Below are positions 1 to 64,000 of a stretch of 64,000 nt of DNA, one piece after another. The DNA is taken from positions 248,001 to 312,000 of the forward strand of contig JAJCXN010000055.1 in the NCBI GenBank assembly GCA_029263415.1, read 5' to 3'. The position numbers and the translations under genes were made by a program. Source of the DNA: Acidobacteriota bacterium. GTDB taxonomy: Bacteria > Acidobacteriota > Thermoanaerobaculia > Multivoradales > Multivoraceae. The notes under the pieces are model-generated. The model was not told the DNA's origin. It ran no database searches and worked only from the letters and a program-made list of their open reading frames with translations. How positions within the stretch are numbered: position 1 is the stretch's first letter; each line of letters begins with the position of its first letter.

Positions 1-1500
1 GGATACCTATTCCATTTGGCTGCGCTGCTTGCGGGCATCTATGCGCTGCATCTCGATGACCGGCTGCAACCGTCAACCGGATTGGCCTACGCCGCCGCTG
101 CCGTTGGTGCGGTCTTCGCTGGCGATTTGCTGGTTCTGTTTGTGTTCTGGGAACTGCTTGCGATCACCTCGGTCTTTCAGATTTGGGCACGCAAGAGCGA
201 TCAGGCATTTGGTGTTGGCATGCGCTACTTGACGCTGCACATCTCTTCAGGGCTCTTACTTCTGGGTGGTGCCGCAGTCCTCTTCAAAGAGACCGGCGCA
301 GTTGAGTTGGGCAAGATGGAGCTTGGGCCGGTGGGCGATGTGGGACTCGGCCCCTGGCTGCTGCTGATCGCTGTTGGCCTCAAAGCGGCGTTCCCCGCGC
401 TTCACACTTGGTTGGTGGACGCTTACCCCGCTGCGACCCCAACCGGTACCGTGTTTTTGTCGTCGTTCACTACCAAGACCGCGATCTACGTACTGGCGCG
501 ATGCTTTGCAGGTGCCGACGAGCTGATCGTGGTGGGTGCCGTGATGGCGATGTTCCCGATCTTCTATGCGGTGATTGAGAATGATCTGCGGCGGGTCTTG
601 GGATACTCAATGATCAACCAGATCGGTTTCATGGTGGTCGGCATCGGCCTTGGAGAAGGTTTGGGAGTGAACGGCGCCGTGGCCCACGCTTTCAACGACG
701 TGATCTTTAAGGGTCTGCTATTCATGAGCATGGGCGCAGTCCTATTTCGCACCGGCAAGATCAACGGTTCGGAACTTGGCGGTCTTTATAAGACCATGCC
801 GCAGACAGCTGGTTTCTGCATGGTAGGCGCTGCGTCGATCTCCGCTTTCCCCGGGTTCTCTGGCTTTGTCAGCAAGAGCATGGTGATGGTCGCCGCCGCG
901 CACGACGGCCAAGTCTTAGTCTGGCTGCTGCTCTTGTTCGCGAGTGCAGGCGTCTTTCATCACGCCGGCATCAAGATCCCGTTCTTCGCGTTCTACGCGC
1001 ACGACTCCGGGCTCAGGCCTAAGGAAGCTCCGACAAACATGCGAGTGGCGATGGGGATCTCTGCTTTGCTCTGCGTTGGTATTGGTTGCTTTCCGTTCCT
1101 GCTCTACCGGATGCTGCCGTATGACGCGCCCTACAATCCTTATGACGTCACTCATGTGGTGACCCAACTACAGCTGTTGTTCTTCTCAGCGCTGGCGTTC
1201 GTGACCTTGATGTTGCTCAAGATCTACCCGCCAGAGTTGCGCAGCACCAACCTAGATGTCGACTGGATTTGGCGCCGACTGATCCCGCGGGTTTGCCGCC
1301 TGCCAATCGCGCTTTGCGGTGCTGTGTGGGGCGGGTTGCTGGCCGGTGCTGGTGATGTCAGGCGATCTGGCCTGCTAGCGGTGCGCTGGCTCCATAGCCC
1401 TGCTGGTCGCTTTGGGGAGCCCTGGCCGACAGGCCGCACCGCATTTTGGGCTGCGCTCTTGTTGGCGGTGATGATGATGGTTGCCTACGCCAGCCGATAG
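1..1500 (+). CDS. Proton-conducting antiporter subunit, MrpD/NuoM type (5' end missing)
   Basis: The frame is open to base 1, so the start lies outside the window. The product is a polytopic membrane protein of the Complex I / Mrp antiporter family. Hallmarks are the conserved glutamate in FVFWELL (near nt 151) and the loop-helix segment LHTWLVDAYPAATPTGTVFL followed by a conserved lysine (FTTKTAIYVLAR), both part of the proton path in NuoL/M/N and MrpA/D. About a dozen hydrophobic segments are visible up to the C-terminal AALLLAVMMMVAYASR. Family members move H+ or exchange Na+/H+ as part of a multisubunit complex; the partner genes would lie upstream. It ends 8 bases before the aminotransferase start, so the two may be co-transcribed. 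MrpD, NuoM and stand-alone paralogues cannot be separated here. Confidence 0.85.
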   Translation, partial: GYLFHLAALLAGIYALHLDDRLQPSTGLAYAAAAVGAVFAGDLLVLFVFWELLAITSVFQIWARKSDQAFGVGMRYLTLHISSGLLLLGGAAVLFKETGAVELGKMELGPVGDVGLGPWLLLIAVGLKAAFPALHTWLVDAYPAATPTGTVFLSSFTTKTAIYVLARCFAGADELIVVGAVMAMFPIFYAVIENDLRRVLGYSMINQIGFMVVGIGLGEGLGVNGAVAHAFNDVIFKGLLFMSMGAVLFRTGKINGSELGGLYKTMPQTAGFCMVGAASISAFPGFSGFVSKSMVMVAAAHDGQVLVWLLLLFASAGVFHHAGIKIPFFAFYAHDSGLRPKEAPTNMRVAMGISALLCVGIGCFPFLLYRMLPYDAPYNPYDVTHVVTQLQLLFFSALAFVTLMLLKIYPPELRSTNLDVDWIWRRLIPRVCRLPIALCGAVWGGLLAGAGDVRRSGLLAVRWLHSPAGRFGEPWPTGRTAFWAALLLAVMMMVAYASR

Positions 1501-1508
1501 GCTGAGAC

Positions 1509-2810
1509 ATGGGTGATCAGGACCAGAACACGGCGACCAAGAGCACGGCGAACCAGGCTGCGGACCACCAGAGCGTGCACCGCCAGGGTACCGAGCCAGA
1601 AGACAGAGGGCAGCTGAGCGACATCAAGGTGGAACGGCTGCGATCCGACACGCCGCTGGTGGCTGGTGGGCGGGTTCATCTCAACAATGCCGGTGCTGCT
1701 GCGCAGCCGCTTCCAGTGATCGAAGCGGTCAGTGCACACCTTGCGCTCGAGCATCAGGTGGGCGGCTACGAGGCGGCGGCTTTAGCACGCGCAGGCATCG
1801 AGTCGGCAAGGGGTTCCATCGGTCGCTGCATTGGCGCTCAAGCAGGCAACATCGCGCTCGTCGAGAGCGCCACTGCGGCCTATGCGCAGGCTCTTTCGAG
1901 CATCGATTTTGAGCCTGGCGATTCGGTGGTGTTGTCGCGCTACGATTACGCCTCGAACCAGATCATGGCGATCTCTCTAGCGCGCCGCCGTGGGGTCAAG
2001 CTCCTCCGCGCGGAGGAGCTGCCCGAGGGCGGGGTCGATCCGGACTCGGTTGCAGCCTTGATCGAGCAACATCGACCCAAGTTGGTGTCGCTCACGCATG
2101 TGCCGACCAGCTCGGGTTTGATCCAGGACGCTGAGGCCGTCGGGAAGATCTGTCGCGCTACTGAGACCCCTTACATCATCGACGCGTGCCAATCCGTAGG
2201 CCAGATGCCGCTGGATGTGAACGCTCTCGGCTGCGACTTTTTGGCCGCAACCGGTCGCAAGTTCCTGCGCGGTCCGCGCGGTACAGGCTTTCTTTATGTC
2301 GCCGATCGGGTTCTCGAAGGCAGCGCGCATCCGTTGTTGATCGACATGAGTGGTGCTGACTGGACCGCAGGCGCAGAGTTCGCAATGCGCGGCGATGCGC
2401 GTCGCTTCGAGCTGTGGGAGAGCCACGTTGCGGGCAGGCTGGGTCTGGGGGCGGCCGCGGAGTATGCATTGAATGTTGGGATCGCCGCCGGGTTCGCGAG
2501 AGCAAGTCAGCTGGCGAGCCAAGTGCGCGAGCGTGCGCAGAACGCACGCAATACGAGACCGATCGATCACGGTCATCACCACGGGGCGATTGTCAGCCTA
2601 GCGATCGACGGGGGCATCGAGCCGAGCGCTCTTCTGGAGGGACTGCGTGCTCGGTTGGTCAACACCAGCATTACGGATCTTCCCTCGGCGGTGCTTGACC
2701 TCGAAGAGCGAACCGGAGGGCAACGGTTCGCATTGCGGGTATCACCGCACTACTACAACACCACCGAGGATCTCGATGCGCTGTTCGTCGCGCTCGAGGA
2801 GCTCTTGTGA
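1509..2810 (+). CDS. Class V aminotransferase (cysteine desulfurase-like)
   Basis: A PLP-dependent fold-type I enzyme of 433 residues. Visible motifs are IIDACQSVGQ (Asp225 and Gln228, which contact PLP) and ATGRKFLRGPRGTGFLY with the probable Schiff-base Lys251. This matches the NifS/SufS/isopenicillin-N epimerase-like superfamily, but no cysteine loop typical of true cysteine desulfurases is obvious near the C-terminus, so the substrate is unknown. The first ~40 residues are polar and low-complexity (rich in D, Q, N, T); the conserved part begins near VERLRSDTPL, so a GTG start at 1629 is an alternative. The stop overlaps the GTG start of the next gene by 4 bases, suggesting translational coupling with the SDR enzyme. 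Confidence 0.85.
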   Translation: MGDQDQNTATKSTANQAADHQSVHRQGTEPEDRGQLSDIKVERLRSDTPLVAGGRVHLNNAGAAAQPLPVIEAVSAHLALEHQVGGYEAAALARAGIESARGSIGRCIGAQAGNIALVESATAAYAQALSSIDFEPGDSVVLSRYDYASNQIMAISLARRRGVKLLRAEELPEGGVDPDSVAALIEQHRPKLVSLTHVPTSSGLIQDAEAVGKICRATETPYIIDACQSVGQMPLDVNALGCDFLAATGRKFLRGPRGTGFLYVADRVLEGSAHPLLIDMSGADWTAGAEFAMRGDARRFELWESHVAGRLGLGAAAEYALNVGIAAGFARASQLASQVRERAQNARNTRPIDHGHHHGAIVSLAIDGGIEPSALLEGLRARLVNTSITDLPSAVLDLEERTGGQRFALRVSPHYYNTTEDLDALFVALEELL

Positions 2811-3544
2811 GTGAGCGAGGCGATCAGCGCCAGGCCTTGGTCACCGGCGCAAGCTCAGGAATTGGTCGCGCGATCGCGAATCGGCTCGCTACTGAGGGCT
2901 ACCAGGTGTTCGGTGTCGCGCGTCGCGGAGCTGCGAACGATGAGGGCGCAGATGCGCGGATCACCTCAGTGCCGATCGATCTCGAGGACCTCGATCGACT
3001 TCCACTAAAACTCGACGCTCTGAATCAGCGCCTCGGAGCTCTTGATGTAATAGTGCTAGCCGCGGGTCGAGGTCGCTTTGGAGCTCTTGAGCAACAGTCG
3101 TACTCCGATATTTCCGCGTTGATTGATCTCAACCTGACCGCCAACGTGTTCATGTGTCGCGCGCTGTTGCCAGGGATGAAGCGGCGCGGCCGCGGTCGGG
3201 TAGTGTTCATCGGCTCAGAAGCCGCGCTCCAAGGCAAACGCAATGGCTCCGTTTACTGCGCCACCAAGTTCGCCATGCGTGGTCTCGCCCAGGCACTTCG
3301 TGAGGAGTGCTCCAAGAGTGGTGTGGCCGTTTCGGTGATTCAGCCCGGTATGGTGCGCACACCCTTCTTTGATCAACTTGATTTTGAACCAGGCCCCGAC
3401 CGTCACCATGCCCTAGATAGTGAACAGGTCGCAGATGCTGTGGCGTACGTCTTGAACAGCCCTGCGCATGCGGTGATCGACGAGATCGAGCTGTCGCCCC
3501 TTCAACACGTGGTCAAAAAACGAAGAAAGACCGAGGCATCATGA
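2807..3544 (+). CDS. Short-chain dehydrogenase/reductase
   Basis: A classical SDR of 245 residues. The N-terminal Rossmann motif TGASSGIG (residues 13-20) binds NAD(P)H. The catalytic Ser137 lies in FIGSEAA and Tyr150/Lys154 in VYCATK. The usual NNAG structural motif is replaced by LAAGRG. The PGMVRTPF segment after the active site is typical of the family. It starts with GTG, overlaps the aminotransferase stop by 4 bases, and its own stop overlaps the next ATG by 4 bases, so three genes form one coupled unit. The substrate cannot be read from sequence; the neighbour suggests a small-molecule pathway combining amino-group chemistry and a redox step, which is inference. Confidence 0.9.
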   Translation: MSERGDQRQALVTGASSGIGRAIANRLATEGYQVFGVARRGAANDEGADARITSVPIDLEDLDRLPLKLDALNQRLGALDVIVLAAGRGRFGALEQQSYSDISALIDLNLTANVFMCRALLPGMKRRGRGRVVFIGSEAALQGKRNGSVYCATKFAMRGLAQALREECSKSGVAVSVIQPGMVRTPFFDQLDFEPGPDRHHALDSEQVADAVAYVLNSPAHAVIDEIELSPLQHVVKKRRKTEAS

Positions 3545-4977
3545 AAATCCACTCCATTGACGTTAACCCTCTAGTCGCTGGGTCGCGGGGCTTGACCGCA
3601 TTGCTGGTTCTGTTCGCTCTTGGCACCCTCGCCGCTGTAACCGTTCAGGCGGAGGATTGGCCCATCTTCTTGGGCGCAGAACGCAATGCGCAGTCCACTG
3701 AGAAGCTGTTTCTTCCATGGCCTACCGAAGGCCCGAAAGTGCTGTGGACGGCACAGATTCATGACAGCTACGCCGCACCTACAGTGGCGGACGGTTCGGT
3801 CTTTTTGTTTGACCGCGAGGGCGATCAGGCCCGCCTCAGTCGGCTCGACGCGCGCAATGGCAAGACCCAATGGGCGTCGGAGTACAAGAGTGTCTACAAA
3901 GATCAATTCGACTTTGGTGGCGGCCCACGGGTGGCGCCGTTGTTTGATCGAGCGATCGCTGGAGCTGCTGGCGAGGCCGGCAAGGATCGTGTCTACGCGT
4001 TCGGCGTCGACGGCAAGTTGCGTTGTCACGATGCTGCTAGTGGCGCGGTGATCTGGGAGCACGACACGGAGTCTAAGTTCGGCGTCGTTCAGAATTTCTT
4101 TGGAGTCGGAAGCGGCCCAGTGGTCTACGCAGACATGCTGCTGGTGTCGATCGGAGGCAGCCCTGAGGGGGACTGGGACAACCATGAGCGTCGTATCGAA
4201 GCGAATGGAACAGGCCTGGTTGCATTCGACAAGTTGACCGGCGAGATCATGTACCAGGCACTCAATGACCTTGCCAGCTACTCGAGTTTGGTGGTGGCGA
4301 AACTCGGTGGCAAGGATCGCTTGATCAGCTTCGCGCGGTCGGGCGTTTGGATCGTCGATCCAGCGACCGGGCAGGTGCTGGCTGAACACCCGTGGCGCGC
4401 GAAGAAACCCTATAGCGTGAATGCCGCCACGCCGTTGATCGTCGGCGATGAGATCTTTGTTTCAGAGTCGTACGAGAAGGGCGGCCTTCTTCTGCGCTGG
4501 GTCAGCGCTCAAGGCACGCAAAGCACTCAAGGCAGCATGGAGGGACGGCTCGAGGTGGTGTGGAAAGACCACGAAGTCCTGCGCGAACAGAGCCTCGCGA
4601 CTCACTGGAACACTCCGATCATGCGCGATGGCGTCCTCTACGGTTCGCACGGTGAGAAGTCCGGTTCGGCCGAGTTGCGGGCGGTAGATTGGCGCACCGG
4701 CGAGGTGCGTTGGAAGCACCGAGGCCTCAACCGATCGAACACGCTGTACGCAGACGGCCACCTGGTGGTGCTGGGCGAGTACGGCGAGATCGTGGTGGTC
4801 GAAGCCACCGCCGAGGAGTACCGTGAGAAGCAGCGCTTCAAGTTGGCCGAAAAGCGCGGTGAATCACAGGTGCCGCTACTTAAGCACCCGTCGTGGAACG
4901 CTCCCGTGTTGGCCAACGGGGTGCTCTATGTAGCTGGTGCTGATCGACTAGTGGCGTTGCAGTTGGCGCCGCGGTGA
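3541..4977 (+). CDS. Secreted PQQ-like beta-propeller protein
   Basis: A 478-residue exported protein. A signal peptide with hydrophobic core LTALLVLFALGTLAAVTVQA ends near residue 37. The mature part carries repeated PQQ-like blades, with motifs such as GKTQWA, GAVIWEHD and GEVRWKHRGL, each a beta-strand W motif. These propellers resemble BamB and quinoprotein dehydrogenase folds, but no catalytic quinoprotein signature is evident, so an enzymatic role is not supported. A short Q/T/S-rich stretch (around nt 4508-4545) interrupts one blade. The start overlaps the SDR stop (ATGA), making this the last gene of the run. Function unknown; periplasmic or surface binding is likely. Confidence 0.75.
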   Translation: MKIHSIDVNPLVAGSRGLTALLVLFALGTLAAVTVQAEDWPIFLGAERNAQSTEKLFLPWPTEGPKVLWTAQIHDSYAAPTVADGSVFLFDREGDQARLSRLDARNGKTQWASEYKSVYKDQFDFGGGPRVAPLFDRAIAGAAGEAGKDRVYAFGVDGKLRCHDAASGAVIWEHDTESKFGVVQNFFGVGSGPVVYADMLLVSIGGSPEGDWDNHERRIEANGTGLVAFDKLTGEIMYQALNDLASYSSLVVAKLGGKDRLISFARSGVWIVDPATGQVLAEHPWRAKKPYSVNAATPLIVGDEIFVSESYEKGGLLLRWVSAQGTQSTQGSMEGRLEVVWKDHEVLREQSLATHWNTPIMRDGVLYGSHGEKSGSAELRAVDWRTGEVRWKHRGLNRSNTLYADGHLVVLGEYGEIVVVEATAEEYREKQRFKLAEKRGESQVPLLKHPSWNAPVLANGVLYVAGADRLVALQLAPR

Positions 4978-4993
4978 GAACTGTGAGTCCGAC

Positions 4994-5878
4994 TTAGGTC
5001 TCGAAAGAGACGGCGAACGGAGCGCCGGGATCGATTGACCAAACCTCGCGCTCCGGTTCGCTCAGCGACATCGCGCGAGTGCACAACCAACGGTCGTTGG
5101 AGCCGGGTCCTTGCACGGTCTCCCCGTCGCGCAGCACTGGCCCGCTTTGGAAGAGGTACAACGCGACGTTGAACAGCGTTTGACTCACGGCTTCAGGATC
5201 CAAGCCGCGGTAGCGGATCTCGAAGTCGGTTAGACCGAGCGCTCCAAGACCAAGGGTATCCATGAGCTTGAAGTCGCCGTGCCCGTCGCCAATGCCTGAA
5301 TCATCATCTGCGGGCACTTCGTAGTAGCGGACGTTGATCCCACCCGGGAGCGGATTAAGGAATTCATCTTCACGGAACGACTCAAGGACCGCTCGAGGGT
5401 GGAGGAATTGCTGTGAGGGCTGCCACCAGAGAGCCTCGCGCTGTGTAGCCTCGATGACGCGAGCGGTGAGCCGTTGCAGGTCGCGCAGTCGGCGTCGGTA
5501 GTCGAGGCCGGTGTGCAGATGATCGGTGATGATGAGGCGATCGCTGCAGGTGCCAACGATCTCTGCCGCTTCCTTGAACCACCACGATTGCATCACTGCT
5601 TGCTCGACTTCCTCGGCCAAGGTTGGTTCGACGTGTGTGAGTCTAGCGCGTGCGATGGTCCATTCAGGCGGCGGACCTCCGTCAGCCGGTGCCTGTTGAT
5701 CGACGAATCGCAGCGTCTGGGATTCGTGAGTGGCGGCTGCGATTCCTGAAACCGGTTCCTGACCCAGCTCACTGGCAAGCTGCTCAAGATCAATCAACCC
5801 GCGACCCCAAAGCTCGATTGAGTAGTGGCCGAGCATGCCGCTGGGGCCGTGGATCGGCGATGGGCTTGGATGGGACAT
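4994..5878 (-). CDS. DUF4261-like hypothetical protein
   Basis: A soluble protein of 294 residues with no signal peptide. The C-terminal half contains DFKLMDTLGLGALGLTDFEI, a pattern I associate with DUF4261 proteins of unknown function, followed by PEAVSQTLFNVALYLFQSGP. The frame is open upstream to an ATG at 6007, but the 43 extra residues are low-quality sequence that covers an inverted repeat, so I place the start at the ATG at 5878; an ATG at 5836 is also possible. No strong ribosome-binding site is seen for either. It converges with the PQQ-propeller gene and diverges from the small membrane protein at 6076. The family assignment is from memory. Confidence 0.55.
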   Translation of the reverse strand: MSHPSPSPIHGPSGMLGHYSIELWGRGLIDLEQLASELGQEPVSGIAAATHESQTLRFVDQQAPADGGPPPEWTIARARLTHVEPTLAEEVEQAVMQSWWFKEAAEIVGTCSDRLIITDHLHTGLDYRRRLRDLQRLTARVIEATQREALWWQPSQQFLHPRAVLESFREDEFLNPLPGGINVRYYEVPADDDSGIGDGHGDFKLMDTLGLGALGLTDFEIRYRGLDPEAVSQTLFNVALYLFQSGPVLRDGETVQGPGSNDRWLCTRAMSLSEPEREVWSIDPGAPFAVSFET

Positions 5879-5938
5879 GGTTTGGGCCGACGGTCGGGAA
5901 GGCGTCAGGTCGTGCGTTTTCTTGGTGTGGGCGTATAT

Positions 5939-5960
5939 GGTAGTTGCAACCACAACTACC
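5939..5960. promoter_or_regulatory. Perfect 8-bp palindrome between divergent genes (operator-like)
   Basis: GGTAGTTG at 5939-5946 and CAACTACC at 5953-5960 form a perfect inverted repeat with a 6-base spacer, inside the divergent gap between the DUF4261-like gene (start 5878) and the membrane protein (start 6076). An AT-rich stretch (TATATGG) lies directly beside it. The position fits an operator or a small hairpin in a 5' leader; no regulator gene is adjacent. Confidence 0.4.
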
Positions 5961-6075
5961 GCCTCAGGTGATGGTCGCATCGAGCATAGCGTGCCCCAAG
6001 AGAGCACGATGCTGCTCAGTACGCTCTTTCTACTCGAGAAAAGCGAATCGCTCCTGAGGCCATGAAGGAACTCGC

Positions 6076-6639
6076 ATGTTGAGCATGTCCAGCCTTTGGC
6101 TTCCTATCCTTGTCTCCGCCGTTGGCGTTTTCATCGCTAGCGCGATCCTGCACATGGTGCTGCCAATTCACAAGGGTGACTACAAGCAGCTCCCAGACGA
6201 AGAGGCCGTGCGAGCCGCGATGCAGAAGTCACCGCCTGCTCCGGGGCAGTACATGGTCCCGTTCCTCGCCGACTTGAAGGACTTCAACACTCCGGAGATC
6301 CAGAAGAAGTACGCCGAGGGTCCCGTTGGAATGCTGACCATTCAAGCCAACGGACCGGTCAACATGGGCAAAAGTCTCAGTATCTGGTTTGTACTGTGCG
6401 TGGTGGTCAGTGACTTCTGCGCCTACATTGCGGGGCTTAGCCTGAGTGCTGGTAGCGACTACTTGAAGGTGTTTCAGGTGGTAGGTGCGACCGCGTTCAT
6501 GGCCTACGGTTTGGGCGAACCGGCCAACGCGATTTGGCGTGGCCAGCCCTGGGGCACCACGTTTCGGCATTTGGCCGGTGGACTGGTCTACGCCTTGGTC
6601 ACCGCTGGTGTCTTTGGCTGGCTTTGGCCACAGGGATAG
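6076..6639 (+). CDS. Conserved membrane protein of unknown function
   Basis: A 187-residue protein preceded by a good ribosome-binding site (GAAGGA). An N-terminal hydrophobic helix (LWLPILVSAVGVFIASAILH) is followed by a polar region with several prolines and lysines (HKGDYKQLPDEEAV, SPPAPGQYMVPF) and then three hydrophobic segments up to LVTAGVFGWLWPQG. I have seen similar uncharacterised proteins in environmental bacteria but know no function. It is transcribed alone, with a strong hairpin 20 bases after its stop. Confidence 0.7.
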   Translation: MLSMSSLWLPILVSAVGVFIASAILHMVLPIHKGDYKQLPDEEAVRAAMQKSPPAPGQYMVPFLADLKDFNTPEIQKKYAEGPVGMLTIQANGPVNMGKSLSIWFVLCVVVSDFCAYIAGLSLSAGSDYLKVFQVVGATAFMAYGLGEPANAIWRGQPWGTTFRHLAGGLVYALVTAGVFGWLWPQG

Positions 6640-6659
6640 GGCCATCGCTGGTGAGAGTT

Positions 6660-6691
6660 GATCGGCCGCCTAGATGCCGGGGCGGCCGATC
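6660..6691 (+). terminator. Strong GC hairpin after the membrane protein gene
   Basis: GATCGGCCGCC (6660-6670) and GGCGGCCGATC (6681-6691) pair perfectly over 11 bp with a 10-base loop, 20 bases past the stop at 6639. Only a weak T run (GTTTCG) follows, so it may act as a terminator for the forward gene or as an mRNA 3' stabiliser. Confidence 0.55.
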
Positions 6692-6813
6692 GTTTCGATC
6701 GCTGGGGTGTCGTAAGAGCGCCGTGCGTGGTTGATCCGACTCTCAGCGATCTGCGCGCGCCACGTAGCACTGTCCTTCAGGCAGTTGGCGGTGAACTGAC
6801 AGTGCGCGTGTTC

Positions 6814-7383
6814 TCAGAAGAGTCGTTGTTGCGTGGCTGACGCTGCGATCAGCTTTTGCAGCCGTTGCTCTCGGGTCACCGGCTTCTTCGCGCTCTGGAC
6901 CCAGAACACTGCTTTCTTACGGTAGCCCGGAGGCTGTTTCTCGAAGTAGTCGTGCGCTGCTGAGTTGTTGGCCAGCTCTGCTGCGTACTCACGATCAAAC
7001 TGGGCGGGCTTGTTTGAGTTGTGTTCGTAGGAGTAGGTGACCGATCGGGCTTCGGTGCGGCGCGCGTAGGCGGCTAGTCCGGCAGGCCGCATGCGTTGCT
7101 CCTTCTTGAGAACGGCAACACGCCCAATGTTGACCGCACTCCAAATGCTTTTCGGCCTGCGTGGGGTGAACCGAATGCAGTAGGCCTCGTCGTCGATGCG
7201 TCGCCGGATACCGTCGATCCATCCGAAGCACAGGGCCTCGTCGACCGACTCCGGCCAAGTGATGCTTGGTCGACCTGTTGCCTTCTTGTAGTAGCCGACG
7301 ATCAGCTCATTTGCACTCTCGTGGTACTTCGCGAGCCAAGCTTCGAAGGCCTTTGGGGTGGCAAAGAAGGTTGGTTTGCTCAC
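6814..7383 (-). CDS. YdeI/OmpD-associated family protein
   Basis: A 189-residue cytoplasmic protein matching the YdeI/OmpD-associated family in full length. Hallmarks are the N-terminal FFATPKAFEAWLAKYHES, LIVGYYKKATGRPSITWPES, and the conserved VDEALCFGWIDGIRRRID segment followed by RFTPRRPKSIWSAVN. The C-terminal domain ends with the typical PGYRKKAVFWVQSAKKPVTREQRL. Family members have been linked to stress and bacteriocin or antimicrobial-peptide tolerance, but no biochemical activity is established. It lies downstream of the serine hydrolase on the same strand, with a 27-base gap. Confidence 0.85.
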   Translation of the reverse strand: MSKPTFFATPKAFEAWLAKYHESANELIVGYYKKATGRPSITWPESVDEALCFGWIDGIRRRIDDEAYCIRFTPRRPKSIWSAVNIGRVAVLKKEQRMRPAGLAAYARRTEARSVTYSYEHNSNKPAQFDREYAAELANNSAAHDYFEKQPPGYRKKAVFWVQSAKKPVTREQRLQKLIAASATQQRLF

Positions 7384-7410
7384 CTCTTGGTTGTGCTCTT
7401 GGCGACCAAC

Positions 7411-10011
7411 CTAGAGGAGTCCCGTTTCAGCGAACCCACACAGGTCGCCGCCAGTGTTCTCGAACGTGTGCAGAGTCGTGGTTTCGAGGTCCAAGACTTC
7501 GATCGCGTATGACTGATCCGTCAGCGAACCTGCGAAGAACCAGAAGTGCCCGTTGATCACCCGCGCGTCCAGGATCTTGACGCCCACCTCGACATTGCCG
7601 GGGTTGAACATCCAGAAGGCGCCCGTATCGACCGTGGTCATGACTGGATTGGCGAAGGCAGTTGGAGCGTCACTGATCCACCGGATGCGCACTTCGAAGC
7701 GGTCGTGCAGGCAGATCGCGTCACTTCGGCACGGGCCGCCGTCCGTTGAAGCCGGCTGAAGAGAGAACAGTTCGCCAGAGGTGCTTGGTTCAGGCTCGGC
7801 TTGGACGGCGTCCCTCGTGGTCGATAGCTGCGTGTCAGTAGAGGGAGTGAAGGCTCCGATATCAGCGACACCGCACAAGCTTCGGTCTTCTGAGTGCCAG
7901 AGCGCGACCCGGCCAGTATCGAGATCGCGCACCACGACCCACACCGGGAGATCGGACATCTTGCCGAAGAACATCCACGCGCTGCCGTTGATGCTGGTGC
8001 CGTCGAGCATCTTGATCAACAGCTCGACGTTGTTTGACCCGAAGAATGAGACCTGAGCTGACTGGGCGCCGGGTTGGTCGATGAAGCCTTCGAGCGGTGC
8101 AAAAGCGCCGCTTCCTTGCTTGTCGAGGTTAGGTGCCCGCCAGACAACCTCGGCCTTGTAACGATTGGCGAGGAAGCAGCTAGCATCGGTGCTCGCGCCG
8201 AGGTCGCAGCCAATGGGGTCTTGATCGATGATCACGCCTGAGAGCGCTGCAGGATGCACCAGGGAAGCCGGATCCGTCCCCAGCTCCAATTCGAAGATCT
8301 CGGCGGGCTCTGGACCGTCGTCTGCCGTCGCAGCTAACTCGATGCTCGCTGAAGCTTGCCCGGCTGCAAACTCGAAGCTGGTGGGAGCTGGTGACTCAAA
8401 GTCGGCTGCATTTGCGGTCACACCGCGCATCGTGACCGGCACGCTGAGCGGCAGCATGATCGCTCCTGAACGCACCAAGGTCACGGTTGAAGTTTCTCCT
8501 TCGCCGATCGCTGCGAAACTATGGCTCCAATCGAGGCTTGTGCTGATTGGAGGGGCGTCGACAATCGTGATGACGACGCTCGGCGTGTTGACCTGCCCGT
8601 TGCCGGTAATGCGTTCAAGGTCTAGAAAGAACCGCTCTTCTTGTTCAGTGTGCGAGTCGTTGAGCACCACCAAGTCGACAGGTCGCGGTTCGGCATCACC
8701 AGCCTCCCACCGAAGCATCTCAGCGACTGGGTCAAAGTCGCGATGACGTCGTGCAGAGCCGTTGCGGGTGTCGACCCGGACTGTGAGTGCCCCGTCGGCA
8801 GGTCCTTCGCGATGCAAGACGACGGTGGTGGTGGTCGGCGAGTCACCTTCAGTCAGGCGAAGTTCGGTGATCAGTTGGCCGTCTAGTGAACGCACAGTGA
8901 CCGCGTTTGCCGCTTCGTTGCGCACCCCGGCGATCATCAAGTCTCGGAGTGAATTGAACGAGGTGAGACCGACCTGCTGGGTAGCCGGCACGTTCCACTC
9001 CATGACCAAACACAGAACGGTGTCGGTTGACCTGTCGATATCGATGTACTGGCCGCCGTATCCGATTGCGGTGAAGCGCTCGGGGCCCAGTCGCCACCAC
9101 TGGTAGCCGTAGCCAAAACTGCTGCCTCTGAAATCTCTGATCGAGGCGTCCATCCAGGAGCGCTCGACCACCTGTCGACCGCTCCAGTAGCCGCGCTGCA
9201 TCGCCAACTGGCCCAATCGCGCCATATCCAGTGGTTTGATTCGCATGCCGAGACCGCCGAAGTGGTCGTCTGAGGGACGGAGTAGCCAGTTGCTCTGGTT
9301 GATGCCGATCGGTGCGAACAGATGCTGGCGCACGTAGTCGTGGAGAGTGCGCCCGCTGCGCTCGATCAAGACTTTGGCCAGCACTTGTGAGAGCGCTGAG
9401 GAGTACTCAAAAACCGTGCCCGGCACGGCGACGGTCGGTCTAGAGAGCGAATAGTCGACCAGATCTGTTGCGGTGAAGAGTTGGCCTAGCCAAGGGTCCT
9501 CAGTGTCGTCCCACTCGAGCCCGGCCTGCATGGTCAGCACCTGCTCGAGATTGAGCTGCTCTTGGGCACGACCCACGAGATGCTGAGCGTAGGCTGGAAG
9601 GAGATCCTTGATCTTCGCCTGAACCGATGGCACCTCGCCCCGCGCGATCGCGATGCCGGTGGCCATTGAGGTGACGCTTTTGGTGACCGAGCGTAGGTCG
9701 TGCAGGTCGTTGCTTTGGGTACCGTTGAAGTAGGCCTCGCCCACCAGCGTACCGTGTCGAACCAGGAGCAGAGCTCGCGCGCGCGTGAACCCAGGGTCTT
9801 CGTTGATCCTGTTGACCAACTCTTGAAAAGTTCCTGCCGCGAACCCTTGGTCAGTCTCGGCCGACACCGGCCACGGCCCTGTTCCCTTCGGCTGCGCTGT
9901 GGCCATGCATGCTCCGGCAATGTGCAGGACCGCAACAATGGCGAGCAACCGGCGGCATGCGAGTCTTTGAGATCGTGGTGCGGATTTGGCGGCAGCGCGA
10001 GATCGATTCAT
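7411..10011 (-). CDS. Secreted class C beta-lactamase-like serine hydrolase with Calx-beta and DTGxFWFF domains
   Basis: An 866-residue exported protein. A signal peptide covers about residues 18-40. The catalytic domain (about 55-375) has the SxxK motif SVTK (Ser108, Lys111), a tyrosine motif EYSSALSQVL and the GYGGQ box near its end, as in class C beta-lactamases, DD-peptidases and esterases. Two Calx-beta-like domains follow (about 385-505 and 510-615; LTEGDSP and IGEGETSTVTLVRSG). The C-terminus carries two tandem copies of a beta-sandwich module (about 635-735 and 765-866; WMFFGKMSDLPVWVVVRDLD and FWFFAGSLTDQSYAIEVLDL). The substrate may be a peptide, ester or beta-lactam. Multidomain size and export suggest a surface enzyme. 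Confidence 0.85.
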   Translation of the reverse strand: MNRSRAAAKSAPRSQRLACRRLLAIVAVLHIAGACMATAQPKGTGPWPVSAETDQGFAAGTFQELVNRINEDPGFTRARALLLVRHGTLVGEAYFNGTQSNDLHDLRSVTKSVTSMATGIAIARGEVPSVQAKIKDLLPAYAQHLVGRAQEQLNLEQVLTMQAGLEWDDTEDPWLGQLFTATDLVDYSLSRPTVAVPGTVFEYSSALSQVLAKVLIERSGRTLHDYVRQHLFAPIGINQSNWLLRPSDDHFGGLGMRIKPLDMARLGQLAMQRGYWSGRQVVERSWMDASIRDFRGSSFGYGYQWWRLGPERFTAIGYGGQYIDIDRSTDTVLCLVMEWNVPATQQVGLTSFNSLRDLMIAGVRNEAANAVTVRSLDGQLITELRLTEGDSPTTTTVVLHREGPADGALTVRVDTRNGSARRHRDFDPVAEMLRWEAGDAEPRPVDLVVLNDSHTEQEERFFLDLERITGNGQVNTPSVVITIVDAPPISTSLDWSHSFAAIGEGETSTVTLVRSGAIMLPLSVPVTMRGVTANAADFESPAPTSFEFAAGQASASIELAATADDGPEPAEIFELELGTDPASLVHPAALSGVIIDQDPIGCDLGASTDASCFLANRYKAEVVWRAPNLDKQGSGAFAPLEGFIDQPGAQSAQVSFFGSNNVELLIKMLDGTSINGSAWMFFGKMSDLPVWVVVRDLDTGRVALWHSEDRSLCGVADIGAFTPSTDTQLSTTRDAVQAEPEPSTSGELFSLQPASTDGGPCRSDAICLHDRFEVRIRWISDAPTAFANPVMTTVDTGAFWMFNPGNVEVGVKILDARVINGHFWFFAGSLTDQSYAIEVLDLETTTLHTFENTGGDLCGFAETGLL

Positions 10012-10136
10012 AGCAGAAGCATACAGATCGCTGAGCCAAGTGCGTAGATGTGCGGCGGGCGCCGTTCATCGATCCGGGGGCAGATAGCATGGGAGCTGTA
10101 TGTCACGACCCAATAGATACCGAGGGCGGTCTTAAG

Positions 10137-13100
10137 ATGAGCCGGCGCTGGTTCGTGTCAGTTAGCGGTCCCGAGAGGCTTGACGCTGCGCTTGAGTTCT
10201 TGCGCGGCGCAGGGCCTTGTGTGGTGATTGCACCGCGCAAGTCGGTGGCCGATGAGCTGGTCTGGAACCTAGCCGAGGCGGGCCAGCCGACCAGTGGAGT
10301 GGTGCGCACGACGCCCGCGGTACTGGCTGGGGAGTTCGCGTCGATCGCGCTGGCAGCCGAAGGGCGTGCGACTGTAGGCTCCACCGCCGTTGGTGCGGTG
10401 CTCACTCAGGCCGTCGATGCCGCCCTGAGCAACGACGAACTCCGATGGTTCCGTGATGTTGCACGGCTACCGGGGTTTGCGCCCTCGCTGCAACGGACCC
10501 TCGAGGAGTTGCGCTTCGCAGGCGTTTCTGCCGCGGCACTGCGCGCGTGCGCGCAGAATTCCGGTGAAGTGTCGCCTCCTGTTGAGACCGCTCGAGTGGT
10601 TGAACGCGCCCACTTACGACTACTGAGTGGAGGGCTGCAGACGTCGGGTGGCTCCGCAGCTCAAGTCGAGGCGTCGGATGAGGGATCGGTGTTGCTCGAA
10701 CTGGCGGCCCTGGCCGGGCGCTATGAGAACGAGTTGCAACGCTGGTCTTTGGCGGACCGGGCTTGGATCTTTGCTCGCGCGATCGACCTTGTGACGGCTG
10801 CAGGTGAGGTTGGGTCAGACCGGACGGTCCTGGCCGCCCGTCTTCTCGATCCCGTACAAGGCATCGCACAACTATGGCTCGATGTACCTCTTCACTCGGT
10901 CTTGGAGCAGGAGTTTTTTGCGGCGACTTCGGGCCTAGCTAGCGATTTGACTGTGATCACACCAACGCGTGATCGAGCAACTTGGAACGCTCTTGAGCTG
11001 TCGATGGGCAGCGGAAAGGAGCTTGGCGGCGGGGCGAAGAACTCGCGATTGAAACGCGTGCAACGGTCGGTGTTCGCTTCCGATGTGGCGGGCAATGATG
11101 CGGAGGCCGGGACCGCTGGCGATGAATCCTTCGCGTTCTTCTCCTCGGCAGGAGAGGGTCAAGAGGCTGTTGAGATCGCTCGCAGAGTAGGGGCACTTGC
11201 TGAAGAAGGCATCTCTTTCGATGAGGTTGGAGTGTTCCTGCGGCAAACGGGTTCCTATGTACCGCTGATCGAGGATGCATTTACGCGAGCGCAGATTCCA
11301 GCGTACTTCGCTCGCGGGAGTTCGCGACCGGATCCGAGTGGGCGTGCATTTCTTGCTCTGTTGGCGTGCGCGGATGAAGGACTGTCGGCAACTCGGTTCG
11401 CGGAGTTTCTTTCCTTCGACCAGTTGCCGCTACTGGATTCACAGCCGTTCGTGTCCGAGGAACAAGGTTCGACTCGATCCGCCTTGGTGGTGCCGTGGGT
11501 TGCGCCGGATGGTGACCAGCTGGTGATCAAGTCGATGGTCGAGGCAGGTGAAGCTGCGGCCGACGTCGCGGTCGCCGAGGTGTTCGAGCGTGCGCCGAGC
11601 AGGCACGTCGACCCCGCGACTGCGAAGACAACCGAGCCTGTGCAAAACGAGCCGGAGCAAGACGGTGTGATGCAAGACGGTGCACGTCGAGCTCCACCGG
11701 CGGCTTGGGAGCGGCTGATTGTCGATGCAGCGGTTGTGGGCGGCGCGGATCGATGGCGCCGGCGCCTGCGAGGGCTCGCTGCTGAGCTCGAGCGACGGGC
11801 AAGAGAAGTCGGCGAGGACGAGCCTCGCTCGCGGTCTCTCAAGTCGACCCGCAAGCGGCTCCAGGATCTCGAAGCGGTCGCGCTGCCCCTGGTCGAACGC
11901 TTAGCATCGCTGCCGGTGGGAGCCAGTTGGGCTGATTGGCTGCAATCCTTGGAACAGTTGGCGGTGGCTGCGCTGCGGTTTCCGCGGTCGGTGCTCGCGG
12001 TGTTGGCCGAACTTCGCCCGATGGCCGCGGTTGGCGACGTCTCGCTCACTCAAGTACAGAAGGTGCTGTCGGAGCCACTGCGCTCGATTGAAGCGGAGCC
12101 GCCCAAGCGACGCGAAGGACGGGTCTTTGTTGGTGGCATCGAACAGGCGCGAGGTCGATCGTTCCGCGTGGTGTTCGTGCCTGGATTGGCAGAGGGCGTG
12201 TTCCCGGCCCGTGCCTCCGAAGATCCGTTGCTACTCGACGTCGCCCGGCTCGACATCGACAGACAGCTCAGTGGCCAACAGGACCGAGCCTCGGGCGGCG
12301 ATGCGGCGGGGCACGCGGGCGCGAATGTGCAGGTGGACTTGCCGAGACTGCCGGTCCAGAGCACTCGGTTTCATCGTGAACGCCTGTTGTTGCGTCTAGC
12401 AATTGGAGCTGCATCGGATCGACTCATCGTTTCGTATCCGCGCATCGACGTCATGTTGGGGCGTGCGCGGGTACCGTCGTTTTATGCCCTCGATCTATTG
12501 CGTGCGGCTGAGGGGCGCATCCCGACCTTGAACGAACTCGCCCGCCGTGCGGCGACTGGAGGAGGCCCAGGAGCGCGTTGGCCTGCGCCAGAACGCGCAG
12601 AAGACGCGATCGACGACGCCGAATTCGACCTCGCTCTGCTACACCCGTCGCAGCAAGAGCCCGGTGCTGCACGCTTTCTGTTGTTCGCCAACGAGCACCT
12701 CAAACGGTCGCTTCACGCTCGAGCGCGGCGTTGGCGCAGCCCGTTCACTTGGGCCGACGGTCTGGTGATCGATGATGCCGAGTCTTCACCGAGCGAATCG
12801 GAACAGACGTCCTCAAGTGCGAAGGCGCTGGCGCTGCTCGAGAATCAACGACCACATCAGCGCAGCTTCTCCCCCACGGCGTTGCAGCATTTCTCGGCGT
12901 GTCCCTATCGCTTCTTGCTACAGGCGATTCACCGTCTGCGACCGAAGGAAGATCGTGCAGGCTTTGAGCAGTTGGACCCGTTGACCCGCGGCTCGTTGTT
13001 TCATGATGTTCAGTTTCTGCTCTTTCAGCGGCTCAGAACCGAGTCGCTGCTGCCTGTCACCAGCAGGAATCTGAAGCAAGTTCTCGATCTCGGTGACGTG

Positions 13101-13925
13101 GTACTGGACACGCAGGCGGCACAAACGTACGAGGAAATGGCGCCGGCGATCGAACGCATCTGGCTCGCTGAGATCGAGAGCCTGCGCAACGATTTGCGCG
13201 GTTGGCTACGCCAAGTTAGCGAGCAACCGCAGTGGCGGCCTGCGCTAGCGGAAATGGCGTTTGGGCTCGCCCCGTCGGATGACCGTGATGCTGCCAGTGT
13301 GGAAGAACCGGTTGAGGTCAGTGGGTTTCGGTTGCGCGGTTCGATCGACCTAGTTGAGGTCTCGGATCGGCATCGTAGGATCAGGGTCACCGATCACAAG
13401 ACCGGCCGAGCCGCTGCCAAATCGTCGATGGTGGTCGACGGGGGCAAGGTGCTCCAGCCAGTACTCTACGGTTTGGTTGCTGAACAGTTGCTCCAGGACG
13501 GCCAGCTCGATGAGGTGACGCTTGGCTTGCCAACGGCTCTTTCAGAGGAGGCGAGCGATCAAAGCGACGCGAATCCAACGAGCCAGCTTCCCGAGGCGTT
13601 CCGCGAGTCGAGTGGCCTTCCCAGCGCGGAAACCGCTGCCGCCGCGATCACGGTGGAGTCGGGCCGACTCTTCTACTGCACGGTCCGCGGTGGCTATGCC
13701 GACGTGGAGGTTCCCTTGCGCCGGGACGCAAGGCAGAGTGCTGAACAATTGTTTGAGACGGTCGACGCCCATATTCGAGAAGGCTTTCTGCCGGCCGCAC
13801 CGGCTGAGGGTGCCTGTCGCTTCTGCGACTACCGCATCGTCTGCGGCCCCTACGAGGAACGACGGATCCAACGCAAACAAACGGACCGGCTGGATCCGCT
13901 GACGCGGCTGCGGAGGCTCCGATGA
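10137..13925 (+). CDS. addB: AddB-type exonuclease subunit with Fe-S nuclease domain
   Basis: A 1262-residue subunit of an AddAB double-strand-break repair complex. The frame is open from 10050, but ATG 10137 starts the conserved MSRRWFVSVSGPERLDAALEF. The N-terminal half is an inactivated UvrD-like helicase (APRKSVADELVWN replaces a Walker A). The C-terminal PD-(D/E)xK nuclease has Asp1071, Asp1086 and Lys1088 (SIDLVEV, TDHKTG). Cys922 (FSACPYRF) with Cys1227, Cys1230 and Cys1236 (CRFCDYRIVC) match the 4Fe-4S staple of AddB nucleases. An acidic low-complexity insertion lies near nt 11590-11700. The stop overlaps the addA start (ATGA). Confidence 0.9.
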   Translation: MSRRWFVSVSGPERLDAALEFLRGAGPCVVIAPRKSVADELVWNLAEAGQPTSGVVRTTPAVLAGEFASIALAAEGRATVGSTAVGAVLTQAVDAALSNDELRWFRDVARLPGFAPSLQRTLEELRFAGVSAAALRACAQNSGEVSPPVETARVVERAHLRLLSGGLQTSGGSAAQVEASDEGSVLLELAALAGRYENELQRWSLADRAWIFARAIDLVTAAGEVGSDRTVLAARLLDPVQGIAQLWLDVPLHSVLEQEFFAATSGLASDLTVITPTRDRATWNALELSMGSGKELGGGAKNSRLKRVQRSVFASDVAGNDAEAGTAGDESFAFFSSAGEGQEAVEIARRVGALAEEGISFDEVGVFLRQTGSYVPLIEDAFTRAQIPAYFARGSSRPDPSGRAFLALLACADEGLSATRFAEFLSFDQLPLLDSQPFVSEEQGSTRSALVVPWVAPDGDQLVIKSMVEAGEAAADVAVAEVFERAPSRHVDPATAKTTEPVQNEPEQDGVMQDGARRAPPAAWERLIVDAAVVGGADRWRRRLRGLAAELERRAREVGEDEPRSRSLKSTRKRLQDLEAVALPLVERLASLPVGASWADWLQSLEQLAVAALRFPRSVLAVLAELRPMAAVGDVSLTQVQKVLSEPLRSIEAEPPKRREGRVFVGGIEQARGRSFRVVFVPGLAEGVFPARASEDPLLLDVARLDIDRQLSGQQDRASGGDAAGHAGANVQVDLPRLPVQSTRFHRERLLLRLAIGAASDRLIVSYPRIDVMLGRARVPSFYALDLLRAAEGRIPTLNELARRAATGGGPGARWPAPERAEDAIDDAEFDLALLHPSQQEPGAARFLLFANEHLKRSLHARARRWRSPFTWADGLVIDDAESSPSESEQTSSSAKALALLENQRPHQRSFSPTALQHFSACPYRFLLQAIHRLRPKEDRAGFEQLDPLTRGSLFHDVQFLLFQRLRTESLLPVTSRNLKQVLDLGDVVLDTQAAQTYEEMAPAIERIWLAEIESLRNDLRGWLRQVSEQPQWRPALAEMAFGLAPSDDRDAASVEEPVEVSGFRLRGSIDLVEVSDRHRRIRVTDHKTGRAAAKSSMVVDGGKVLQPVLYGLVAEQLLQDGQLDEVTLGLPTALSEEASDQSDANPTSQLPEAFRESSGLPSAETAAAAITVESGRLFYCTVRGGYADVEVPLRRDARQSAEQLFETVDAHIREGFLPAAPAEGACRFCDYRIVCGPYEERRIQRKQTDRLDPLTRLRRLR

Positions 13926-16900
13926 AGCTGGTTGATCAAGGCTGGGCGTTGGATCGGGCGACGCGAGACCGTATTCAAACGGATCTCGGGACCTCGATGC
14001 TGGTCGAGGCGGCAGCTGGCACCGGCAAGACCACTCAACTCATCGGTCGACTCGTGGCGGTGATCACCACCGGCGCAACCACAGTCGACAAGATCGTTGC
14101 GGTGACGTTCACCCGCAAGGCTGCCGGCGAACTGAAGCTGCGGTTGCGCGAGGCACTTGAGGAAGCGCGCGCGGACACCAACGCTGTTGTCCGCGAGCGG
14201 GTCGAAGCGGCGATCGCGCACCTTGAAGAAACCCGCATCGGCACCATCCATTCGTTCTGCGCCGACCTCTTGCGTCAGCGACCCGTCGAAGCGGGAGTGG
14301 ACCCAGATTTCGCTGAAGTTGCAGACGACGAAGGGCCGCGGCTCTTTGCTCGCGCGTTTGATCGTTGGATTCAGGATCAGTTCGAAGTGATGCCAGAAGG
14401 GTTGCGGCGGGCCCTGAGTCGACTTGCTCTGGAGAGCGGCTATCAAGGGGGCCAGCGCTCCACTCCGCTCGAGCGCCTGCGCGATGCTGCGTGGAAGCTC
14501 GCGGAATGGCGCGATTACCCGGCGGCGTGGCAGCGACCGCCCTTCGACCGCGTTCCGTTGATCGACCGCTTAGTCGACTTGGTCGCACGCCTCGCGAGCC
14601 ATGCGCGACGTGCAAACCACAAGGGAGATCGCCTACGCAATAGTCTCGAGCCGGTGGTGATCCTGGATACCTGGATTCGTCGAGCGGGGTTTGACTTGCT
14701 GCCGAAGCCTGAAACTCCCTCGACCTCGCCCTTGCCTGATGGAGTGTTGCGCTTCCCGTCAACTCAAGCAGAGCAGGTCGAAACTGAAGATCCCTTTGCG
14801 CGAGTGCCCGAAGGAGGGCAGCACTGGACGGGCAAGCTCGAGACCCGCGACTACGATGCGCTCGAAGCGAGACTTTTAGAACTGCGAGTGCAACTGCGCC
14901 GTCCTCAGAACAAGCACAAGGGGCGCGGCAAGTTTGCAGAGGCCTTGCCACGTGAACAGGTGATCGAAGAGCGGGATCTATTCCTCGAGTGTCTGGATCA
15001 TTTTCAGCGGGTTGCCAACGCCGACCTTGCTGCGTTGCTGCAACGTGAGTTGCGGGGTGTGTTGCCTGAGTACGAGCGTACAAAACACTCCGAAGGGCGC
15101 CTGGACTTCTCGGACCTCCTGCTGCTCACACGCCTTCTGCTGGTGACCTCAGCGGACGTACGCAACACCTTGCAAGAGCAGATCAGCCATCTCTTTATCG
15201 ATGAGTTTCAGGACACGGATCCCGTTCAAGCCGAGGTGCTGCTCTTGCTTGCGGCCGATGATCCTTCGTGCGTCGACTGGCGCGAAGTGCGCCCAGCGCC
15301 GGGCAAGTTGTTTGTGGTTGGCGACCCCAAACAGTCGATTTACCGCTTCAGGCGTGCCGATGTTCGCCTCTACGAGGGCATCAAAGAACGGCTGCGGGAA
15401 CGGGGTACCGCGATCCTAGAACTCGGCCGTAGCTTCCGTGCGAACTCAGGCATCCAACGCTTTGTCAACGCAGCGTTCGCTCCGCTGATGGACGCCGACG
15501 CCGCAGCGGGGAGGCCGAGCTATCTCGCGCTTGGCGAGTTCCGCCAGGCCCCAGAGGGACAACCAGCTGTTGTTTCCCTACCAGTACCGTCGCCCTACAA
15601 GTGGAAGTACTTGTCGCAACGAGCGATCGAGGAGAGCCAACCGAAGGCGGTGGCCGCATATTGCGATTGGTTGATCAACAAGAGTGGTTTCAAGGTCGAG
15701 CGGGATGGCGATTGGGTGCCGGTGACCGAAGCCGATATTTGCATTCTCTTCCGCCGCTATCTGTCATGGGGGCGAGATGTCACCAGGCCCTACACCCAAG
15801 CACTCGAAGATCGCGGTATCACTCACCTCTTGATTGGTGCGCGCACCTTTCATCAACGCGAGGAGATCGAGACCCTGCGCGCGGCGTTGCTTGCGATCGA
15901 GCATCCCGACGAGGAGCTAGTTTGCTTCGCAACGCTGCGGGGTTCTCTGTTCTCGTTCTCAGACGAGCTACTGTTGCGCTACCGTGCAGCGGTCGGTGGG
16001 TTCTCAGCGTTCGCGTGGCAGGCGTTCCACAAGCGAAATGGCCAGAAGCGAAGCGGCAAGCAGCCGAGTGACAAGAAACCGACTGGATCCGAGTTCGAGA
16101 ACCCGCGGGTCAACGGTGAGCTGGAGCCAGTGGGTGAGGTACTGGACCTCTTGGTGAAGTTGCATCGACTGCGCAATCGCCGAGCGGTGGTAGAAACTGT
16201 ACAGGAGCTGTTGGACACGACGCGGGCCCGCGCAGGCTTTGCGCTCCGGCCTGCGGGACACCAAGTTCTGGCCAACGTGGAACGCATCTGCGAGTTGGCG
16301 CGCGCGTATGAGATGACGGGTGGCCGTTCCTTTCGCGGCTTTGTCGAGCGGCTCGAGGCGCAGGCAGCTCGGCCCACCTCGGCCGAGGCGCCGGTGGTTG
16401 AAGATGGTGCGGAGGGCGTGCGCATCATGACTGTTCATGCTGCCAAGGGCCTCGAGTTTCGGGTGGTGATTCTTGCGGATATGACCGCCAATATCGCGAT
16501 CCGTGAGCCGGACGCCGCCGTCGATGCTGACACCGGACTGTGCGCAACCAAGTTGTTGGGCTGTGCTCCGATCGATCTGATTCAGCGCATGGATGTGGAG
16601 AAGGCGCGCGACCACGCCGAGGGGGTGCGCGTCGCCTACGTCGCAGCGACCCGTGCGCGTGACCTGCTGGTGGTACCTGCGGTGGGCGATGAGGCACGAC
16701 CTGGTTGGATCGAACCGCTGAACTCGGCTCTCTATCCGGAGAATCCAAGAGATTCTGAACCCTCGCCTGGGTGCCCAGAGTTTGGCGAGCGCTCGGTATT
16801 GGAAAGGCCGATGGAACTCGAATCGCCGGGCGAAGCAGCGGGCTTGATGGGATCAGAGGATCCCTCAGTGAAGCCCGGCCTGCATCGCTTCGAGGGCAGT

Positions 16901-17890
16901 CATGGACGCTACTCAGTGACCTGGTGGGATCCAGCTGTGCTCCACCTTGATGTGAAGCGTGAAGTTGGGCTTGCTCGCGAAGGGCTGTTGAGTCCCAAGG
17001 TCTTGCAGCAGCTCGATGGCGCGGGCTCCACCGCCGCGTCGGCTCCTGCGGTCGAGCGCAATCTCGAGCGCTACCGCTCGTGGCAGATCAAGCGAGCATC
17101 CATCCTCGCCAGTGGAAGTGCCCCCTCACGCGAGGTTGAGGCGGTCACTGCGATCGATGCTGAGCCACCGGGTGGGATCAGGACGGTTGCGTTGCAGACG
17201 GTCAGGCGTGTCGACAGCTGCCGCCCCAGTGGCCTACGCTTTGGCGAGCTCGTGCATAGCGTTCTACAATTGGTGGATCTCCGGCGCTCGCAAGTTGAGA
17301 TCATTGATCAAGCGCGCGAATTGGCATTGATGACCGCTCGGATCATCGGAGCCAGCGATCGCGAACGAGACGCAGCTGTGGAAGCTGTGGGCGAACTGGC
17401 AGGATCGTCACTCGGCGCAGAACTGCGGGCGGCGACCGGCCTGTGGCGCGAGTTTCCGCTTTCGGCGAAGGTAACAATCCAAAGCGAGGATGGCATTGCC
17501 AGAGAGGTTGTGGTGGACGCGGTGATAGACCTCATGTTCACCAACGGAAGCGAGATCGTGGTGGTGGACTTCAAGACCGACGCCGCCTTGCTCGCGAGCG
17601 TAGGCACGGCCGGCTCGGCACACGCGATCAAGGTCCCGGGCAGTTCACAGACTGGCAGCCAACAGACCGGTATTCAAAGAACCGGCGATCAGCAGACGGA
17701 CAATGAGCAAACGGGCAGCCCCATCGCGGACGGCCCAGGCTCAAACAACGCCCCGATGACGAAGTACTGCCGGCAACTATCGTGGTACGCCGAGTTGCTC
17801 GAATCGTCGGGCAATCTCGCATCGCTCCTCAGCACACTTGAGGCGCCGCCCGAAGCGAATGATCTCGAGTTGCGGCTAGTGCAAATCTAG
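13922..17890 (+). CDS. addA: AddA/RecB-like helicase-nuclease
   Basis: A 1322-residue SF1 helicase that unwinds and degrades double-strand breaks with AddB. Walker A is AAAGTGKT (30-37); motif II is LFIDEFQDTDPVQ; VVGDPKQSIYRFRRAD is the conserved Gln/Arg motif; HAAKGLEFRVVILADM and VAYVAATRARDLLVV are motifs V and VI. The C-terminal nuclease has Asp1216 and Lys1218 in VVVDFKTDA and the later YCRQLSWYAELL, so both AddA and AddB look nuclease-competent. Between the two nuclease motifs sits a five-residue tandem repeat (QTGSQ-like, nt 17648-17719). Translation is coupled to addB by a 4-base overlap. Confidence 0.93.
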   Translation: MKLVDQGWALDRATRDRIQTDLGTSMLVEAAAGTGKTTQLIGRLVAVITTGATTVDKIVAVTFTRKAAGELKLRLREALEEARADTNAVVRERVEAAIAHLEETRIGTIHSFCADLLRQRPVEAGVDPDFAEVADDEGPRLFARAFDRWIQDQFEVMPEGLRRALSRLALESGYQGGQRSTPLERLRDAAWKLAEWRDYPAAWQRPPFDRVPLIDRLVDLVARLASHARRANHKGDRLRNSLEPVVILDTWIRRAGFDLLPKPETPSTSPLPDGVLRFPSTQAEQVETEDPFARVPEGGQHWTGKLETRDYDALEARLLELRVQLRRPQNKHKGRGKFAEALPREQVIEERDLFLECLDHFQRVANADLAALLQRELRGVLPEYERTKHSEGRLDFSDLLLLTRLLLVTSADVRNTLQEQISHLFIDEFQDTDPVQAEVLLLLAADDPSCVDWREVRPAPGKLFVVGDPKQSIYRFRRADVRLYEGIKERLRERGTAILELGRSFRANSGIQRFVNAAFAPLMDADAAAGRPSYLALGEFRQAPEGQPAVVSLPVPSPYKWKYLSQRAIEESQPKAVAAYCDWLINKSGFKVERDGDWVPVTEADICILFRRYLSWGRDVTRPYTQALEDRGITHLLIGARTFHQREEIETLRAALLAIEHPDEELVCFATLRGSLFSFSDELLLRYRAAVGGFSAFAWQAFHKRNGQKRSGKQPSDKKPTGSEFENPRVNGELEPVGEVLDLLVKLHRLRNRRAVVETVQELLDTTRARAGFALRPAGHQVLANVERICELARAYEMTGGRSFRGFVERLEAQAARPTSAEAPVVEDGAEGVRIMTVHAAKGLEFRVVILADMTANIAIREPDAAVDADTGLCATKLLGCAPIDLIQRMDVEKARDHAEGVRVAYVAATRARDLLVVPAVGDEARPGWIEPLNSALYPENPRDSEPSPGCPEFGERSVLERPMELESPGEAAGLMGSEDPSVKPGLHRFEGSHGRYSVTWWDPAVLHLDVKREVGLAREGLLSPKVLQQLDGAGSTAASAPAVERNLERYRSWQIKRASILASGSAPSREVEAVTAIDAEPPGGIRTVALQTVRRVDSCRPSGLRFGELVHSVLQLVDLRRSQVEIIDQARELALMTARIIGASDRERDAAVEAVGELAGSSLGAELRAATGLWREFPLSAKVTIQSEDGIAREVVVDAVIDLMFTNGSEIVVVDFKTDAALLASVGTAGSAHAIKVPGSSQTGSQQTGIQRTGDQQTDNEQTGSPIADGPGSNNAPMTKYCRQLSWYAELLESSGNLASLLSTLEAPPEANDLELRLVQI
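17648..17719 (+). repeat. 15-nt in-frame tandem repeat inside the AddA nuclease domain
   Basis: Five copies of a pentapeptide (QTGSQ, QTGIQ, RTGDQ, QTDNE, then QTGS) encoded by a 15-nt unit, lying between the DFKTD and YCRQLSWY nuclease motifs. Other AddA proteins have a short loop here, so this is a likely recent expansion that adds a flexible linker. Confidence 0.8.
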
Positions 17891-17916
17891 CGCGCAACTC
17901 TGGACAGGGAGGCGTG

Positions 17917-19563
17917 CTAGTCCGCAGCCTTCCACTGCCAAAGAATGCTTAGCGCAAACAGGAACGGGATGCCCATTACAAACGGTGAGATCACCATCGT
18001 CGCCGGTGGGTGGCCGAGCACCACGTCGCCGATTGACATGAAGGCGTAGGTCAGCAGTGGTAGCAGCAGGAGTGGCCGCGAGAGTTTGCCGAGCGGTTGC
18101 CAGTCGATCCGCTTCTCGATGGTCCGATAGATCATCATTACCACGAACACTGTGCCCACCCAGCCGATGTAGTTGTGGAACGGAATGCCGAAGTACTGGC
18201 CGCCATCTTCCCAGACCCAGGCTTTGTCGAAACCGACCATGTAGGGGTCAAGGGTGAGATCCCAGGCGGTCATGATCATGGCGCTCAAGAATGAGACAAA
18301 AGCAGTGATCCCGATCGGGACGTCGGCGCCACTCGGCCGAGTTGGTTTGCCGAAACTGATGAAGTTCGCGATCAAGTAGCTTGGGTACATCATCAGGAAC
18401 CAGGTGCACGGGATCACCCACGGCACCTCACCGAAGAATTTGTAGCCCAGGACATCGGTGTAGTAGTACTTCCCGAAGATCAGCCCTGACTTGGTGCCCA
18501 ACAGTTCCGAGAGGAGTGACAGCGGCGCCGCCACAGCTACGAAGGCGCCAGCGCGCTTCCATCCGAGAACGTAGATGGCATGGACCAAGCTGAAGGCAGC
18601 GAAAATCGGCACCAGCTGCGTGAACGGCACTCTGATGTTGCGCAGCGCCGGCGACAACTGGAACGCGAATAGAACAAGGCCCAGTGCTATCCCGATCCCG
18701 AGCACCACTCTCGCGACGTTGCTGCGGGTGGTGGGTGGCTGGGGATCGGTGTCGATGGGGGCACCGATGAACAGTCGAGCGCAAGCTGCAAGCACTGCGA
18801 TTCCCATCGCAAAGGGTGCGATCAGTCGGGTTGCAATGGGGTCACCGATGAAGAGATCACCGATCATGTTGATGGCGTAGATCCCGACCGGCAGCGCTGC
18901 CACCCACTTGCCGGTTTTGCCCATGGGTTCGAGGCGGATGTAGCGCTCCGCGATGCGGTAAGCGAGAATGATCAGGAAGCTGACCTGCACCCAACCGTAG
19001 TAGTTGGCGAAGGGCACGCCGAAGTAAGGACCGCCATCGAGCCACTTCCAGGCGCCGACAACGCCAGACATGTAGGGGTCGAGTGTCAGGTCCCAGGCGG
19101 TCATCACCACTGCAGTCAAAGCCGAGAGCCAGAGGATCTGCCCCCAACCGCTGCGCACCAGAGCAGGCGTTCTGGTCACCACTAAATTGGCGATGACATA
19201 GGCCGGATAGAGCATCAGGAACCAGGTCAACGGAATGACGTATGGGACCTCGCCTAGCTTGGGGCCGAGGACGTCAGTGTAGAGGTAGTCACCAACGTTG
19301 CCCGAACTGATCGAGTGCGATTCGGCAATCCAAGAACCGACGCTGGTGATCGAGAAGAAGGCCAGGGTGCGTCGCCAGCCCAGCATGTGGGCACCATGAA
19401 TGAGGCCGAAGGCAGTGAACAGGAGCGCTGAGACAATCAGCGCTGGCTGTTCGCCCGGCGATCCTGCGGTGATCAGCCGATGTGCCACGAACAGCGCGAA
19501 GGCGATCAGGCTGCCAATTTCAATAGTGCGGCTGAGTTTGCTGGACGAGGATGAATCGGGCAT
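17917..19563 (-). CDS. Tandem-duplicated carotenoid biosynthesis membrane protein (CruF/DUF422-like)
   Basis: A 548-residue polytopic membrane protein made of two homologous halves. Half one (about 15-270) has EVPYVIPLTWFLMLYP and MTAWDLTLDPYM (154-165) followed by GGPYFGVPFANYYGWV. Half two (about 285-545) repeats these as EVPWVIPCTWFLMMYP, MTAWDLTLDPYM and GGQYFGIPFHNYIGWV. Each half resembles the Carot_synth/CruF family (carotenoid 1,2-hydratase and bisanhydrobacterioruberin hydratase), whose usual members have one such unit of about 250-300 residues. The conserved Trp-Asp and Asp-Pro residues are present in both halves. No other carotenoid genes are nearby, so the pathway role is inference. 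Confidence 0.75.
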   Translation of the reverse strand: MPDSSSSSKLSRTIEIGSLIAFALFVAHRLITAGSPGEQPALIVSALLFTAFGLIHGAHMLGWRRTLAFFSITSVGSWIAESHSISSGNVGDYLYTDVLGPKLGEVPYVIPLTWFLMLYPAYVIANLVVTRTPALVRSGWGQILWLSALTAVVMTAWDLTLDPYMSGVVGAWKWLDGGPYFGVPFANYYGWVQVSFLIILAYRIAERYIRLEPMGKTGKWVAALPVGIYAINMIGDLFIGDPIATRLIAPFAMGIAVLAACARLFIGAPIDTDPQPPTTRSNVARVVLGIGIALGLVLFAFQLSPALRNIRVPFTQLVPIFAAFSLVHAIYVLGWKRAGAFVAVAAPLSLLSELLGTKSGLIFGKYYYTDVLGYKFFGEVPWVIPCTWFLMMYPSYLIANFISFGKPTRPSGADVPIGITAFVSFLSAMIMTAWDLTLDPYMVGFDKAWVWEDGGQYFGIPFHNYIGWVGTVFVVMMIYRTIEKRIDWQPLGKLSRPLLLLPLLTYAFMSIGDVVLGHPPATMVISPFVMGIPFLFALSILWQWKAAD

Positions 19564-19787
19564 GAGGAAAGCTCCACCTTGTCGAACTGGAGGGGTGTAG
19601 GGGCCTTCGCTAGAAGGGCCTAAGGGTTTCGAGGCACCGATCTGTAGTCAGGGACTGGAGTCATTATGGTATGGAGTCTCGACGTTGTGCTAGGCGATTC
19701 TTTGGATCCGGGAAGCAGTCTTGCAACGACCGATTGCACTGCCAAAACGGCAGCGGCGTTGGGAACTCTGGTCCTGAGCCTCACAGC

Positions 19788-19793
19788 GACTAG
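19788..19793 (+). promoter_or_regulatory. Possible -10 box upstream of the glyoxalase II gene
   Basis: TAGAAT sits 26 bases before the start codon of the glyoxalase II gene, ahead of a clear AAAGGAGA ribosome-binding site (around 19806-19813). No convincing -35 hexamer is visible at 16-18 bases upstream, so this is weak. Confidence 0.3.
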
Positions 19794-19819
19794 AATGCAG
19801 GCCCAAAAGGAGACCTGCA

Positions 19820-20587
19820 ATGTTGACCATCGAACGCCTTCCCGTCCTCAGCGACAACTACATGTATCTCGTGCACGAGAGTGAAACCGGAACCACCGCC
19901 GCGGTTGATCCGCCAGTGGTCGCACCGGTCGTGGAGAGGCTCTCCGCTCAGGGCTGGTCTCTCGACTGGATTTTGGCCACCCATCACCACCCCGACCATG
20001 TCGACGGCATTGCTGAACTCAAAGAGAAGTGCGGTGCGACCGTTGCAGGACCCCGAGCCGAGCGCGACAAGATCCCAGGCATCGACGTCGACCTTGCACA
20101 GGGCGATCGATTCGAACTGGGCGCTTCAACCGCCCAGATGATCGAGACCCCGGGCCATACCCTGGGCCACATCAGCTATTGGTTCGAGGATGACAAGGCG
20201 CTGTTCAGCGCTGACGCGCTGTTCGCGCTTGGCTGCGGTCGCGTGTTCGAAGGCACCATGGAACAGATGTGGGAGTCCCTGGCGAAGCTGCGCGAGCTGC
20301 CTGACGACACGGTGGTTTACAGCGGTCATGAATATACGTTGGGCAACGCGCGGTTCGCCTTGACGGTAGACCCAGACAATCAGGCGCTCAAGGAGCGCTG
20401 CGAGGAGGTTGAACGCCTGCGAGCGGCAGGGGAGCCGACCGTGCCGTCGATGCTTGGCCTGGAGAAGGCGACGAATCCGTTCTTAAGGCCGGATGACTCA
20501 GGCATTCGTGCGGTTTTGGGAATGGGAGACGATGCCTCGAACGCCGACGTGTTTGCCGAGATCCGCGGGCGCAAGGATCGGGCATAG
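19820..20587 (+). CDS. gloB: Hydroxyacylglutathione hydrolase (glyoxalase II)
   Basis: A 255-residue metallo-beta-lactamase-fold enzyme that hydrolyses S-D-lactoylglutathione to lactate and glutathione in methylglyoxal detoxification. The dinuclear metal site is clear: THHHPDH (His55, His57, Asp59, His60), then TPGHTLGH and the bridging aspartate in ALFSADALFALGCGRVFEGT, and the final VYSGHEYTLGNARFAL. The C-terminal helical substrate-binding domain with NPFLR is also present, so length and both domains match true GloB. The start is supported by a strong AAAGGAGA site. It is divergent from the CruF-like gene. Confidence 0.93.
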   Translation: MLTIERLPVLSDNYMYLVHESETGTTAAVDPPVVAPVVERLSAQGWSLDWILATHHHPDHVDGIAELKEKCGATVAGPRAERDKIPGIDVDLAQGDRFELGASTAQMIETPGHTLGHISYWFEDDKALFSADALFALGCGRVFEGTMEQMWESLAKLRELPDDTVVYSGHEYTLGNARFALTVDPDNQALKERCEEVERLRAAGEPTVPSMLGLEKATNPFLRPDDSGIRAVLGMGDDASNADVFAEIRGRKDRA

Positions 20588-20783
20588 ATGGTGGCTCGGG
20601 CATCGGTCGACCTTTGATTCCTCTGCGCCCATCACAATGCGATTCGGTCAACCGCTGGCACGCTCGCAGGACCCATGCGCGTTTGTCGGTGTCATGCGGG
20701 GCTTTGCGGGCGATCGTTGAACAAACCTTCCTGTGCCTCGGGAGATCAACAGAGCCCAGTGGGGTCAGAGGGTCACAGAGTCG

Positions 20784-20981
20784 CTAACCCCCTCCTAGCA
20801 AGCCCTTGGCGATCAGTACAGGGACAATCAGCCACAAGAGACCTTTGATCAAGAAGAACAGGAACCCAACAACGCCAAAGCGCTTGACGTACCGCTTCAG
20901 TTTGCTTTGACGCTCCGCGACGGGTGCTGGCCCGACTTCGGCCGGGCTGGCGTCGGTCGGTGACTTGTGCTCGTCTGACAT
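20784..20981 (-). CDS. Small single-pass membrane protein
   Basis: A 65-residue protein. An acidic, proline-rich N-terminus (DEHKSPTDASPAEVGPAPV) leads into a basic stretch (KLKRYVKRFG) and a long hydrophobic C-terminal segment (VVGFLFFLIKGLLWLIVPVL) ending in GLLGGG. The basic-hydrophobic order predicts a C-terminal membrane anchor. Short proteins with a KRFGVVGFLFFLIKGL-like core occur in environmental bacteria; the function is unknown. The start is 86 bases past the stop of the DUF1499 protein on the same strand, so the two may share a transcript. Confidence 0.6.
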   Translation of the reverse strand: MSDEHKSPTDASPAEVGPAPVAERQSKLKRYVKRFGVVGFLFFLIKGLLWLIVPVLIAKGLLGGG

Positions 20982-21003
20982 CGGAGAAGAACTCTTTTCG
21001 GGT

Positions 21004-21918
21004 CTAGCTACCAGCTTGATTCAAGGCTTCGATAAAGGCACGGATGCGGGCTGCATTGGCGCCGAGATCACTCTGGCCATCGCGGGACTTAGAGCGGATG
21101 TCCACCATCGAGTGGGCGGCGTCGGCTCCATCTGGTCCTTGAATACGGATGACAATGTCGTCTACGAATCGGAAAGTGCCGGAGGTTGCGGTGGCCTCGA
21201 TGGTGGCTTCAACGGGCACAGGAGTGGGTTCAAGCTCGGGCTCTGTGCCGGCCTCGGCCTCAGGGTCTACGTTCGCCTCCGCATCTAGTTTCGCCTCAGT
21301 GTCTACGATCGCCTCAGTGTCTAGGGCATCGTTGATCGACGCGGAAGCTTCGGGACCGGTTGGTGCAGGCAGGTTGCTCGCGATCACGGTCCAGCCGAGG
21401 CTCTCAGCGACTTGCTTCGCTTGGGCCAGGACATCTGCCGGCGAGCGCATGAGGTGCATCGAACTGAGATCAGCGTAGGCCTCGCGGTGGAGTTCTACTG
21501 TGTTCTCTGGCCCATGAGGGAAGGCTAGATCGACTCCCTCGTTGGCGGGATCCTGGGCAAGCTCAACAAAAACTGGTGGATTACCGAGATTGGTGGTGAT
21601 GTCGTGGATTGGCGGGACACCCGCTCCACCACGACCCAGGTTGCCAACGAAAAGCAGCACGAGCGCGCCCGCAATGGTGGCGAACATCGCAACACGAGCG
21701 CCTGTGTTGCCAGTGGATTTCCGCGTGGAGAAAAGAGCAACGAGTCCAACCAAGACGGTCGCAAGGGCAAACGGGAGCGCTAGTGCAAACAGCATGAAGC
21801 CGCGCAGGGGAGCGATCAAACCGAAATTTGCAAGTGCTGGCCCGAGCACCAAAGCGGTGAGAGTGGCGAAGCACAGAATGCGGGCGAAACGGGCTGAGAA
21901 GGCAGGCTTGGTGGTCAT
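21004..21918 (-). CDS. DUF1499 membrane protein with repeat insertion
   Basis: A 304-residue protein. Three hydrophobic segments lie in the first ~105 residues, followed by a DUF1499 domain: PPIHDITTNLGNPPVF, then after a long gap FRFVDDIVIRI and the diagnostic VDIRSKSRDGQSDLGANAAR. DUF1499 proteins have no established function. The domain is split by an acidic low-complexity insert of about 45 residues, including four copies of a hexapeptide (DTEAIV, DTEAKL, DAEANV, DPEAEA), just where the family has a short loop. The small membrane protein downstream may be co-transcribed. Confidence 0.8.
   Translation of the reverse strand: MTTKPAFSARFARILCFATLTALVLGPALANFGLIAPLRGFMLFALALPFALATVLVGLVALFSTRKSTGNTGARVAMFATIAGALVLLFVGNLGRGGAGVPPIHDITTNLGNPPVFVELAQDPANEGVDLAFPHGPENTVELHREAYADLSSMHLMRSPADVLAQAKQVAESLGWTVIASNLPAPTGPEASASINDALDTEAIVDTEAKLDAEANVDPEAEAGTEPELEPTPVPVEATIEATATSGTFRFVDDIVIRIQGPDGADAAHSMVDIRSKSRDGQSDLGANAARIRAFIEALNQAGS
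21250..21321 (-). repeat. 18-nt in-frame tandem repeat in the DUF1499 gene
   Basis: Four copies of an 18-nt unit encode DTEAIV, DTEAKL, DAEANV and DPEAEA. The unit boundaries fall on codons, so copy-number changes would stay in frame. Confidence 0.75.
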
Positions 21919-22089
21919 TCGAACTCCGGTGGTCTGAAGGCTGAGACGCGCTGGTCGGTGCTTGAGCAGATCCGTTCTTGGTTGGTCGTCGGGTTTCGTC
22001 TAAGTGTGAAAGCTTATCCGGTCCCTCTCTTCCAAGAAGACCGTAATCGGACGAGCGTTGCAGCGCAGGCTGTTAGCCTTTGCCGCACG

Positions 22090-22974
22090 ATGATGGACTC
22101 CTTTGGAACCTCGGTTCTGCTCTTGATAGTGGGCGTTGTGGCCGGAACGCTGAACGTTCTTGCGGGCGGGGGTTCGCTCTTGAGCCTGCCAGTGCTGATC
22201 TTCATTGGGCTGCCTTCGGTTGAAGCGAACGGCACCAATCGGGTCGCGATCCTGATGCAGAACGTGGTCGCCACGCTCCGTTTTCAACAACACGGAGTGG
22301 TGCCGTGGGGCATCGCTGGCTGGGCGGCGATTCCCGCGGTGTTTGGTTCCCTGCTGGGTGCGCAGCTGGCGTTGCTGATGGACGACTCCCAGTTCCAGCG
22401 GATACTGGCTTGGATCATGGTCGCTGTCACCGTGTGGAGCATGGTGCAGAACCGTCGTCAACGACGGTCGAAGGGCGGGCACTCGACCCGTGCCTCAGCT
22501 CTCGCTGACCCGCCTACCCTGGTCGATCCAGCAGGCCCGGTCGACCCAACTGTTCCGGTCGATCCAGCTGTTCCAGTCGATCGAGCTGAATCGGCCGCGG
22601 AGCAGGGTTCTGGCCGGAGCAGCAGTCGCTGGCTGCTGGCGGCTGGCTTCTTCTGCGTCGGCGCCTACGGCGGTTTCGTTCAGGCGGGGGTGGGATTTCT
22701 GATTCTGGCAGCGCTGTCGATGGCGGGCCTGGACTTGGTGCGTGGAAACGCGGTCAAAGTGGTCGCAGTCCTGTGCTTCACGGTGATCGCTCTGATTGTG
22801 TTCGCGCGCAACGGACAGGTGCAGTGGGCTCTTGGTGCGGTGCTCGGTGTCGGTAACTCGATAGGGGCGCTCTTGGGAGTTCGCTTGACGGTGCTCAAGG
22901 GCCATGTCTGGATTGAGCGTTTTGTGACGGTCACGGTGTTGGCCTTTGCTGTGGCTCTTTGGGTGCGTTCTTGA
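22090..22974 (+). CDS. TSUP family anion transporter (TauE/SafE-like)
   Basis: About 294 residues if the start is the ATG at 22090 (or 22093); the frame is open from 21958 but the extra residues lack membrane character and run across the intergenic region. The N-terminal motif VVAGTLNVLAGGGSLLSLP, then GLPSVEANGTNRVA and the second-half copy YGGFVQAGVGFLILAALS with GNAVKV, are typical of the sulfite exporter TauE/SafE family, which has two homologous halves. Family members move sulfite, sulfonates or organic acids; the substrate here is unknown. The cytoplasmic loop between halves carries four hexapeptide repeats (VDPxVP). Confidence 0.85.
   Translation: MMDSFGTSVLLLIVGVVAGTLNVLAGGGSLLSLPVLIFIGLPSVEANGTNRVAILMQNVVATLRFQQHGVVPWGIAGWAAIPAVFGSLLGAQLALLMDDSQFQRILAWIMVAVTVWSMVQNRRQRRSKGGHSTRASALADPPTLVDPAGPVDPTVPVDPAVPVDRAESAAEQGSGRSSSRWLLAAGFFCVGAYGGFVQAGVGFLILAALSMAGLDLVRGNAVKVVAVLCFTVIALIVFARNGQVQWALGAVLGVGNSIGALLGVRLTVLKGHVWIERFVTVTVLAFAVALWVRS
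22522..22593 (+). repeat. 18-nt in-frame tandem repeat in the TSUP transporter loop
   Basis: Four 18-nt units encode VDPAGP, VDPTVP, VDPAVP and VDRAES between the two membrane halves of the transporter. The unit GTCGAYCCAxCTGTTCCG is nearly perfect in the middle copies. Confidence 0.75.
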
Positions 22975-23462
22975 CCACCACGGCGCCAGTTTCCGAGTCG
23001 AAACTTGAAGCGTCGGTGCTGATGTGTAGTGAGCTTGACTGCTCCGAACTCGCGTCTATGCTGCAGGGTTATGGCGTTGTGGTGAGCTGGGTCCCGGACG
23101 GAGCCCAGATCCCAGCCTCCTATTGGGGAGATCGAGAAGCGGGGATTCGAGACCGTGTGCTGTTTCTGCGTGGGGATACGCCTGTGCATTCGGCGCTGCA
23201 TGAGGCCAGTCACATCATCTGTGCTGCGGCTTCAGGTCGAGGCAGCCTCGATACCGACGCAGGCGGCGAGCAGATTGAGGAGGACGCGGTGTGTTTCCTA
23301 CAGATCCGTCTTGCGGATCGGCTCGCCGGTTTTGGCAAGGAACGCGCCTTGATCGACATGGATGCTTGGGGATACTCGTTCAGGCTGGGCAAGGCTAAGA
23401 CATGGTTTGAGCAGGACGCAGAAGATGCGTGCGCTTGGCTTGAGCAGCACGACATTCTGTGA
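22971..23462 (+). CDS. Small HExxH-motif protein of unknown function
   Basis: About 163 residues from a TTG start at 22971 that overlaps the transporter stop (TTGA); a GTG at 22959 is an alternative. The centre holds VHSALHEASHIICAA, an HExxH zinc-peptidase-like motif, followed by GGEQIEEDAVCFLQIRLADR, whose acidic pair could supply the third metal ligand, and the conserved DMDAWGYSFRLGKAKTWFEQDAEDACAWL tail. I recall close uncharacterised homologues in gammaproteobacteria. There is no signal peptide, so a cytoplasmic minimal metallopeptidase is possible, but activity is unproven. Confidence 0.65.
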   Translation: MTTTAPVSESKLEASVLMCSELDCSELASMLQGYGVVVSWVPDGAQIPASYWGDREAGIRDRVLFLRGDTPVHSALHEASHIICAAASGRGSLDTDAGGEQIEEDAVCFLQIRLADRLAGFGKERALIDMDAWGYSFRLGKAKTWFEQDAEDACAWLEQHDIL

Positions 23463-23610
23463 GCGCTGGCTGAGGCCAAGCCACTTGTCTTGCCCTTGCG
23501 GCGAATCCAGATCGGCTACCGTGCGTACATGTTTGGTAGTTTGTTTGATGGACCTCTAAGAAGTGACTCTCAAGACAGGTTCCTGGGAGCTGCGATGGAA
23601 CGCGCCTTTG

Positions 23611-23644
23611 GGTGTGGAATAGGAACGCTGGTGTGGAATAGGAA
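23611..23644 (+). repeat. 15-nt direct repeat at the AI-2E transporter start
   Basis: GGTGTGGAATAGGAA occurs at 23611-23625 and again at 23630-23644, a 19-bp period (two helical turns), ending 9 bases before the ATG at 23654. The second copy supplies the likely ribosome-binding site (TAGGAA). It could be a tandem operator or a duplication of the translation start region. Confidence 0.5.
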
Positions 23645-23653
23645 ACAGTCTCA

Positions 23654-24799
23654 ATGGCAATGATTGAACTTAGCGAACGGCAACGCTCAACGGTCGCCTC
23701 CGCGATCACGATTCTCGCGACCTTTGTGATCTTGGTTGCCGTCGCGGCAATTCTCTACCTGTTGGGGGCTTTCTTGGCACGCTTCTCTGGAGTGTTCCTT
23801 CCCCTCGGCGTCGCGGCGGTGATGGCGTTTGTGCTGCATCCCTACTTTCATTTCTTGAAAGGGCGCTTGCGGTTGCCGGCCTCGTTGGCGATCGTGGTGG
23901 TGTTCATCTCTTTACTGCTGCCAATCGTGGGTTTTGCTTGGTTCTTCGGTAGCTTGATCGTTGAGCAGACTGCGAGCTTGATTGAGGAACTACCGGGTCA
24001 CATCGAGACGGCGTTGGCCTACTCTGAGAACCGTTGGCCGGGACCTTTCTCCTACTTCGAAAGTCAAGAGATCGGTGCCAAAGCGAGAGAAGCCGTAGAG
24101 ACGCACGGAGCGTCCATCGTTTCTTCTCTACAAGCGTGGTTATCGCAAGGATTGTCGGGCGCGGGTGCTATCGCCGGTGTCGTCATGGGTTGGATAGGCA
24201 CTGTTGTCACCTGGGCCGTGCTCCCTGTCTACCTGGTGTTCTTCTTGATGGCGGATCCGAAGAAGGCCCTCGAACTGGACCATCTACTGCCTTTCTTGAA
24301 GGCCGACACTCGCGAGAACGTGATCTATCTCGCCCGAGAGTTTGTCAACATTTTGGTCGCCTTCTTTCGTGGGCAGCTGATCATTGCCTTCTTGCAGGGT
24401 GCCTTGTTCGCGATCGGGTTCAGTGTTTTCGGTCTGCGCTATGGGTTGATCCTGGGCATCATGCTTGGTTTTCTCAACATCATTCCCTACCTCGGCAACA
24501 TGGTTGGACTCGGGATCGCGATCCCGCTCGCACTGGCCCAAGAGGGCGGCGGTCCACAGCTGCTGGGCTTTGTGTTGTTGGTGTTCGTCGCGGTGCAGAT
24601 GATCGAGGGCTATCTACTGACGCCGCGCATCATGGGCGAGCGAACGGGGCTTCACCCGTTCGTCATTATCGTTGCGATCTTCTTCTGGGGTTCGGCTCTA
24701 GGAGGGATCTCGGGGATGATCCTCGCCATCCCGCTGACTGCCTTCTTGGTGGTGTTCTGGAGACTGGCCAAGGAGAAGTACATCGGAGAGTTGGTCTAG
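23654..24799 (+). CDS. AI-2E family transporter (PerM-like)
   Basis: A 381-residue membrane protein of the AI-2 exporter/PerM family. Seven to eight hydrophobic helices are seen: two at the N-terminus, a long soluble loop (residues ~95-165, LIEELPGHIETAL), then the diagnostic AFFRGQLIIAFLQGALFAIGF, GLILGIMLGFLNIIPYLGNM and EGYLLTPRIMGERTGLHPF block, and ALGGISGMILAIPLTAFLVVFWR at the end. Some members export autoinducer-2 or act as cation antiporters; the substrate here cannot be assigned. Its stop overlaps the next start by one base. Confidence 0.9.
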   Translation: MAMIELSERQRSTVASAITILATFVILVAVAAILYLLGAFLARFSGVFLPLGVAAVMAFVLHPYFHFLKGRLRLPASLAIVVVFISLLLPIVGFAWFFGSLIVEQTASLIEELPGHIETALAYSENRWPGPFSYFESQEIGAKAREAVETHGASIVSSLQAWLSQGLSGAGAIAGVVMGWIGTVVTWAVLPVYLVFFLMADPKKALELDHLLPFLKADTRENVIYLAREFVNILVAFFRGQLIIAFLQGALFAIGFSVFGLRYGLILGIMLGFLNIIPYLGNMVGLGIAIPLALAQEGGGPQLLGFVLLVFVAVQMIEGYLLTPRIMGERTGLHPFVIIVAIFFWGSALGGISGMILAIPLTAFLVVFWRLAKEKYIGELV

Positions 24800-25266
24800 T
24801 GGCCGAGGGGGCGAACAACCCAGTGGCCAGTGCTGGCTACTCGCTCAGGCCTTTGGTCAAGAAGCTGGGGTTAGCGGCCGGCGATCGAGCCGTGTTCGTC
24901 AACGAACCGGACACCTTCCGCGCGGCTTTGGGCGATCTGCCTGATGGAATCAAGGTCACCACGCAGTTGCGGGGTGTCAAGGACTATGTTCACGTCTTTG
25001 TCACTCGGGCAAAGGATCTCAAGCGGAAGTTTGAGCGCCTAGTTCCGGTTCTAGAAGTGGATGGCATGGTGTGGATCTCCTGGCCGAAGAAGGCATCGGG
25101 AGTGGCCACCGATGTCGATGGGGCTGTGGTCCGCAGCATGGGTCTCATGGCCGGTTTGGTCGATGTGAAAGTCTGCGCGGTGGACGATGTTTGGTCAGGC
25201 CACAAGTTTGTGTTTCGCAAAGAAGATCGCGACAGCATTCGCGCCCAGCGCGGGGCGCGCGCCTAG
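24799..25266 (+). CDS. DUF3052-like protein
   Basis: A 155-residue soluble protein starting at GTG 24799, which shares one base with the transporter's TAG stop. The frame stays open far upstream inside the transporter, but that part is out-of-frame shadow sequence. Conserved-looking stretches are AGYSLRPLVKKLGLAAGDRAVFVNEP at the N-terminus, GVKDYVHVFVTRAKDL, and DGMVWISWPKKASGVATDV followed by VKVCAVDDVWSGHKFVFRKEDR. This pattern is that of DUF3052-type proteins of unknown function. Tight coupling to the transporter suggests co-expression but not a shared role. Confidence 0.75.
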   Translation: MAEGANNPVASAGYSLRPLVKKLGLAAGDRAVFVNEPDTFRAALGDLPDGIKVTTQLRGVKDYVHVFVTRAKDLKRKFERLVPVLEVDGMVWISWPKKASGVATDVDGAVVRSMGLMAGLVDVKVCAVDDVWSGHKFVFRKEDRDSIRAQRGARA

Positions 25267-25309
25267 AGAACCATAGAGGGTTCGAGTTCAATCAACGTGG
25301 AGCGTCATA

Positions 25310-25555
25310 GTGAGTAGACCGGTTCAGAAGGCGTCGCAGACGCTGCTTCAAAGGTTGCGGTTTCCGCAGCTGTTCATATTGTTCGGTGCCCTGTTTGTCG
25401 CTGATCTTTTCATTCCGGACTTCGTTCCTTTCATCGACGAAATCATGCTCGGTGTTCTGACCGTAATGACAGCGATGTGGAAGAAGGAGCGCTCAGACAC
25501 GGGAGACGGCGCTTCAGATGACAAACCAGCGGAAAAGAACGTCACTCCGGAGTAG
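25310..25555 (+). CDS. DUF6116-like small membrane protein
   Basis: An 81-residue protein with a GTG start. The core RLRFPQLFILFGALFVADLF and IPDFVPFIDEIMLGVLTVM forms one or two short hydrophobic segments, followed by WKKERSD and an acidic tail. This fits the small DUF6116 family (RFPxLF...LIPDxxPFxDEILLG), as I remember it. Function unknown. It lies 43 bases after the DUF3052-like gene on the same strand and may belong to that transcript. Confidence 0.7.
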   Translation: MSRPVQKASQTLLQRLRFPQLFILFGALFVADLFIPDFVPFIDEIMLGVLTVMTAMWKKERSDTGDGASDDKPAEKNVTPE

Positions 25556-25693
25556 ACGAGACGAGTAGACGAAGCTCTTTCAGTAAGCTCGCGGGTCGCG
25601 GTTGCATTCGCCGATTGCATCAGGCGAGCCGAACGTCAGTTTCCTTTCATGCCCCGTGTCCCCGTGTTGTGTCCCTGTTGAGCCGAGAGGTCC

Positions 25694-27406
25694 ATGTTGA
25701 ACCGAACACCTAGCAAGCCGCACCTGGTTGCAGCAGTGTGCGCCACACTCTTGGGGCTGGGTTTCGCCTCCAGCTCCACCTCCATCTCGGCTGCGGCCCA
25801 TGCCCAAGGCACAGAGCAGGCGCCTGCTGGTTTGCCGGCCACCTGGAAGGGCAGCGCCGGGGTGGTGGTGTCGGTGGTGGACGAGCGAGGTGGAGCTCTG
25901 CCGGACGCAGAAGTGTCGCTGCGCTTTGCAGAAGGGGCGGAGCGCTTGGTTCTGCGCACCGACGAGAATGGTCGCGCCGAGGTCACGGGTATTGCCGGCG
26001 GCGAATGGCAGATCGACATCCAGCGTGAAGGGTTCATGCTGTTTAACGCCTATGTGCTGCTCGAGTCGGGCAAGAAGCCAAAGGTCGCGTTCTCGTCGCG
26101 GCAGCGCACAGGGAGCTATTGGGAACCACTCAAAGCGGTGTTCTTGCCGCCCGGTGTGCAACTCGGCCGCGGTGTCGCCAGCGGTCGCGAGTCGGTGAAG
26201 CAGGCTCAAGCCCGAGCCGAGAAGGCCACCAAGGATTCTTTCCGTCAACAGCGCCGAGCGGAACGAGCTGCGAACAAGGGACGACTGGCGCGCGTAGTGC
26301 CGAGTGAACCGGTGGAGCCGACCATCACCGACTTAGTCGAGCGACCGGAACCGCGACCAGAACCAGCAGTCGCGGTGGCGGTGGCAGACACAGCAGACAC
26401 GGCAGACATAGAACAGACAGAACAGACAGAACAGATAGAACAGACAGAACAGAGTGAGCAAACGGAGCCGACAGAACAGATCGCAGACACAGCCCAGACA
26501 GATCTGCCAGAACAGACGGCCACGCAACCTGCAGTTCGAGAAGCATCAGGGTCGACCAGTCCCGCCGTGCCGCCGACGCAATTCCCTTCCCCGACCGAAG
26601 AGATCACGACTTCCACAGCATCCCGGCGACCGGAGCGGGAACCAACATTAACTGCTCAGGCACAGAAACCGGCGCCGTCCAAGACGATCGCTGAACCAAC
26701 TCAGGCTGTCGCAGCTGCACCCGCGGTCTTCCCGGCGACTCCCCCTCCCGCGGCAGCCGAGCCAGAAGTGTTGCCTGCAGCGATCCCCGTTGTGCTTGAT
26801 GTGCCCTTGAGTCCTGCGCCCAACGTGCTGCGTAACCCCAACCTCCGGCCGGCAGGGGCCTGTCCTGAATGCGGTCCGGGCGAGTATTCGGTCGCGGCTC
26901 GTGGCCAGGCCGAGAAGTTCGAGCGAGGCGATACCTGTTCTTTGGCGCGGTTGGCTGCGGTGAGCGCCCTTACGCCGCGTCTCAACGCGGCCCTTACTGA
27001 TGGCCTAGGTGTCTTCGCTGGTTCGCTGGCTGAAAGCAATGGCAACGATGTGTTGCGTTTGGTACCGCCGTCGCTGCGCACCGATATCAGAGTGGCCCTT
27101 AGCGATCCGTCGAACTCGTGCCAAGTCGTTGGCGTGGTTCTGCCTGCTGGCTCCCGCTATGTTGGGTTCCGGTATCAGGCCGGTGAACGATCAGTGATGG
27201 CCGAATGCCCGCAGGGTGACGCCGGTACAGAGCAAGTGTGCCAGGTTGGTGACGCGCGCTGGCTAGGCCCGCCCTCGCTGGTGCGGACCGACGGTGTCAC
27301 GATGGTGCTTGGCGTGTTCGAGAATCGATCTCGCCGCAGTACGCGACTGCCGCAGTTGACAGTCTATTTCCAGCCGCAGCGCGGTTGGCTGCCTCCTTCC
27401 CGGTAA
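25694..27406 (+). CDS. Secreted repeat-rich protein with carboxypeptidase regulatory-like domain
   Basis: A 570-residue exported protein. A signal peptide (VAAVCATLLGLGFASSSTSI) ends around residue 38. Residues ~50-130 form a carboxypeptidase regulatory-like/Ig-like fold (VVVSVVDERGGALPDAEVSL, EVTGIAGGEWQIDIQREGF). A long disordered middle (~150-385) is rich in E, Q, T, P and A and includes eight EQT-type tripeptides. The C-terminal ~175 residues form a cysteine-containing domain (GACPECGPGEYSVAARGQAE, LSDPSNSCQVVGVVLP) that I do not recognise; at least six cysteines could pair as disulfides. It ends 4 bases before the mannosyltransferase frame opens. Surface or periplasmic adhesion is a guess. 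Confidence 0.6.
   Translation: MLNRTPSKPHLVAAVCATLLGLGFASSSTSISAAAHAQGTEQAPAGLPATWKGSAGVVVSVVDERGGALPDAEVSLRFAEGAERLVLRTDENGRAEVTGIAGGEWQIDIQREGFMLFNAYVLLESGKKPKVAFSSRQRTGSYWEPLKAVFLPPGVQLGRGVASGRESVKQAQARAEKATKDSFRQQRRAERAANKGRLARVVPSEPVEPTITDLVERPEPRPEPAVAVAVADTADTADIEQTEQTEQIEQTEQSEQTEPTEQIADTAQTDLPEQTATQPAVREASGSTSPAVPPTQFPSPTEEITTSTASRRPEREPTLTAQAQKPAPSKTIAEPTQAVAAAPAVFPATPPPAAAEPEVLPAAIPVVLDVPLSPAPNVLRNPNLRPAGACPECGPGEYSVAARGQAEKFERGDTCSLARLAAVSALTPRLNAALTDGLGVFAGSLAESNGNDVLRLVPPSLRTDIRVALSDPSNSCQVVGVVLPAGSRYVGFRYQAGERSVMAECPQGDAGTEQVCQVGDARWLGPPSLVRTDGVTMVLGVFENRSRRSTRLPQLTVYFQPQRGWLPPSR
26411..26482 (+). repeat. 9-nt tandem repeat (EQT tripeptides)
   Basis: Eight in-frame copies of a 9-nt unit (GAACAGACA-like) encode EQT, EQT, EQI, EQT, EQS, EQT, EPT and EQI. 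On the DNA level ACAGA is repeated almost without interruption, so slippage is likely. Confidence 0.85.
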
Positions 27407-27410
27407 GACG

Positions 27411-28586
27411 TTGGGAGGAACCGGTGCGCGGCTCCGGGTGCTCGCGATCGAGCCTTTCTATGGCGGGAGTCATCGGCAGTTCTTGGATCAGTGGGCCTCG
27501 AGGAGTCGCCACCAGTTCGAGCTGGTGACCTTTCCTGGCAGGCACTGGAAGTGGAGGATGCGTCACTCGGCGATGAGCGCGGCGCGAAGGATTGCTCGCC
27601 TGGCAAGCGAAGGCGCAGCATGGGATGTGGTGTTTGCCAGCTCGATGCTGCCGCTCGCAGAACTAAGGGGCCTAAGCCCTGAGATTGCCCGAGTGCCTGG
27701 TGTGCTCTACTTTCACGAGAATCAGCTGACCTATCCCAAGCGTGGCCCAGGGATCAAAGACCCCTACCGTGATGCGCACTACGCATACACCGAGTTTGTA
27801 TCTGCTTGTGCTGCCGACGCACTATGGTTCAACAGCCGCTTCCATCACGACGACTGGTTTGCAGCCTTGCCAGTATTCTTGCGAAGATTTCCCGACTACC
27901 CAGAGCTGGATCAAGTGGCGGAAATCCAAGGACGTGCCTCGGTTCAATGGCCTGGGGTTGAGCAGGACAAGGCCGGCCGCATGGGGTTGGACGTGGATCG
28001 ACCACGCACCATCACCTGGGCCGCTCGTTGGGAGCACGACAAGAATCCAGAGTGCTTGTTCGAAGCACTCCGACTGCTCGCGGATGCAGAGCCCTGCTCC
28101 AACTGGCGAGTGAACGTTTTGGGTGAACGGTTTCGCGAAGAACCTGCGTGCTTTGAACGCGGCGCGCGTGACCTGGGCGACCGCCTTGGAGAGTGGGGCT
28201 TCCTGTCGCGCGCTCGTTATCTGGAAACCCTCGAGCAGAGCGACGTGTTCGTTTCGACTGCGGACCATGAGTTCTTCGGTCTGTCCGTGGTCGAGGCGAT
28301 GCTCGCTGGGGCGAGACCGCTCTTGCCGAGACGGTTGTCGTATCCAGAGCTGGTCGATAGCAACGAACGCTATCTCTACGATGGCACAGCCGCCGGACTG
28401 GCCCGCGCTTTGCGGCGCCTCTTCGATGAAGCTAGGTGCTCCTCGGGTTCGCAAGACGAGCGGACTGCGCAAGAGGTGATCGCACTCGCGCAGAGATTCC
28501 GTTGGAGCCAGCGCGTTGGCACTCTCGACGACGCGCTTGAACGCGTCGCCCGTTCCTCGTCGACTCCTAGGCAGCGCACTGGCTAG
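27411..28586 (+). CDS. tRNA-queuosine alpha-mannosyltransferase-like glycosyltransferase
   Basis: A GT-B glycosyltransferase of about 380-391 residues matching the DUF3524/GTDC1 family, now known as tRNA-queuosine alpha-mannosyltransferase. Hallmarks are LAIEPFYGGSHRQFLDQW at the N-terminus, VTFPGRHWKWRMRHSA, VPGVLYFHENQLTYP and ADALWFNSRFHHDDW, and the donor-binding C-terminal domain with WAARWEHDKNPE, FVSTADHEFFGLSVVEAMLAG and the later LSYPEL. It would transfer mannose to queuosine in tRNA(Asp). The start is uncertain: TTG 27411 keeps ten extra residues, while GTG 27438 begins at LAIEPF. It converges with the GST gene across hairpin repeats. Confidence 0.8.
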   Translation: MGGTGARLRVLAIEPFYGGSHRQFLDQWASRSRHQFELVTFPGRHWKWRMRHSAMSAARRIARLASEGAAWDVVFASSMLPLAELRGLSPEIARVPGVLYFHENQLTYPKRGPGIKDPYRDAHYAYTEFVSACAADALWFNSRFHHDDWFAALPVFLRRFPDYPELDQVAEIQGRASVQWPGVEQDKAGRMGLDVDRPRTITWAARWEHDKNPECLFEALRLLADAEPCSNWRVNVLGERFREEPACFERGARDLGDRLGEWGFLSRARYLETLEQSDVFVSTADHEFFGLSVVEAMLAGARPLLPRRLSYPELVDSNERYLYDGTAAGLARALRRLFDEARCSSGSQDERTAQEVIALAQRFRWSQRVGTLDDALERVARSSSTPRQRTG

Positions 28587-28652
28587 GTTGCTCGAGTAGT
28601 GCCCTTGGCTGAGAGGCGCCTTGGCTAGGGCTTTCGGTTGCGGCCGCTAGAA

Positions 28653-28734
28653 GGCCTTCAGCTACGGCCCTCCCCTAAAGGGCCCTCGGTTACGGCCCTC
28701 CCCCAAAGGGCCCTCAGTGATGGCCCTCCCTTAG
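28653..28734. repeat. Three tandem 28-bp hairpin repeats between convergent genes
   Basis: Units at 28653-28680, 28681-28708 and 28709-28734 share GGCCYTCxGxTAYGGCCCTCCC; a diverged partial unit lies at 28628-28652. Across each junction GGCCCT pairs with AGGGCC around a 7-base loop. The array fills the gap between the mannosyltransferase and GST genes, and the GST stop codon is inside the last unit. It may act as a bidirectional transcription barrier or mRNA end stabiliser; no T tract is present. Confidence 0.75.
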
Positions 28735-29324
28735 GGAAGGGAGTAGGCGGGACGCTCGCTGAGCCGCTCGAGGTAGGTGGTGAGGTTCGCGAACTCGTCT
28801 AGCAGTTCGGTCCGCTTGGCCCAGTTGATTGCATACGCGGCGATGATGTCGGTGACAGTGAAGTGATCATCGACTAAGTAGTCAGATGACGAGAGCGCGT
28901 CGTTGAACGCGCCCAGCGCTTTCTTAGCCTCCTCTTGGCATTGCGGAATGACCTCTGTCACGCGTTGGTCTTCGGGATAGACGAAGGTATGCCGAGCGGC
29001 AACCCACAACCAAGCCTCAAGCTCAGCCAAGGTGAATGCGCTCCATTGCTCGTGCATGGCGCGTTCCCACGTGCCTGCTTTGGCAATCAGATTCGCTTCA
29101 GGATGCGCGTCGGCCAGGTACGTACACACCGCAACCGATTCGAAAATGGGTTTGCCATCGATCACCACTCCGGGCAGCTTGCCGAGCGGATGCACGGCCT
29201 TGAGTTCGTCGCTGCCGATCAGCTCTCGATCCTCGACGTACTCGTGCTCGAGGCCTAGCTCCTTGAGTGTCCACAGCACCCGAGCTGAGCGAGTGGGGCC
29301 TAGGCCGTATAGTTTGATGTCCAT
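28731..29324 (-). CDS. Glutathione S-transferase
   Basis: A 197-residue two-domain GST. The N-terminal thioredoxin fold is MDIKLYGLGPTRSARVLWTLKELG, followed by the cis-proline glutathione site GKLPGVVIDGKPIFESVAVCTYLA, where Glu-Ser contact the gamma-glutamyl group. The C-terminal helical domain runs to FANLTTYLERLSERPAY. It resembles bacterial GSTs of unknown substrate that conjugate or reduce electrophiles. The 3' end lies within a hairpin repeat array, and it is the last gene of a minus-strand run. Confidence 0.9.
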   Translation of the reverse strand: MDIKLYGLGPTRSARVLWTLKELGLEHEYVEDRELIGSDELKAVHPLGKLPGVVIDGKPIFESVAVCTYLADAHPEANLIAKAGTWERAMHEQWSAFTLAELEAWLWVAARHTFVYPEDQRVTEVIPQCQEEAKKALGAFNDALSSSDYLVDDHFTVTDIIAAYAINWAKRTELLDEFANLTTYLERLSERPAYSLP

Positions 29325-29363
29325 AGTTTTCCTCTTTTTGGCGATGCTGTGAAGTCGTGGGTT

Positions 29364-29398
29364 GCGTTAGCGTGCCAGTCTAGAGCGAACTCTAACGC
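29364..29398 (-). terminator. Inverted repeat downstream of the PA-domain protease
   Basis: GCGTTAG (29364-29370) and CTAACGC (29392-29398) are a perfect 7-bp inverted repeat, with a nested TAGAG-CGAA-CTCTA hairpin. It lies between the protease stop (29492) and the GST start (29324), so it may end the protease transcript. No T run follows on the minus strand. Confidence 0.35.
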
Positions 29399-29491
29399 TC
29401 GCCGCGACGCTTACCCCAGAGCTTGCGCAGGCGTCCCCGCGGGCCTCCAGCGCCGCCCCTACCCCTCGAGTGAGTCGATGGACTCAGAAGC

Positions 29492-31351
29492 TTAGGGTTC
29501 GAGCGGGCAACTGGCGAAGGCTTCGACATCCTGAACCGGCAAAAACGCCCGATCGCTACTTTGATAGATGCGTGAGGCGCCGGTCTCGGTGTCCACTACC
29601 TTGATTTCGACGTCGACATCGGTCAGGCCGCCGGAGAACACCCAGAACCGCTGGTTGATGCCACAGCCGTTCAGGACTTTGATCACGATCTCGACGTTGG
29701 CCTCATTGAAGAACCAAAAATAGCCCGTGTCTTCTGTCAGAGCGATCGCCTGGGCCTGGGCATCGGTCTGATCGACGGTGCTGAAATCGACGTTGACGCG
29801 GAAGCGCTCAGTGGCCAAGCAAAGGGAGGTTGCGTTCTCCACGCAAACGCTGGGTGCGTCAGTCGGTCCGTCAATGCCCTCGGTGAGCTCCGGTGGCGGT
29901 GGCGGTGGGGGTGGCGGCGGCGGGTCGTCCGGGTCGTCCGGGTCCATCGGATCGGTGTCTTGAGGGTTGTTGATCGCTCTCCTGATTACCACGCCGTCTG
30001 CATCACTGACCAGCAGGCTGGGGATTTGCACCGAGGTATTGTCGCCGCCCATGGTCAGGATGCCGGAGGTGTTGTTGATCACCAGGACGCCGATAGCACC
30101 CGCGTCCTGGGCGCTGAGAACCTTGCTGACAAAAGTGCAGTCGCCGCGGTCGACAACCGCAATGTTGCCGCTGACCGCGTGTCGGTTGACCACTGGGCCA
30201 CAGAGCAGGGACGGCGAAGCGCTTGCGTCTCGCGCCAACACAAGCTTGCCGGTGGGCATGACGTTGCTGACGCGCGGGCCGAATTGGGCAACTCCCGCGT
30301 CGAAGGCGCCCGCTACGGTCGACGGTGGCTGGATGACAAAGACCGCGGCGGGATCGAGCAGGGCTTGTGCTGCTTGGTTGGTGCGCGAGCCAGTCCACAC
30401 GAGGCGACCGCTGCGTGTTGCCGATGCTGCTACCTGCGCCGGAGTTAGCTCTGCCCAGTCTTTGCGCAGCACCGTGTCGCGCAGGAAGTGGCTGTAGATG
30501 TCTGGCCGGCCATTGAACTGCTGACCGGTGGTGGCGTTGATGAAGGTGGCAAAGCCAATGCCGTGACCGATCTCATGCAAAGCCACATTGATGAAGTGGA
30601 TCTGGCCGGAAGCCTCCTCGCCGGTTCCATAGAAGTAGGTCCGTCCAGTGCCCAAGCAGCTGTTGTCGATCTGGCTATTGAAGGTGATGCGCAGGTCGCC
30701 AGCGCTCGGATTCGGGTTGTTCGCGAGGGACAGGTTCTGCCCACTGAGTGCCTCCGCGAGCGCGCCGGGGTACCAGCTCCCGGGCTCGGCTGCGGTGGGA
30801 ACGGTGAAAACGAAACTGGCCAAGGCCTGGGCAAGCGTGGCGCCGTCAGTGCTGCTGCAGGTGAGTGATTGAAATCGCGCGTCGATATTGATCGTCACCG
30901 AACTTCTTAGCGTGCTACCGAACACATTGGCGGCTTGCTGGAGAGCTGTGCGTCGCTGAGCGCCGAGCGTCGGATGATTGAAACCCTGACCTGCCGGGTC
31001 GGTGAAGTTGAGCGAGAAGACTGATTGGCCTGTGGACCAGCCGATGTCGCGCATGGCGGCTGCGGTCACGTCGAGTCCGAGGGGTGGCAGGTCGCTGCTG
31101 ATCCCTGGCTCCATCAAGAGGCTGGGAAACGCGCTGCTGTCGAAATGGCTGATCGAAGATCCCGGTTCGACCGGGTTGGGTGCGTAGATGAGGAGTCGGC
31201 CGTTGGCGTCGGTGCCGGAGAAACGCTCCGGGTCCACGGTGAGCGATCCGGCGGTGGGTGTCTGTGCAATTGCGGCTTGGCCGGACACGATGAGTAGGCA
31301 GGTCGCGAGTGCAACCAGACCCGTGAGATTGCGTTGAGTATCGGTGATCAC
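29492..31351 (-). CDS. Secreted PA-domain zinc metalloprotease-like protein, domain order permuted
   Basis: A 619-residue exported protein. After the signal peptide (to about residue 30) comes a segment LLIYAPNPVEPGSSISHFD, LLMEPGISSDLP and AAAMRDIGW (about 53-106) that usually closes such proteases. The catalytic domain follows, with HEIGHGIGF (His259, Glu260, His263), then a PA domain (about 375-445, IAVVDRGDCTFVSKVLSAQD), a D/P-rich linker with a run of prolines, and a C-terminal DTGYFWFF beta-sandwich module (about 515-619). The family is presumed proteolytic. Its start overlaps the preceding gene's stop by 4 bases, so it is the second gene of a coupled pair. Confidence 0.8.
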   Translation of the reverse strand: MITDTQRNLTGLVALATCLLIVSGQAAIAQTPTAGSLTVDPERFSGTDANGRLLIYAPNPVEPGSSISHFDSSAFPSLLMEPGISSDLPPLGLDVTAAAMRDIGWSTGQSVFSLNFTDPAGQGFNHPTLGAQRRTALQQAANVFGSTLRSSVTINIDARFQSLTCSSTDGATLAQALASFVFTVPTAAEPGSWYPGALAEALSGQNLSLANNPNPSAGDLRITFNSQIDNSCLGTGRTYFYGTGEEASGQIHFINVALHEIGHGIGFATFINATTGQQFNGRPDIYSHFLRDTVLRKDWAELTPAQVAASATRSGRLVWTGSRTNQAAQALLDPAAVFVIQPPSTVAGAFDAGVAQFGPRVSNVMPTGKLVLARDASASPSLLCGPVVNRHAVSGNIAVVDRGDCTFVSKVLSAQDAGAIGVLVINNTSGILTMGGDNTSVQIPSLLVSDADGVVIRRAINNPQDTDPMDPDDPDDPPPPPPPPPPPELTEGIDGPTDAPSVCVENATSLCLATERFRVNVDFSTVDQTDAQAQAIALTEDTGYFWFFNEANVEIVIKVLNGCGINQRFWVFSGGLTDVDVEIKVVDTETGASRIYQSSDRAFLPVQDVEAFASCPLEP

Positions 31352-31878
31352 GGCTGCGGTTGTTCCGCAGACGGATCGTGATCGCCGTGCTGGTCGCAGG
31401 TGTAGACCAGCTCGCCGGTCGCGGACACCTTGACCTTCAATGCGTGCAAGAAGCGGTCATCGAGCGCGGCTCCGACTCCTATCGATGTAGGGAAGATTGC
31501 CGAAGTGTGATTCGCGATCTCAGCCTGAGTCGGCTGTCCGACTGCAGTTGTAGTTGCTGCCGTCGCTGCCCTTGCCGCCGCTTGCGCACGTCCGATGTCT
31601 AAGAGGCGCTGCACTTGCCCGGGTGCCGGTTCACTGGTGAGCTCGCCGGTTTCTGGATCGATGAAGATGAGTGAACCGAGGGTCGGCGTGGCGAGAGCTG
31701 CTTGCACGGCTTCGCGAGGGGCTTGCTCGGCCGCAGCGGCGGTTTCGGTCTGGGTGCTGGCCGGCTCCTGGCTTGGCGGTGCTTTCGCTCTGCTCTCAGA
31801 CCCGGCGGTGAGTAGGACGCCAAGCGCCGCAAGAGCGATGACGAAGGTCCGGTGTGGAATCGGAAGGTGGAAGGTCAT
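31348..31878 (-). CDS. Secreted post-PEP-CTERM-like small protein
   Basis: A 176-residue protein with a signal peptide (TFVIALAALGVLLTAGSESRA, cleaved near residue 31), an A/Q/E-rich stretch, and a central LGSLIFIDPETGELTSEPAP motif typical of what I remember as the post-PEP-CTERM-1 domain. The C-terminus holds FLHALKVKVSATGELVYTCD and a histidine-rich end. Family function is unknown. It is translationally coupled (4-base overlap) to the PA-domain protease downstream, a pairing that suggests the two are exported together, perhaps as partner or propeptide-like protein (inference). Confidence 0.6.
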   Translation of the reverse strand: MTFHLPIPHRTFVIALAALGVLLTAGSESRAKAPPSQEPASTQTETAAAAEQAPREAVQAALATPTLGSLIFIDPETGELTSEPAPGQVQRLLDIGRAQAAARAATAATTTAVGQPTQAEIANHTSAIFPTSIGVGAALDDRFLHALKVKVSATGELVYTCDQHGDHDPSAEQPQP

Positions 31879-32090
31879 CAGTTGGTTCCTTGGGAGTGCA
31901 AGAAGGCCTTGAACTACTCAGTCTGTTCGTTCCTACGCGTACAACGCGAGCGGTAGCCTTGATTATTGCTCACTCGTCGGGCCACGGCCTTGCTGCTAGT
32001 CAGGAGCAAGAATCGCGAGCGAAGTCTGGCCAAGACTCCCTGGGATCGACCTGGAGGTTTCGGGGCTCGGTGTGCCCGGGTTGGGTAAGG

Positions 32091-35033
32091 CTACTGCCAG
32101 GCGTTGGTGTCGCCTGATTCGAACCCATCGGCGAAGAGGATTTCTGACGAGCTAGCGCTGGCCGTGTTGTTGGGCGCAGCGGTGTCTGTTAGACCAGCTG
32201 GCGTTGCGACGGTTGCCGTCAGTTCCAGGCTGCCGGTTGTTACCAGGCTCGTGTCGCCGATGGTGTAGGTGTAGGTCACTGGGTCGCCAGAGAAGATCGC
32301 GTTGGTGTCGGCGAGAGCGCCACCGCCGGTTGGTGTGCCACACACTGAGTTACCTGCGGCAGAACAGGTCCATGTCACCGCGGCCGCTCCAGGTGGAAGC
32401 GCCGCGCTGACCGTGGAGGCGACGGCTGGAACCGTCGTCAGGTTAGTAAGAGTGACGGTGAACACAACCGGGTCCCCAAGATTGAAGGCTGGAGTATCGA
32501 CGGTGACCGCCACCGCGAGATCCGTGCTCGGGCTGGAGTCGCTCGGTTTGATGGCGATGGGCAGGCGCGCGGTTGGCACCGCGATGTCCGAAGGGGTTAG
32601 CTCGAGCAGTGCTTCTTGCCATACCGATTCCACCACCGGCGAGGTGGCGTAGATGCCGACCGCAATCTGTTGTTGGCCGCCGTTCGCCAGGTCAAAACTA
32701 GCGGGCACGACGTGGTACTCGAGGTTCGCGGGTGGCGCGACTGGACTGCCACCCACGCTGGTGAAGGAACCTGTCCAGGTGAGAGTGGCAGGTGCGATGC
32801 CATCTACTGTTCTTGCGAATGCGCAGCCGCCAGGGCAATCTGCCTTGCTCATCGAAGCAAGATTGAGGGTTGCTGGATCGCCGCCACTGCCGGGATCGGC
32901 GGCGGTGAAGTTAGCCCCGGACTCGTCCAGGGCTAGGCCCGCCTGAGCTGCGATTGCGACCGCTAGTCGTCCGGAGCCGATGTCGAACAGGGATGGATCT
33001 ACAGTCGGTGTGTCGCAGGGGAACGGAAGGATGAACGTATTGCAAACGCTCAGGTCGTCGTGCTTCGCCGTAGTTTGCAGGATCGACTTGACCTGTGCCG
33101 GTGTGAGGGTTGGATCGAGTGCCAAGAGCAGGGCTGCGGCTCCCGCAACCTGCGGGCTGGACATGGATGTACCTTGCCGGCGATTCAGGTGCAGATCGCC
33201 AGGTGGGTTGTCGAACTGGTGTTGATCCCAGTCGGCGGCAAGAATCCAATGACCAGGTGCTACAAGATCGGGCTTAAGGATGTCTATTGTTCCGAGCGCG
33301 GGGCCACGAGCACTGAAGTGCGAGACCACGTCACCGAAGGCTGGAACGCGGACCAGGGTGCCTGCGGTGATGGACACCTTCGGTTCTTGATCCACACCCA
33401 AGTCCGGCCCGGCCTGGATCCAAGCCTTAAGAGCTGCACCTTCGACCGCTGGATCTGGAACTCGGCTCGAGGGAATCACTGAAGTCAATGGAAACAAAGG
33501 AAAACCGAGTTCGATCAGAGCCACGCCGCCGGCGGCCATCACCGAGTTGGCCTTGTGACTTGCGGTAGCGAATGGAGCTGTGCCGAAGTTGTCGCACAAG
33601 ACGACCTCGCCGCTGTACGTCCCCATTGTCGCGGGGGCACACTGGTCCTCAATGTCTTCGTCGAAGTTGGCGTCGCCATCGCCATAGACGATCTCGACCG
33701 GGCTCCCCAGACTGCCAACGGCGGCTCCCATGGTGATCACTTCCATTGGCGCCGGTCGGGGCTCAGTTCCATCAGCTGGAGTCAGCGTGGCCATATAGCG
33801 GCTGCGATCGTGACTACTGGAGCCGACGGTGATGACCCAGGGGTCGAGCCATAGGACCGATGAGGCGACCGGGCCTCCGTTGCCAGCACTCGCGACCACC
33901 ACCACGCCAGCCTCGACCAGTTCGAGCATGGCCAAGCTGTCGCTCGCACCCCACGGCGCGGTGTTACCTGTGATCGAGACGTTGATCACATCAACCCCAT
34001 CCAGCAGCGCTTGCTCAAGCCCTAACAGTAGGCCGGAGCAGCCGCCGTTGCAAACGTCGTAGGCGATCACCGACGCGTGAGGAGCGATGCCCGAGATCAT
34101 GGGCAGTGGTTGAACGGGATCGGGGCCGGCGTCGAGTTGGTTGCCGAGCGCAATGCTGGCCACGTGCGAACCATGGCCGGTGTCGTCGGTTGGGTCCGCA
34201 GGCGTTCCTGAGCAATCAACTCCAGTGCAGTCCCAGATGCCGACCAGCTTGTCGTTGCAGAAGCCCGGGTTTGCAACGCAAAGGCCTCGGAATACTCCGG
34301 GTCCCAAAGGATTGGCGATGCCTGGGTCTTGGAAGCTCTGGTGCTCGCGTTCAATCCCGCTGTCCAGCACGCCGACCACGATGCCAGCTCCCTTACTCGG
34401 CACTCCGGTGGCAGTTCCGTCCCAAACGTCCACGGCGCCTACGAATATCGACGACACATCGCTGGTGAGCGCCCGCGTCACCACCGGTTCGATGCTTGCG
34501 ACACCTGGATCTCTGGCGAGCAGCGCGACCTCCTCGTCACTCAACTCCGTCGCAAACGCTGTGATCAACGTTGAGTGGCGCTTGAGGGCTGCTAGTTCGC
34601 GCCCCAGTAAGTCAGAGAGCCTGATGCGTTCAGCTTCCAGGGCGTCTTTCGCCGCGTGGCGATGAACCTTGAACTCCAGGCTTTCCAGATGAACCCGCCG
34701 ACTCGCCCCCGGAGACAGCAGCGGCGGTTCACTCGCGCCTGCGGCGCGCGCTTGTCGGTGCGCCAGCCGATTGGACGCCACGTGGGAGGAGAGCCCGCTG
34801 CGCTGCGTGGCGCCCGGCAGATTGAGCCGGACGAGGTATTGACCCTCGATGATTTGGTCGCCGGTACCCTGGAGCAACGGCGGGGGGCCGCCCTCAGCCA
34901 GCTGAGCATGAACTTGAGGTGCGGTAACTGCGATCAGCACAAGCAAGAGGCGGGTCCACGTTGCGCTCGTGCGGACGGGCTCTTGCTGCGCTGTTGGACG
35001 CGGCTGCTCGGAGGTGTAAGGGCTGTGGCACAT
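32091..35033 (-). CDS. Secreted subtilisin-family (S8) serine protease with PA insertion and DGFESGD tail
   Basis: A 980-residue exported protease. A long n-region precedes the hydrophobic core LLLVLIAVTAPQVHAQ. A propeptide (about 60-190) is followed by the S8 catalytic domain with Asp224 (VGVLDSGIE), His287 (GHGSHVAS) and Ser near 620 (GTSMSSPQVAGAAALLL). A PA-like domain (EVVLCDNFGTAPFATASHKA) is inserted before the serine. Toward the C-terminus lies a DUF11-type repeat (LGDPVVFTVTLTNLTTVPAV) and the protein ends in ILFADGFESGDTNAWQ. It probably degrades extracellular protein. Separated from the 31.3-kb pair by 212 bases with no recognisable features. Confidence 0.9.
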   Translation of the reverse strand: MCHSPYTSEQPRPTAQQEPVRTSATWTRLLLVLIAVTAPQVHAQLAEGGPPPLLQGTGDQIIEGQYLVRLNLPGATQRSGLSSHVASNRLAHRQARAAGASEPPLLSPGASRRVHLESLEFKVHRHAAKDALEAERIRLSDLLGRELAALKRHSTLITAFATELSDEEVALLARDPGVASIEPVVTRALTSDVSSIFVGAVDVWDGTATGVPSKGAGIVVGVLDSGIEREHQSFQDPGIANPLGPGVFRGLCVANPGFCNDKLVGIWDCTGVDCSGTPADPTDDTGHGSHVASIALGNQLDAGPDPVQPLPMISGIAPHASVIAYDVCNGGCSGLLLGLEQALLDGVDVINVSITGNTAPWGASDSLAMLELVEAGVVVVASAGNGGPVASSVLWLDPWVITVGSSSHDRSRYMATLTPADGTEPRPAPMEVITMGAAVGSLGSPVEIVYGDGDANFDEDIEDQCAPATMGTYSGEVVLCDNFGTAPFATASHKANSVMAAGGVALIELGFPLFPLTSVIPSSRVPDPAVEGAALKAWIQAGPDLGVDQEPKVSITAGTLVRVPAFGDVVSHFSARGPALGTIDILKPDLVAPGHWILAADWDQHQFDNPPGDLHLNRRQGTSMSSPQVAGAAALLLALDPTLTPAQVKSILQTTAKHDDLSVCNTFILPFPCDTPTVDPSLFDIGSGRLAVAIAAQAGLALDESGANFTAADPGSGGDPATLNLASMSKADCPGGCAFARTVDGIAPATLTWTGSFTSVGGSPVAPPANLEYHVVPASFDLANGGQQQIAVGIYATSPVVESVWQEALLELTPSDIAVPTARLPIAIKPSDSSPSTDLAVAVTVDTPAFNLGDPVVFTVTLTNLTTVPAVASTVSAALPPGAAAVTWTCSAAGNSVCGTPTGGGALADTNAIFSGDPVTYTYTIGDTSLVTTGSLELTATVATPAGLTDTAAPNNTASASSSEILFADGFESGDTNAWQ

Positions 35034-35273
35034 GAGGGCTCCCGGCGGAAAAGTCGTGCGCTGCTATCACCAGTCGCGACCAGGAAAGGAAAGGGAGATG
35101 AGTGCAGAGATGGTGGCTGGCGTCGAGGCTCGTCAGGAACAACAGTCAGATCTACACAGCTACCAGTTTAGCAGTGCCGCGTTTCAGGGCAGTCGGCTCC
35201 CCCGTTTGCTAACCTGAGTGCCAACACCAGAAAAAGACTCACACCGAAACCACCGCTCCAACTGGAGGAAGCC

Positions 35274-35774
35274 ATGGCGATCACCTTTCAAGTCAACGGC
35301 GTCGAGCGCACCCTCGACATCGACGACGACACTCCGCTCTTGTGGGCACTGCGCGACGAGCTTGAACTCACCGGGACCAAGTTCGGTTGCGGGATGAATC
35401 GATGCGGTTCTTGCACCGTGCACGTCGACGGTACTGCGCGGCGCTCGTGCGTGCTGCCGATCTCGCGAGTCGCAGACAAAAGCGTGACCACCATCGAGGG
35501 CCTATCGACCGATGGCGATCACCCCTTGCAGATCGCGTGGCAGGAGATCTCGGTGCCGCAGTGTGGCTATTGCCAGGCCGGTCAGATCATGAAAGCAGCT
35601 GAGCTACTGAGCTCTACGCCCGAGCCCACCGACGACGACATCGACACTGCAATGAGGCCCAACATCTGTCGCTGCGGCACTTACCAACGCGTGCGCAAGG
35701 CGATTCACGTTGCTGCGGCTGAGATGAGCAAGGCGCCCGGCCAAGCCGATGGCACCGCAGCAGGGGAGGTTTAA
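35274..35774 (+). CDS. Molybdenum hydroxylase 2Fe-2S subunit (IorA-like)
   Basis: A 166-residue electron-transfer subunit of the xanthine dehydrogenase family. An N-terminal ferredoxin-like cluster motif is CGMNRCGSC with a later cysteine (RRSCVLPIS), and the C-terminal helical 2Fe-2S domain has [10 protein letters not shown] and [18 protein letters not shown]. Length and motifs match the small subunit of isoquinoline 1-oxidoreductase-type enzymes that lack an FAD subunit. It passes electrons from the Mo cofactor in the large subunit encoded 3 bases downstream. A purine-rich AACTGGAGGAAGCC precedes the start. Confidence 0.9.
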
Positions 35775-35777
35775 TCG

Positions 35778-38048
35778 ATGACTCCTAAAGATCTAGATTC
35801 AAACATGCCGGGGCCGAGCGCCCAAGAATCGTCGCAGACCGCGGTTGTCAAATTGACGGAGTCCATCAGTCGACGCGGCTTTGTTGGCGGTGCATCAGCC
35901 GCCGCGTTGACCCTCGCCTTCACTAGCCCTACCCTGGCCAAGCTGCCGGTCGCAGCGCAGGCTGCATCGAGCGCCAACTTCGAGCCCAACGCCTGGATCT
36001 CGATCGCGCCCGGTGGCCAGGTGAAGTTGATCATCCACCGTTCGGAGATGGGGCAAGGTGTGCGCGTGGCGCTGCCAATGATGCTCGCCGATGAGCTGGG
36101 TGTCGATATCGAAGACGTGGAGATCGAGCAGGCGGTTGCTGACACCAAGTACGGCAACCAGAACACCGATGGGTCCACCTCGATCAGGCTGAACTGGGAG
36201 CCATTGCGCAAGGCTGGTGCTGCGGCCCGTGAGATGCTGACCCAAGCTGCTGCCAATCGAATGGGAGTGCCTGCCAACGAGTGCACGGTGACCTCTGGAG
36301 TGGTCGAGCACGGTGGAAGTGGCAAGACCGTGTCCTACGCCGACGTTGTCGCAGACGCTGCAGCGCTCGACGTTCCAGCTGAACCGACAACCTTGGATCG
36401 TGCCTCCTATCGCTACATCGGCAAGCCGATGCCCAACTGGGACGTGCCGGACATCGTCGCTGGCAAGGCCGACTTCGGTATCGACACCCGCATGGATGGC
36501 ATGGTGTTCGCGTCGATCGAGCGGTCGCCGACGGTCGCAGGCAAGGTGAAAAGCTTCGACGCAACCGCTGCTAAGGCCGTGCGCGGCGTTCGTTCGGTGC
36601 ACCAACTGGAGCCCAATACCGCCTTCTTCAGAATGTTCGGCGGTGTCGCAGTCGTGGCAGATAGCACCTGGGCGGCGATGAAGGGGCGCAAAGCGCTGAC
36701 CATTGATTGGGACAACGGCGGCGCTTCAGAGAACAGCGCCGCGCATCGGACTCAATTAGATGGCTTGGTTGAAGGCGAAGGCAAAGCCTTTCGTTCTGAG
36801 GGCGACTTCGCAGCCGCAAAGGCCAGTGCGGCCAAAGTGATGACCGCTAAGTACCACGCCCCCTACCTAGTGCACGCTCCAATGGAACCACTCGTTGCGA
36901 CTGCAATCGTCACCGCAGACAAAGCGGAGATCTGGGCCCCCACACAGGATCCGAAGACTGCGAAGGACCGCTTGGTTCAACTGCTCGGATTGAAGCCAGA
37001 GCAGGTCACGGTCAACGTGACCTTGCTGGGAGGCGGATTCGGTCGCAAGTCGAAGCCGGACTTCATCTTCGAAACAGCTCTGATTGCCAAGGAGTTGCCC
37101 GGCACCCCGGTGAAGCTTACGTGGACGCGAGAAGACGAGATCCGTCATGGTTACTACCGGTCGCAGAACGCGCAGAAGATCGAAGCAGCGCTCGATGCCG
37201 ACAACAACGTCACCGGTTGGCGTCATCACACAGCGTTCACGTCGCTGGTGTCGACGTTCGCTCCGGCGATGAATGAGCCGTCAGGCACCGAAGTCGACAT
37301 GGGCATGACCAATATGCCGTACCGCTTTCCGGCGGTGCAGCTAGAGAAGAGTGCGATCAAGTCTGATCTGCGCATCGGTTGGTTGCGCTCGGTGTGCAAC
37401 ACGTTTCACGCGCACTCGATCAATTGCTTCGTTGATGAACTTGCAGAAGCGGCGAAGATGGATCCAGTGGCCTATCGGTTGAAAATGCTCGGCGAACCAC
37501 GGGTGGTCGAGTTTGGTAGCCGCGACAAGCCGCATGGCCAGGACATCGGACGCCTGCGTCATGTCATCGAGAAGTGTGCAGAGATCTCCAAGTGGGGCAA
37601 GGCGGACCTGCCAGATGGCGTGGGTCACGGGTTCGCTTCGCATTTCAGCTTCTTGACCTACGTGGCAATGGCGATGAAGGCTAGCGTCGAAGACGGCAAG
37701 GCCCGGGTTCATCACGTCGACTGCGTGATGGATTGCGGCACCTTCGTGAACCCGGACACGGTGCGAGCGCAGATCGAAGGCGCGGTGGTGTTTGGTCTTT
37801 CGTATGCGCTCTACGGCAGCATCACTGCTAAGGATGGCGCAGTCGTGGAAAGCAACTTTCACAACTACCCAGTCCTGCGCATCGATGAGATGCCGACGGT
37901 GAACGTGCACCTAGTGGAGAACACCAAGCCGCCGGCAGGTGTTGGTGAACCAGGTGTTCCACCGGTTGCACCAGCGCTCGCGAATGCGCTCTACGCTGTC
38001 ACTGGCAAGCGCTTGCGCGATCTGCCGTTGGAAGGGCAGCTGGCCTAG
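35778..38048 (+). CDS. Molybdopterin-binding aldehyde/xanthine dehydrogenase-like large subunit (IorB-like)
   Basis: A 756-residue catalytic subunit with an N-terminal Tat signal: SRRGFVGGASAAALTLAFTS (residues ~34-53), so the folded cofactor enzyme is exported to the periplasm. It contains the family's GQGVRVALPMMLADELGVD, the molybdopterin contacts LLGGGFGRKSKPDFIFE and GVGEPGVPPVAPALANAL with the catalytic glutamate near the C-terminus. Together with the 2Fe-2S subunit it forms a two-subunit Mo hydroxylase that adds oxygen from water to an N-heterocycle or aldehyde; the substrate is unknown, and no cytochrome or Mo-cofactor gene is nearby. Confidence 0.9.
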   Translation: MTPKDLDSNMPGPSAQESSQTAVVKLTESISRRGFVGGASAAALTLAFTSPTLAKLPVAAQAASSANFEPNAWISIAPGGQVKLIIHRSEMGQGVRVALPMMLADELGVDIEDVEIEQAVADTKYGNQNTDGSTSIRLNWEPLRKAGAAAREMLTQAAANRMGVPANECTVTSGVVEHGGSGKTVSYADVVADAAALDVPAEPTTLDRASYRYIGKPMPNWDVPDIVAGKADFGIDTRMDGMVFASIERSPTVAGKVKSFDATAAKAVRGVRSVHQLEPNTAFFRMFGGVAVVADSTWAAMKGRKALTIDWDNGGASENSAAHRTQLDGLVEGEGKAFRSEGDFAAAKASAAKVMTAKYHAPYLVHAPMEPLVATAIVTADKAEIWAPTQDPKTAKDRLVQLLGLKPEQVTVNVTLLGGGFGRKSKPDFIFETALIAKELPGTPVKLTWTREDEIRHGYYRSQNAQKIEAALDADNNVTGWRHHTAFTSLVSTFAPAMNEPSGTEVDMGMTNMPYRFPAVQLEKSAIKSDLRIGWLRSVCNTFHAHSINCFVDELAEAAKMDPVAYRLKMLGEPRVVEFGSRDKPHGQDIGRLRHVIEKCAEISKWGKADLPDGVGHGFASHFSFLTYVAMAMKASVEDGKARVHHVDCVMDCGTFVNPDTVRAQIEGAVVFGLSYALYGSITAKDGAVVESNFHNYPVLRIDEMPTVNVHLVENTKPPAGVGEPGVPPVAPALANALYAVTGKRLRDLPLEGQLA

Positions 38049-38267
38049 CAAGCTTCGGAGCGATGGCGGTGCTTGGAGTCGCAAGAGGCCCGGGCGCGCC
38101 GTCGCATCAGTCACTTGGCGCGTCGGTCACCCGGTGCATCAGTGAGGTGGGTGGGGTATCGGTGGCCTGGCGCATCAGTACCTCGGCGCGTCACTGGTCT
38201 CGTCAGGGGTCGCCTATGGTGAAGATCAGCCGATGATGAGATGAACTTTGTTCGAGGAGAGTTAGGA

Positions 38268-38432
38268 ATGAAGATTGATATCCCAGACGACGAATTTCAG
38301 CAGATCGTTGAGCTGATTGGGAGCGAGCAAAGTCCGGTCGGTATTGACGCAAAGACTACGCACGTGATCATCATCCACAAGCTGCTCGAGATCGAACGAC
38401 GTCTGGCGGCTCTCGAGCGGAGCGGTGGCTGA
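38268..38432 (+). CDS. Small conserved hypothetical protein
   Basis: A 54-residue acidic protein. The start at 38268 (MKIDIPDDEF) follows GAGGAGAGTTAGGA, a good ribosome-binding site; the in-frame ATG at 38241 would add nine unlikely residues. The sequence reads as a beta-hairpin start (IDIPDDEFQQIVEL) and a C-terminal amphipathic helix (HKLLEIERRLAALER) that could dimerise. I do not recognise a family. It follows 38049-38267, where imperfect CGCATCAGT...GGCGCGTC repeats (38103 and 38170 regions) are the only visible structure. Confidence 0.5.
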   Translation: MKIDIPDDEFQQIVELIGSEQSPVGIDAKTTHVIIIHKLLEIERRLAALERSGG

Positions 38433-38502
38433 CCCTTGTTGAATACGTCGCTGACAGGCCTCGTCGACAGACCGGCTGAACGACTTCGATGACTCGTTCG
38501 AT

Positions 38503-39624
38503 CTAGTTCTCTAGTTTGCCGAACAGGATCTCGAATCCAAAGGCTAGAACCGGCCGGATCTTTCGGTCGCGACCGGGTTCACGTCGGTACGACAGGCCGG
38601 GTCGGACATCGACGAAGAACCATTCACGAAGAACGCTCTGGCGATAGATGACCCGTGCGGCGACGTATTCGAGTGGAACTTCGCCGTCGGTCTCGCCCGA
38701 AGACAGTAGCTGGTAGGCCAGTGCCCGCCTTTCGCCCAGGTTGGTGAACAAAGTGAGTTCGGTGTACCAGTCGATCCCGCTATCGCTTTCAGAGATCCTG
38801 CCGATATTGCGCCAACGCAGCAATCGATCCTTCGGTAGCAGGTGATCGTAGTCGGCTCGGGTGGTGTAGCCCCATCCTTTGTCATGTTCCCAGAAGAAAC
38901 TCTGGCGCAGCCGCAGCATGGTGGTGTCACTCGGGAACAACACGTATTTGTGACGCGCCTTAGCGAACCAATTGATCGGGAACTCAAGATCCGCTCCAAC
39001 ATCGTAGCTCCAGCTGCTTCGACGCGAGCTACGGTGGGGTGAGTAACCAAGCCCGATCAGCCACTCATCGTCGTCCGGCAGCGAGGCAGCCCGGTTGGGC
39101 AAGGCGCCCGTGCGCGGCTGCTGATCACCCACCAGTTCGTCTCGATCGCCGCGACCGACAAATCCGGAGAGTCTGCGCTCGGCGTTCGGTAGCTCGAATT
39201 CGGCGTGGAAGCTGTTGACGTCGTCGATCTCTTCGAGATCGTTGTACTCGAGGCCCACGAGCAGTCGCCCGTAGGTGCCGCCTCGGTCTTCGGCGGCGAG
39301 ATCGTCGCCGAACAAGTCATCGAACCACAGCGCCGACTCGCAGACGGCGCGGTGCAATCCACGATTGAGACGGTCGAGCCACGCTTCGCCCTGAATGATG
39401 TGCAATGAACACGGGTCGATACCCGCTAAGCGGCGACGTTCACGGGGCTTGGTCGCCTTGGTTTCCTCAGCACCCTCGTCGGTCTCCTGTGCGCCAGGCG
39501 CGCTCCGGGGCGTCATCGCAGGCGCGATCGAGGCGATAGGCAGTGGCATAGCTTGCGCTTGCACAGCCGAGATCGTCGCGGACCAAAGCAGAACAGAGCA
39601 AAGGAAGGAAGAATGCAACCCCAT
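38503..39624 (-). CDS. Putative outer-membrane protein, unknown function
   Basis: A 373-residue exported protein. A signal peptide (SFLCSVLLWSATISAVQA) ends near residue 23, followed by a charged linker and a domain starting at PCSLHIIQGEAWLDRL. The second half alternates short aromatic beta-strands (SWSYDVGADLEFPI, KGWGYTTRADYDHLL, LREWFFVDVRPGLSYR) and ends with VLAFGFEILFGKLEN, a barrel-like pattern with hydrophobic residues at alternate positions. That suggests an outer-membrane barrel. I recall similar uncharacterised proteins in gammaproteobacteria; no enzyme motif is visible. Confidence 0.6.
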   Translation of the reverse strand: MGLHSSFLCSVLLWSATISAVQAQAMPLPIASIAPAMTPRSAPGAQETDEGAEETKATKPRERRRLAGIDPCSLHIIQGEAWLDRLNRGLHRAVCESALWFDDLFGDDLAAEDRGGTYGRLLVGLEYNDLEEIDDVNSFHAEFELPNAERRLSGFVGRGDRDELVGDQQPRTGALPNRAASLPDDDEWLIGLGYSPHRSSRRSSWSYDVGADLEFPINWFAKARHKYVLFPSDTTMLRLRQSFFWEHDKGWGYTTRADYDHLLPKDRLLRWRNIGRISESDSGIDWYTELTLFTNLGERRALAYQLLSSGETDGEVPLEYVAARVIYRQSVLREWFFVDVRPGLSYRREPGRDRKIRPVLAFGFEILFGKLEN

Positions 39625-39644
39625 GGCTGGCGATTCTATGGTGA

Positions 39645-39856
39645 TTTAGCATGAAGTGGGCAATCGCGTTTCCGGACGCTCGCACCGCTGCTTGGCGTTC
39701 GAGCCAGCGGTAATGATCGTCGATGCCTGAGTCCAGGGTGCAGCGGTATAGGGGGGCGGCGCCGACCAGTAGTGCCGACCAGTAGCGCCTGACCAATAGG
39801 GTGTAGCCGTAGCCGCCGCTGTTGTTGAACGCGCTGAAGAGCTTCGCCGCGCTCAC
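39645..39856 (-). pseudogene. Possible decayed DUF5648-like gene tail
   Basis: Reading the minus strand, this stretch encodes GYGYTLLVRRYWSALLVGA, then PLYRCTLDSGIDDHYRWLE and RQAAVRASGNAIAHFML before running into the upstream gene. The LYRC...DHY...ERQAAV order resembles the short repeats of DUF5648-like domains. A 13-base direct duplication (ACTGGTCGGC-containing) lies in the middle. The rest of the gap 39625-40273 holds no convincing gene. The call is weak. Confidence 0.25.
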
Positions 39857-40273
39857 CAGGAACCTCTCAACAGGAACCAGGCTTATGATGATCTTGTCGG
39901 TCGTCAGTTCGGTTTCACTGAAGGAACTGGCGCCTAGCGTCTTCCGCGAGGCTTGCCGAGAGAGATCAAGAGTGGGGTCTTGGAGGCCTCAGAAGTGGTG
40001 GGGGAGTGTTCGCAGGTTGTACAAACCAAACCGGTATCGAGAGTGAAGAGTACAAGAGCGAGGACGATGACAACCAGTATCGGTGGAGACAACGAGTATC
40101 GGTCGAGCCGAGGGGCTATGCACGAAGGTGGTCCCACAGGAGTTGAGTGATGCTGAGCGGCGAGAACTCGGCGGCCTTCGTCGGCGAGAAGGATGGCAGC
40201 GGCCCATGGCTCAGCCGTGTTGGCGCGCGAGCGATGCAAGCACGCTTGTTGTGTCACTGGCGATGAGCCTCAA

Positions 40274-40921
40274 ATGAGCCTCTACGATTGGTGGGCGCCG
40301 ACCTACGATGCCCTTCGAACGCCTTTCGCGTGGCTGACACCGAGGGTTCATTTAACTCTCGACAAGGCTCTGCGAAGCGCCGCTGACAGGCGCGTGCTGG
40401 ATCTTGGTTCGGGCACGGGTTTCCTGTTCAGACGATGCCTCGAGAACCAGGCTGTACCGAGTACTTACCTCGGTATTGATGCGTCTGCCGGGATGCGCCG
40501 GCGTGCAACAAGGTCCGCCGTTGCGGCTAAGTCACGGTGCGCGGTCGCCTTCGAGCGGTGCGACGTAGTCGAAGCGGTCGATCGATTCGATCGGCAGGGC
40601 GATCGCTTCGAGATGGTGATCAGCTCCTTGCTGCTTGCCCACCTTGATGACCCTCAAGAATTAGTACGCAGGTCCGTCGACCTGCTCGAGCCTGGCGGCG
40701 AGGCACTGTTCTTGTTCTTCGCAGAGGATGGGCACGGATTGCTTAGGCCGATCGTTCGTTGCTTTCTTTGGTTGCTCGGAGCGAGACCGGTCGATGTCGC
40801 AGCGACGGTGGATGCGTTGACCGTTGGTGCTGCGAGAAGGTCTAGCGGCCAGTTCGAGGTCCACGAGACGCGAAGCCTGTTGGACACCTTGGTGCTGCTC
40901 CGTCTCCAACTCCAAAGATGA
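40274..40921 (+). CDS. Class I SAM-dependent methyltransferase
   Basis: A 215-residue methyltransferase. The start is ATG 40274 (MSLYDWWAPTYDALRTPF), typical of UbiE/menaquinone-type enzymes; an in-frame ATG at 40193 lies in unrelated sequence. Motif I is VLDLGSGTGFLFRRC, the SAM acidic residue follows in TYLGIDASAGM, motif II is FEMVISSLLLAHLDD and motif III is LLEPGGEALFLFF. The C-terminal half continues to VHETRSLLDTLVLLRLQLQ. The substrate is unknown. It is followed by the RidA gene on the same strand. Confidence 0.8.
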   Translation: MSLYDWWAPTYDALRTPFAWLTPRVHLTLDKALRSAADRRVLDLGSGTGFLFRRCLENQAVPSTYLGIDASAGMRRRATRSAVAAKSRCAVAFERCDVVEAVDRFDRQGDRFEMVISSLLLAHLDDPQELVRRSVDLLEPGGEALFLFFAEDGHGLLRPIVRCFLWLLGARPVDVAATVDALTVGAARRSSGQFEVHETRSLLDTLVLLRLQLQR

Positions 40922-40987
40922 GCTGGCACTACGCAGGGCGATAGGGTGCGCGAACACGCTACAGAACTGAAGACGGAGGAAGAGGCT

Positions 40988-41389
40988 GTGACACGTACAA
41001 CGACCACGTCCGGGACACACTGGGAAGAAGAGTTTGGCTACGCGCGGGCGGTGCGTGTGGGGGAACGGGTGTTTGTCTCTGGTACAACGGCAACGGGCAA
41101 GGATGGGGTGGTGGGGGTTGGAGATTCTGCGGCTCAAGCACGTTTCATTTTTGGTCGCATTGAACGCGCGCTGAAGCGCTTGGGTAGCTGCTTGGAAGAC
41201 GTTGTGCGCACCCGCGTCTACGTGACGACGGCGGGGGACTGGCGCAGCGTGGCTGAGGTTCACGGTGAGGTGTTCCGCAAGATCCAGCCCGCAAACACGA
41301 CAGTGCGCGCCGAATTGATCGGTGAAGAATTCTTGGTTGAGATCGAAGCCGAGGCCATTGTTGGTGTAGGACCGGCTGACACGCCATGA
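40988..41389 (+). CDS. RidA/YjgF family protein
   Basis: A 133-residue RidA-superfamily protein. The GTG at 40988 has a strong GGAGGA site upstream and begins MTRTTTTSGTHWEEEFG; the frame is also open from GTG 40946. Family segments are ARAVRVGERVFVSGTTA, SAAQARFIFGRIERALKRLG, LEDVVRTRVYVTT and the final EFLVEIEAEAIVG. The Arg in VVRTRVYV that binds the carboxylate of imine substrates is present. RidA proteins deaminate reactive enamines or act as chaperones; this divergent form may serve another catabolic step. Its stop overlaps the next ATG by 4 bases. Confidence 0.85.
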   Translation: MTRTTTTSGTHWEEEFGYARAVRVGERVFVSGTTATGKDGVVGVGDSAAQARFIFGRIERALKRLGSCLEDVVRTRVYVTTAGDWRSVAEVHGEVFRKIQPANTTVRAELIGEEFLVEIEAEAIVGVGPADTP

Positions 41390-42414
41390 TTTTCAGCCTG
41401 CGATTCAACAATGACCTCCCGGTCAGCGAGTACGTGGCGGCCGCCCAATGCGCTGAAACCGTAGGGTTTGATCAGTTCTGGGTGAGCCACGATCTGTTCT
41501 TGCGCAGTGCGCCGGTGATTCTGACTGCTGTTGCCACTCAGACGGAGCGCATCCAGCTGGGCACGTGCATCCTCAATCCCTACAGCACGAGCCCAGCTGA
41601 AATCGCGATGAGTGCGGCAACGATTGACGAAGTCTCGGGCGGGCGGTTCCTGTTGGGGGTAGCCGCTGGCGCCGCTGACTTTCTCGATTGGGTCGGCGTG
41701 GAACAGCGTCGGCCGCTGCAGCGCATGCGCGAAACCGTCGATGTGTTGCGTCGACTCTTGCGCGGCGAGACGGCAGAACTCGATGGCGAGGAACTCAAGT
41801 TCTCAGCCGACGCGTACCTTCGCTTTGAACTAGCTGAGCGAGCACAAGGTCAGGGCTTAAGGGATATTCCGATCTACCTTGGAGCCAACGGTCCGAAGAT
41901 GCTCGAACTTGCGGGCGAAGTGGCCGACGGTGTCCTGCCGCTGCTATTTCCTCCGGAACACTACTTCGGCGTGCGGCCATTGATCGCCAAGGGCGAAGAA
42001 CGCCGCGATGCGAACCTTGGGGTGCCCGACGTGGCTGCTTGCGTGTGGGTTTCCATCGATCCAGATCCAGCGGCAGCGCGACAGCCCCTGGCTGAGAAGA
42101 TCGCCTACTACGGCCACTCGCTGAGCCCGCTGATCTTCGAGCGCCTGGGCCTCGATCGCGACGACTTTACCGATGTCTTCGAGATCGCGACACGTGCGGG
42201 AGAACTTGAGCGGGCCGCTGATCTGGTTACGCCGAAAATGATGCGAATGGGGATCGCTGGCCGGCCCGAGGAAGTGATCAATCGGTTGCTGCCGTTGGTC
42301 CAAGCCGGGGTGCAGCACGTGAGTTTCGGTCCTCCGCTTGGCCCAGATGTTGTGCGGTCGATCGCGGTCTTAGGTCGCGAGGTCTTGCCGGAACTGCGCG
42401 CGGTGTCTTCTTAG
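41386..42414 (+). CDS. LLM-class flavin/F420-dependent oxidoreductase
   Basis: A 342-residue TIM-barrel oxidoreductase of the luciferase-like monooxygenase superfamily, near the methylene-tetrahydromethanopterin reductase-like branch. Characteristic segments are EYVAAAQCAETVGFDQFWVSHD, RIQLGTCILNPYS, IDEVSGGRFLLGVAAG, IPIYLGANGPKMLELAGEVADGVLP and the final AGVQHVSFGPPLGPD. It probably binds FMN or F420; no F420 biosynthesis gene is in view, so the cofactor is open. Translation is coupled to the RidA gene (ATGA overlap), suggesting that RidA removes a reactive product of this enzyme (inference). Confidence 0.85.
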   Translation: MIFSLRFNNDLPVSEYVAAAQCAETVGFDQFWVSHDLFLRSAPVILTAVATQTERIQLGTCILNPYSTSPAEIAMSAATIDEVSGGRFLLGVAAGAADFLDWVGVEQRRPLQRMRETVDVLRRLLRGETAELDGEELKFSADAYLRFELAERAQGQGLRDIPIYLGANGPKMLELAGEVADGVLPLLFPPEHYFGVRPLIAKGEERRDANLGVPDVAACVWVSIDPDPAAARQPLAEKIAYYGHSLSPLIFERLGLDRDDFTDVFEIATRAGELERAADLVTPKMMRMGIAGRPEEVINRLLPLVQAGVQHVSFGPPLGPDVVRSIAVLGREVLPELRAVSS

Positions 42415-42533
42415 TTGAGGAGTTCACGGGTTGGAGGCAAGCAGTTGTCCTGTTACCGTGGGCTAGTTCCCGCAAAGTGCACTTCCCTGCAACCCTGCAA
42501 CCCTGTAGCCCAATGAGACGATAGGGGATCCTT

Positions 42534-43982
42534 ATGGTTGATACTCCGGACCGGCCAGGCGCTTCCGCCAATGAGCAGAACCCCATGGCGACTCAGCGAA
42601 TAGAGCGGCCGGACTTCGCTCCGCTGCCGGTCGGTGCCACCACGGCCCCAGTGCTTCCGCAGGCGGGCGAGCAGGATACCAACCGGCTGCTCGGGTTGGT
42701 TCGCTTCCCCTCAGGGCAACAACTGCTGCCAAAACTGCCGTTCCGTGAGGAAGTCTTCGAGACGGTCGCCGAGCTAATCGATGCTGGTCAGTGCCAGGAC
42801 GGTCGGTTTGAAATCGAGACTCCAGAGCGCCGATTGTCGTGCTTGATCCATCGCGGACAGCTGTACCAAGCTGGCCTGCTCGAGGGGGAAAACTACAGCT
42901 CGATTCCCTTGTCGGAATTTCCGCTACGCGCTCGCGAGATGCGCCCGGCCAAGTGCCGATTGGTCAAGAGCGATCCGACCGAGGTACTGATCACCGCAGT
43001 TCACTTTGCCAAGCGGCCAGCCCTTAGAGGGTCCGTGCGTTTTGTCGACCCAGCGCGGGTTCTAGAGGAACTGGCGCACGAGAAGCAAGACGCTGCGATG
43101 TCTTTTCTCAGCAGCAATCAGCGCACCCTCCTGTTTCTGCACCGAGGCAAGCCGACGCGACTATTCTTCGCCAACCCCAAAGACGATCCCGGTGGTGGTT
43201 CGCTTGAGGAGCGAATGCTGCTCTTCGCGTTCGGTCCAACTTCGGGCAAGGGGGTAGTGGAGGTGTTCACGGACCTCAGACTGACCCCGGATCCAGATGC
43301 CGGCGTACCCCTGCGCCAGCTCGTTGCAGCAGCAAACCCCGCACCTCCTGCGACTGTCTACATTCACATGGACGGCCACGAGGTGAGGCAGCGACCGTTT
43401 ACAGGGCCCTCGATGGTGATCGGTCGCGATCCAAAGGTGGACGTCTTCATCGACAACCTTGGAGTGAGCCGTCGCCACGCGATGCTCAAATGGGAGCAGG
43501 GTGCCTTCTTCATCGAAGACCTTGGAAGCTCGAACGGAACCTTCATCGGCAAAGACAGAATCACGAGCCACCGGCTGGCTCCCAATGAAACAGCCAGACT
43601 AGGCAAGTTTGACCTAACCTTGGTACGCAAGGAGCATGAGGAGCAGGTCGACGAGACAATGTTCGTGAGCCGCGCCAACATGTTCAAGACGTTGCCTCCG
43701 CCGGTGATCAAAGGTGACGGAGTGGAACTGCCCCTGCGCCGAGAACTGCTGGTCGGCAAGGGACAAGGTGTCGATCTAGTTGCACGCGGTTGGGGAGTTG
43801 GTGCTGTGCATGCACGTGTGACCTCAACCGAGACCTACGGACGCGCCAAGATCGTGTGTTTTGACAAGCGGAGAGTGAAGGTCGGCAATGAACTCTTCGG
43901 CACCGTCGAGGTCGGTCTCGACCAACCCTTCAAGTTCGGTCGAACGACGTTTACACTGACTGCGGCCAAGCTCTCTGCTTAA
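42534..43982 (+). CDS. FHA-domain protein with unknown N-terminal domain
   Basis: A 482-residue cytoplasmic protein. Residues ~40-240 form an unrecognised alpha/beta domain (LPKLPFREEVFETVAELIDA, RRLSCLIHRGQLYQAG, RGSVRFVDPARVLEEL). A canonical FHA domain follows (~285-350) with VIGRDPKVDVFIDNLGVSRRH and EDLGSSNGTFI, containing the phosphothreonine-binding Arg, Ser and Asn. The C-terminal ~95 residues (LLVGKGQGVDLVARGWGVGA, VHARVTSTETYGRAKIVCF) look like a second, degenerate FHA-like sandwich. It would read a phosphoprotein signal; no kinase is nearby. Confidence 0.8.
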   Translation: MVDTPDRPGASANEQNPMATQRIERPDFAPLPVGATTAPVLPQAGEQDTNRLLGLVRFPSGQQLLPKLPFREEVFETVAELIDAGQCQDGRFEIETPERRLSCLIHRGQLYQAGLLEGENYSSIPLSEFPLRAREMRPAKCRLVKSDPTEVLITAVHFAKRPALRGSVRFVDPARVLEELAHEKQDAAMSFLSSNQRTLLFLHRGKPTRLFFANPKDDPGGGSLEERMLLFAFGPTSGKGVVEVFTDLRLTPDPDAGVPLRQLVAAANPAPPATVYIHMDGHEVRQRPFTGPSMVIGRDPKVDVFIDNLGVSRRHAMLKWEQGAFFIEDLGSSNGTFIGKDRITSHRLAPNETARLGKFDLTLVRKEHEEQVDETMFVSRANMFKTLPPPVIKGDGVELPLRRELLVGKGQGVDLVARGWGVGAVHARVTSTETYGRAKIVCFDKRRVKVGNELFGTVEVGLDQPFKFGRTTFTLTAAKLSA

Positions 43983-44102
43983 GCCGGCTTTTGGACTGAC
44001 ACGGCGCGACGGATTAGCTCGACAGAGTTTCGATAGGGATTTGCCCGCGAGCACCTTGAGAGTTTTCCTTGCTGCTTCGCGGCATAGGGAGTGTTGGATC
44101 CG

Positions 44103-45956
44103 CTAATCGGCCCAGCCAGTTGCCTTTGTCGCATCGAAGACGATTCGGCCGCCGACCATGGTCAATCTGATTGAATTGCGCCACCAGTCGCTGGGTGTTG
44201 GTCCGGTTGGCGAGAGCCCCGCGTTCAAGGGATCCTGTTTCAGGACCGTGAGGTCCGCAAATCGACCAACCGCGATGGAGCCCGTTTCCTGTTCGAGGAA
44301 GGACGCGTAGGCCGCGCCGCTCGTGTAGGCCCTAATGGCTTGCTCGATGCTGAGGCTTTGTTCGGGGTGGAACGGTGGGGTGTCGATGCCTGCTGGGTCC
44401 GTTACGTCCGCTTTGGAGGGCTGAGCTCGTCGGGTGACAGCTGAGTGCAGTCCGTAGAGGATGGAGTGATCAGAACCGGCCAAGTCAGAGTTGAAGGTGA
44501 GCCGTGCACCGGCTTCGAGGAGTGTCCGCCACGCGTAGGCGAGGCGTACTCGTTCAGCGCCGAGCCGTTCCTCGGCCCATAGTTGGTCCTCGGCTACATG
44601 TGGGGGCTGCATGGAGGCGACCAAACCCAGATCCGCGAACCGAGGCAAGTCGGCTGGTGCCAACACCTGCGCATGCTCGACGCGGTGGCGTTGTTGCGTG
44701 GCGTCTGGGTACTGTTCAAGGAGTCGTTCGAGGTAGTCCAAGACCTCTCGGTTGCCTGCGTCACCGATGGCGTGAATCGCGAGCTGAAACTTGCTGGCTG
44801 CGGCCTGTGCGACCAGCTCTTCGTCAAAGCCGTAGCCCTCACCGCTGATGCCATGATGTCCTGGCCGATCAGAGTAGTCGTCGAGAAGGCGCGCACCGCG
44901 GGAGCCGAGTGCTCCATCCCAATAGGCCTTCACCGCGCAGATGCGGAGTAGTTGTTCTGGAGCGCAGCTTGGTCCACTCTCGATCCATTCGCGGATGAGT
45001 TCGGTGTCTCTTGCCGAGAGCATGGCGTACACCCTCAAGTCCAGCTTGTCGCCGCCTGCGAGACGTTCATAAGCAGCCAGGGTTGGTCGGTCGAGACCGG
45101 CCTCGTGGATTGCCACGTACCCGGAACGAGCCATTTCTTGTAGTCCGGCATGGAGCTGCTGTTCAATTTCTTCAGGCGTTGGTTCCGGGATCGCTGACTG
45201 CATCAGAGTTGTTGCGCGGTTGAGGAGGATCCCGGTCGGTTCTCCGTGTGCGTCTCTGGCGATCTCCCCGCCGACGGGGTCGTTGCTTTGACTCGAAATC
45301 TCGGCAGCCTCAAAGGCGGTCCGGTTGGCCCACAGGGCAAATCCGTGCAACGAGTAGAGAGCAACGGGGTTGTGCGGAAACGCTTCAGACAGCGCGTCCC
45401 AGGTTGGGTAACTGGCGGCCCATGCGCCTTCGTCCCATCCCCAACCGATGACCCACTCTCCCGGCTCTGCATCAAAGACCGCTGGTTTAAGCCGTTCGAT
45501 TGCCTCAGACTCGGTTGCTACTCCTAACAAGTCCACACGCTCGAGACGGGCTCCCAGCTCTCGAACATGGGTATGGCTGTCGACCATCCCTGGGATCACA
45601 GTGGAGCCCTCGAGATCGATCACCTTGATCTTAGGATCTTGTTGAGCGAGTTCCGTTGCATCCGCGTTCGAGCCGAGCCAAGCAATGCGTTGGTCACGCA
45701 CCAGGATCGCTTCCGCGTCGGGCAGCCAGGTTGCCGCACGATATGGCGCGCTCTCGGCCGGCTGGCCAGTGACGCTCGGTTCTGGCCAGGCAAAGGTGTA
45801 GACCTTCGCGTTGGTCAGGAGGGTCGCGCCGTCATCTGCTGGAGTGTGCTTTGGTTCTTGGGGCAGTCCGCAGCTGACGAGCAGTGTCGCGGCCAATAGG
45901 GGAGGCGCGAGTAGGTAAAAGGCTCGAGGATAGATTCGATGTGAGCAAGTATTCAT
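44103..45956 (-). CDS. Amidohydrolase family lipoprotein (YtcJ-like)
   Basis: A 617-residue enzyme. The start at 45956 (MNTCSHRIYPRAF) gives a lipoprotein signal with lipobox TLLVSC; the longer frame to 45998 would add unneeded residues. The metal-dependent hydrolase barrel shows the DSHTHVREL first metal site, then a carboxylated-lysine region around RICAVKAYWDGALGSRGARLLDDY, AIHAIGDAGNREVLDYL, RVEHAQVLAP and the catalytic FNSDLAGSDHSILYGLHSAV. The C-terminal part is the composite domain (LTVLKQDPL, VGGRIVFDA). Members of the YtcJ/Amidohydro_3 group hydrolyse N-acyl or amide bonds. Confidence 0.88.
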   Translation of the reverse strand: MNTCSHRIYPRAFYLLAPPLLAATLLVSCGLPQEPKHTPADDGATLLTNAKVYTFAWPEPSVTGQPAESAPYRAATWLPDAEAILVRDQRIAWLGSNADATELAQQDPKIKVIDLEGSTVIPGMVDSHTHVRELGARLERVDLLGVATESEAIERLKPAVFDAEPGEWVIGWGWDEGAWAASYPTWDALSEAFPHNPVALYSLHGFALWANRTAFEAAEISSQSNDPVGGEIARDAHGEPTGILLNRATTLMQSAIPEPTPEEIEQQLHAGLQEMARSGYVAIHEAGLDRPTLAAYERLAGGDKLDLRVYAMLSARDTELIREWIESGPSCAPEQLLRICAVKAYWDGALGSRGARLLDDYSDRPGHHGISGEGYGFDEELVAQAAASKFQLAIHAIGDAGNREVLDYLERLLEQYPDATQQRHRVEHAQVLAPADLPRFADLGLVASMQPPHVAEDQLWAEERLGAERVRLAYAWRTLLEAGARLTFNSDLAGSDHSILYGLHSAVTRRAQPSKADVTDPAGIDTPPFHPEQSLSIEQAIRAYTSGAAYASFLEQETGSIAVGRFADLTVLKQDPLNAGLSPTGPTPSDWWRNSIRLTMVGGRIVFDATKATGWAD

Positions 45957-46190
45957 CTGGCGAGCGTATAGCGTGGAAGCCGAGGATGAGCAGAACAACT
46001 CGCAGCGAGTCTGCCAACGCCGCTTGGCATCCTGGTGCTACCAGTAGGCGCTACGAGTAGGCGCCGATCGCGGGTGGACGCCGGTGAGGGCGCTTTCTAC
46101 TTGACTGACTGACGAGCTCTGCCCGCCGGTTGTGTGGGGAACAAGAGCCAGGGTCGCCTTGATCCCGGTATCAGGCCAGCTTGAGTCCGG

Positions 46191-46914
46191 CTACCACAGG
46201 GTTGTGTCGCCAGACTCGAAGCCGTCCGCAAAGAGCACGGAAGGGTATGAACTCAGGTCGATCTTGAACAACTCCGCGCCTACGTCTTTGCGGAAGGCGC
46301 TGACATAGAGCAAGTCTCCAACGACTTCCGTGTCGAGCACTGTCGTCCCTGCCGGGCCCGGTTCGATGCTTGGCAGCCTCTCGAGCAGGCCTTCTGCTCC
46401 TCGTGCAATGTAGAGTTCAGTGCCTTCTCCCGGAGAATTGACCCCAGCAAAAATCAGGTCTTGTCCACGCACAGAAGCTGCTCCGACGCTTGGGAAGTCG
46501 TCGGCGATTACCGTTGTCCCCGAAGTTGTGCCGTCGGAGAACCAGAGGCTACCGTAGCTTGAGAAGTACTCCGGATAACGACGGGTCCGAAGACTTAGGG
46601 CCGAGAGCGATGTCTTTGAGCAGGGCCGTTCCAAGGGCAGTGCCATCCGTGGACCAGAGTTCGCTACCGAACTCGCTACTTTCGCCCACGAACAGGGTGA
46701 TTGACCCCAGTTGGACGAACTGGTACGGAGAGAGCGGGTCATCTTGACTGCCGGCAGCAATATCCTTGACCAACTCGGCGGGCTGAGCCTTTGCAATGGA
46801 CGCAGGGGCGAGTAGAGCGCAGAGCAACACCATGATCGACAGGGCATGAGTTCTGAGGAGGATCGACTTCAACAGTGACGAGGGTTGGCTGATGTCTTGC
46901 TGGAAGCTGGGCAT
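46191..46914 (-). pseudogene. Frameshifted ELWxxDGT-repeat secreted protein with DGFESGD tail
   Basis: One gene split by a frameshift near 46570-46585. The upstream frame (from ATG 46914) gives a signal peptide (LSIMVLLCALLAPASIAKAQ) and an ELWxxDGT repeat (GSELWSTDGTALGTALLKDI, then GPKSSDPS). The downstream frame gives YPEYFSSYGSLWFSDGTTSGT, GTELYIARG and the end VLFADGFESGDTTLW. The joined product would be about 240 residues with two ELWxxDGT-type repeats, short for the family, so it may be both truncated and broken. A sequencing error is the alternative. The adjoining gap 46915-47231 (317 bp) shows no gene or structure. Confidence 0.8.
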
Positions 46915-47231
46915 GGGGATGCTCCGTTGGTAGAGACGAGTAACCGCACAAAGAGCACGCCCGCAAGACGAGCTTCGCTCTTGAACGGCAATAGGCGTTC
47001 TCTACTGATCGCGCCGGATCAACGCAGCATCGGACATTGCGCTTCATGTTTCTGGTGAGGAGTTCGTCCGAGATGTCGGTCCCGCTCCATCCCGCTTCTC
47101 AAAGCTAAGAGAAAGCTGCTGACGTTGCCCGGAACTCGAGGACGCGTATCTGAAGGCGCAAGAATGCGTCAAAGAAGGCGTCAATGGCACGATGGAAACT
47201 GAAAGAAGTGCCAGCCAAATGTTAGGCCCGG

Positions 47232-50108
47232 CTAGTCCGCTGGCACCTTGATTGGCTGGCTGTCGAGCTCAGTACGCCAGATAGCAATCGGCGTGCGCAG
47301 TTGCTTCGCGTTATAGAGGGCCAGGTCAGCCCGCCTGAATAGGGTTTCCAGGTGCATTTCCGACTCCCAGGCCGCCACTCCGAAGCTCGCGCTCACTCTG
47401 GCGTGTTCGTGTGCCCTGCGGATCTCAGGGATCTCGGCGATTGCAGCCAGCATTCGCTCGGCTGCTTTGACGCCGTCGCTTAGATCGGCACGCGCGCAGA
47501 GCAAGACCATTTCGTCACCACCATAGCGTGCGAGCAAGTCCTCGTTTCTTGCTGACCGGCTCAACGCCTGGGCAACTGCAACCAATGCGGAGTCTCCAGC
47601 CTGGTGTCCGAAGTGGTCATTCAGACGTTTGAAATTGTCCAAGTCGATTGCCACCAGAGTCAGATGCTCATCGCTCCGGGAGGCGCGGGCAATCATGCGA
47701 TTGGCGGAATCCACAAAAGTCCTACGGTTCGGAAGGTCGGTGAGAGGATCGTGGGCTGCAAGTCGCTCGAGTTCCGTGGTCCGCGCACGGACCTTCTCCT
47801 CCAAGGCGCGCGCGTTCTGTACCAGCGTGCCGACGCGGAGCCGCCACAGCATCCACGCGAGGAGTGCCAACAACGCTACGGCAACCGATCGGGCCAAGAG
47901 CGTGTTCCACCACTTGGGTAGAACACGGAATTCAAGAAGGTCACGCGGTTCGCCCCAGCCGGTGAGCGGCGAGCGAACCTGCACCAAGACGGTGTAGTCG
48001 CCCACCGGGAGACTTGTGTAGCGGAGGCCGCGCTCAAGTGTCTCAGGCGCGGACCAATCGCGCTCGAAGCCTTGCAGTCGGTGTCTCATCTCGAGTGATC
48101 TTGCATCGATGAACCAAGGTGCGGCGACAGCGATTTCCACGGCCCAATCACCGTCCACCACACTTCGGATCCTGCGAGCTTGTTTGAGGTTCGCGTCGGT
48201 CCATTCCGCTGCCGCTAACTGGGCGAAGGGAGGAGTCAACTCTTGTCCTACCATGTCTGGGCGCAGCCACGAGAGGCCCTTAGTTGTCCCTTGAACTAGT
48301 GAACCGTCTGTGGTTCGTAGCAGGCTGCGGCTCGCGGTGAACTCGCTGCCTGCCAGTCCCATCGACTCAACGAATCGTTGAGAGTCTCCACTCTTCAGGT
48401 CATAGCGGACTAGACCGTTGTTGCCCCCAACCCAGAGCACATCGCCAGTTTCAAAGGTCGCTGCCCATCCTGCCAGGGGGCTATCCGTGGCGCGCTCGAT
48501 CGCTTGCATGCGACCATCCCGCCACAACCAGACCTTGTCGTCCTGCAACAGCGCCATCGAGCCCGAATCGTGCGTTGCTATGGCGTAGACATTGCCTTGA
48601 GTCAGACCGGATTCAACCATCACCCTCGGCGTCGCCGACTCGCTTGGAGTCTCGAAAGGCCGGCGGATTCCACTTGACGGATCCCACCGAAATATCCCGC
48701 GACCGATGGTCCCGACCCACACGCTCCGAGCGCCATCAGCCACCGATGATGAGGTGTCGTGCTCCAGCGTGTACACGTATCCCATCGAGGCACGGTCCTC
48801 ATCCAAGACCTCAGTGGCCCGACCATTGCTCACCTTCGCAAGGCCGGCGACGGTCCCGACCAGAATGCCGTCGTCCAGTTCCAAAAGAATGCGCCCAGCC
48901 GAGCGCAACACATCAAGTCCGAAGTCTTGGGTCGGAATCGGCCCCTCCATCGCACCTTTCCGCAGCCCCTGCTGTGTTGCGGCCCAGAGCTCTCCCCCCC
49001 TGCTCTCGACTAGATCCCAAACCTTGACGTTGTCGAGCGCCTCGATGGTGTACACCGGATTCAGCGCCATGTCGGTTGTCCAGCTGCAAGCCGCGCCGCC
49101 AATCAAGTACCCGGTTTGGAACTCGGCAACGGAGTAGACCTGGGTGCTGCAGGGAGTCTTCGCGATCCCTAGCTGGTCGCGCAGACTAGAGACGCGCGCA
49201 GCTCCTGAGCTGTCGGTCGCCACCCAAACATTCCCTTGCTGATCGGAGAAGATGTCGTTGACCATGGCCGATGCCAGCACGATCTCCTCCAGAGACCATC
49301 GGCCATCTCGCAGCGTGAAGCGGCGCAGCTGACCACCGATCCCTGCCCAGAGTTCATCTTTGGTCGCAAGCAGCGCACCGGCGGTCCCTTCTCGCGGTTC
49401 CTGGCTGACCACTGTGGACCTCCCTTCGCGATCGACCTCGACAAGACCTCGGTCACCACCCACGATTACCCCGCCGCGGTGAGCCACTACCGAACGCAAT
49501 GGCGCTACGCCAGCCAGTTCCGGGGAAGCTACCTCACTCATGGTGCCGGCGAGATCACGGTGGACCAAGATGCCTCCCACCACGATCCAAAGCCCGCTCG
49601 GCCCCACATCTAAGTCGGAGATCAGCCGTTCTTCAGTCAAGGTATCGTTGAGCCGCTCAACGCTGACACCATCGGAAGACTTCAGGAGGCCGGTAGATGT
49701 CCCGATCCACGCGGTGCCGTTGTCATCGAAGACGATCGACTCGACAAATCCCCAGAGCCAGTCTTCCAGGAGAGGTTGTGGAGCGACTCCGGCTGCTAGT
49801 AGATCAACACCCCGATCCGATCCCACCCAAAGCACTTCCTCTGGGCTCCAAGCCAAGGCACGCAGGCCTTGGGTGGTCAACCCGTCGTTGCGAGCCAGCG
49901 TTCGAACACGAACTCCGTCGTAACGCGCCAGTCCGGCTGGAGTTGCAAGCCAGAGGGTCTGGTCCCCGCCTTGGACGATGCTGTGAACTTGGCTGCTAGG
50001 TAGTCCTTCGTCCCGCGAGATCCACTGTAGTTGACCCGCATGAAGAGCGGCGCCGCCACACAGGACGACCGCTAAACCAAGGCCAACGCTTCTCATGTAA
50101 TCCAGCAA
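47232..50108 (-). CDS. Propeller-sensor diguanylate cyclase with GGDEM active site
   Basis: A 958-residue membrane protein. A signal/anchor (LGLAVVLCGGAALHAG) is followed by a long two-component-regulator propeller (about 25-650; repeats such as GLTTQGLRALAWSPEEVLWVG and GTAWIGTSTGLLKSSDGVS), a Y_Y_Y beta-sandwich (about 680-750, SLPVGDYTVLVQVRSPLTG), a transmembrane helix (about 760-780, LLARSVAVALLALLAWMLW) and a coiled linker into a GGDEF domain. The active site reads GGDEM (863-867) rather than GGDEF/GGEEF, with the inhibitory I-site RNED at 854-857. It would make c-di-GMP in response to a periplasmic ligand. Confidence 0.85.
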   Translation of the reverse strand: MLDYMRSVGLGLAVVLCGGAALHAGQLQWISRDEGLPSSQVHSIVQGGDQTLWLATPAGLARYDGVRVRTLARNDGLTTQGLRALAWSPEEVLWVGSDRGVDLLAAGVAPQPLLEDWLWGFVESIVFDDNGTAWIGTSTGLLKSSDGVSVERLNDTLTEERLISDLDVGPSGLWIVVGGILVHRDLAGTMSEVASPELAGVAPLRSVVAHRGGVIVGGDRGLVEVDREGRSTVVSQEPREGTAGALLATKDELWAGIGGQLRRFTLRDGRWSLEEIVLASAMVNDIFSDQQGNVWVATDSSGAARVSSLRDQLGIAKTPCSTQVYSVAEFQTGYLIGGAACSWTTDMALNPVYTIEALDNVKVWDLVESRGGELWAATQQGLRKGAMEGPIPTQDFGLDVLRSAGRILLELDDGILVGTVAGLAKVSNGRATEVLDEDRASMGYVYTLEHDTSSSVADGARSVWVGTIGRGIFRWDPSSGIRRPFETPSESATPRVMVESGLTQGNVYAIATHDSGSMALLQDDKVWLWRDGRMQAIERATDSPLAGWAATFETGDVLWVGGNNGLVRYDLKSGDSQRFVESMGLAGSEFTASRSLLRTTDGSLVQGTTKGLSWLRPDMVGQELTPPFAQLAAAEWTDANLKQARRIRSVVDGDWAVEIAVAAPWFIDARSLEMRHRLQGFERDWSAPETLERGLRYTSLPVGDYTVLVQVRSPLTGWGEPRDLLEFRVLPKWWNTLLARSVAVALLALLAWMLWRLRVGTLVQNARALEEKVRARTTELERLAAHDPLTDLPNRRTFVDSANRMIARASRSDEHLTLVAIDLDNFKRLNDHFGHQAGDSALVAVAQALSRSARNEDLLARYGGDEMVLLCARADLSDGVKAAERMLAAIAEIPEIRRAHEHARVSASFGVAAWESEMHLETLFRRADLALYNAKQLRTPIAIWRTELDSQPIKVPAD

Positions 50109-50267
50109 TGAGACCTACCTGCCTGACACCAGTTGGGGCAACAACGAAGACTATCAGCGACGATGATTCTCGACGATAGTACGCCGACTATGCGGCGTAC
50201 TGGTTGCTGGGTAACTGATTCGCCCCTCAGTCCATTGCAAAGGCCCAGCCCGCCGAGTTCGGCTAAG

Positions 50268-50497
50268 CCGCCCTGCCACAACGACCTGAGGCTGAGTCCA
50301 GGATCGGCAGCGATCGAGCATTGCGACAACAGCGTCTACCCATCGACGAAGGATCTGCGACCTCTTCCTCGCGGGCTAGATGATCCAGAGGAGGCGTTCT
50401 TAGCATAGGTCTCTACGACCTTGGAGCCTACGAGCGAGATGCGACCCTGTTCGAGGATGGATTCGAGAGCGGGGATCTGACGGCGTGGAGCCATTGA
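50268..50497 (+). pseudogene. Decayed tail of a choice-of-anchor Q protein with DGFESGD end
   Basis: In one frame the strand reads NDLRLSPGSAAIEHCDN and STKDLRPLPRGLDDPEEAF (50280-50400), matching the LRLxPGSPAIDxxDN and DxRGLPRxxD signature of right-handed beta-helix proteins ending in a choice-of-anchor Q domain. A one-base shift near 50396-50402 joins it to GLYDLGAYERDATLFED, GFESGDLTAWSH and a TGA at 50495-50497. No start or upstream portion is visible, so this is a fragment. The surrounding gap 50109-50677 otherwise holds nothing I recognise. Confidence 0.75.
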
Positions 50498-50677
50498 GAG
50501 GTCATCGTTGCCGAGAGCGAGAAAGGGCATAGGGGCTGTACCCTAGTCAGGCCAAGGAGTTCGACTGCCGGCTGCCAGTACCCGCGCTTCCGAGGAAGCG
50601 GCGTGCCACCCGTGACGAACTGCGAGGCGCCCAGAGCAGAAGGCTTGTCGCATTTCCGGCAAGCTCGCGGGGCCTTG

Positions 50678-50977
50678 TCATCGGTGATCGATCAACTTCA
50701 CCAGCTCCAGATCCTTCTCAGTCACTCCCCCAGCGTCGTGGGTGCTGAGCGTCAGCGTCACCTTGTCGTACCGGATGTCAATGTCTGGGTGGTGATCCAT
50801 CGACTCGGCCAGTTCCGCCACGTAGCTGACAAACCGCACAGAGGCGGGAAAGTTCGGAAAGCTATAGGCGCGAGTGATCGATTTGCCGTCATCAACGGCA
50901 TCCCAGCCGCGAATGCGCTTGACCTTGCTTTGAAGTCGGGCGGCTTTGAGAACGATGTCGGTTTGAGTCAGTGCCAT
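50678..50977 (-). CDS. phhB: Pterin-4a-carbinolamine dehydratase
   Basis: A 99-residue enzyme that dehydrates 4a-hydroxytetrahydrobiopterin, recycling the pterin cofactor of aromatic amino-acid hydroxylases. The conserved core is FPNFPASVRFVSYVAELAES, then MDHHPDIDIRYDKVTLTLST with the His-His-Pro-Asp active-site motif, and the end AGGVTEKDLELVKLID. Length and motif match. It is usually paired with phhA, which is not in this window. It lies between the cyclase region and the Tag gene, on the same strand, and may be transcribed with them. Confidence 0.9.
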   Translation of the reverse strand: MALTQTDIVLKAARLQSKVKRIRGWDAVDDGKSITRAYSFPNFPASVRFVSYVAELAESMDHHPDIDIRYDKVTLTLSTHDAGGVTEKDLELVKLIDHR

Positions 50978-51032
50978 GATTTCCTTTGCTACTGGGGTGA
51001 TACTAGTCGCTGGGTGAGCTCTAGAAGCGGCT

Positions 51033-51650
51033 CTAGGCTTGTGGACGGGCGAACTCGGCGCGGGCCTGCTCAGTGATCATTCGCCAGCCGCAGTGTTCAA
51101 CGTGATCGTTGACGACGCCGCAAGATTGCATGAAGGCGTACATGGTGGTCGGTCCAACGAAACTCCAACCGCGGGTCTTGAGCGCCGTGGACATGGCTGT
51201 CGATTCTTCGGTCTTGGTTAGTGCGGCGACGATCTGCGCAGTGATCTTGCGAGGGCGATTCTTGCTTGACGGTTCAAAGCTCCAAACGAAGGCGCCGAGG
51301 GAACCGAACTCTTGCTCGAGGCGGGCTACCTGTTTGGCGTTGTTGATGGCTGATTCGATCTTGCCGCGATGCCGCACAATTCCCGCGTCTTGGAGCAGGT
51401 GCTCAACGTCGCCTTCAGTCATCTTGGCGACCTTCTTGGGGTCGAACTGATGAAACGCGCGACGGAAGTTCTCACGCTTGCGCAGAATGGTGAGCCAAGA
51501 CAGACCTGCTTGGAAACCTTCTAGGCAGATCTTCTCGAACAAGCGTTGCCGATCTCGGCGCGGCAGCCCCCACTCATTGTCGTGGTAGGCAATGTAGTCA
51601 TCGTGCTCGCCGCACCAAGAGCAGCGCTGGTCGGCTGTCTTGACACTCAT
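51033..51650 (-). CDS. tag: DNA-3-methyladenine glycosylase I
   Basis: A 205-residue glycosylase that excises 3-methyladenine from alkylated DNA. The zinc-binding site is built from RCSWCGEHDDYIAYHDNEWG at the N-terminus and the C-terminal HVEHCGWR. Catalytic-domain motifs are LFEKICLEGFQAGLSWLTIL, FRRAFHQFDPKKVA, NAKQVARLEQEFGSLGAFVW and FVGPTTMYAFMQSCGVVNDH. The start at 51650 overlaps the upstream peptidase stop (ATGA); a longer frame to 51722 lies inside that gene. Translational coupling to an exported peptidase looks accidental in function but implies co-expression. Confidence 0.92.
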   Translation of the reverse strand: MSVKTADQRCSWCGEHDDYIAYHDNEWGLPRRDRQRLFEKICLEGFQAGLSWLTILRKRENFRRAFHQFDPKKVAKMTEGDVEHLLQDAGIVRHRGKIESAINNAKQVARLEQEFGSLGAFVWSFEPSSKNRPRKITAQIVAALTKTEESTAMSTALKTRGWSFVGPTTMYAFMQSCGVVNDHVEHCGWRMITEQARAEFARPQA

Positions 51651-53848
51651 CGGAGATGCTGGGCAATGCGGTCGGCTGCTTGTGCGACTTCGTTGAGGGC
51701 ATCCGCGTACACTGCCTCCCACTCCTCCAAGAGTTCAATGCTGTTTTGCTCCGCTGCCCAACGTAGGCCAGGGTACATCCACGGTGCATAGCCACTGGTT
51801 GGGTCAGGAGAGGCGAACAGTGAGCGATACCAAGCGCCAAAGGGAAGGCCTTCTTCGACCACAAAGAGCCGTTCGACACGGATGAGTTCAGTATTAGCAG
51901 CGGCGAAGCTTCGGCCAGCTGCGGTGGACGATTCAAGGGCTCGTCTCCTAACCTTCGCCAGTCGAGCCGAGGCGTTGAGTAGAGCGCGCAACTGGATTCT
52001 TGCGTGGCGAAACGAGGTTCCCGCGAGCCGCTCAGTCACTGCGAGATGGCGCGAGGAGTCTTCTGCAAAGGACTCGAAGTCAAAAGGTAGGAGGTCGGCA
52101 TTCGCGAGCCGCAGCGCGACCAAACCGTCTAGTTCGGTGAGTGCTGGTCCGAGCTGCCAGGTTGGGTCTGCGAACCGTGCGAACCACGTGAAGGTGTCGT
52201 AGACCGAGTGGTAGACCGGAGCTGAACCAGAAAAGCCGATCATCGCCGACGGAATACCGATGTGGGAGGCGAAACCAACGTGGTCTGAGCCGCCGCCAAG
52301 ATCGCTGAACGGTTCGGCCGAGTTGCCCTCCGCTCCCACCCAGTTGCTGTGGATGGTGCCACCAGCTGGGTGCAACACGGCCTTGGCTGTTTCGCGCAAC
52401 AGGCCCTTGAGCGCGGGCGCGGCCGAAACAGAGAACGTAGAACCGGTGACCGCGCCATCGGCATTGATGTAGGCCACTGCCTTAGCATCGAGCTCTGAGC
52501 GCATCTGCTCGACCCACTCGGCCGAGCCCAGGATGCCGAACTCTTCGGCGTCCCAGTGGGCGATCAGGATCGATCGCAAGGGACGTTGACCCTTGCGAAC
52601 TAGTTCACCCAGGGCCTCAGCGAGCGAAAGCAACATTGCGGTGCCGCCGTTGGGGTCGAGCGCGCCGAATCCCCAGGCGTCGAAGTGCGAACCGAGAATG
52701 ATCCACTCTTCAGGATACCGGCTGCCACGAACGGAGCCGACAACGTTGGCTACTCTGGTTAGCTCGCGATCTTGGTGAACGCGAACCCTGACTTGCAGGT
52801 GATCACCGCCGATGAGGCGGTAGGGCAGGGGCAGGCCCCCCTGCCAGTCGCGCGGCGCAGCGGCACCGGTCATCTGTTCCAGGATGCGCTTTGCAGAAGC
52901 GTGGGGCAGTGGGGTGACTGGGATCTTGGGTAAGCCGACGGTGCTGGGATCCTTGCGCACCACGGTTTCGGAAGGATGGTCTTGAGGCCAGGCCGGTTCG
53001 AACGGAGTTAGCGGGTCGCCGGTCCAATCGAGGGTCAGGATGGAGCCGCGCTGCACCGTGCTGTCGTTGAGGTTCTTGCCTTCGGGATAGACCAGCCCTT
53101 GGGTGTAGCCGCCATCGGCCGGGTCGCTAAAGATCAACAGGCCTGCGGCGCCTGCCTCTTCGGCGTACTTGGCTTTGTAGCCTCGGAAATTGCCTCCGTA
53201 GCGGGCTAGCACGATCTTGCCGGTGAGATCGACTTTGAGTTTCGCCAGTCTTTGGTAGTCCTCGCGTCGACCATAGTTGGCGTAGACCACTTCGCCGGTG
53301 ACGTCGCCACTGGCGGAGTAGGCGTTCCAGCCGGGGCCGTTGGCCGGATGTTCGGTGAAGGCATCGAGGTCGAAGATGTCTTCTTGCTGATTGAGCGGTT
53401 CTCGTTTCGGGCGAACAATCTCGACGCTATTAGTAGCGGTTTCGGCGCGCGGCATGTAGATGTCGTAGGGGTAGGTCTGGACCTCGAGCCCGGCATCCGA
53501 CATGGTGCGCTTGATGTATTCGGCAACGCGCTCGTTGGCTTCAGTGCCCGCAACGTGTGGCTCTTTGGTGAGAGCTAGCAGGTGCTTTTCGAAACTGCCC
53601 TTGGGAATGCTGTCGACATACGTTCGTTCGATTGCGAGTTGTTCCCTCACGCGAGCCTTAGAGAAACCGATGGCGCTCCAATCCACTTCGACCTCAGCAA
53701 GCTCATTGGTCGGCCCCTGAGCGCTTGCTGAGTTGGCTATCGAAGCGATGCACACTAAGCCAGCCGTTACGCTGAGAGCCAGTCGCAAGATGCCGACCCA
53801 GGGTCGAGCAGGACGATGTAGAGCTGGACGATGTGGTGGGCGTTGCAT
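51647..53848 (-). CDS. Secreted M28 peptidase, glutamate carboxypeptidase II-like
   Basis: A 733-residue exported dizinc peptidase. The ATG at 53848 gives a signal peptide with core GILRLALSVTAGLVCIASIA; the longer frame to 53995 lacks signal character. The order is a PA domain (about 160-300, LKVDLTGKIVLARYGGNFRG), then the M28 catalytic domain with ILGSHFDAWGFGALDPNGG, AHWDAEEFGILGSAEWVEQM and GGGSDHVGFASHIGIPSAMI supplying the zinc and catalytic residues, and a transferrin-receptor-like dimerisation domain. This matches glutamate carboxypeptidase II/NAALADase architecture. It likely removes C-terminal acidic residues from peptides in the periplasm. Confidence 0.9.
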   Translation of the reverse strand: MQRPPHRPALHRPARPWVGILRLALSVTAGLVCIASIANSASAQGPTNELAEVEVDWSAIGFSKARVREQLAIERTYVDSIPKGSFEKHLLALTKEPHVAGTEANERVAEYIKRTMSDAGLEVQTYPYDIYMPRAETATNSVEIVRPKREPLNQQEDIFDLDAFTEHPANGPGWNAYSASGDVTGEVVYANYGRREDYQRLAKLKVDLTGKIVLARYGGNFRGYKAKYAEEAGAAGLLIFSDPADGGYTQGLVYPEGKNLNDSTVQRGSILTLDWTGDPLTPFEPAWPQDHPSETVVRKDPSTVGLPKIPVTPLPHASAKRILEQMTGAAAPRDWQGGLPLPYRLIGGDHLQVRVRVHQDRELTRVANVVGSVRGSRYPEEWIILGSHFDAWGFGALDPNGGTAMLLSLAEALGELVRKGQRPLRSILIAHWDAEEFGILGSAEWVEQMRSELDAKAVAYINADGAVTGSTFSVSAAPALKGLLRETAKAVLHPAGGTIHSNWVGAEGNSAEPFSDLGGGSDHVGFASHIGIPSAMIGFSGSAPVYHSVYDTFTWFARFADPTWQLGPALTELDGLVALRLANADLLPFDFESFAEDSSRHLAVTERLAGTSFRHARIQLRALLNASARLAKVRRRALESSTAAGRSFAAANTELIRVERLFVVEEGLPFGAWYRSLFASPDPTSGYAPWMYPGLRWAAEQNSIELLEEWEAVYADALNEVAQAADRIAQHLR

Positions 53849-54086
53849 GCGTTCAGGAACGTTTCGAGGAGGCCAGGAACGTTGAGGGGATAGAGGTTTG
53901 CTGAGAAACCGATATGGAGGGTTAGCACCGGAGTCGCGCTGGAGTAGAACGCTGTAGGGTGGTGGTAAGACCCATGTTATCTTCGCTTGCACCAAAGTTG
54001 TGCCGATGCTTGACCAGTGCCCTCAGCAGTCGGTCGTAGACGGGGCTCCGGCAGGCGCTTCATAACCCTCTAGGGAACTCTCCGCC

Positions 54087-54944
54087 ATGAACAAGATTCG
54101 ACCAGTCCCTCGTCACCATGCAGATGGCTTAGACACCAACACCACCGACGCTTCGAGCGCGGGGCTAACGCGTCGGAAGACGCTGCTTGGCCTTGCTGTT
54201 GGCGGCGCCACAGTGGCTCTGAGTGGATCGCTGCTGGGATGCGCCACGCCGTCCGACGAGTCGGAAGCGAGTTCTTCTGAGGACGGTTCTTCGGTTGACT
54301 TCGACTTAGCGGTGGCCGCCCCCGGAGCAAGTTCGGTTTACCCGTTTGCGCTCCCCGCTTTGGGCTTTGCCCACGATGCGATTGAGGCGGTGGTTGATGC
54401 GCGTACCATGGAAATCCATCACGGCAAGCACCACCAGGGGTACACCAACAAGCTCAATGCGGCGCTGGAAGGCAACGCCGAGGTCCAAGGTAAGAGCTTG
54501 CTCACGTTGCTCAGTGGCTTGCAGGACCTGCCGGATTCAGTCCGCACTGCAGTTCGCAACAACGGCGGTGGTTACCTCAACCACTCCCTCTTCTGGCCAT
54601 TGTTGGCTCCAGGAGGAGGCACTAGTCCCGAAGGCGGTTTGGCCGCCGCCATTGATGAGCAATTCGGTTCTGTTGATGGGTTTCGCGAGACCTTTGCAAC
54701 GCAAGCTAAAGGGTTGTTCGGCTCCGGCTGGGCCTGGCTCAGTGCCGATTCCACCGGCGCTTTGCAGATCACCCGATACGCCAACCAAGATACGCCGCTG
54801 TCCTCGGGGCTCAAGCCGGTGCTCGGGATCGACGTGTGGGAGCACGCCTACTACCTCAAGTACCAGAACCGCCGTGGCGACTACGTGAACAACTTTTTGG
54901 ACACGGTGAACTGGTCGCAAGCTTCGGCCAACTTTGCAGCCTAG
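54087..54944 (+). CDS. Tat-exported lipoprotein superoxide dismutase (Fe/Mn type)
   Basis: A 285-residue superoxide dismutase with a ~90-residue N-terminal extension. The Tat motif TRRKTLLGLAVGGATVALSG is followed by a lipobox LLGC, then an acidic linker (SDESEASSSEDGSSVDFD). The SOD fold has the metal histidine in EIHHGKHHQGYTNKLN, the second in GGYLNHSLFWPLL, the FGSGWAWLS segment, and Asp/His in DVWEHAYYLKYQNRR, so all four ligands are present. Fe versus Mn cannot be decided. Most bacterial Fe/Mn SODs are cytoplasmic; the signal predicts a periplasmic lipid-anchored one that detoxifies external superoxide. Confidence 0.88.
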   Translation: MNKIRPVPRHHADGLDTNTTDASSAGLTRRKTLLGLAVGGATVALSGSLLGCATPSDESEASSSEDGSSVDFDLAVAAPGASSVYPFALPALGFAHDAIEAVVDARTMEIHHGKHHQGYTNKLNAALEGNAEVQGKSLLTLLSGLQDLPDSVRTAVRNNGGGYLNHSLFWPLLAPGGGTSPEGGLAAAIDEQFGSVDGFRETFATQAKGLFGSGWAWLSADSTGALQITRYANQDTPLSSGLKPVLGIDVWEHAYYLKYQNRRGDYVNNFLDTVNWSQASANFAA

Positions 54945-54957
54945 TTTCCGGGTTGAC

Positions 54958-54975
54958 AAGCTGCCGGTAGCTTTT
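54958..54975 (+). terminator. Weak terminator-like hairpin between SOD and ABC genes
   Basis: AAGCT-GCCGGT-AGCTTTT forms a 5-bp stem with a 6-base loop and a short T run, 13 bases after the SOD stop and 18 before the ABC gene start. The stem is weak, so partial read-through into the ABC genes is likely. Confidence 0.3.
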
Positions 54976-54992
54976 GGTGTCGGGATCACGTT

Positions 54993-55679
54993 ATGGCTTT
55001 CCTGACGGCGCGGTCATTGCGCAAGGTGCTGCCTTCGGGCGGTCGCGATTTGGTCATTCTGGACGACGTGAATCTCGATATCGAGCGCGGTGAGTTCGTG
55101 GCGGTCGTGGGCCCATCGGGCAGTGGTAAGTCGACGTTGCTTGGGCTACTGGCGGGTCTCGATAGGCCGACGTCGGGCAGCGTCTCGATCGACGGCGAAG
55201 CAATGGAGGATGCCAGTGAAGATGCCTTGGCACTCCTGCGACGCAACAACGTCGGCTTTGTCTTTCAGTCGTTTCAGCTGCTCGCCAACCTCACCGCGCG
55301 CGAGAACATCTTGCTACCCATGGAACTGCTGGGTCGCGAGGACGCTGGCGCGCGTGCCGATCAGCTACTGGAGGCGGTCGGGCTCTCCGAGCGTGGACAC
55401 CACTATCCGATCCAGCTATCGGGTGGAGAACAGCAACGAGTTGCACTTGCTCGTGCGTTTGCGCCTGAACCGCAAATCTTGTTTGCCGACGAACCGACCG
55501 GCAATCTCGATGGCGCCACCGGTCAATCCGTGTTGCGATTGCTCACCGCTCTGCGCGACGACCTTGGCTCCACCTTGATCTTGGTCACCCACGACGAGAG
55601 CGTGGCGGCGCTTGCGGGTCGTGTGTTGCGCATTGAGGACGGCTTGTTGGTGTCCGATTCAGGACAGCAGTTCGCTTGA
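54993..55679 (+). CDS. ABC transporter ATP-binding protein, LolD/MacB-like
   Basis: A 228-residue ATPase. Walker A is [14 protein letters not shown] (residues ~41-54), the Q-loop region is [22 protein letters not shown], the ABC signature is [14 protein letters not shown] and Walker B is [13 protein letters not shown], followed by an LVTHDE H-loop. The [19 protein letters not shown] segment and small size are typical of FtsX-type exporters (LolD, MacB, YbbA). Its stop overlaps the permease start by 4 bases (TTGA), so the pair is coupled. The closest known relation by arrangement is YbbA-YbbP, thought to act on the envelope. Confidence 0.93.
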
Positions 55680-58420
55680 CTCCTGAGCAGCCAACGCGCA
55701 AAGCGACCGCGCTAGCCGGCCTAGGCGCACGAGGCCTGCTCCGACTCTTGCTTCGGGAGTCGCGCGGCAACCTTGGGCGGTTGGTGTTTTTTGTTCTATG
55801 TCTGTCCGTGGGCGTTGCTGCGGTGGTGGCGGTCAAGTCCCTATCAGCCAGCCTTGATCGCACGGTTCGTTCTCAAGCACGGGAGCTGATTGCAGCGGAT
55901 ATTTTGGTTTCGGCGCGCCGCCAACCTGAGATCGATATCGAGCAGGTGCTCGGTGAACTACAGGCCAAATACCTAGGCCTAGAGGTCGCGCCGGTGCGCG
56001 AGATGCTGAGCGTGGTCGCTTCACAGAAGGACCTGCTCAGGGGGTCCCTAGTACCCGGATTGCCGGTCACGGGCTTGATCGCTGGGAGTCAGACCGTCGA
56101 GCTCAAAGCTGTGTCGGCGGGCTATCCGTTCTATGGATCTGTGGACGTTGATCCCCCCAGTGCAGTTGCTAGCTTGTTCAACACCGACGGTTCGAGCCAG
56201 GGCCGCGCGCCAGCGGCGGCGTTGGTGGCTCCCGAACTGCTTGAGCGCCTTGACCTCGAGGTGGGTGAGGCTTTGTTGGTAGGCGGCAGTCCGTTTGAGA
56301 TTGTGGGAGTGATCCGCTCTGAACCAGACCGCTTGGGAGGGTCACTGTCGATTGGTCCGCGCGTGTTGGTCTCGGTGGAGGCCTTGGCGCGCACGCGTGC
56401 TCTTACCGACCTCGCACGAGTTTCGTACTCGGTGCAGGTGATGGTGCCAGAAACGGTCGAAGTTGATGTGGTTGCTGAAGACCTGCGAGCACGCTTCCCG
56501 GCGGCTGCGCGGATCCGAGTAGAGACCTTCCGCGACGCGAGGCCCGAGTTGCGCCAAGCGCTGGATCGGGTGAGCGCCTTTTTGAGTCTGGTGGCGTTGC
56601 TGTCGCTTCTAGTGGGTGGGGTTGGTGTTTCGCAAACCGTTCGTGCTTGGCTAGCAACGCGCTGGGACCAGATCGCGATTCTTAAGAGCCTTGGTACGAG
56701 ACCGCGCGAAGTCTTGGTGTTGTACCTCAGCCAAATAGTGCTCTTAGCCGTGTCAGGGAGTGCCGTCGGTGCCCTCGTCGGCGGTTGGTTTCAGCTTGTG
56801 GTGCCGCGCTTCGTTGGAGATGTTGTGCCGATAAAGGAACTGAGCCCGTGGCAGGCGTGGCCGATCGCTCAGGGCATGCTCTTGGGTATCGTGGTGGCGC
56901 TGGCATTCAGTGTGCCTGCGCTGGTCCAGGTCCTGCAAGTACCGGCGGCGCGGGTGCTCAGGCGCGACAGTCAGCCCCTGGCTCGCAGTCGCTGGTCGTC
57001 GCTTGGTCTAGGGTTGTTGACGGTGGCGGTGGTGTTCTTGGTCGCCAGTGTTCAAGCGGTCGGGCTACCGCTGAGTCCCTTCTTGGTGGGTGGGGCGTTC
57101 ACTGGACTCTTGCTGCTGACGGTGCTGTGTTTGGTCGGTGCTTCGATGCTTTTGATTCGGATCGTGGGACTGGTAGGCAAGAGCGGTGCTCAGAGCGCTT
57201 GGAGGGTGGCGGCTAGGTACGGAGTCGCATCTGTGGCGCGGCCCGGATCGGGAACTCTTTCCGCGATCGTGGCGCTGGGTCTCGGCATCTTGGTGGTCTT
57301 GACCATGGTCTTGGTGCAGGGCGCCCTCACCGATCGGCTGCAAGCAGACCTGCCGACTGATGCGCCGTCGATGTTCTTGATGGGGATCGAGGATGAGCAG
57401 TGGCCGCAACTCGAAGACCTCCTTGGGCGCGCGGGGCGGCCCGTTTTTGATCCGGCCACTGTGACTGGTGTGACCTCGGGTGCAGTAGCGGCCCCGGATC
57501 GCACGGATCGTACGGTCCGGTCGGTCGCGGTGCTTGCGACTCTCGTTGAGTACATCGACGGTGAGACCTTAGCGGAGCGATCAGAACGAGCGAAGGAGTC
57601 AGGGCGGGAGTGGGCGACCAGGCGTCAGCTGCGGGTGACGCCGCTCAAGGAGCTTCCGGCCAACAATGTCTTGACCCAAGGGCGATGGTTCAAAGACGAC
57701 GGGGTATGGGAGGCGAGTTTGGAGCGCGAGTATGCCGAGGCGCTTGGCGTCGGCATCGGTTCAACCCTGGATTTGCGGGTTGGTGAGCAGCGTCAGCAGT
57801 TCGTGATCACCAGCTTGCGTGATGTCCAATGGGAAAACTTCTCGATTAACTTCTGGGTAGTGATCGAACGCGGTGCCTTCGTCGATCCGCCGGTGTTTCG
57901 GCTGGCCACGGTGCGGGCGGCCCGTGAGCAAGAGCAGGCGATTCAAGACGCGACGGTGGCCGAGTTTCCGAACGTGACTGTCATCCGGATTCGAGACGCA
58001 CTGGATAGGGTGGTCGAGATCTTTGCTCGGCTCGGTTTTGGAATTCAGTTCTTGGGCGGCTTTACGGTGATCTCAGGCTTGATCATTCTGGCGGGCGCAG
58101 TGGCAGCGACCGCGGCTCAACGAGGACGGGAAGCGGCTCTCCTCAAGGCGCTTGGAATGCAGCGCGGCCAGGTGCTGGTGGCCTTTGCAACGGAGTACGC
58201 GTTGCTCGGCCTCGTGGCTTCGACGGTGGCGGTACTCGGAGCGGTGTTGGTGTCGTGGGTGGCCGCTCGCTTCTTGATGGAAATCGAGTGGACCTTTAGA
58301 CCGGTACCAGTGTTGATTGCTGTCGGACTAGGTGTTGGGCTTGCGGTCCTTGGCGGCACCGCAGCGAGCTTTGGCGCACTTAGACGTCGGCCGATCGAGG
58401 CGCTCAGATTTGAGGGCTAA
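55676..58420 (+). CDS. FtsX-like ABC permease, YbbP-like
   Basis: A 914-residue permease starting at TTG within the ATPase stop. One N-terminal helix (GRLVFFVLCLSVGVAAVVAV) and a large periplasmic domain (about 60-300) precede an FtsX core (about 300-450, AFLSLVALLSLLVGGVGVSQ, WDQIAILKSLGTRPREVLVL). A central set of helices, a second periplasmic domain (about 560-750) and a second FtsX core (GGFTVISGLIILAGAVAATA, EAALLKALGMQRGQVLVAF) follow. The two-core size and duplication match YbbP-type permeases rather than LolC/E. The substrate is unknown; export of lipids, hydrophobic compounds or lipoproteins is possible. Confidence 0.88.
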   Translation: MTPEQPTRKATALAGLGARGLLRLLLRESRGNLGRLVFFVLCLSVGVAAVVAVKSLSASLDRTVRSQARELIAADILVSARRQPEIDIEQVLGELQAKYLGLEVAPVREMLSVVASQKDLLRGSLVPGLPVTGLIAGSQTVELKAVSAGYPFYGSVDVDPPSAVASLFNTDGSSQGRAPAAALVAPELLERLDLEVGEALLVGGSPFEIVGVIRSEPDRLGGSLSIGPRVLVSVEALARTRALTDLARVSYSVQVMVPETVEVDVVAEDLRARFPAAARIRVETFRDARPELRQALDRVSAFLSLVALLSLLVGGVGVSQTVRAWLATRWDQIAILKSLGTRPREVLVLYLSQIVLLAVSGSAVGALVGGWFQLVVPRFVGDVVPIKELSPWQAWPIAQGMLLGIVVALAFSVPALVQVLQVPAARVLRRDSQPLARSRWSSLGLGLLTVAVVFLVASVQAVGLPLSPFLVGGAFTGLLLLTVLCLVGASMLLIRIVGLVGKSGAQSAWRVAARYGVASVARPGSGTLSAIVALGLGILVVLTMVLVQGALTDRLQADLPTDAPSMFLMGIEDEQWPQLEDLLGRAGRPVFDPATVTGVTSGAVAAPDRTDRTVRSVAVLATLVEYIDGETLAERSERAKESGREWATRRQLRVTPLKELPANNVLTQGRWFKDDGVWEASLEREYAEALGVGIGSTLDLRVGEQRQQFVITSLRDVQWENFSINFWVVIERGAFVDPPVFRLATVRAAREQEQAIQDATVAEFPNVTVIRIRDALDRVVEIFARLGFGIQFLGGFTVISGLIILAGAVAATAAQRGREAALLKALGMQRGQVLVAFATEYALLGLVASTVAVLGAVLVSWVAARFLMEIEWTFRPVPVLIAVGLGVGLAVLGGTAASFGALRRRPIEALRFEG

Positions 58421-58518
58421 GGTCCGAAGGCTGAGGAGCGAAGAGCGGGAGCAACGGGTGGACTATCAAAGGGGCACATGGGCAGCAGAGCACACATGCC
58501 GCTACCTCCAATCGACCA

Positions 58519-59391
58519 CTAGCCGGCCAAACTGATCCCGTCCTGGGTCTCCGGTTTGGCCAAGGCCCGGCTGGCTCTTTCGATGATCTCTAGCAACAGT
58601 CGGCCTGCCGAAAGCATCGCTGCGTTTGTGGTTTGGTCACAGGCTCGGTTTGCTTGCACGCCTATTGAGTTGATCCAGATGCTGGGCAGATCGAGTTCTA
58701 CGAGTGCAGTGGCTAGTGGCGATTCGACGGCTGCGGAGTTCGAAGCGGTCCTTATTTCAGTACCGGTCGCTGTCCCGACCTCGTCTAGGAATGGTCGGAA
58801 TGCGGGCTCGTTGGTGCTAATCCCGGCACCGGCTTGAGGATCGAGCGCGATCACGGCCACGGTTTGCGCAACGATTCGAGGGCGTTGGGCCAGATAACTC
58901 GTCACCAACTGCTCGGGCTCTACGCCAGGTGCCGTTGGCAAGACTGCGAATCTGACCGTCAGTGCTGGAGGCTGGTCAGGATGGTGTCGCTGACTCCAAT
59001 AGCGAGCCACGGCGGTGAGCGCGGCCGTGTTGCCCGCGTCGCTGGGCGGCGCAAGGCTGATCATCAAGAGCGTGTCGCGAGTGCTGCCCCGGACCGAGGC
59101 TGTCACATGGTAGCGCTCGGTGGGCGCTGTGCTGCGTTGGTTCGTCGCAGGCAGTGGGCTAACAGTCAGCGGGTCGACACGAATCTCCTCGAAACCGAAC
59201 TTCAAGAACTCCTGCTGCAGAACTTCGGCGATGGCATCGGGTCGGCCACTGGTTTGGGTTTCGTTGAACCGCTGCCAACGAGCGCAGCTGAGGTCGCCCG
59301 GCTCGAGTTCTAGCGCCGCTGAGAGGCGCGCACGCGGAGGTTCATAGAACGGTTCTTCCGGTTCTGCCACGCAACTCACTAGGACAAACAA
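58519..59391 (-). CDS. Degenerate M28-like lipoprotein, probably no peptidase activity
   Basis: A ~290-residue lipoprotein (lipobox ending VLVSC near the N-terminus). The fold pattern follows M28 peptidases: AIAEVLQQEFLKFGFEEIRV, RYHVTASVRGSTRDTLLMIS, NTAALTAVARYWSQRH, LTVRFAVLPT, and TVAVIALDPQAG. Where M28 enzymes have His-x-Asp, a bridging Asp and Glu-Glu as metal and catalytic residues, this has SLAPPS, AGNTAA and PTAPG. The first listed start (TTG 59391) leaves a signal peptide too short; an open frame of 22 more codons reaches a TAG at 59470-59472. I infer a catalytically dead homologue, perhaps binding peptides. Confidence 0.65.
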   Translation of the reverse strand: MFVLVSCVAEPEEPFYEPPRARLSAALELEPGDLSCARWQRFNETQTSGRPDAIAEVLQQEFLKFGFEEIRVDPLTVSPLPATNQRSTAPTERYHVTASVRGSTRDTLLMISLAPPSDAGNTAALTAVARYWSQRHHPDQPPALTVRFAVLPTAPGVEPEQLVTSYLAQRPRIVAQTVAVIALDPQAGAGISTNEPAFRPFLDEVGTATGTEIRTASNSAAVESPLATALVELDLPSIWINSIGVQANRACDQTTNAAMLSAGRLLLEIIERASRALAKPETQDGISLAG

Positions 59392-59582
59392 CGCGCTGGC
59401 GGCGGTGAAGCCGCCGGCGACGAGGCCCGTTCGGAGGGTTCTGTGGGGATTTCGAATCGATGTGTCTTTCTACAATCAGTGAGATGGAAGCCTTTCGCCA
59501 ATAGCCAACGGTCGATATGGTATCGCTTCAGTCGCGATTGATCGCGGTCGCAACCATTTTCGAACCAAGGACGGAGAGTCTA

Positions 59583-60452
59583 ATGAAGTTCCCAATCAAT
59601 AAGGTTAAGCCTTGCCCCGGCGCCCTCCGCAAAGGGTTGGCACGCCTCACCCTGATTGGCGTCGCCAGTGTGGCGATCGCTGGACCCCAGGCTGTCTTTG
59701 CTGGAACTACTACCATCAACCTCCCTGCGGCTGCGGACGCGGCCATGTTTGAACCTCGATCCGGCGATCCCGCCAACGCAGACGGTCTTGGCCCAAGACT
59801 CTTCATCGGTAGGACCGGCGGCAACGGCGGCAATACCCTGCGGCGTTCTCTGTTGCGGTTCGACGTTGCTGGCGCGATTCCGTTAGGAGCAACCATCGAC
59901 ATGGTCGAACTAACGGTCACCGTTTCAGGAGTCCCAATCACAGTTGCCGGGTTCACCAGCCTCTTGCATCGGGTGACTACTCCTTGGAATGAGGGACCTT
60001 CGGTTGGCAACACAAATGGTGGGGAGGGCCAGCCATCACAGGCTGGAGATACGACCTGGTTGCACAACAACTTTGACACTGAGTTTTGGAGCACGCCCGG
60101 CGGAGACTACGCCGCGTCATCCAGCGCATCGGTGTTGATGGTCGGTTTTGGCGACTACACGTTTTCTAGTGGTGTTCGCGGCGCCGAGAGCATGGTCACA
60201 GATGTGCAAGGTTGGCTCGACGATCCGGCGAACAATTTTGGTTGGATCATTCGCGGTGGCGAGGGGTCAAGTGGTCCGAGTGCCAAGCGGCTCAGTTCTC
60301 GGGAGGCCAGCAGCGACCAGCCGGTTCTCACCGTGACCTACACGCTCGCTGCGCCTCCTCCCTTGGAGATTCCGGTTTCCAGTGGCGCGGGATTATTAGT
60401 GTTCTTCGCCGTGCTGGGTGTGTGTGGCTGGTGGACCTTGAGGCGTCATTGA
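59583..60452 (+). CDS. Secreted DNRLRE-like protein with C-terminal membrane anchor
   Basis: About 289 residues from ATG 59583, which has a GGACGGAGAG site upstream; the frame is open from 59517. After a signal peptide (LARLTLIGVASVAIAGPQAV) the body resembles DNRLRE-type beta-sandwich domains (INLPAAADAAMFEPRS, RRSLLRFDVAGAIPLGATID). The C-terminus is LEIPVSSGAGLLVFFAVLGV, then CGWWTLRRH: a hydrophobic helix with a basic end, like IPTL/PEP-CTERM-type sorting tails, although the motif is non-standard. It is probably displayed on the cell surface or in a biofilm matrix. Stands alone between opposing genes. Confidence 0.65.
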   Translation: MKFPINKVKPCPGALRKGLARLTLIGVASVAIAGPQAVFAGTTTINLPAAADAAMFEPRSGDPANADGLGPRLFIGRTGGNGGNTLRRSLLRFDVAGAIPLGATIDMVELTVTVSGVPITVAGFTSLLHRVTTPWNEGPSVGNTNGGEGQPSQAGDTTWLHNNFDTEFWSTPGGDYAASSSASVLMVGFGDYTFSSGVRGAESMVTDVQGWLDDPANNFGWIIRGGEGSSGPSAKRLSSREASSDQPVLTVTYTLAAPPPLEIPVSSGAGLLVFFAVLGVCGWWTLRRH

Positions 60453-60545
60453 CTGTTTGAGTTGTTCTCGCACAGGAAGGTAGGATCGTGGTGGTGGGGC
60501 AGCCCTGCCGAAGCTTCTCGATAGCAACACCATGCGGAGCCTCTA

Positions 60546-61553
60546 ATGAGCACAAGTGATGCGACCGACGACCCTGAACTAAAGAACAATCACCTAACGC
60601 CTGCAGGTCTGCTGAAAAGCGACTTATGGCTCGACAAGCCAGATGCTGTCGATGCGATTGGCCGGCGGATCGCTTCGGGCCGCATCAGCGAGGAGCAAGG
60701 CGTCAACCTTCGCCAGTATGCGGAGGACGGCTACCTCTCGTTCGACCTCAATCTCGATGAATCGGTCTACAGCGACCTTGAGGCTAGCGTGAACCGAATG
60801 TGGCAGGAGAAGCCGAGCGACATCGTGTACGCGTTTGATGGCCCGCTGCGTCGCATGCACGAGGCGGAAGAGGCCACGGAGCGTCGCCCGCCCTATCGGA
60901 TCATGGGGCTTGAAACGCACTGCGAGGCGGCGATGTCGCTCTATCTCAATCGAACGATTTTCGACTACTTGCGCCTGATTTTCGAAGAGCGCCCGGTTGC
61001 AACCCAATCCATCTACTTTCAGTATGGGTCACGTCAGCAACTACATCGCGATCCGGTGCATGTCTATATGGACCCGCCAAGTCATCTAGCTGCGGCTTGG
61101 GTCGCCCTGGAAGACATTCATCCTGAAGGTGGGCCGCTCACCTATGTTCCTGGCTCGCACAAACTGCCGTACTTTCAGTTCGAGCCTGGGGTGTATCAGT
61201 TTGACCACTACTCGCATACTGCAGCGGACGCAAACCGAATGGCTCTCGCCGAAGAGGAGCAGGCAAAGGCGCATGGACTGGCTGCGGAGGCGTTTTTGCC
61301 CAAGCGTGGCCAAGTTCTGATTTGGCATCACTCGTTGCTTCACGGCGGAAGTCCCGGCAGCGATGCGATCACCCGCAAGAGCTTCGTGGTGCACTACACA
61401 ACCATGCAGTACTACGATTCCTCGATGCAGTCGATCTCGAAACCCGACGGCGTCGGCGGCCGGGAAATGGAGATCTGGCAGTCCTACGATGTGTTCTCTC
61501 GGAACGGTTGCCAGGGGTTCAGGGCGCCTGTCCTAGGAGCACTGGCCAGCTAG
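60546..61553 (+). CDS. Phytanoyl-CoA dioxygenase family protein
   Basis: A 335-residue Fe(II)/2-oxoglutarate-dependent oxygenase-like protein. The jelly-roll core has an HxD iron motif in QQLHRDPVHVYMDPPSH, followed by WVALEDIHPEGGPLTYVPGSH and the distal histidine in QVLIWHHSLLHGGSP, with Arg in ITRKSFVVHYT for 2-oxoglutarate. The QLHRDPVHVY segment and PGSHKLPYF are typical of the PhyH family, which hydroxylates diverse small substrates, including in secondary metabolism. The neighbours give no pathway. The methyltransferase at 61585 converges on it. Confidence 0.85.
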   Translation: MSTSDATDDPELKNNHLTPAGLLKSDLWLDKPDAVDAIGRRIASGRISEEQGVNLRQYAEDGYLSFDLNLDESVYSDLEASVNRMWQEKPSDIVYAFDGPLRRMHEAEEATERRPPYRIMGLETHCEAAMSLYLNRTIFDYLRLIFEERPVATQSIYFQYGSRQQLHRDPVHVYMDPPSHLAAAWVALEDIHPEGGPLTYVPGSHKLPYFQFEPGVYQFDHYSHTAADANRMALAEEEQAKAHGLAAEAFLPKRGQVLIWHHSLLHGGSPGSDAITRKSFVVHYTTMQYYDSSMQSISKPDGVGGREMEIWQSYDVFSRNGCQGFRAPVLGALAS

Positions 61554-61584
61554 GCGTGGATCTCGGTTGGTCCTGGTTGGTGTG

Positions 61585-62325
61585 CTAGCGAATGGGATCT
61601 GAGCACACGAAGAACGCTGACAAGCCCGGACGTGTTCGGAGTAGTTCGGCGCTCTCTTCTTCCTCGAAACGAAAGTCTGTGGCGTCGAACGGCGAGGGCG
61701 AGGGTTCGTTCCAGTCGAGGATCGCGTTGGGACCGCAGTGTCTGAAGTAGCGCACTGTGCGGAATTGTTCGGTACAAAGAGCACGCCAGTACCAAGGGTA
61801 GAGTGCGGTCTGAGCTCCTGCAGCGAACGCAGCTCTGATGTCCTGCTTGCTAGCGACCAACGGAACTCCGACCACCAATCGACCGTTATCTTCAACGTGA
61901 CCTGAGATTCTTTGCAGCAGGGACTCTGATTGGCGGTAGCGCGCCAGAAGATCGAAGGCAAGCACTAGACCGTGGTGTCCTAGGTCCCCACCGGGTGCGC
62001 TCAGGGGGGTTCGCCTATAGGAGACCTGTGCGCTACCGTACTTCTTGAGCGCGTGACGCACCGGACGGTCGAACTCCTCGAGGCCTAAGTAGCGTGTGCC
62101 ACCGGCCTCACGCAGGGGCTCGGAACCGAATCCCGACCCCGATCCGAAGTCTAGGATCGACTGTCCCTGAGCGTAGCGACAAGCAAACAGATATCGCGAA
62201 AGAACCATCTGGTAGCGATGATCCGGGACTAACGGAGAGACCAAGCGGGTGCGCGGTGACAGGCCTCCTGACAGGAGTGCTGCTGCGTCTCGGTAGTGCC
62301 TGAGTTTCAGTTTGAAGGAGTTCAT
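61585..62325 (-). CDS. Class I SAM-dependent methyltransferase
   Basis: About 246 residues from ATG 62325 (MNSFKLKLRHYRDAAALLSG); the frame continues upstream to 62427. Motif I is SILDFGSGSGFGSEPLREAG, the acidic SAM contact is in RYLGLEEFD, motif II is HGLVLAFDLLARYRQSE, and the end carries QFRTVRYFRHCGPNAILDW. The aromatic-rich substrate side (ALYPWYWRALCTEQ) is unlike common UbiE types. The substrate is unknown. It diverges from the M61 peptidase gene across about 130 bases. Confidence 0.75.
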   Translation of the reverse strand: MNSFKLKLRHYRDAAALLSGGLSPRTRLVSPLVPDHRYQMVLSRYLFACRYAQGQSILDFGSGSGFGSEPLREAGGTRYLGLEEFDRPVRHALKKYGSAQVSYRRTPLSAPGGDLGHHGLVLAFDLLARYRQSESLLQRISGHVEDNGRLVVGVPLVASKQDIRAAFAAGAQTALYPWYWRALCTEQFRTVRYFRHCGPNAILDWNEPSPSPFDATDFRFEEEESAELLRTRPGLSAFFVCSDPIR

Positions 62326-62459
62326 GAGGGTGTTCTGTAGTTTAGCGACTGTAGGGCCGCCTGTGGAGCTGTGTCCTGCTTTCCGTGGACCACTTCGGGC
62401 TTGATCGGGGTGGTCTAGACTCACCACTTTGCTGCCATCCGATGCTTCAAGGAGACCGC

Positions 62460-64000
62460 GTGCTTCGATTCAACCCGACCTCGACCACCCTGCGCCCACT
62501 GCTTCTTGTAGCTCTCTTGCTCTGCTTCGTTGGTGGATCGCTCGCCGCGCAAGGTGCGGCGGTCCGCTACTCGGTATCGTTTGATCAGCGGGAGCATCAC
62601 GAGGCCAAGATCATCGTCCGCTTCACTGATCTCGGGAGTCGGCCCCTCGAGTTGCGTATGAGTCGCTCGTCGCCTGGTCGCTACCGTCTTCACGAGTTTG
62701 CTAAGAACGTCTATGGCATCAGCGCGGTCGATGGTCTGGGCGAGGCCCTTGAGGTGGAGCCGGTGACTCCTTCCAGCTGGCGGGTCAAGAATCATCACGG
62801 CACGGTCGAGGTGAGCTACACGTTGTTCGGTGACCTGCTGTCAGGCACCTACTCCGCGATTGAATCTCGATTGGCGGTGCTCAATCCTCCGGCGACGTTC
62901 CTATGGGCCAAGGGTCTTGAGCAGCGACCGGTCGAGGTTGACTTCGATTTGCCACTTGGTTGGGGTGTGGTCAGCCAGATCCCAGAGGGCACACCCGGAC
63001 GAATTGAGGCCGTCGACCTCGCCTACTTTCTGGACAGTCCGATCGGACTCGGGACGTTCGACAATCGCAGCTGGAGGGTCGATCGCAAGGGTCGTCCTTT
63101 GCCCCCGATCGTTGGAGAACTCTCGGGTGACCACGAAGGGGAGGCTGCCGCTAATGGTTTTGAGCAGGAGATCCGGTTGGCAGTTCATCACCAAGGAGAA
63201 GCCGAGCTCGTTGACCGGTATCAAGAGCAGCTGAAGCGTCTGGTGGCCGAAGCTGGTGCAGTGTTTGGTGAACTTCCGTTGTTTGACTACGGTCGCTACA
63301 CGTTCATTGCGAACTACCTTCCATTCGCTCATGACGATGCAATGGAGCATCGGAACTCAACTATCCACTCGAGCCCCGATCCCTTGAAGGGTTCACAGAA
63401 GACGCTGCTGCACACCATCATTCACGAGTTCTTTCATATCTGGAACGTCGAGCGGATCCGGCCTGCAGCGCTCGAACCGTTCAACTTCGAAGACTTGAAC
63501 CCGTCGTCTGAACTGTGGTTTGCCGAGGGCTTCACGAACTACTACGACAGTCTGTTGATGGTGCGTGCTGGGGTGAGCAGCGCAGAAGAGTTTCTCGGCG
63601 ACTTGTCTGTGACCGTCGATCGATTCATGAATTCGCCGGCGCGTAACTACGGAGGCGCCGCGTATATGAGTCGCCGTGCCGCGTTCAATGATCGGGCTGC
63701 CTGGGTGGATCCACGCAACACGGTCAACACCTACTTGCATTACTACTACTACGGCGAGGCGCTAGCCCTGGTACTCGATCTCGAACTACGCAGCCAATTC
63801 TCGAGCAGCTTGGACGAGTTCATGCAAGAGGTTTGGCGCGCGCATGGCGTGGGGGGCATTGGGCAGGAGAGGCCATATTCCAACAAGGATCTGGAAGCTC
63901 TGCTCAAGCAACATACCAACGAGGAGTTCGCGGCTCAATACTTCGAGAACTTCGTTTTGACCGGCGGCGCCCCTGATTTTGATCGCCTGTTGGGCACGGT
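62460..64000 (+). CDS. M61 family metallopeptidase, glycyl-aminopeptidase type (3' end missing)
   Basis: At least 513 residues; the frame runs off the end of the window. Start GTG 62460 follows AAGGAG, with an in-frame ATG at 62442 as alternative. A signal peptide (LLLVALLLCFVGGSLAAQ) is followed by the N-terminal M61 beta domain (VRYSVSFDQREHHEAKIIVR, LELRMSRSSPGRYRLHEFAK). The catalytic domain carries the zinc motif TIIHEFFHIWNVERI (HExxH) and the downstream glutamate in LWFAEGFTNYYDSLL, consistent with an active gluzincin. The PDZ domain normally near the C-terminus would lie beyond the window. Confidence 0.9.
   Translation, partial: MLRFNPTSTTLRPLLLVALLLCFVGGSLAAQGAAVRYSVSFDQREHHEAKIIVRFTDLGSRPLELRMSRSSPGRYRLHEFAKNVYGISAVDGLGEALEVEPVTPSSWRVKNHHGTVEVSYTLFGDLLSGTYSAIESRLAVLNPPATFLWAKGLEQRPVEVDFDLPLGWGVVSQIPEGTPGRIEAVDLAYFLDSPIGLGTFDNRSWRVDRKGRPLPPIVGELSGDHEGEAAANGFEQEIRLAVHHQGEAELVDRYQEQLKRLVAEAGAVFGELPLFDYGRYTFIANYLPFAHDDAMEHRNSTIHSSPDPLKGSQKTLLHTIIHEFFHIWNVERIRPAALEPFNFEDLNPSSELWFAEGFTNYYDSLLMVRAGVSSAEEFLGDLSVTVDRFMNSPARNYGGAAYMSRRAAFNDRAAWVDPRNTVNTYLHYYYYGEALALVLDLELRSQFSSSLDEFMQEVWRAHGVGGIGQERPYSNKDLEALLKQHTNEEFAAQYFENFVLTGGAPDFDRLLGT

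Follow-up and report, generated by a model that had tools for sequence, protein, structure and literature searches.

Tandem repeats in four proteins of one window

Several otherwise ordinary genes in a 64,000-nucleotide stretch of an Acidobacteriota genome of 6.89 Mb (the source genome; the stretch, hereafter the window, is G000:C55:248001-312000) carry short, codon-aligned tandem repeats, and this raises the question of whether such repeats are more frequent in this genome than in other GC-rich genomes and, if they are, whether mutation or selection on the proteins accounts for them. Our analysis confirmed the repeats that a preliminary description, made by reading this DNA, had reported in four proteins (Table 1). 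The four-unit, 18-nt repeats of the DUF1499 protein (LDTEAI/VDTEAK/LDAEAN/VDPEA) and of the TSUP transporter (VDPAGP/VDPTVP/VDPAVP/VDRAES; an alternative GTG start gives a longer ORF for this gene, from 21958) are recovered by TRF, as is the 9-nt repeat of the 25.7-kb protein (IEQTEQTEQIEQTEQ), which is called both with period 9 (26384-26480; 10.6 copies, 76% match, score 71) and with period 18 (26410-26517; 6.0 copies, score 90). The 15-nt repeat of AddA (TGSQQ/TGIQR/TGDQQ/TDNEQ), a protein with UvrD helicase and PD-(D/E)XK domains, has diverged too far for TRF to report it even at score 30; a direct scan in 75-base windows finds 38 matches out of 60 at lag 15, and at all four other lags tried (9, 12, 18 and 21) the self-match is ordinary relative to codon shuffles. 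None of 500 codon shuffles reached the self-match observed for AddA at lag 15, for DUF1499 and TSUP at lag 18, or for the 25.7-kb protein at lags 9 and 18. In all four proteins the units of 9-18 nt stand head to tail and exceed 6 nt, which makes these repeats intragenic minisatellites, and not the microsatellites that had been proposed. No Pfam repeat family (RTX, pentapeptide and similar) covers any of the four proteins at E values up to 0.001.

Table 1. Repeat-bearing genes, repeats and inserts in the window (positions are those of the window).
Feature	Coordinates	Strand	Support or remark
TRF match, 15 nt, 2.1 copies	11633-11664		in an AddB-like ORF, not AddA
AddA helicase-nuclease, 1322 aa	13922..17890	+	Pfam UvrD-helicase 2.4e-54, PDDEXK_1 3.4e-5
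AddA insert, 54 residues between anchors	17591..17752	+	after VDFKTD of the nuclease domain
AddA degenerate 15-nt tandem repeat	17639..17714	+	lag-15 self-match; codon shuffles
DUF1499 protein, 304 aa	21007..21918	-	Pfam PF07386, E 3.4e-19
DUF1499 insert, 55 residues between anchors	21208..21372	-	absent from relatives examined
DUF1499 18-nt tandem repeat, 3.7 copies	21257..21323	-	TRF score 85
TSUP / TauE-SafE transporter, 294 aa from ATG	22090..22974	+	Pfam PF01925, E 2.2e-43
TSUP insert, 58 residues between anchors	22462..22635	+	between the halves of the TauE domain
TSUP 18-nt tandem repeat, 3.8 copies	22521..22588	+	TRF score 87
25.7-kb protein, 570 aa	25694..27406	+	sub-threshold CarboxypepD_reg match, its sole Pfam match
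25.7-kb protein 9/18-nt tandem repeat	26384..26517	+	TRF scores 71 and 90
Non-coding 28-nt array, 2.8 copies	28653..28730	.	between two ORFs; TRF score 114
PA-domain protein, 6-nt array coding polyproline	29891..29923	-	TRF score 52; counted among the coding arrays of the source genome

In-frame arrays in coding DNA

The source genome is represented here by a non-random sample of 1,126 kb (the window and 54 further stretches; 16% of the genome, 60% GC), which we compared with 400 kb each of genomes G026 and G002, 200 kb each of G004 and G010, 80 named loci and 23 megaplasmid stretches of 50 kb. We counted as in-frame arrays those with a period of 6-60 and a TRF score of at least 50, and as multi-copy those with at least 2.7 copies, leaving aside named loci shorter than 9 kb and ORFs of fewer than 150 codons. 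The GC-matched controls (GC.59-.64) are G026, pRL, pNGR234b and pSymB, three of the four being rhizobial megaplasmids, and from the out-of-family sets with GC of at least.55 we excluded five named loci of the same family (L063, L064, L071, L076 and L079); L071, L076 and L079 have alignments to the family genomes G006 and G004 that add up to 36-46 kb, with identity reaching 88-95%. Genes were finally called with a codon-model caller, the longest-ORF calling of a first census having been abandoned when many G002 arrays fell in ORFs of wrong-frame codon composition; both censuses gave the same direction of result. The codon-model caller is itself imperfect, and called, for example, L149:8511-9008(+), where Pfam favours a MacB-like ORF on the opposite strand.

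Multi-copy coding arrays number 39 in 954 kb of the source genome (40.9/Mb) and 8 in 793 kb of the GC-matched controls (10.1/Mb), a ratio of 4.05 (p 5.5e-5), and the excess persists with the window removed (35 arrays in 898 kb, p 1.7e-4 against the same controls). It also holds when G026 is the sole control (4 arrays in 328 kb, p 0.013), and relative to the out-of-family GC-rich sets, which have 23 arrays in 1489 kb, the ratio is 2.65 (p 2.1e-4). An array is present in 24 of the 56 20-kb blocks of the source genome and in 7 of the 52 from the GC-matched controls (p 9e-4 by Mann-Whitney test; bootstrap ratio 1.86-11.3), and codon-shuffled genes yielded 0.2 arrays/Mb with the first gene caller. 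The tendency to expand repeats that the preliminary description put forward is thus borne out for multi-copy arrays in this genome, and it is unevenly spread among its relatives: the coding rate of multi-copy arrays is 71.2/Mb in G002 (23 in 323 kb) and 61.3/Mb in G010 (10 in 163 kb, 8 of the 10 lying in one 20-kb stretch, L234, by the first caller), both above the source genome, and 18.4/Mb in G004 (3 in 163 kb), which is not raised. These rates do not establish a family-wide trait.

It had also been asked whether such repeats are no more common than in other GC-rich genomes, as they would be on an ordinary background equally present in any large GC-rich genome. The multi-copy rates of G002 and G010 fit such a background, as does the result for all arrays of at least 1.9 copies, for which the source genome (66 arrays) stands above the GC-matched controls (24 in 793 kb; 2.29-fold, p 2.9e-4), while its excess over the out-of-family GC-rich sets lacks significance (81 in 1489 kb; 1.27-fold, p 0.15). 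The multi-copy arrays, 2.65-fold and 4.05-fold more frequent than in the out-of-family GC-rich and GC-matched sets respectively, speak against it, and we consider a mere GC-rich background improbable.

Host genes and inserts relative to relatives

Many arrays lie in recognizable genes. A Pfam match was found in 33 of the 34 host ORFs scanned (34 of the 36 hosts under the first caller; the hosts outside the scan are L149:2843-6517, L159:1-615 and second-caller additions such as a lysine-rich repeat protein in L186). The hosts include a TrpE-like enzyme, GltD (two arrays), GltB, RimP, a thioredoxin-reductase-like enzyme, uracil-DNA glycosylase, a penicillin-binding protein, two M1-peptidase proteins and a sigma factor, and in G002, where 10 of 21 hosts were scanned, 8 have a Pfam match. 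The Pfam tables, read by eye, place 26 of 35 arrays in the source genome outside matched domains; the other 9 interrupt or sit within one.

Two clusters of arrays were observed. In L154 (3916-10434) the adjoining gltB and gltD genes both bear arrays, gltD two of them, and the 20-kb stretch of L154, with five arrays, is the densest block in the sample of the source genome. In L075, a Polyangiaceae MAG, 18-nt in-frame arrays occur in two adjoining ORFs at an AddA-like locus (9812-15525), with more arrays nearby outside ORFs.

We compared the array sites of four proteins with those of relatives, three proteins being taken from the preliminary description and GltD being chosen for its arrays, so that the four are not a random draw. 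In all four, the array lies inside an insert of some 30-60 extra residues: relatives have 3-11 residues between the same anchors in DUF1499 (21 usable of 28 loci), 9-30 in TSUP (27 of 29), 2-21 in AddA (18 of 23) and 8-18 in GltD (17 of 20), where the source genome has 70. Loci with poor flanks were excluded from these counts (TSUP 2 of 29, DUF1499 7 of 28, GltD 3 of 20, AddA 5 of 23), and the loci are partly non-independent, one gene being covered by both L036 and L061. The array of the uracil-DNA glycosylase is not a clean insert of the source genome, the alignment crossing its position in 10 of 23 matched relatives, some of these 10 with stops inside. A display alignment of the TrpE-like enzyme shows nine relatives, without the tail. 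Reciprocal best matches between the source genome and G002, G004, G010 and G026 (12, 11, 6 and 7 pairs) contain 7 inserts in the source genome and 4 in the relatives, and none of these carries a TRF array; inserts without repeats thus also exist in the source genome.

In a structural model of AddA (overall 60.6, built from 14 sequences), residues 427-476, which are AddA 1226-1275, have pLDDT below 50, while the 10-residue blocks flanking this region score 71-94 before it and 62-89 after it. Since most of the insert is missing from the relatives in the alignment, these values suggest, and do no more than suggest, that it is disordered. A single-sequence model of GltD has a mean of 35.1 and no usable fold; the array site corresponds to chain residues 278-285 of 7mfm, a solved relative of GltD.

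Rickettsia palindromic elements are dispersed elements inserted in frame, and a comparable element could in principle have produced inserts that are clean and lie in unrelated conserved genes. The array units differ in length and also, as the preliminary description had stated in arguing against one mobile element, in sequence, and we give such an insertion very little credence. A mobile element was rejected as a candidate, the 38 arrays searched by BLASTN with 30-nt flanks (E up to 1e-3) having no match at any other site of the 1.13-Mb sample, which is 16% of the genome.

Arrays in non-coding DNA, unit length and reading frame

The preliminary description placed the expansion of repeats within disordered regions of proteins. 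We find a similar pooled excess in non-coding DNA, and for this reason the repeats are not a property of such regions: with at least 2.7 copies, the source genome has 38 non-coding arrays in 173.8 kb and the GC-matched controls 13 in 208.6 kb (ratio 3.51, p 3.1e-5), and against the out-of-family GC-rich sets (34 in 408 kb) the ratio is 2.63 (p 5e-5). This excess rests on the pooled controls, because it is not significant against G026 alone (1.76-fold, p 0.15) or the CH34 megaplasmid alone (1.23-fold, p 0.62); the non-coding density of CH34, near that of the source genome, is a further point in favour of a GC-rich background. G004 and G010 have no multi-copy non-coding arrays in 37 kb each. The source genome has, in and out of genes, more short tandem arrays than most of the genomes compared.

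Two of the 38 non-coding arrays of the source genome lie in the CRISPR locus L157, whose 61-base CRISPR rows exceed the period limit of 60. At L157 13710-16545 (about 33.7-36.5 kb of contig C55) we observe a CRISPR-like array in which a 28-base repeat core recurs in 42 exact copies, spaced by 61 bases in the listed positions; the repeat may resemble those of type I-E.

Units of 13-18 nt make up similar fractions of the coding and non-coding arrays of the source genome (0.51 of 72 and 0.56 of 70; at 2.7 copies or more, 0.42 of 40 and 0.45 of 38). The preference is common to the source genome and G026 (0.70 of 10 coding and 0.78 of 18 non-coding arrays); the corresponding fractions are 0.26 of 103 and 0.43 of 35 in other family members; outside the family, with G026 left aside, they are 0.33 of 81 and 0.35 of 46. 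The pooled excess in coding and non-coding DNA, with shared unit lengths, favours a mutational source. The period is a multiple of three in 66 of 73 coding arrays (codon-model caller) and in 23 of 52 non-ORF arrays (first caller; Fisher p 2.2e-8), and the simplest reading that these data suggest is a single mutational source together with a reading-frame sieve.

The sequence of the coding arrays is not entirely free to drift. Between adjacent coding units of the source genome, pN/pS is 0.54 (0.44-0.70; 62 arrays, first caller, indel-bearing arrays skipped), and difference rates at codon positions 1, 2 and 3 are 0.094, 0.128 and 0.177 (coding arrays, first caller). Because of the low ratio and the high third-position rate, some constraint on the array peptide remains; transition bias, which is uncorrected here, would also lower pN/pS. 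The G002 value of 0.99 (0.56-1.79) is of little meaning, since it is based on the first gene caller. Remaining constraint is what would be expected if the lineage favoured disordered loops and tails, with repeats as the easiest route to flexible linkers, and the placement of most arrays outside matched domains fits selection of this kind as well. It is opposed by the pooled excess and the same unit lengths in non-coding DNA, and by the lack of a sequence common to the units, and we regard selection for linkers as rather unlikely, if somewhat less so than the GC-rich background.

The explanation that we prefer, at a probability of roughly two in three, is that these are minisatellites made by local tandem duplication, which expand more than usual throughout the genome, with reading frame and protein fold acting as a sieve. 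Arrays would arise by replication slippage or short-homology duplication, typically with a unit of 13-18 nt, and would expand more than usual all over the source genome; in genes, frame and fold would filter them, such that units divisible by three survive almost exclusively, mostly in loops, linkers and tails. Direct support comes from the pooled coding and non-coding excess, the common unit lengths, the frame bias, the four inserts that the examined relatives lack and the absence of a sequence common to the arrays. From these data we infer slippage as the mutational step; the excess would reflect raised birth or expansion rather than slower removal, and the inserts are probably tolerated for the most part rather than useful.

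A repeat-unstable genome could also follow from loss of mismatch repair, which would raise slippage genome-wide. Loops of 15 nt are not an expected substrate of mismatch repair, and MutS (948.1 bits) and MutL (471.1 bits) are both predicted above curated cut-offs and without stops, so that we think such a loss very improbable. The mismatch-repair-deficient mutator was rejected as a candidate on the strength of these two genes, whose presence is read from sequence.

A stronger version of expansion by local tandem duplication, which we put forward tentatively and hold to be possible rather than probable, is that, in this lineage, minisatellites with a preferred unit of 13-18 nt undergo unusually frequent expansion and keep adding new disordered loops and tails to core enzymes of metabolism and repair, which would make it a bacterial counterpart to the repeat-rich proteomes of protists. 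If so, the birth of a protein loop could be traced from duplication to decay. New loops and linkers are seldom observed while they form in conserved enzymes of bacteria, and in the source genome tandem duplications are still legible within inserts that are missing from the relatives examined, with the non-coding arrays as a yardstick to part mutation from selection. The cause may be sought by comparing the source genome and G002 with relatives lacking the excess, for example G004.

Relation to known repeat systems

Bacterial intragenic VNTR or minisatellite loci resemble the arrays described here in having tandem in-frame units of more than 6 nt; a VNTR is by definition a locus whose copy number differs among strains, whereas our data comprise one genome per species.

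Protein repeats are born by tandem duplication and diverge under relaxed selection across life, including bacteria and archaea, according to Persi et al. (2016; PMC5120217). The repeats described there share with our arrays adjacent in-frame units, duplication followed by divergence, and relaxed purifying selection between units. Unlike those repeats, the arrays of the source genome show a pooled excess in non-coding DNA too, and their hosts include conserved enzymes whose relatives are without the insert. Low-complexity regions, found in the proteins of many prokaryotes (Ntountoumi et al. 2019; PMC6821194), are likewise short, repetitive and compositionally biased stretches, possibly made by slippage. 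The census in that paper favoured regions conserved across many lineages, whereas our four inserts are absent from the relatives examined (PMC6821194). Among titles and abstract openings, a body of literature in which subscription journals are thinly covered, we recognised none on inserts that carry repeats in the core enzymes of Acidobacteriota. The process belongs to a known kind, and what is unusual is the density of the arrays and their placement in core enzymes.

Other observations in the window

Two ORFs on the reverse strand of the window (32091-35033 and 46191-46847) have near-identical ends, LFADGFESGDT plus a few residues, which is possibly a C-terminal sorting tag. In addition, a gene at 17917-19563, also on the reverse strand, encodes a 548-aa predicted membrane protein whose two halves are alike, apparently through an internal duplication.
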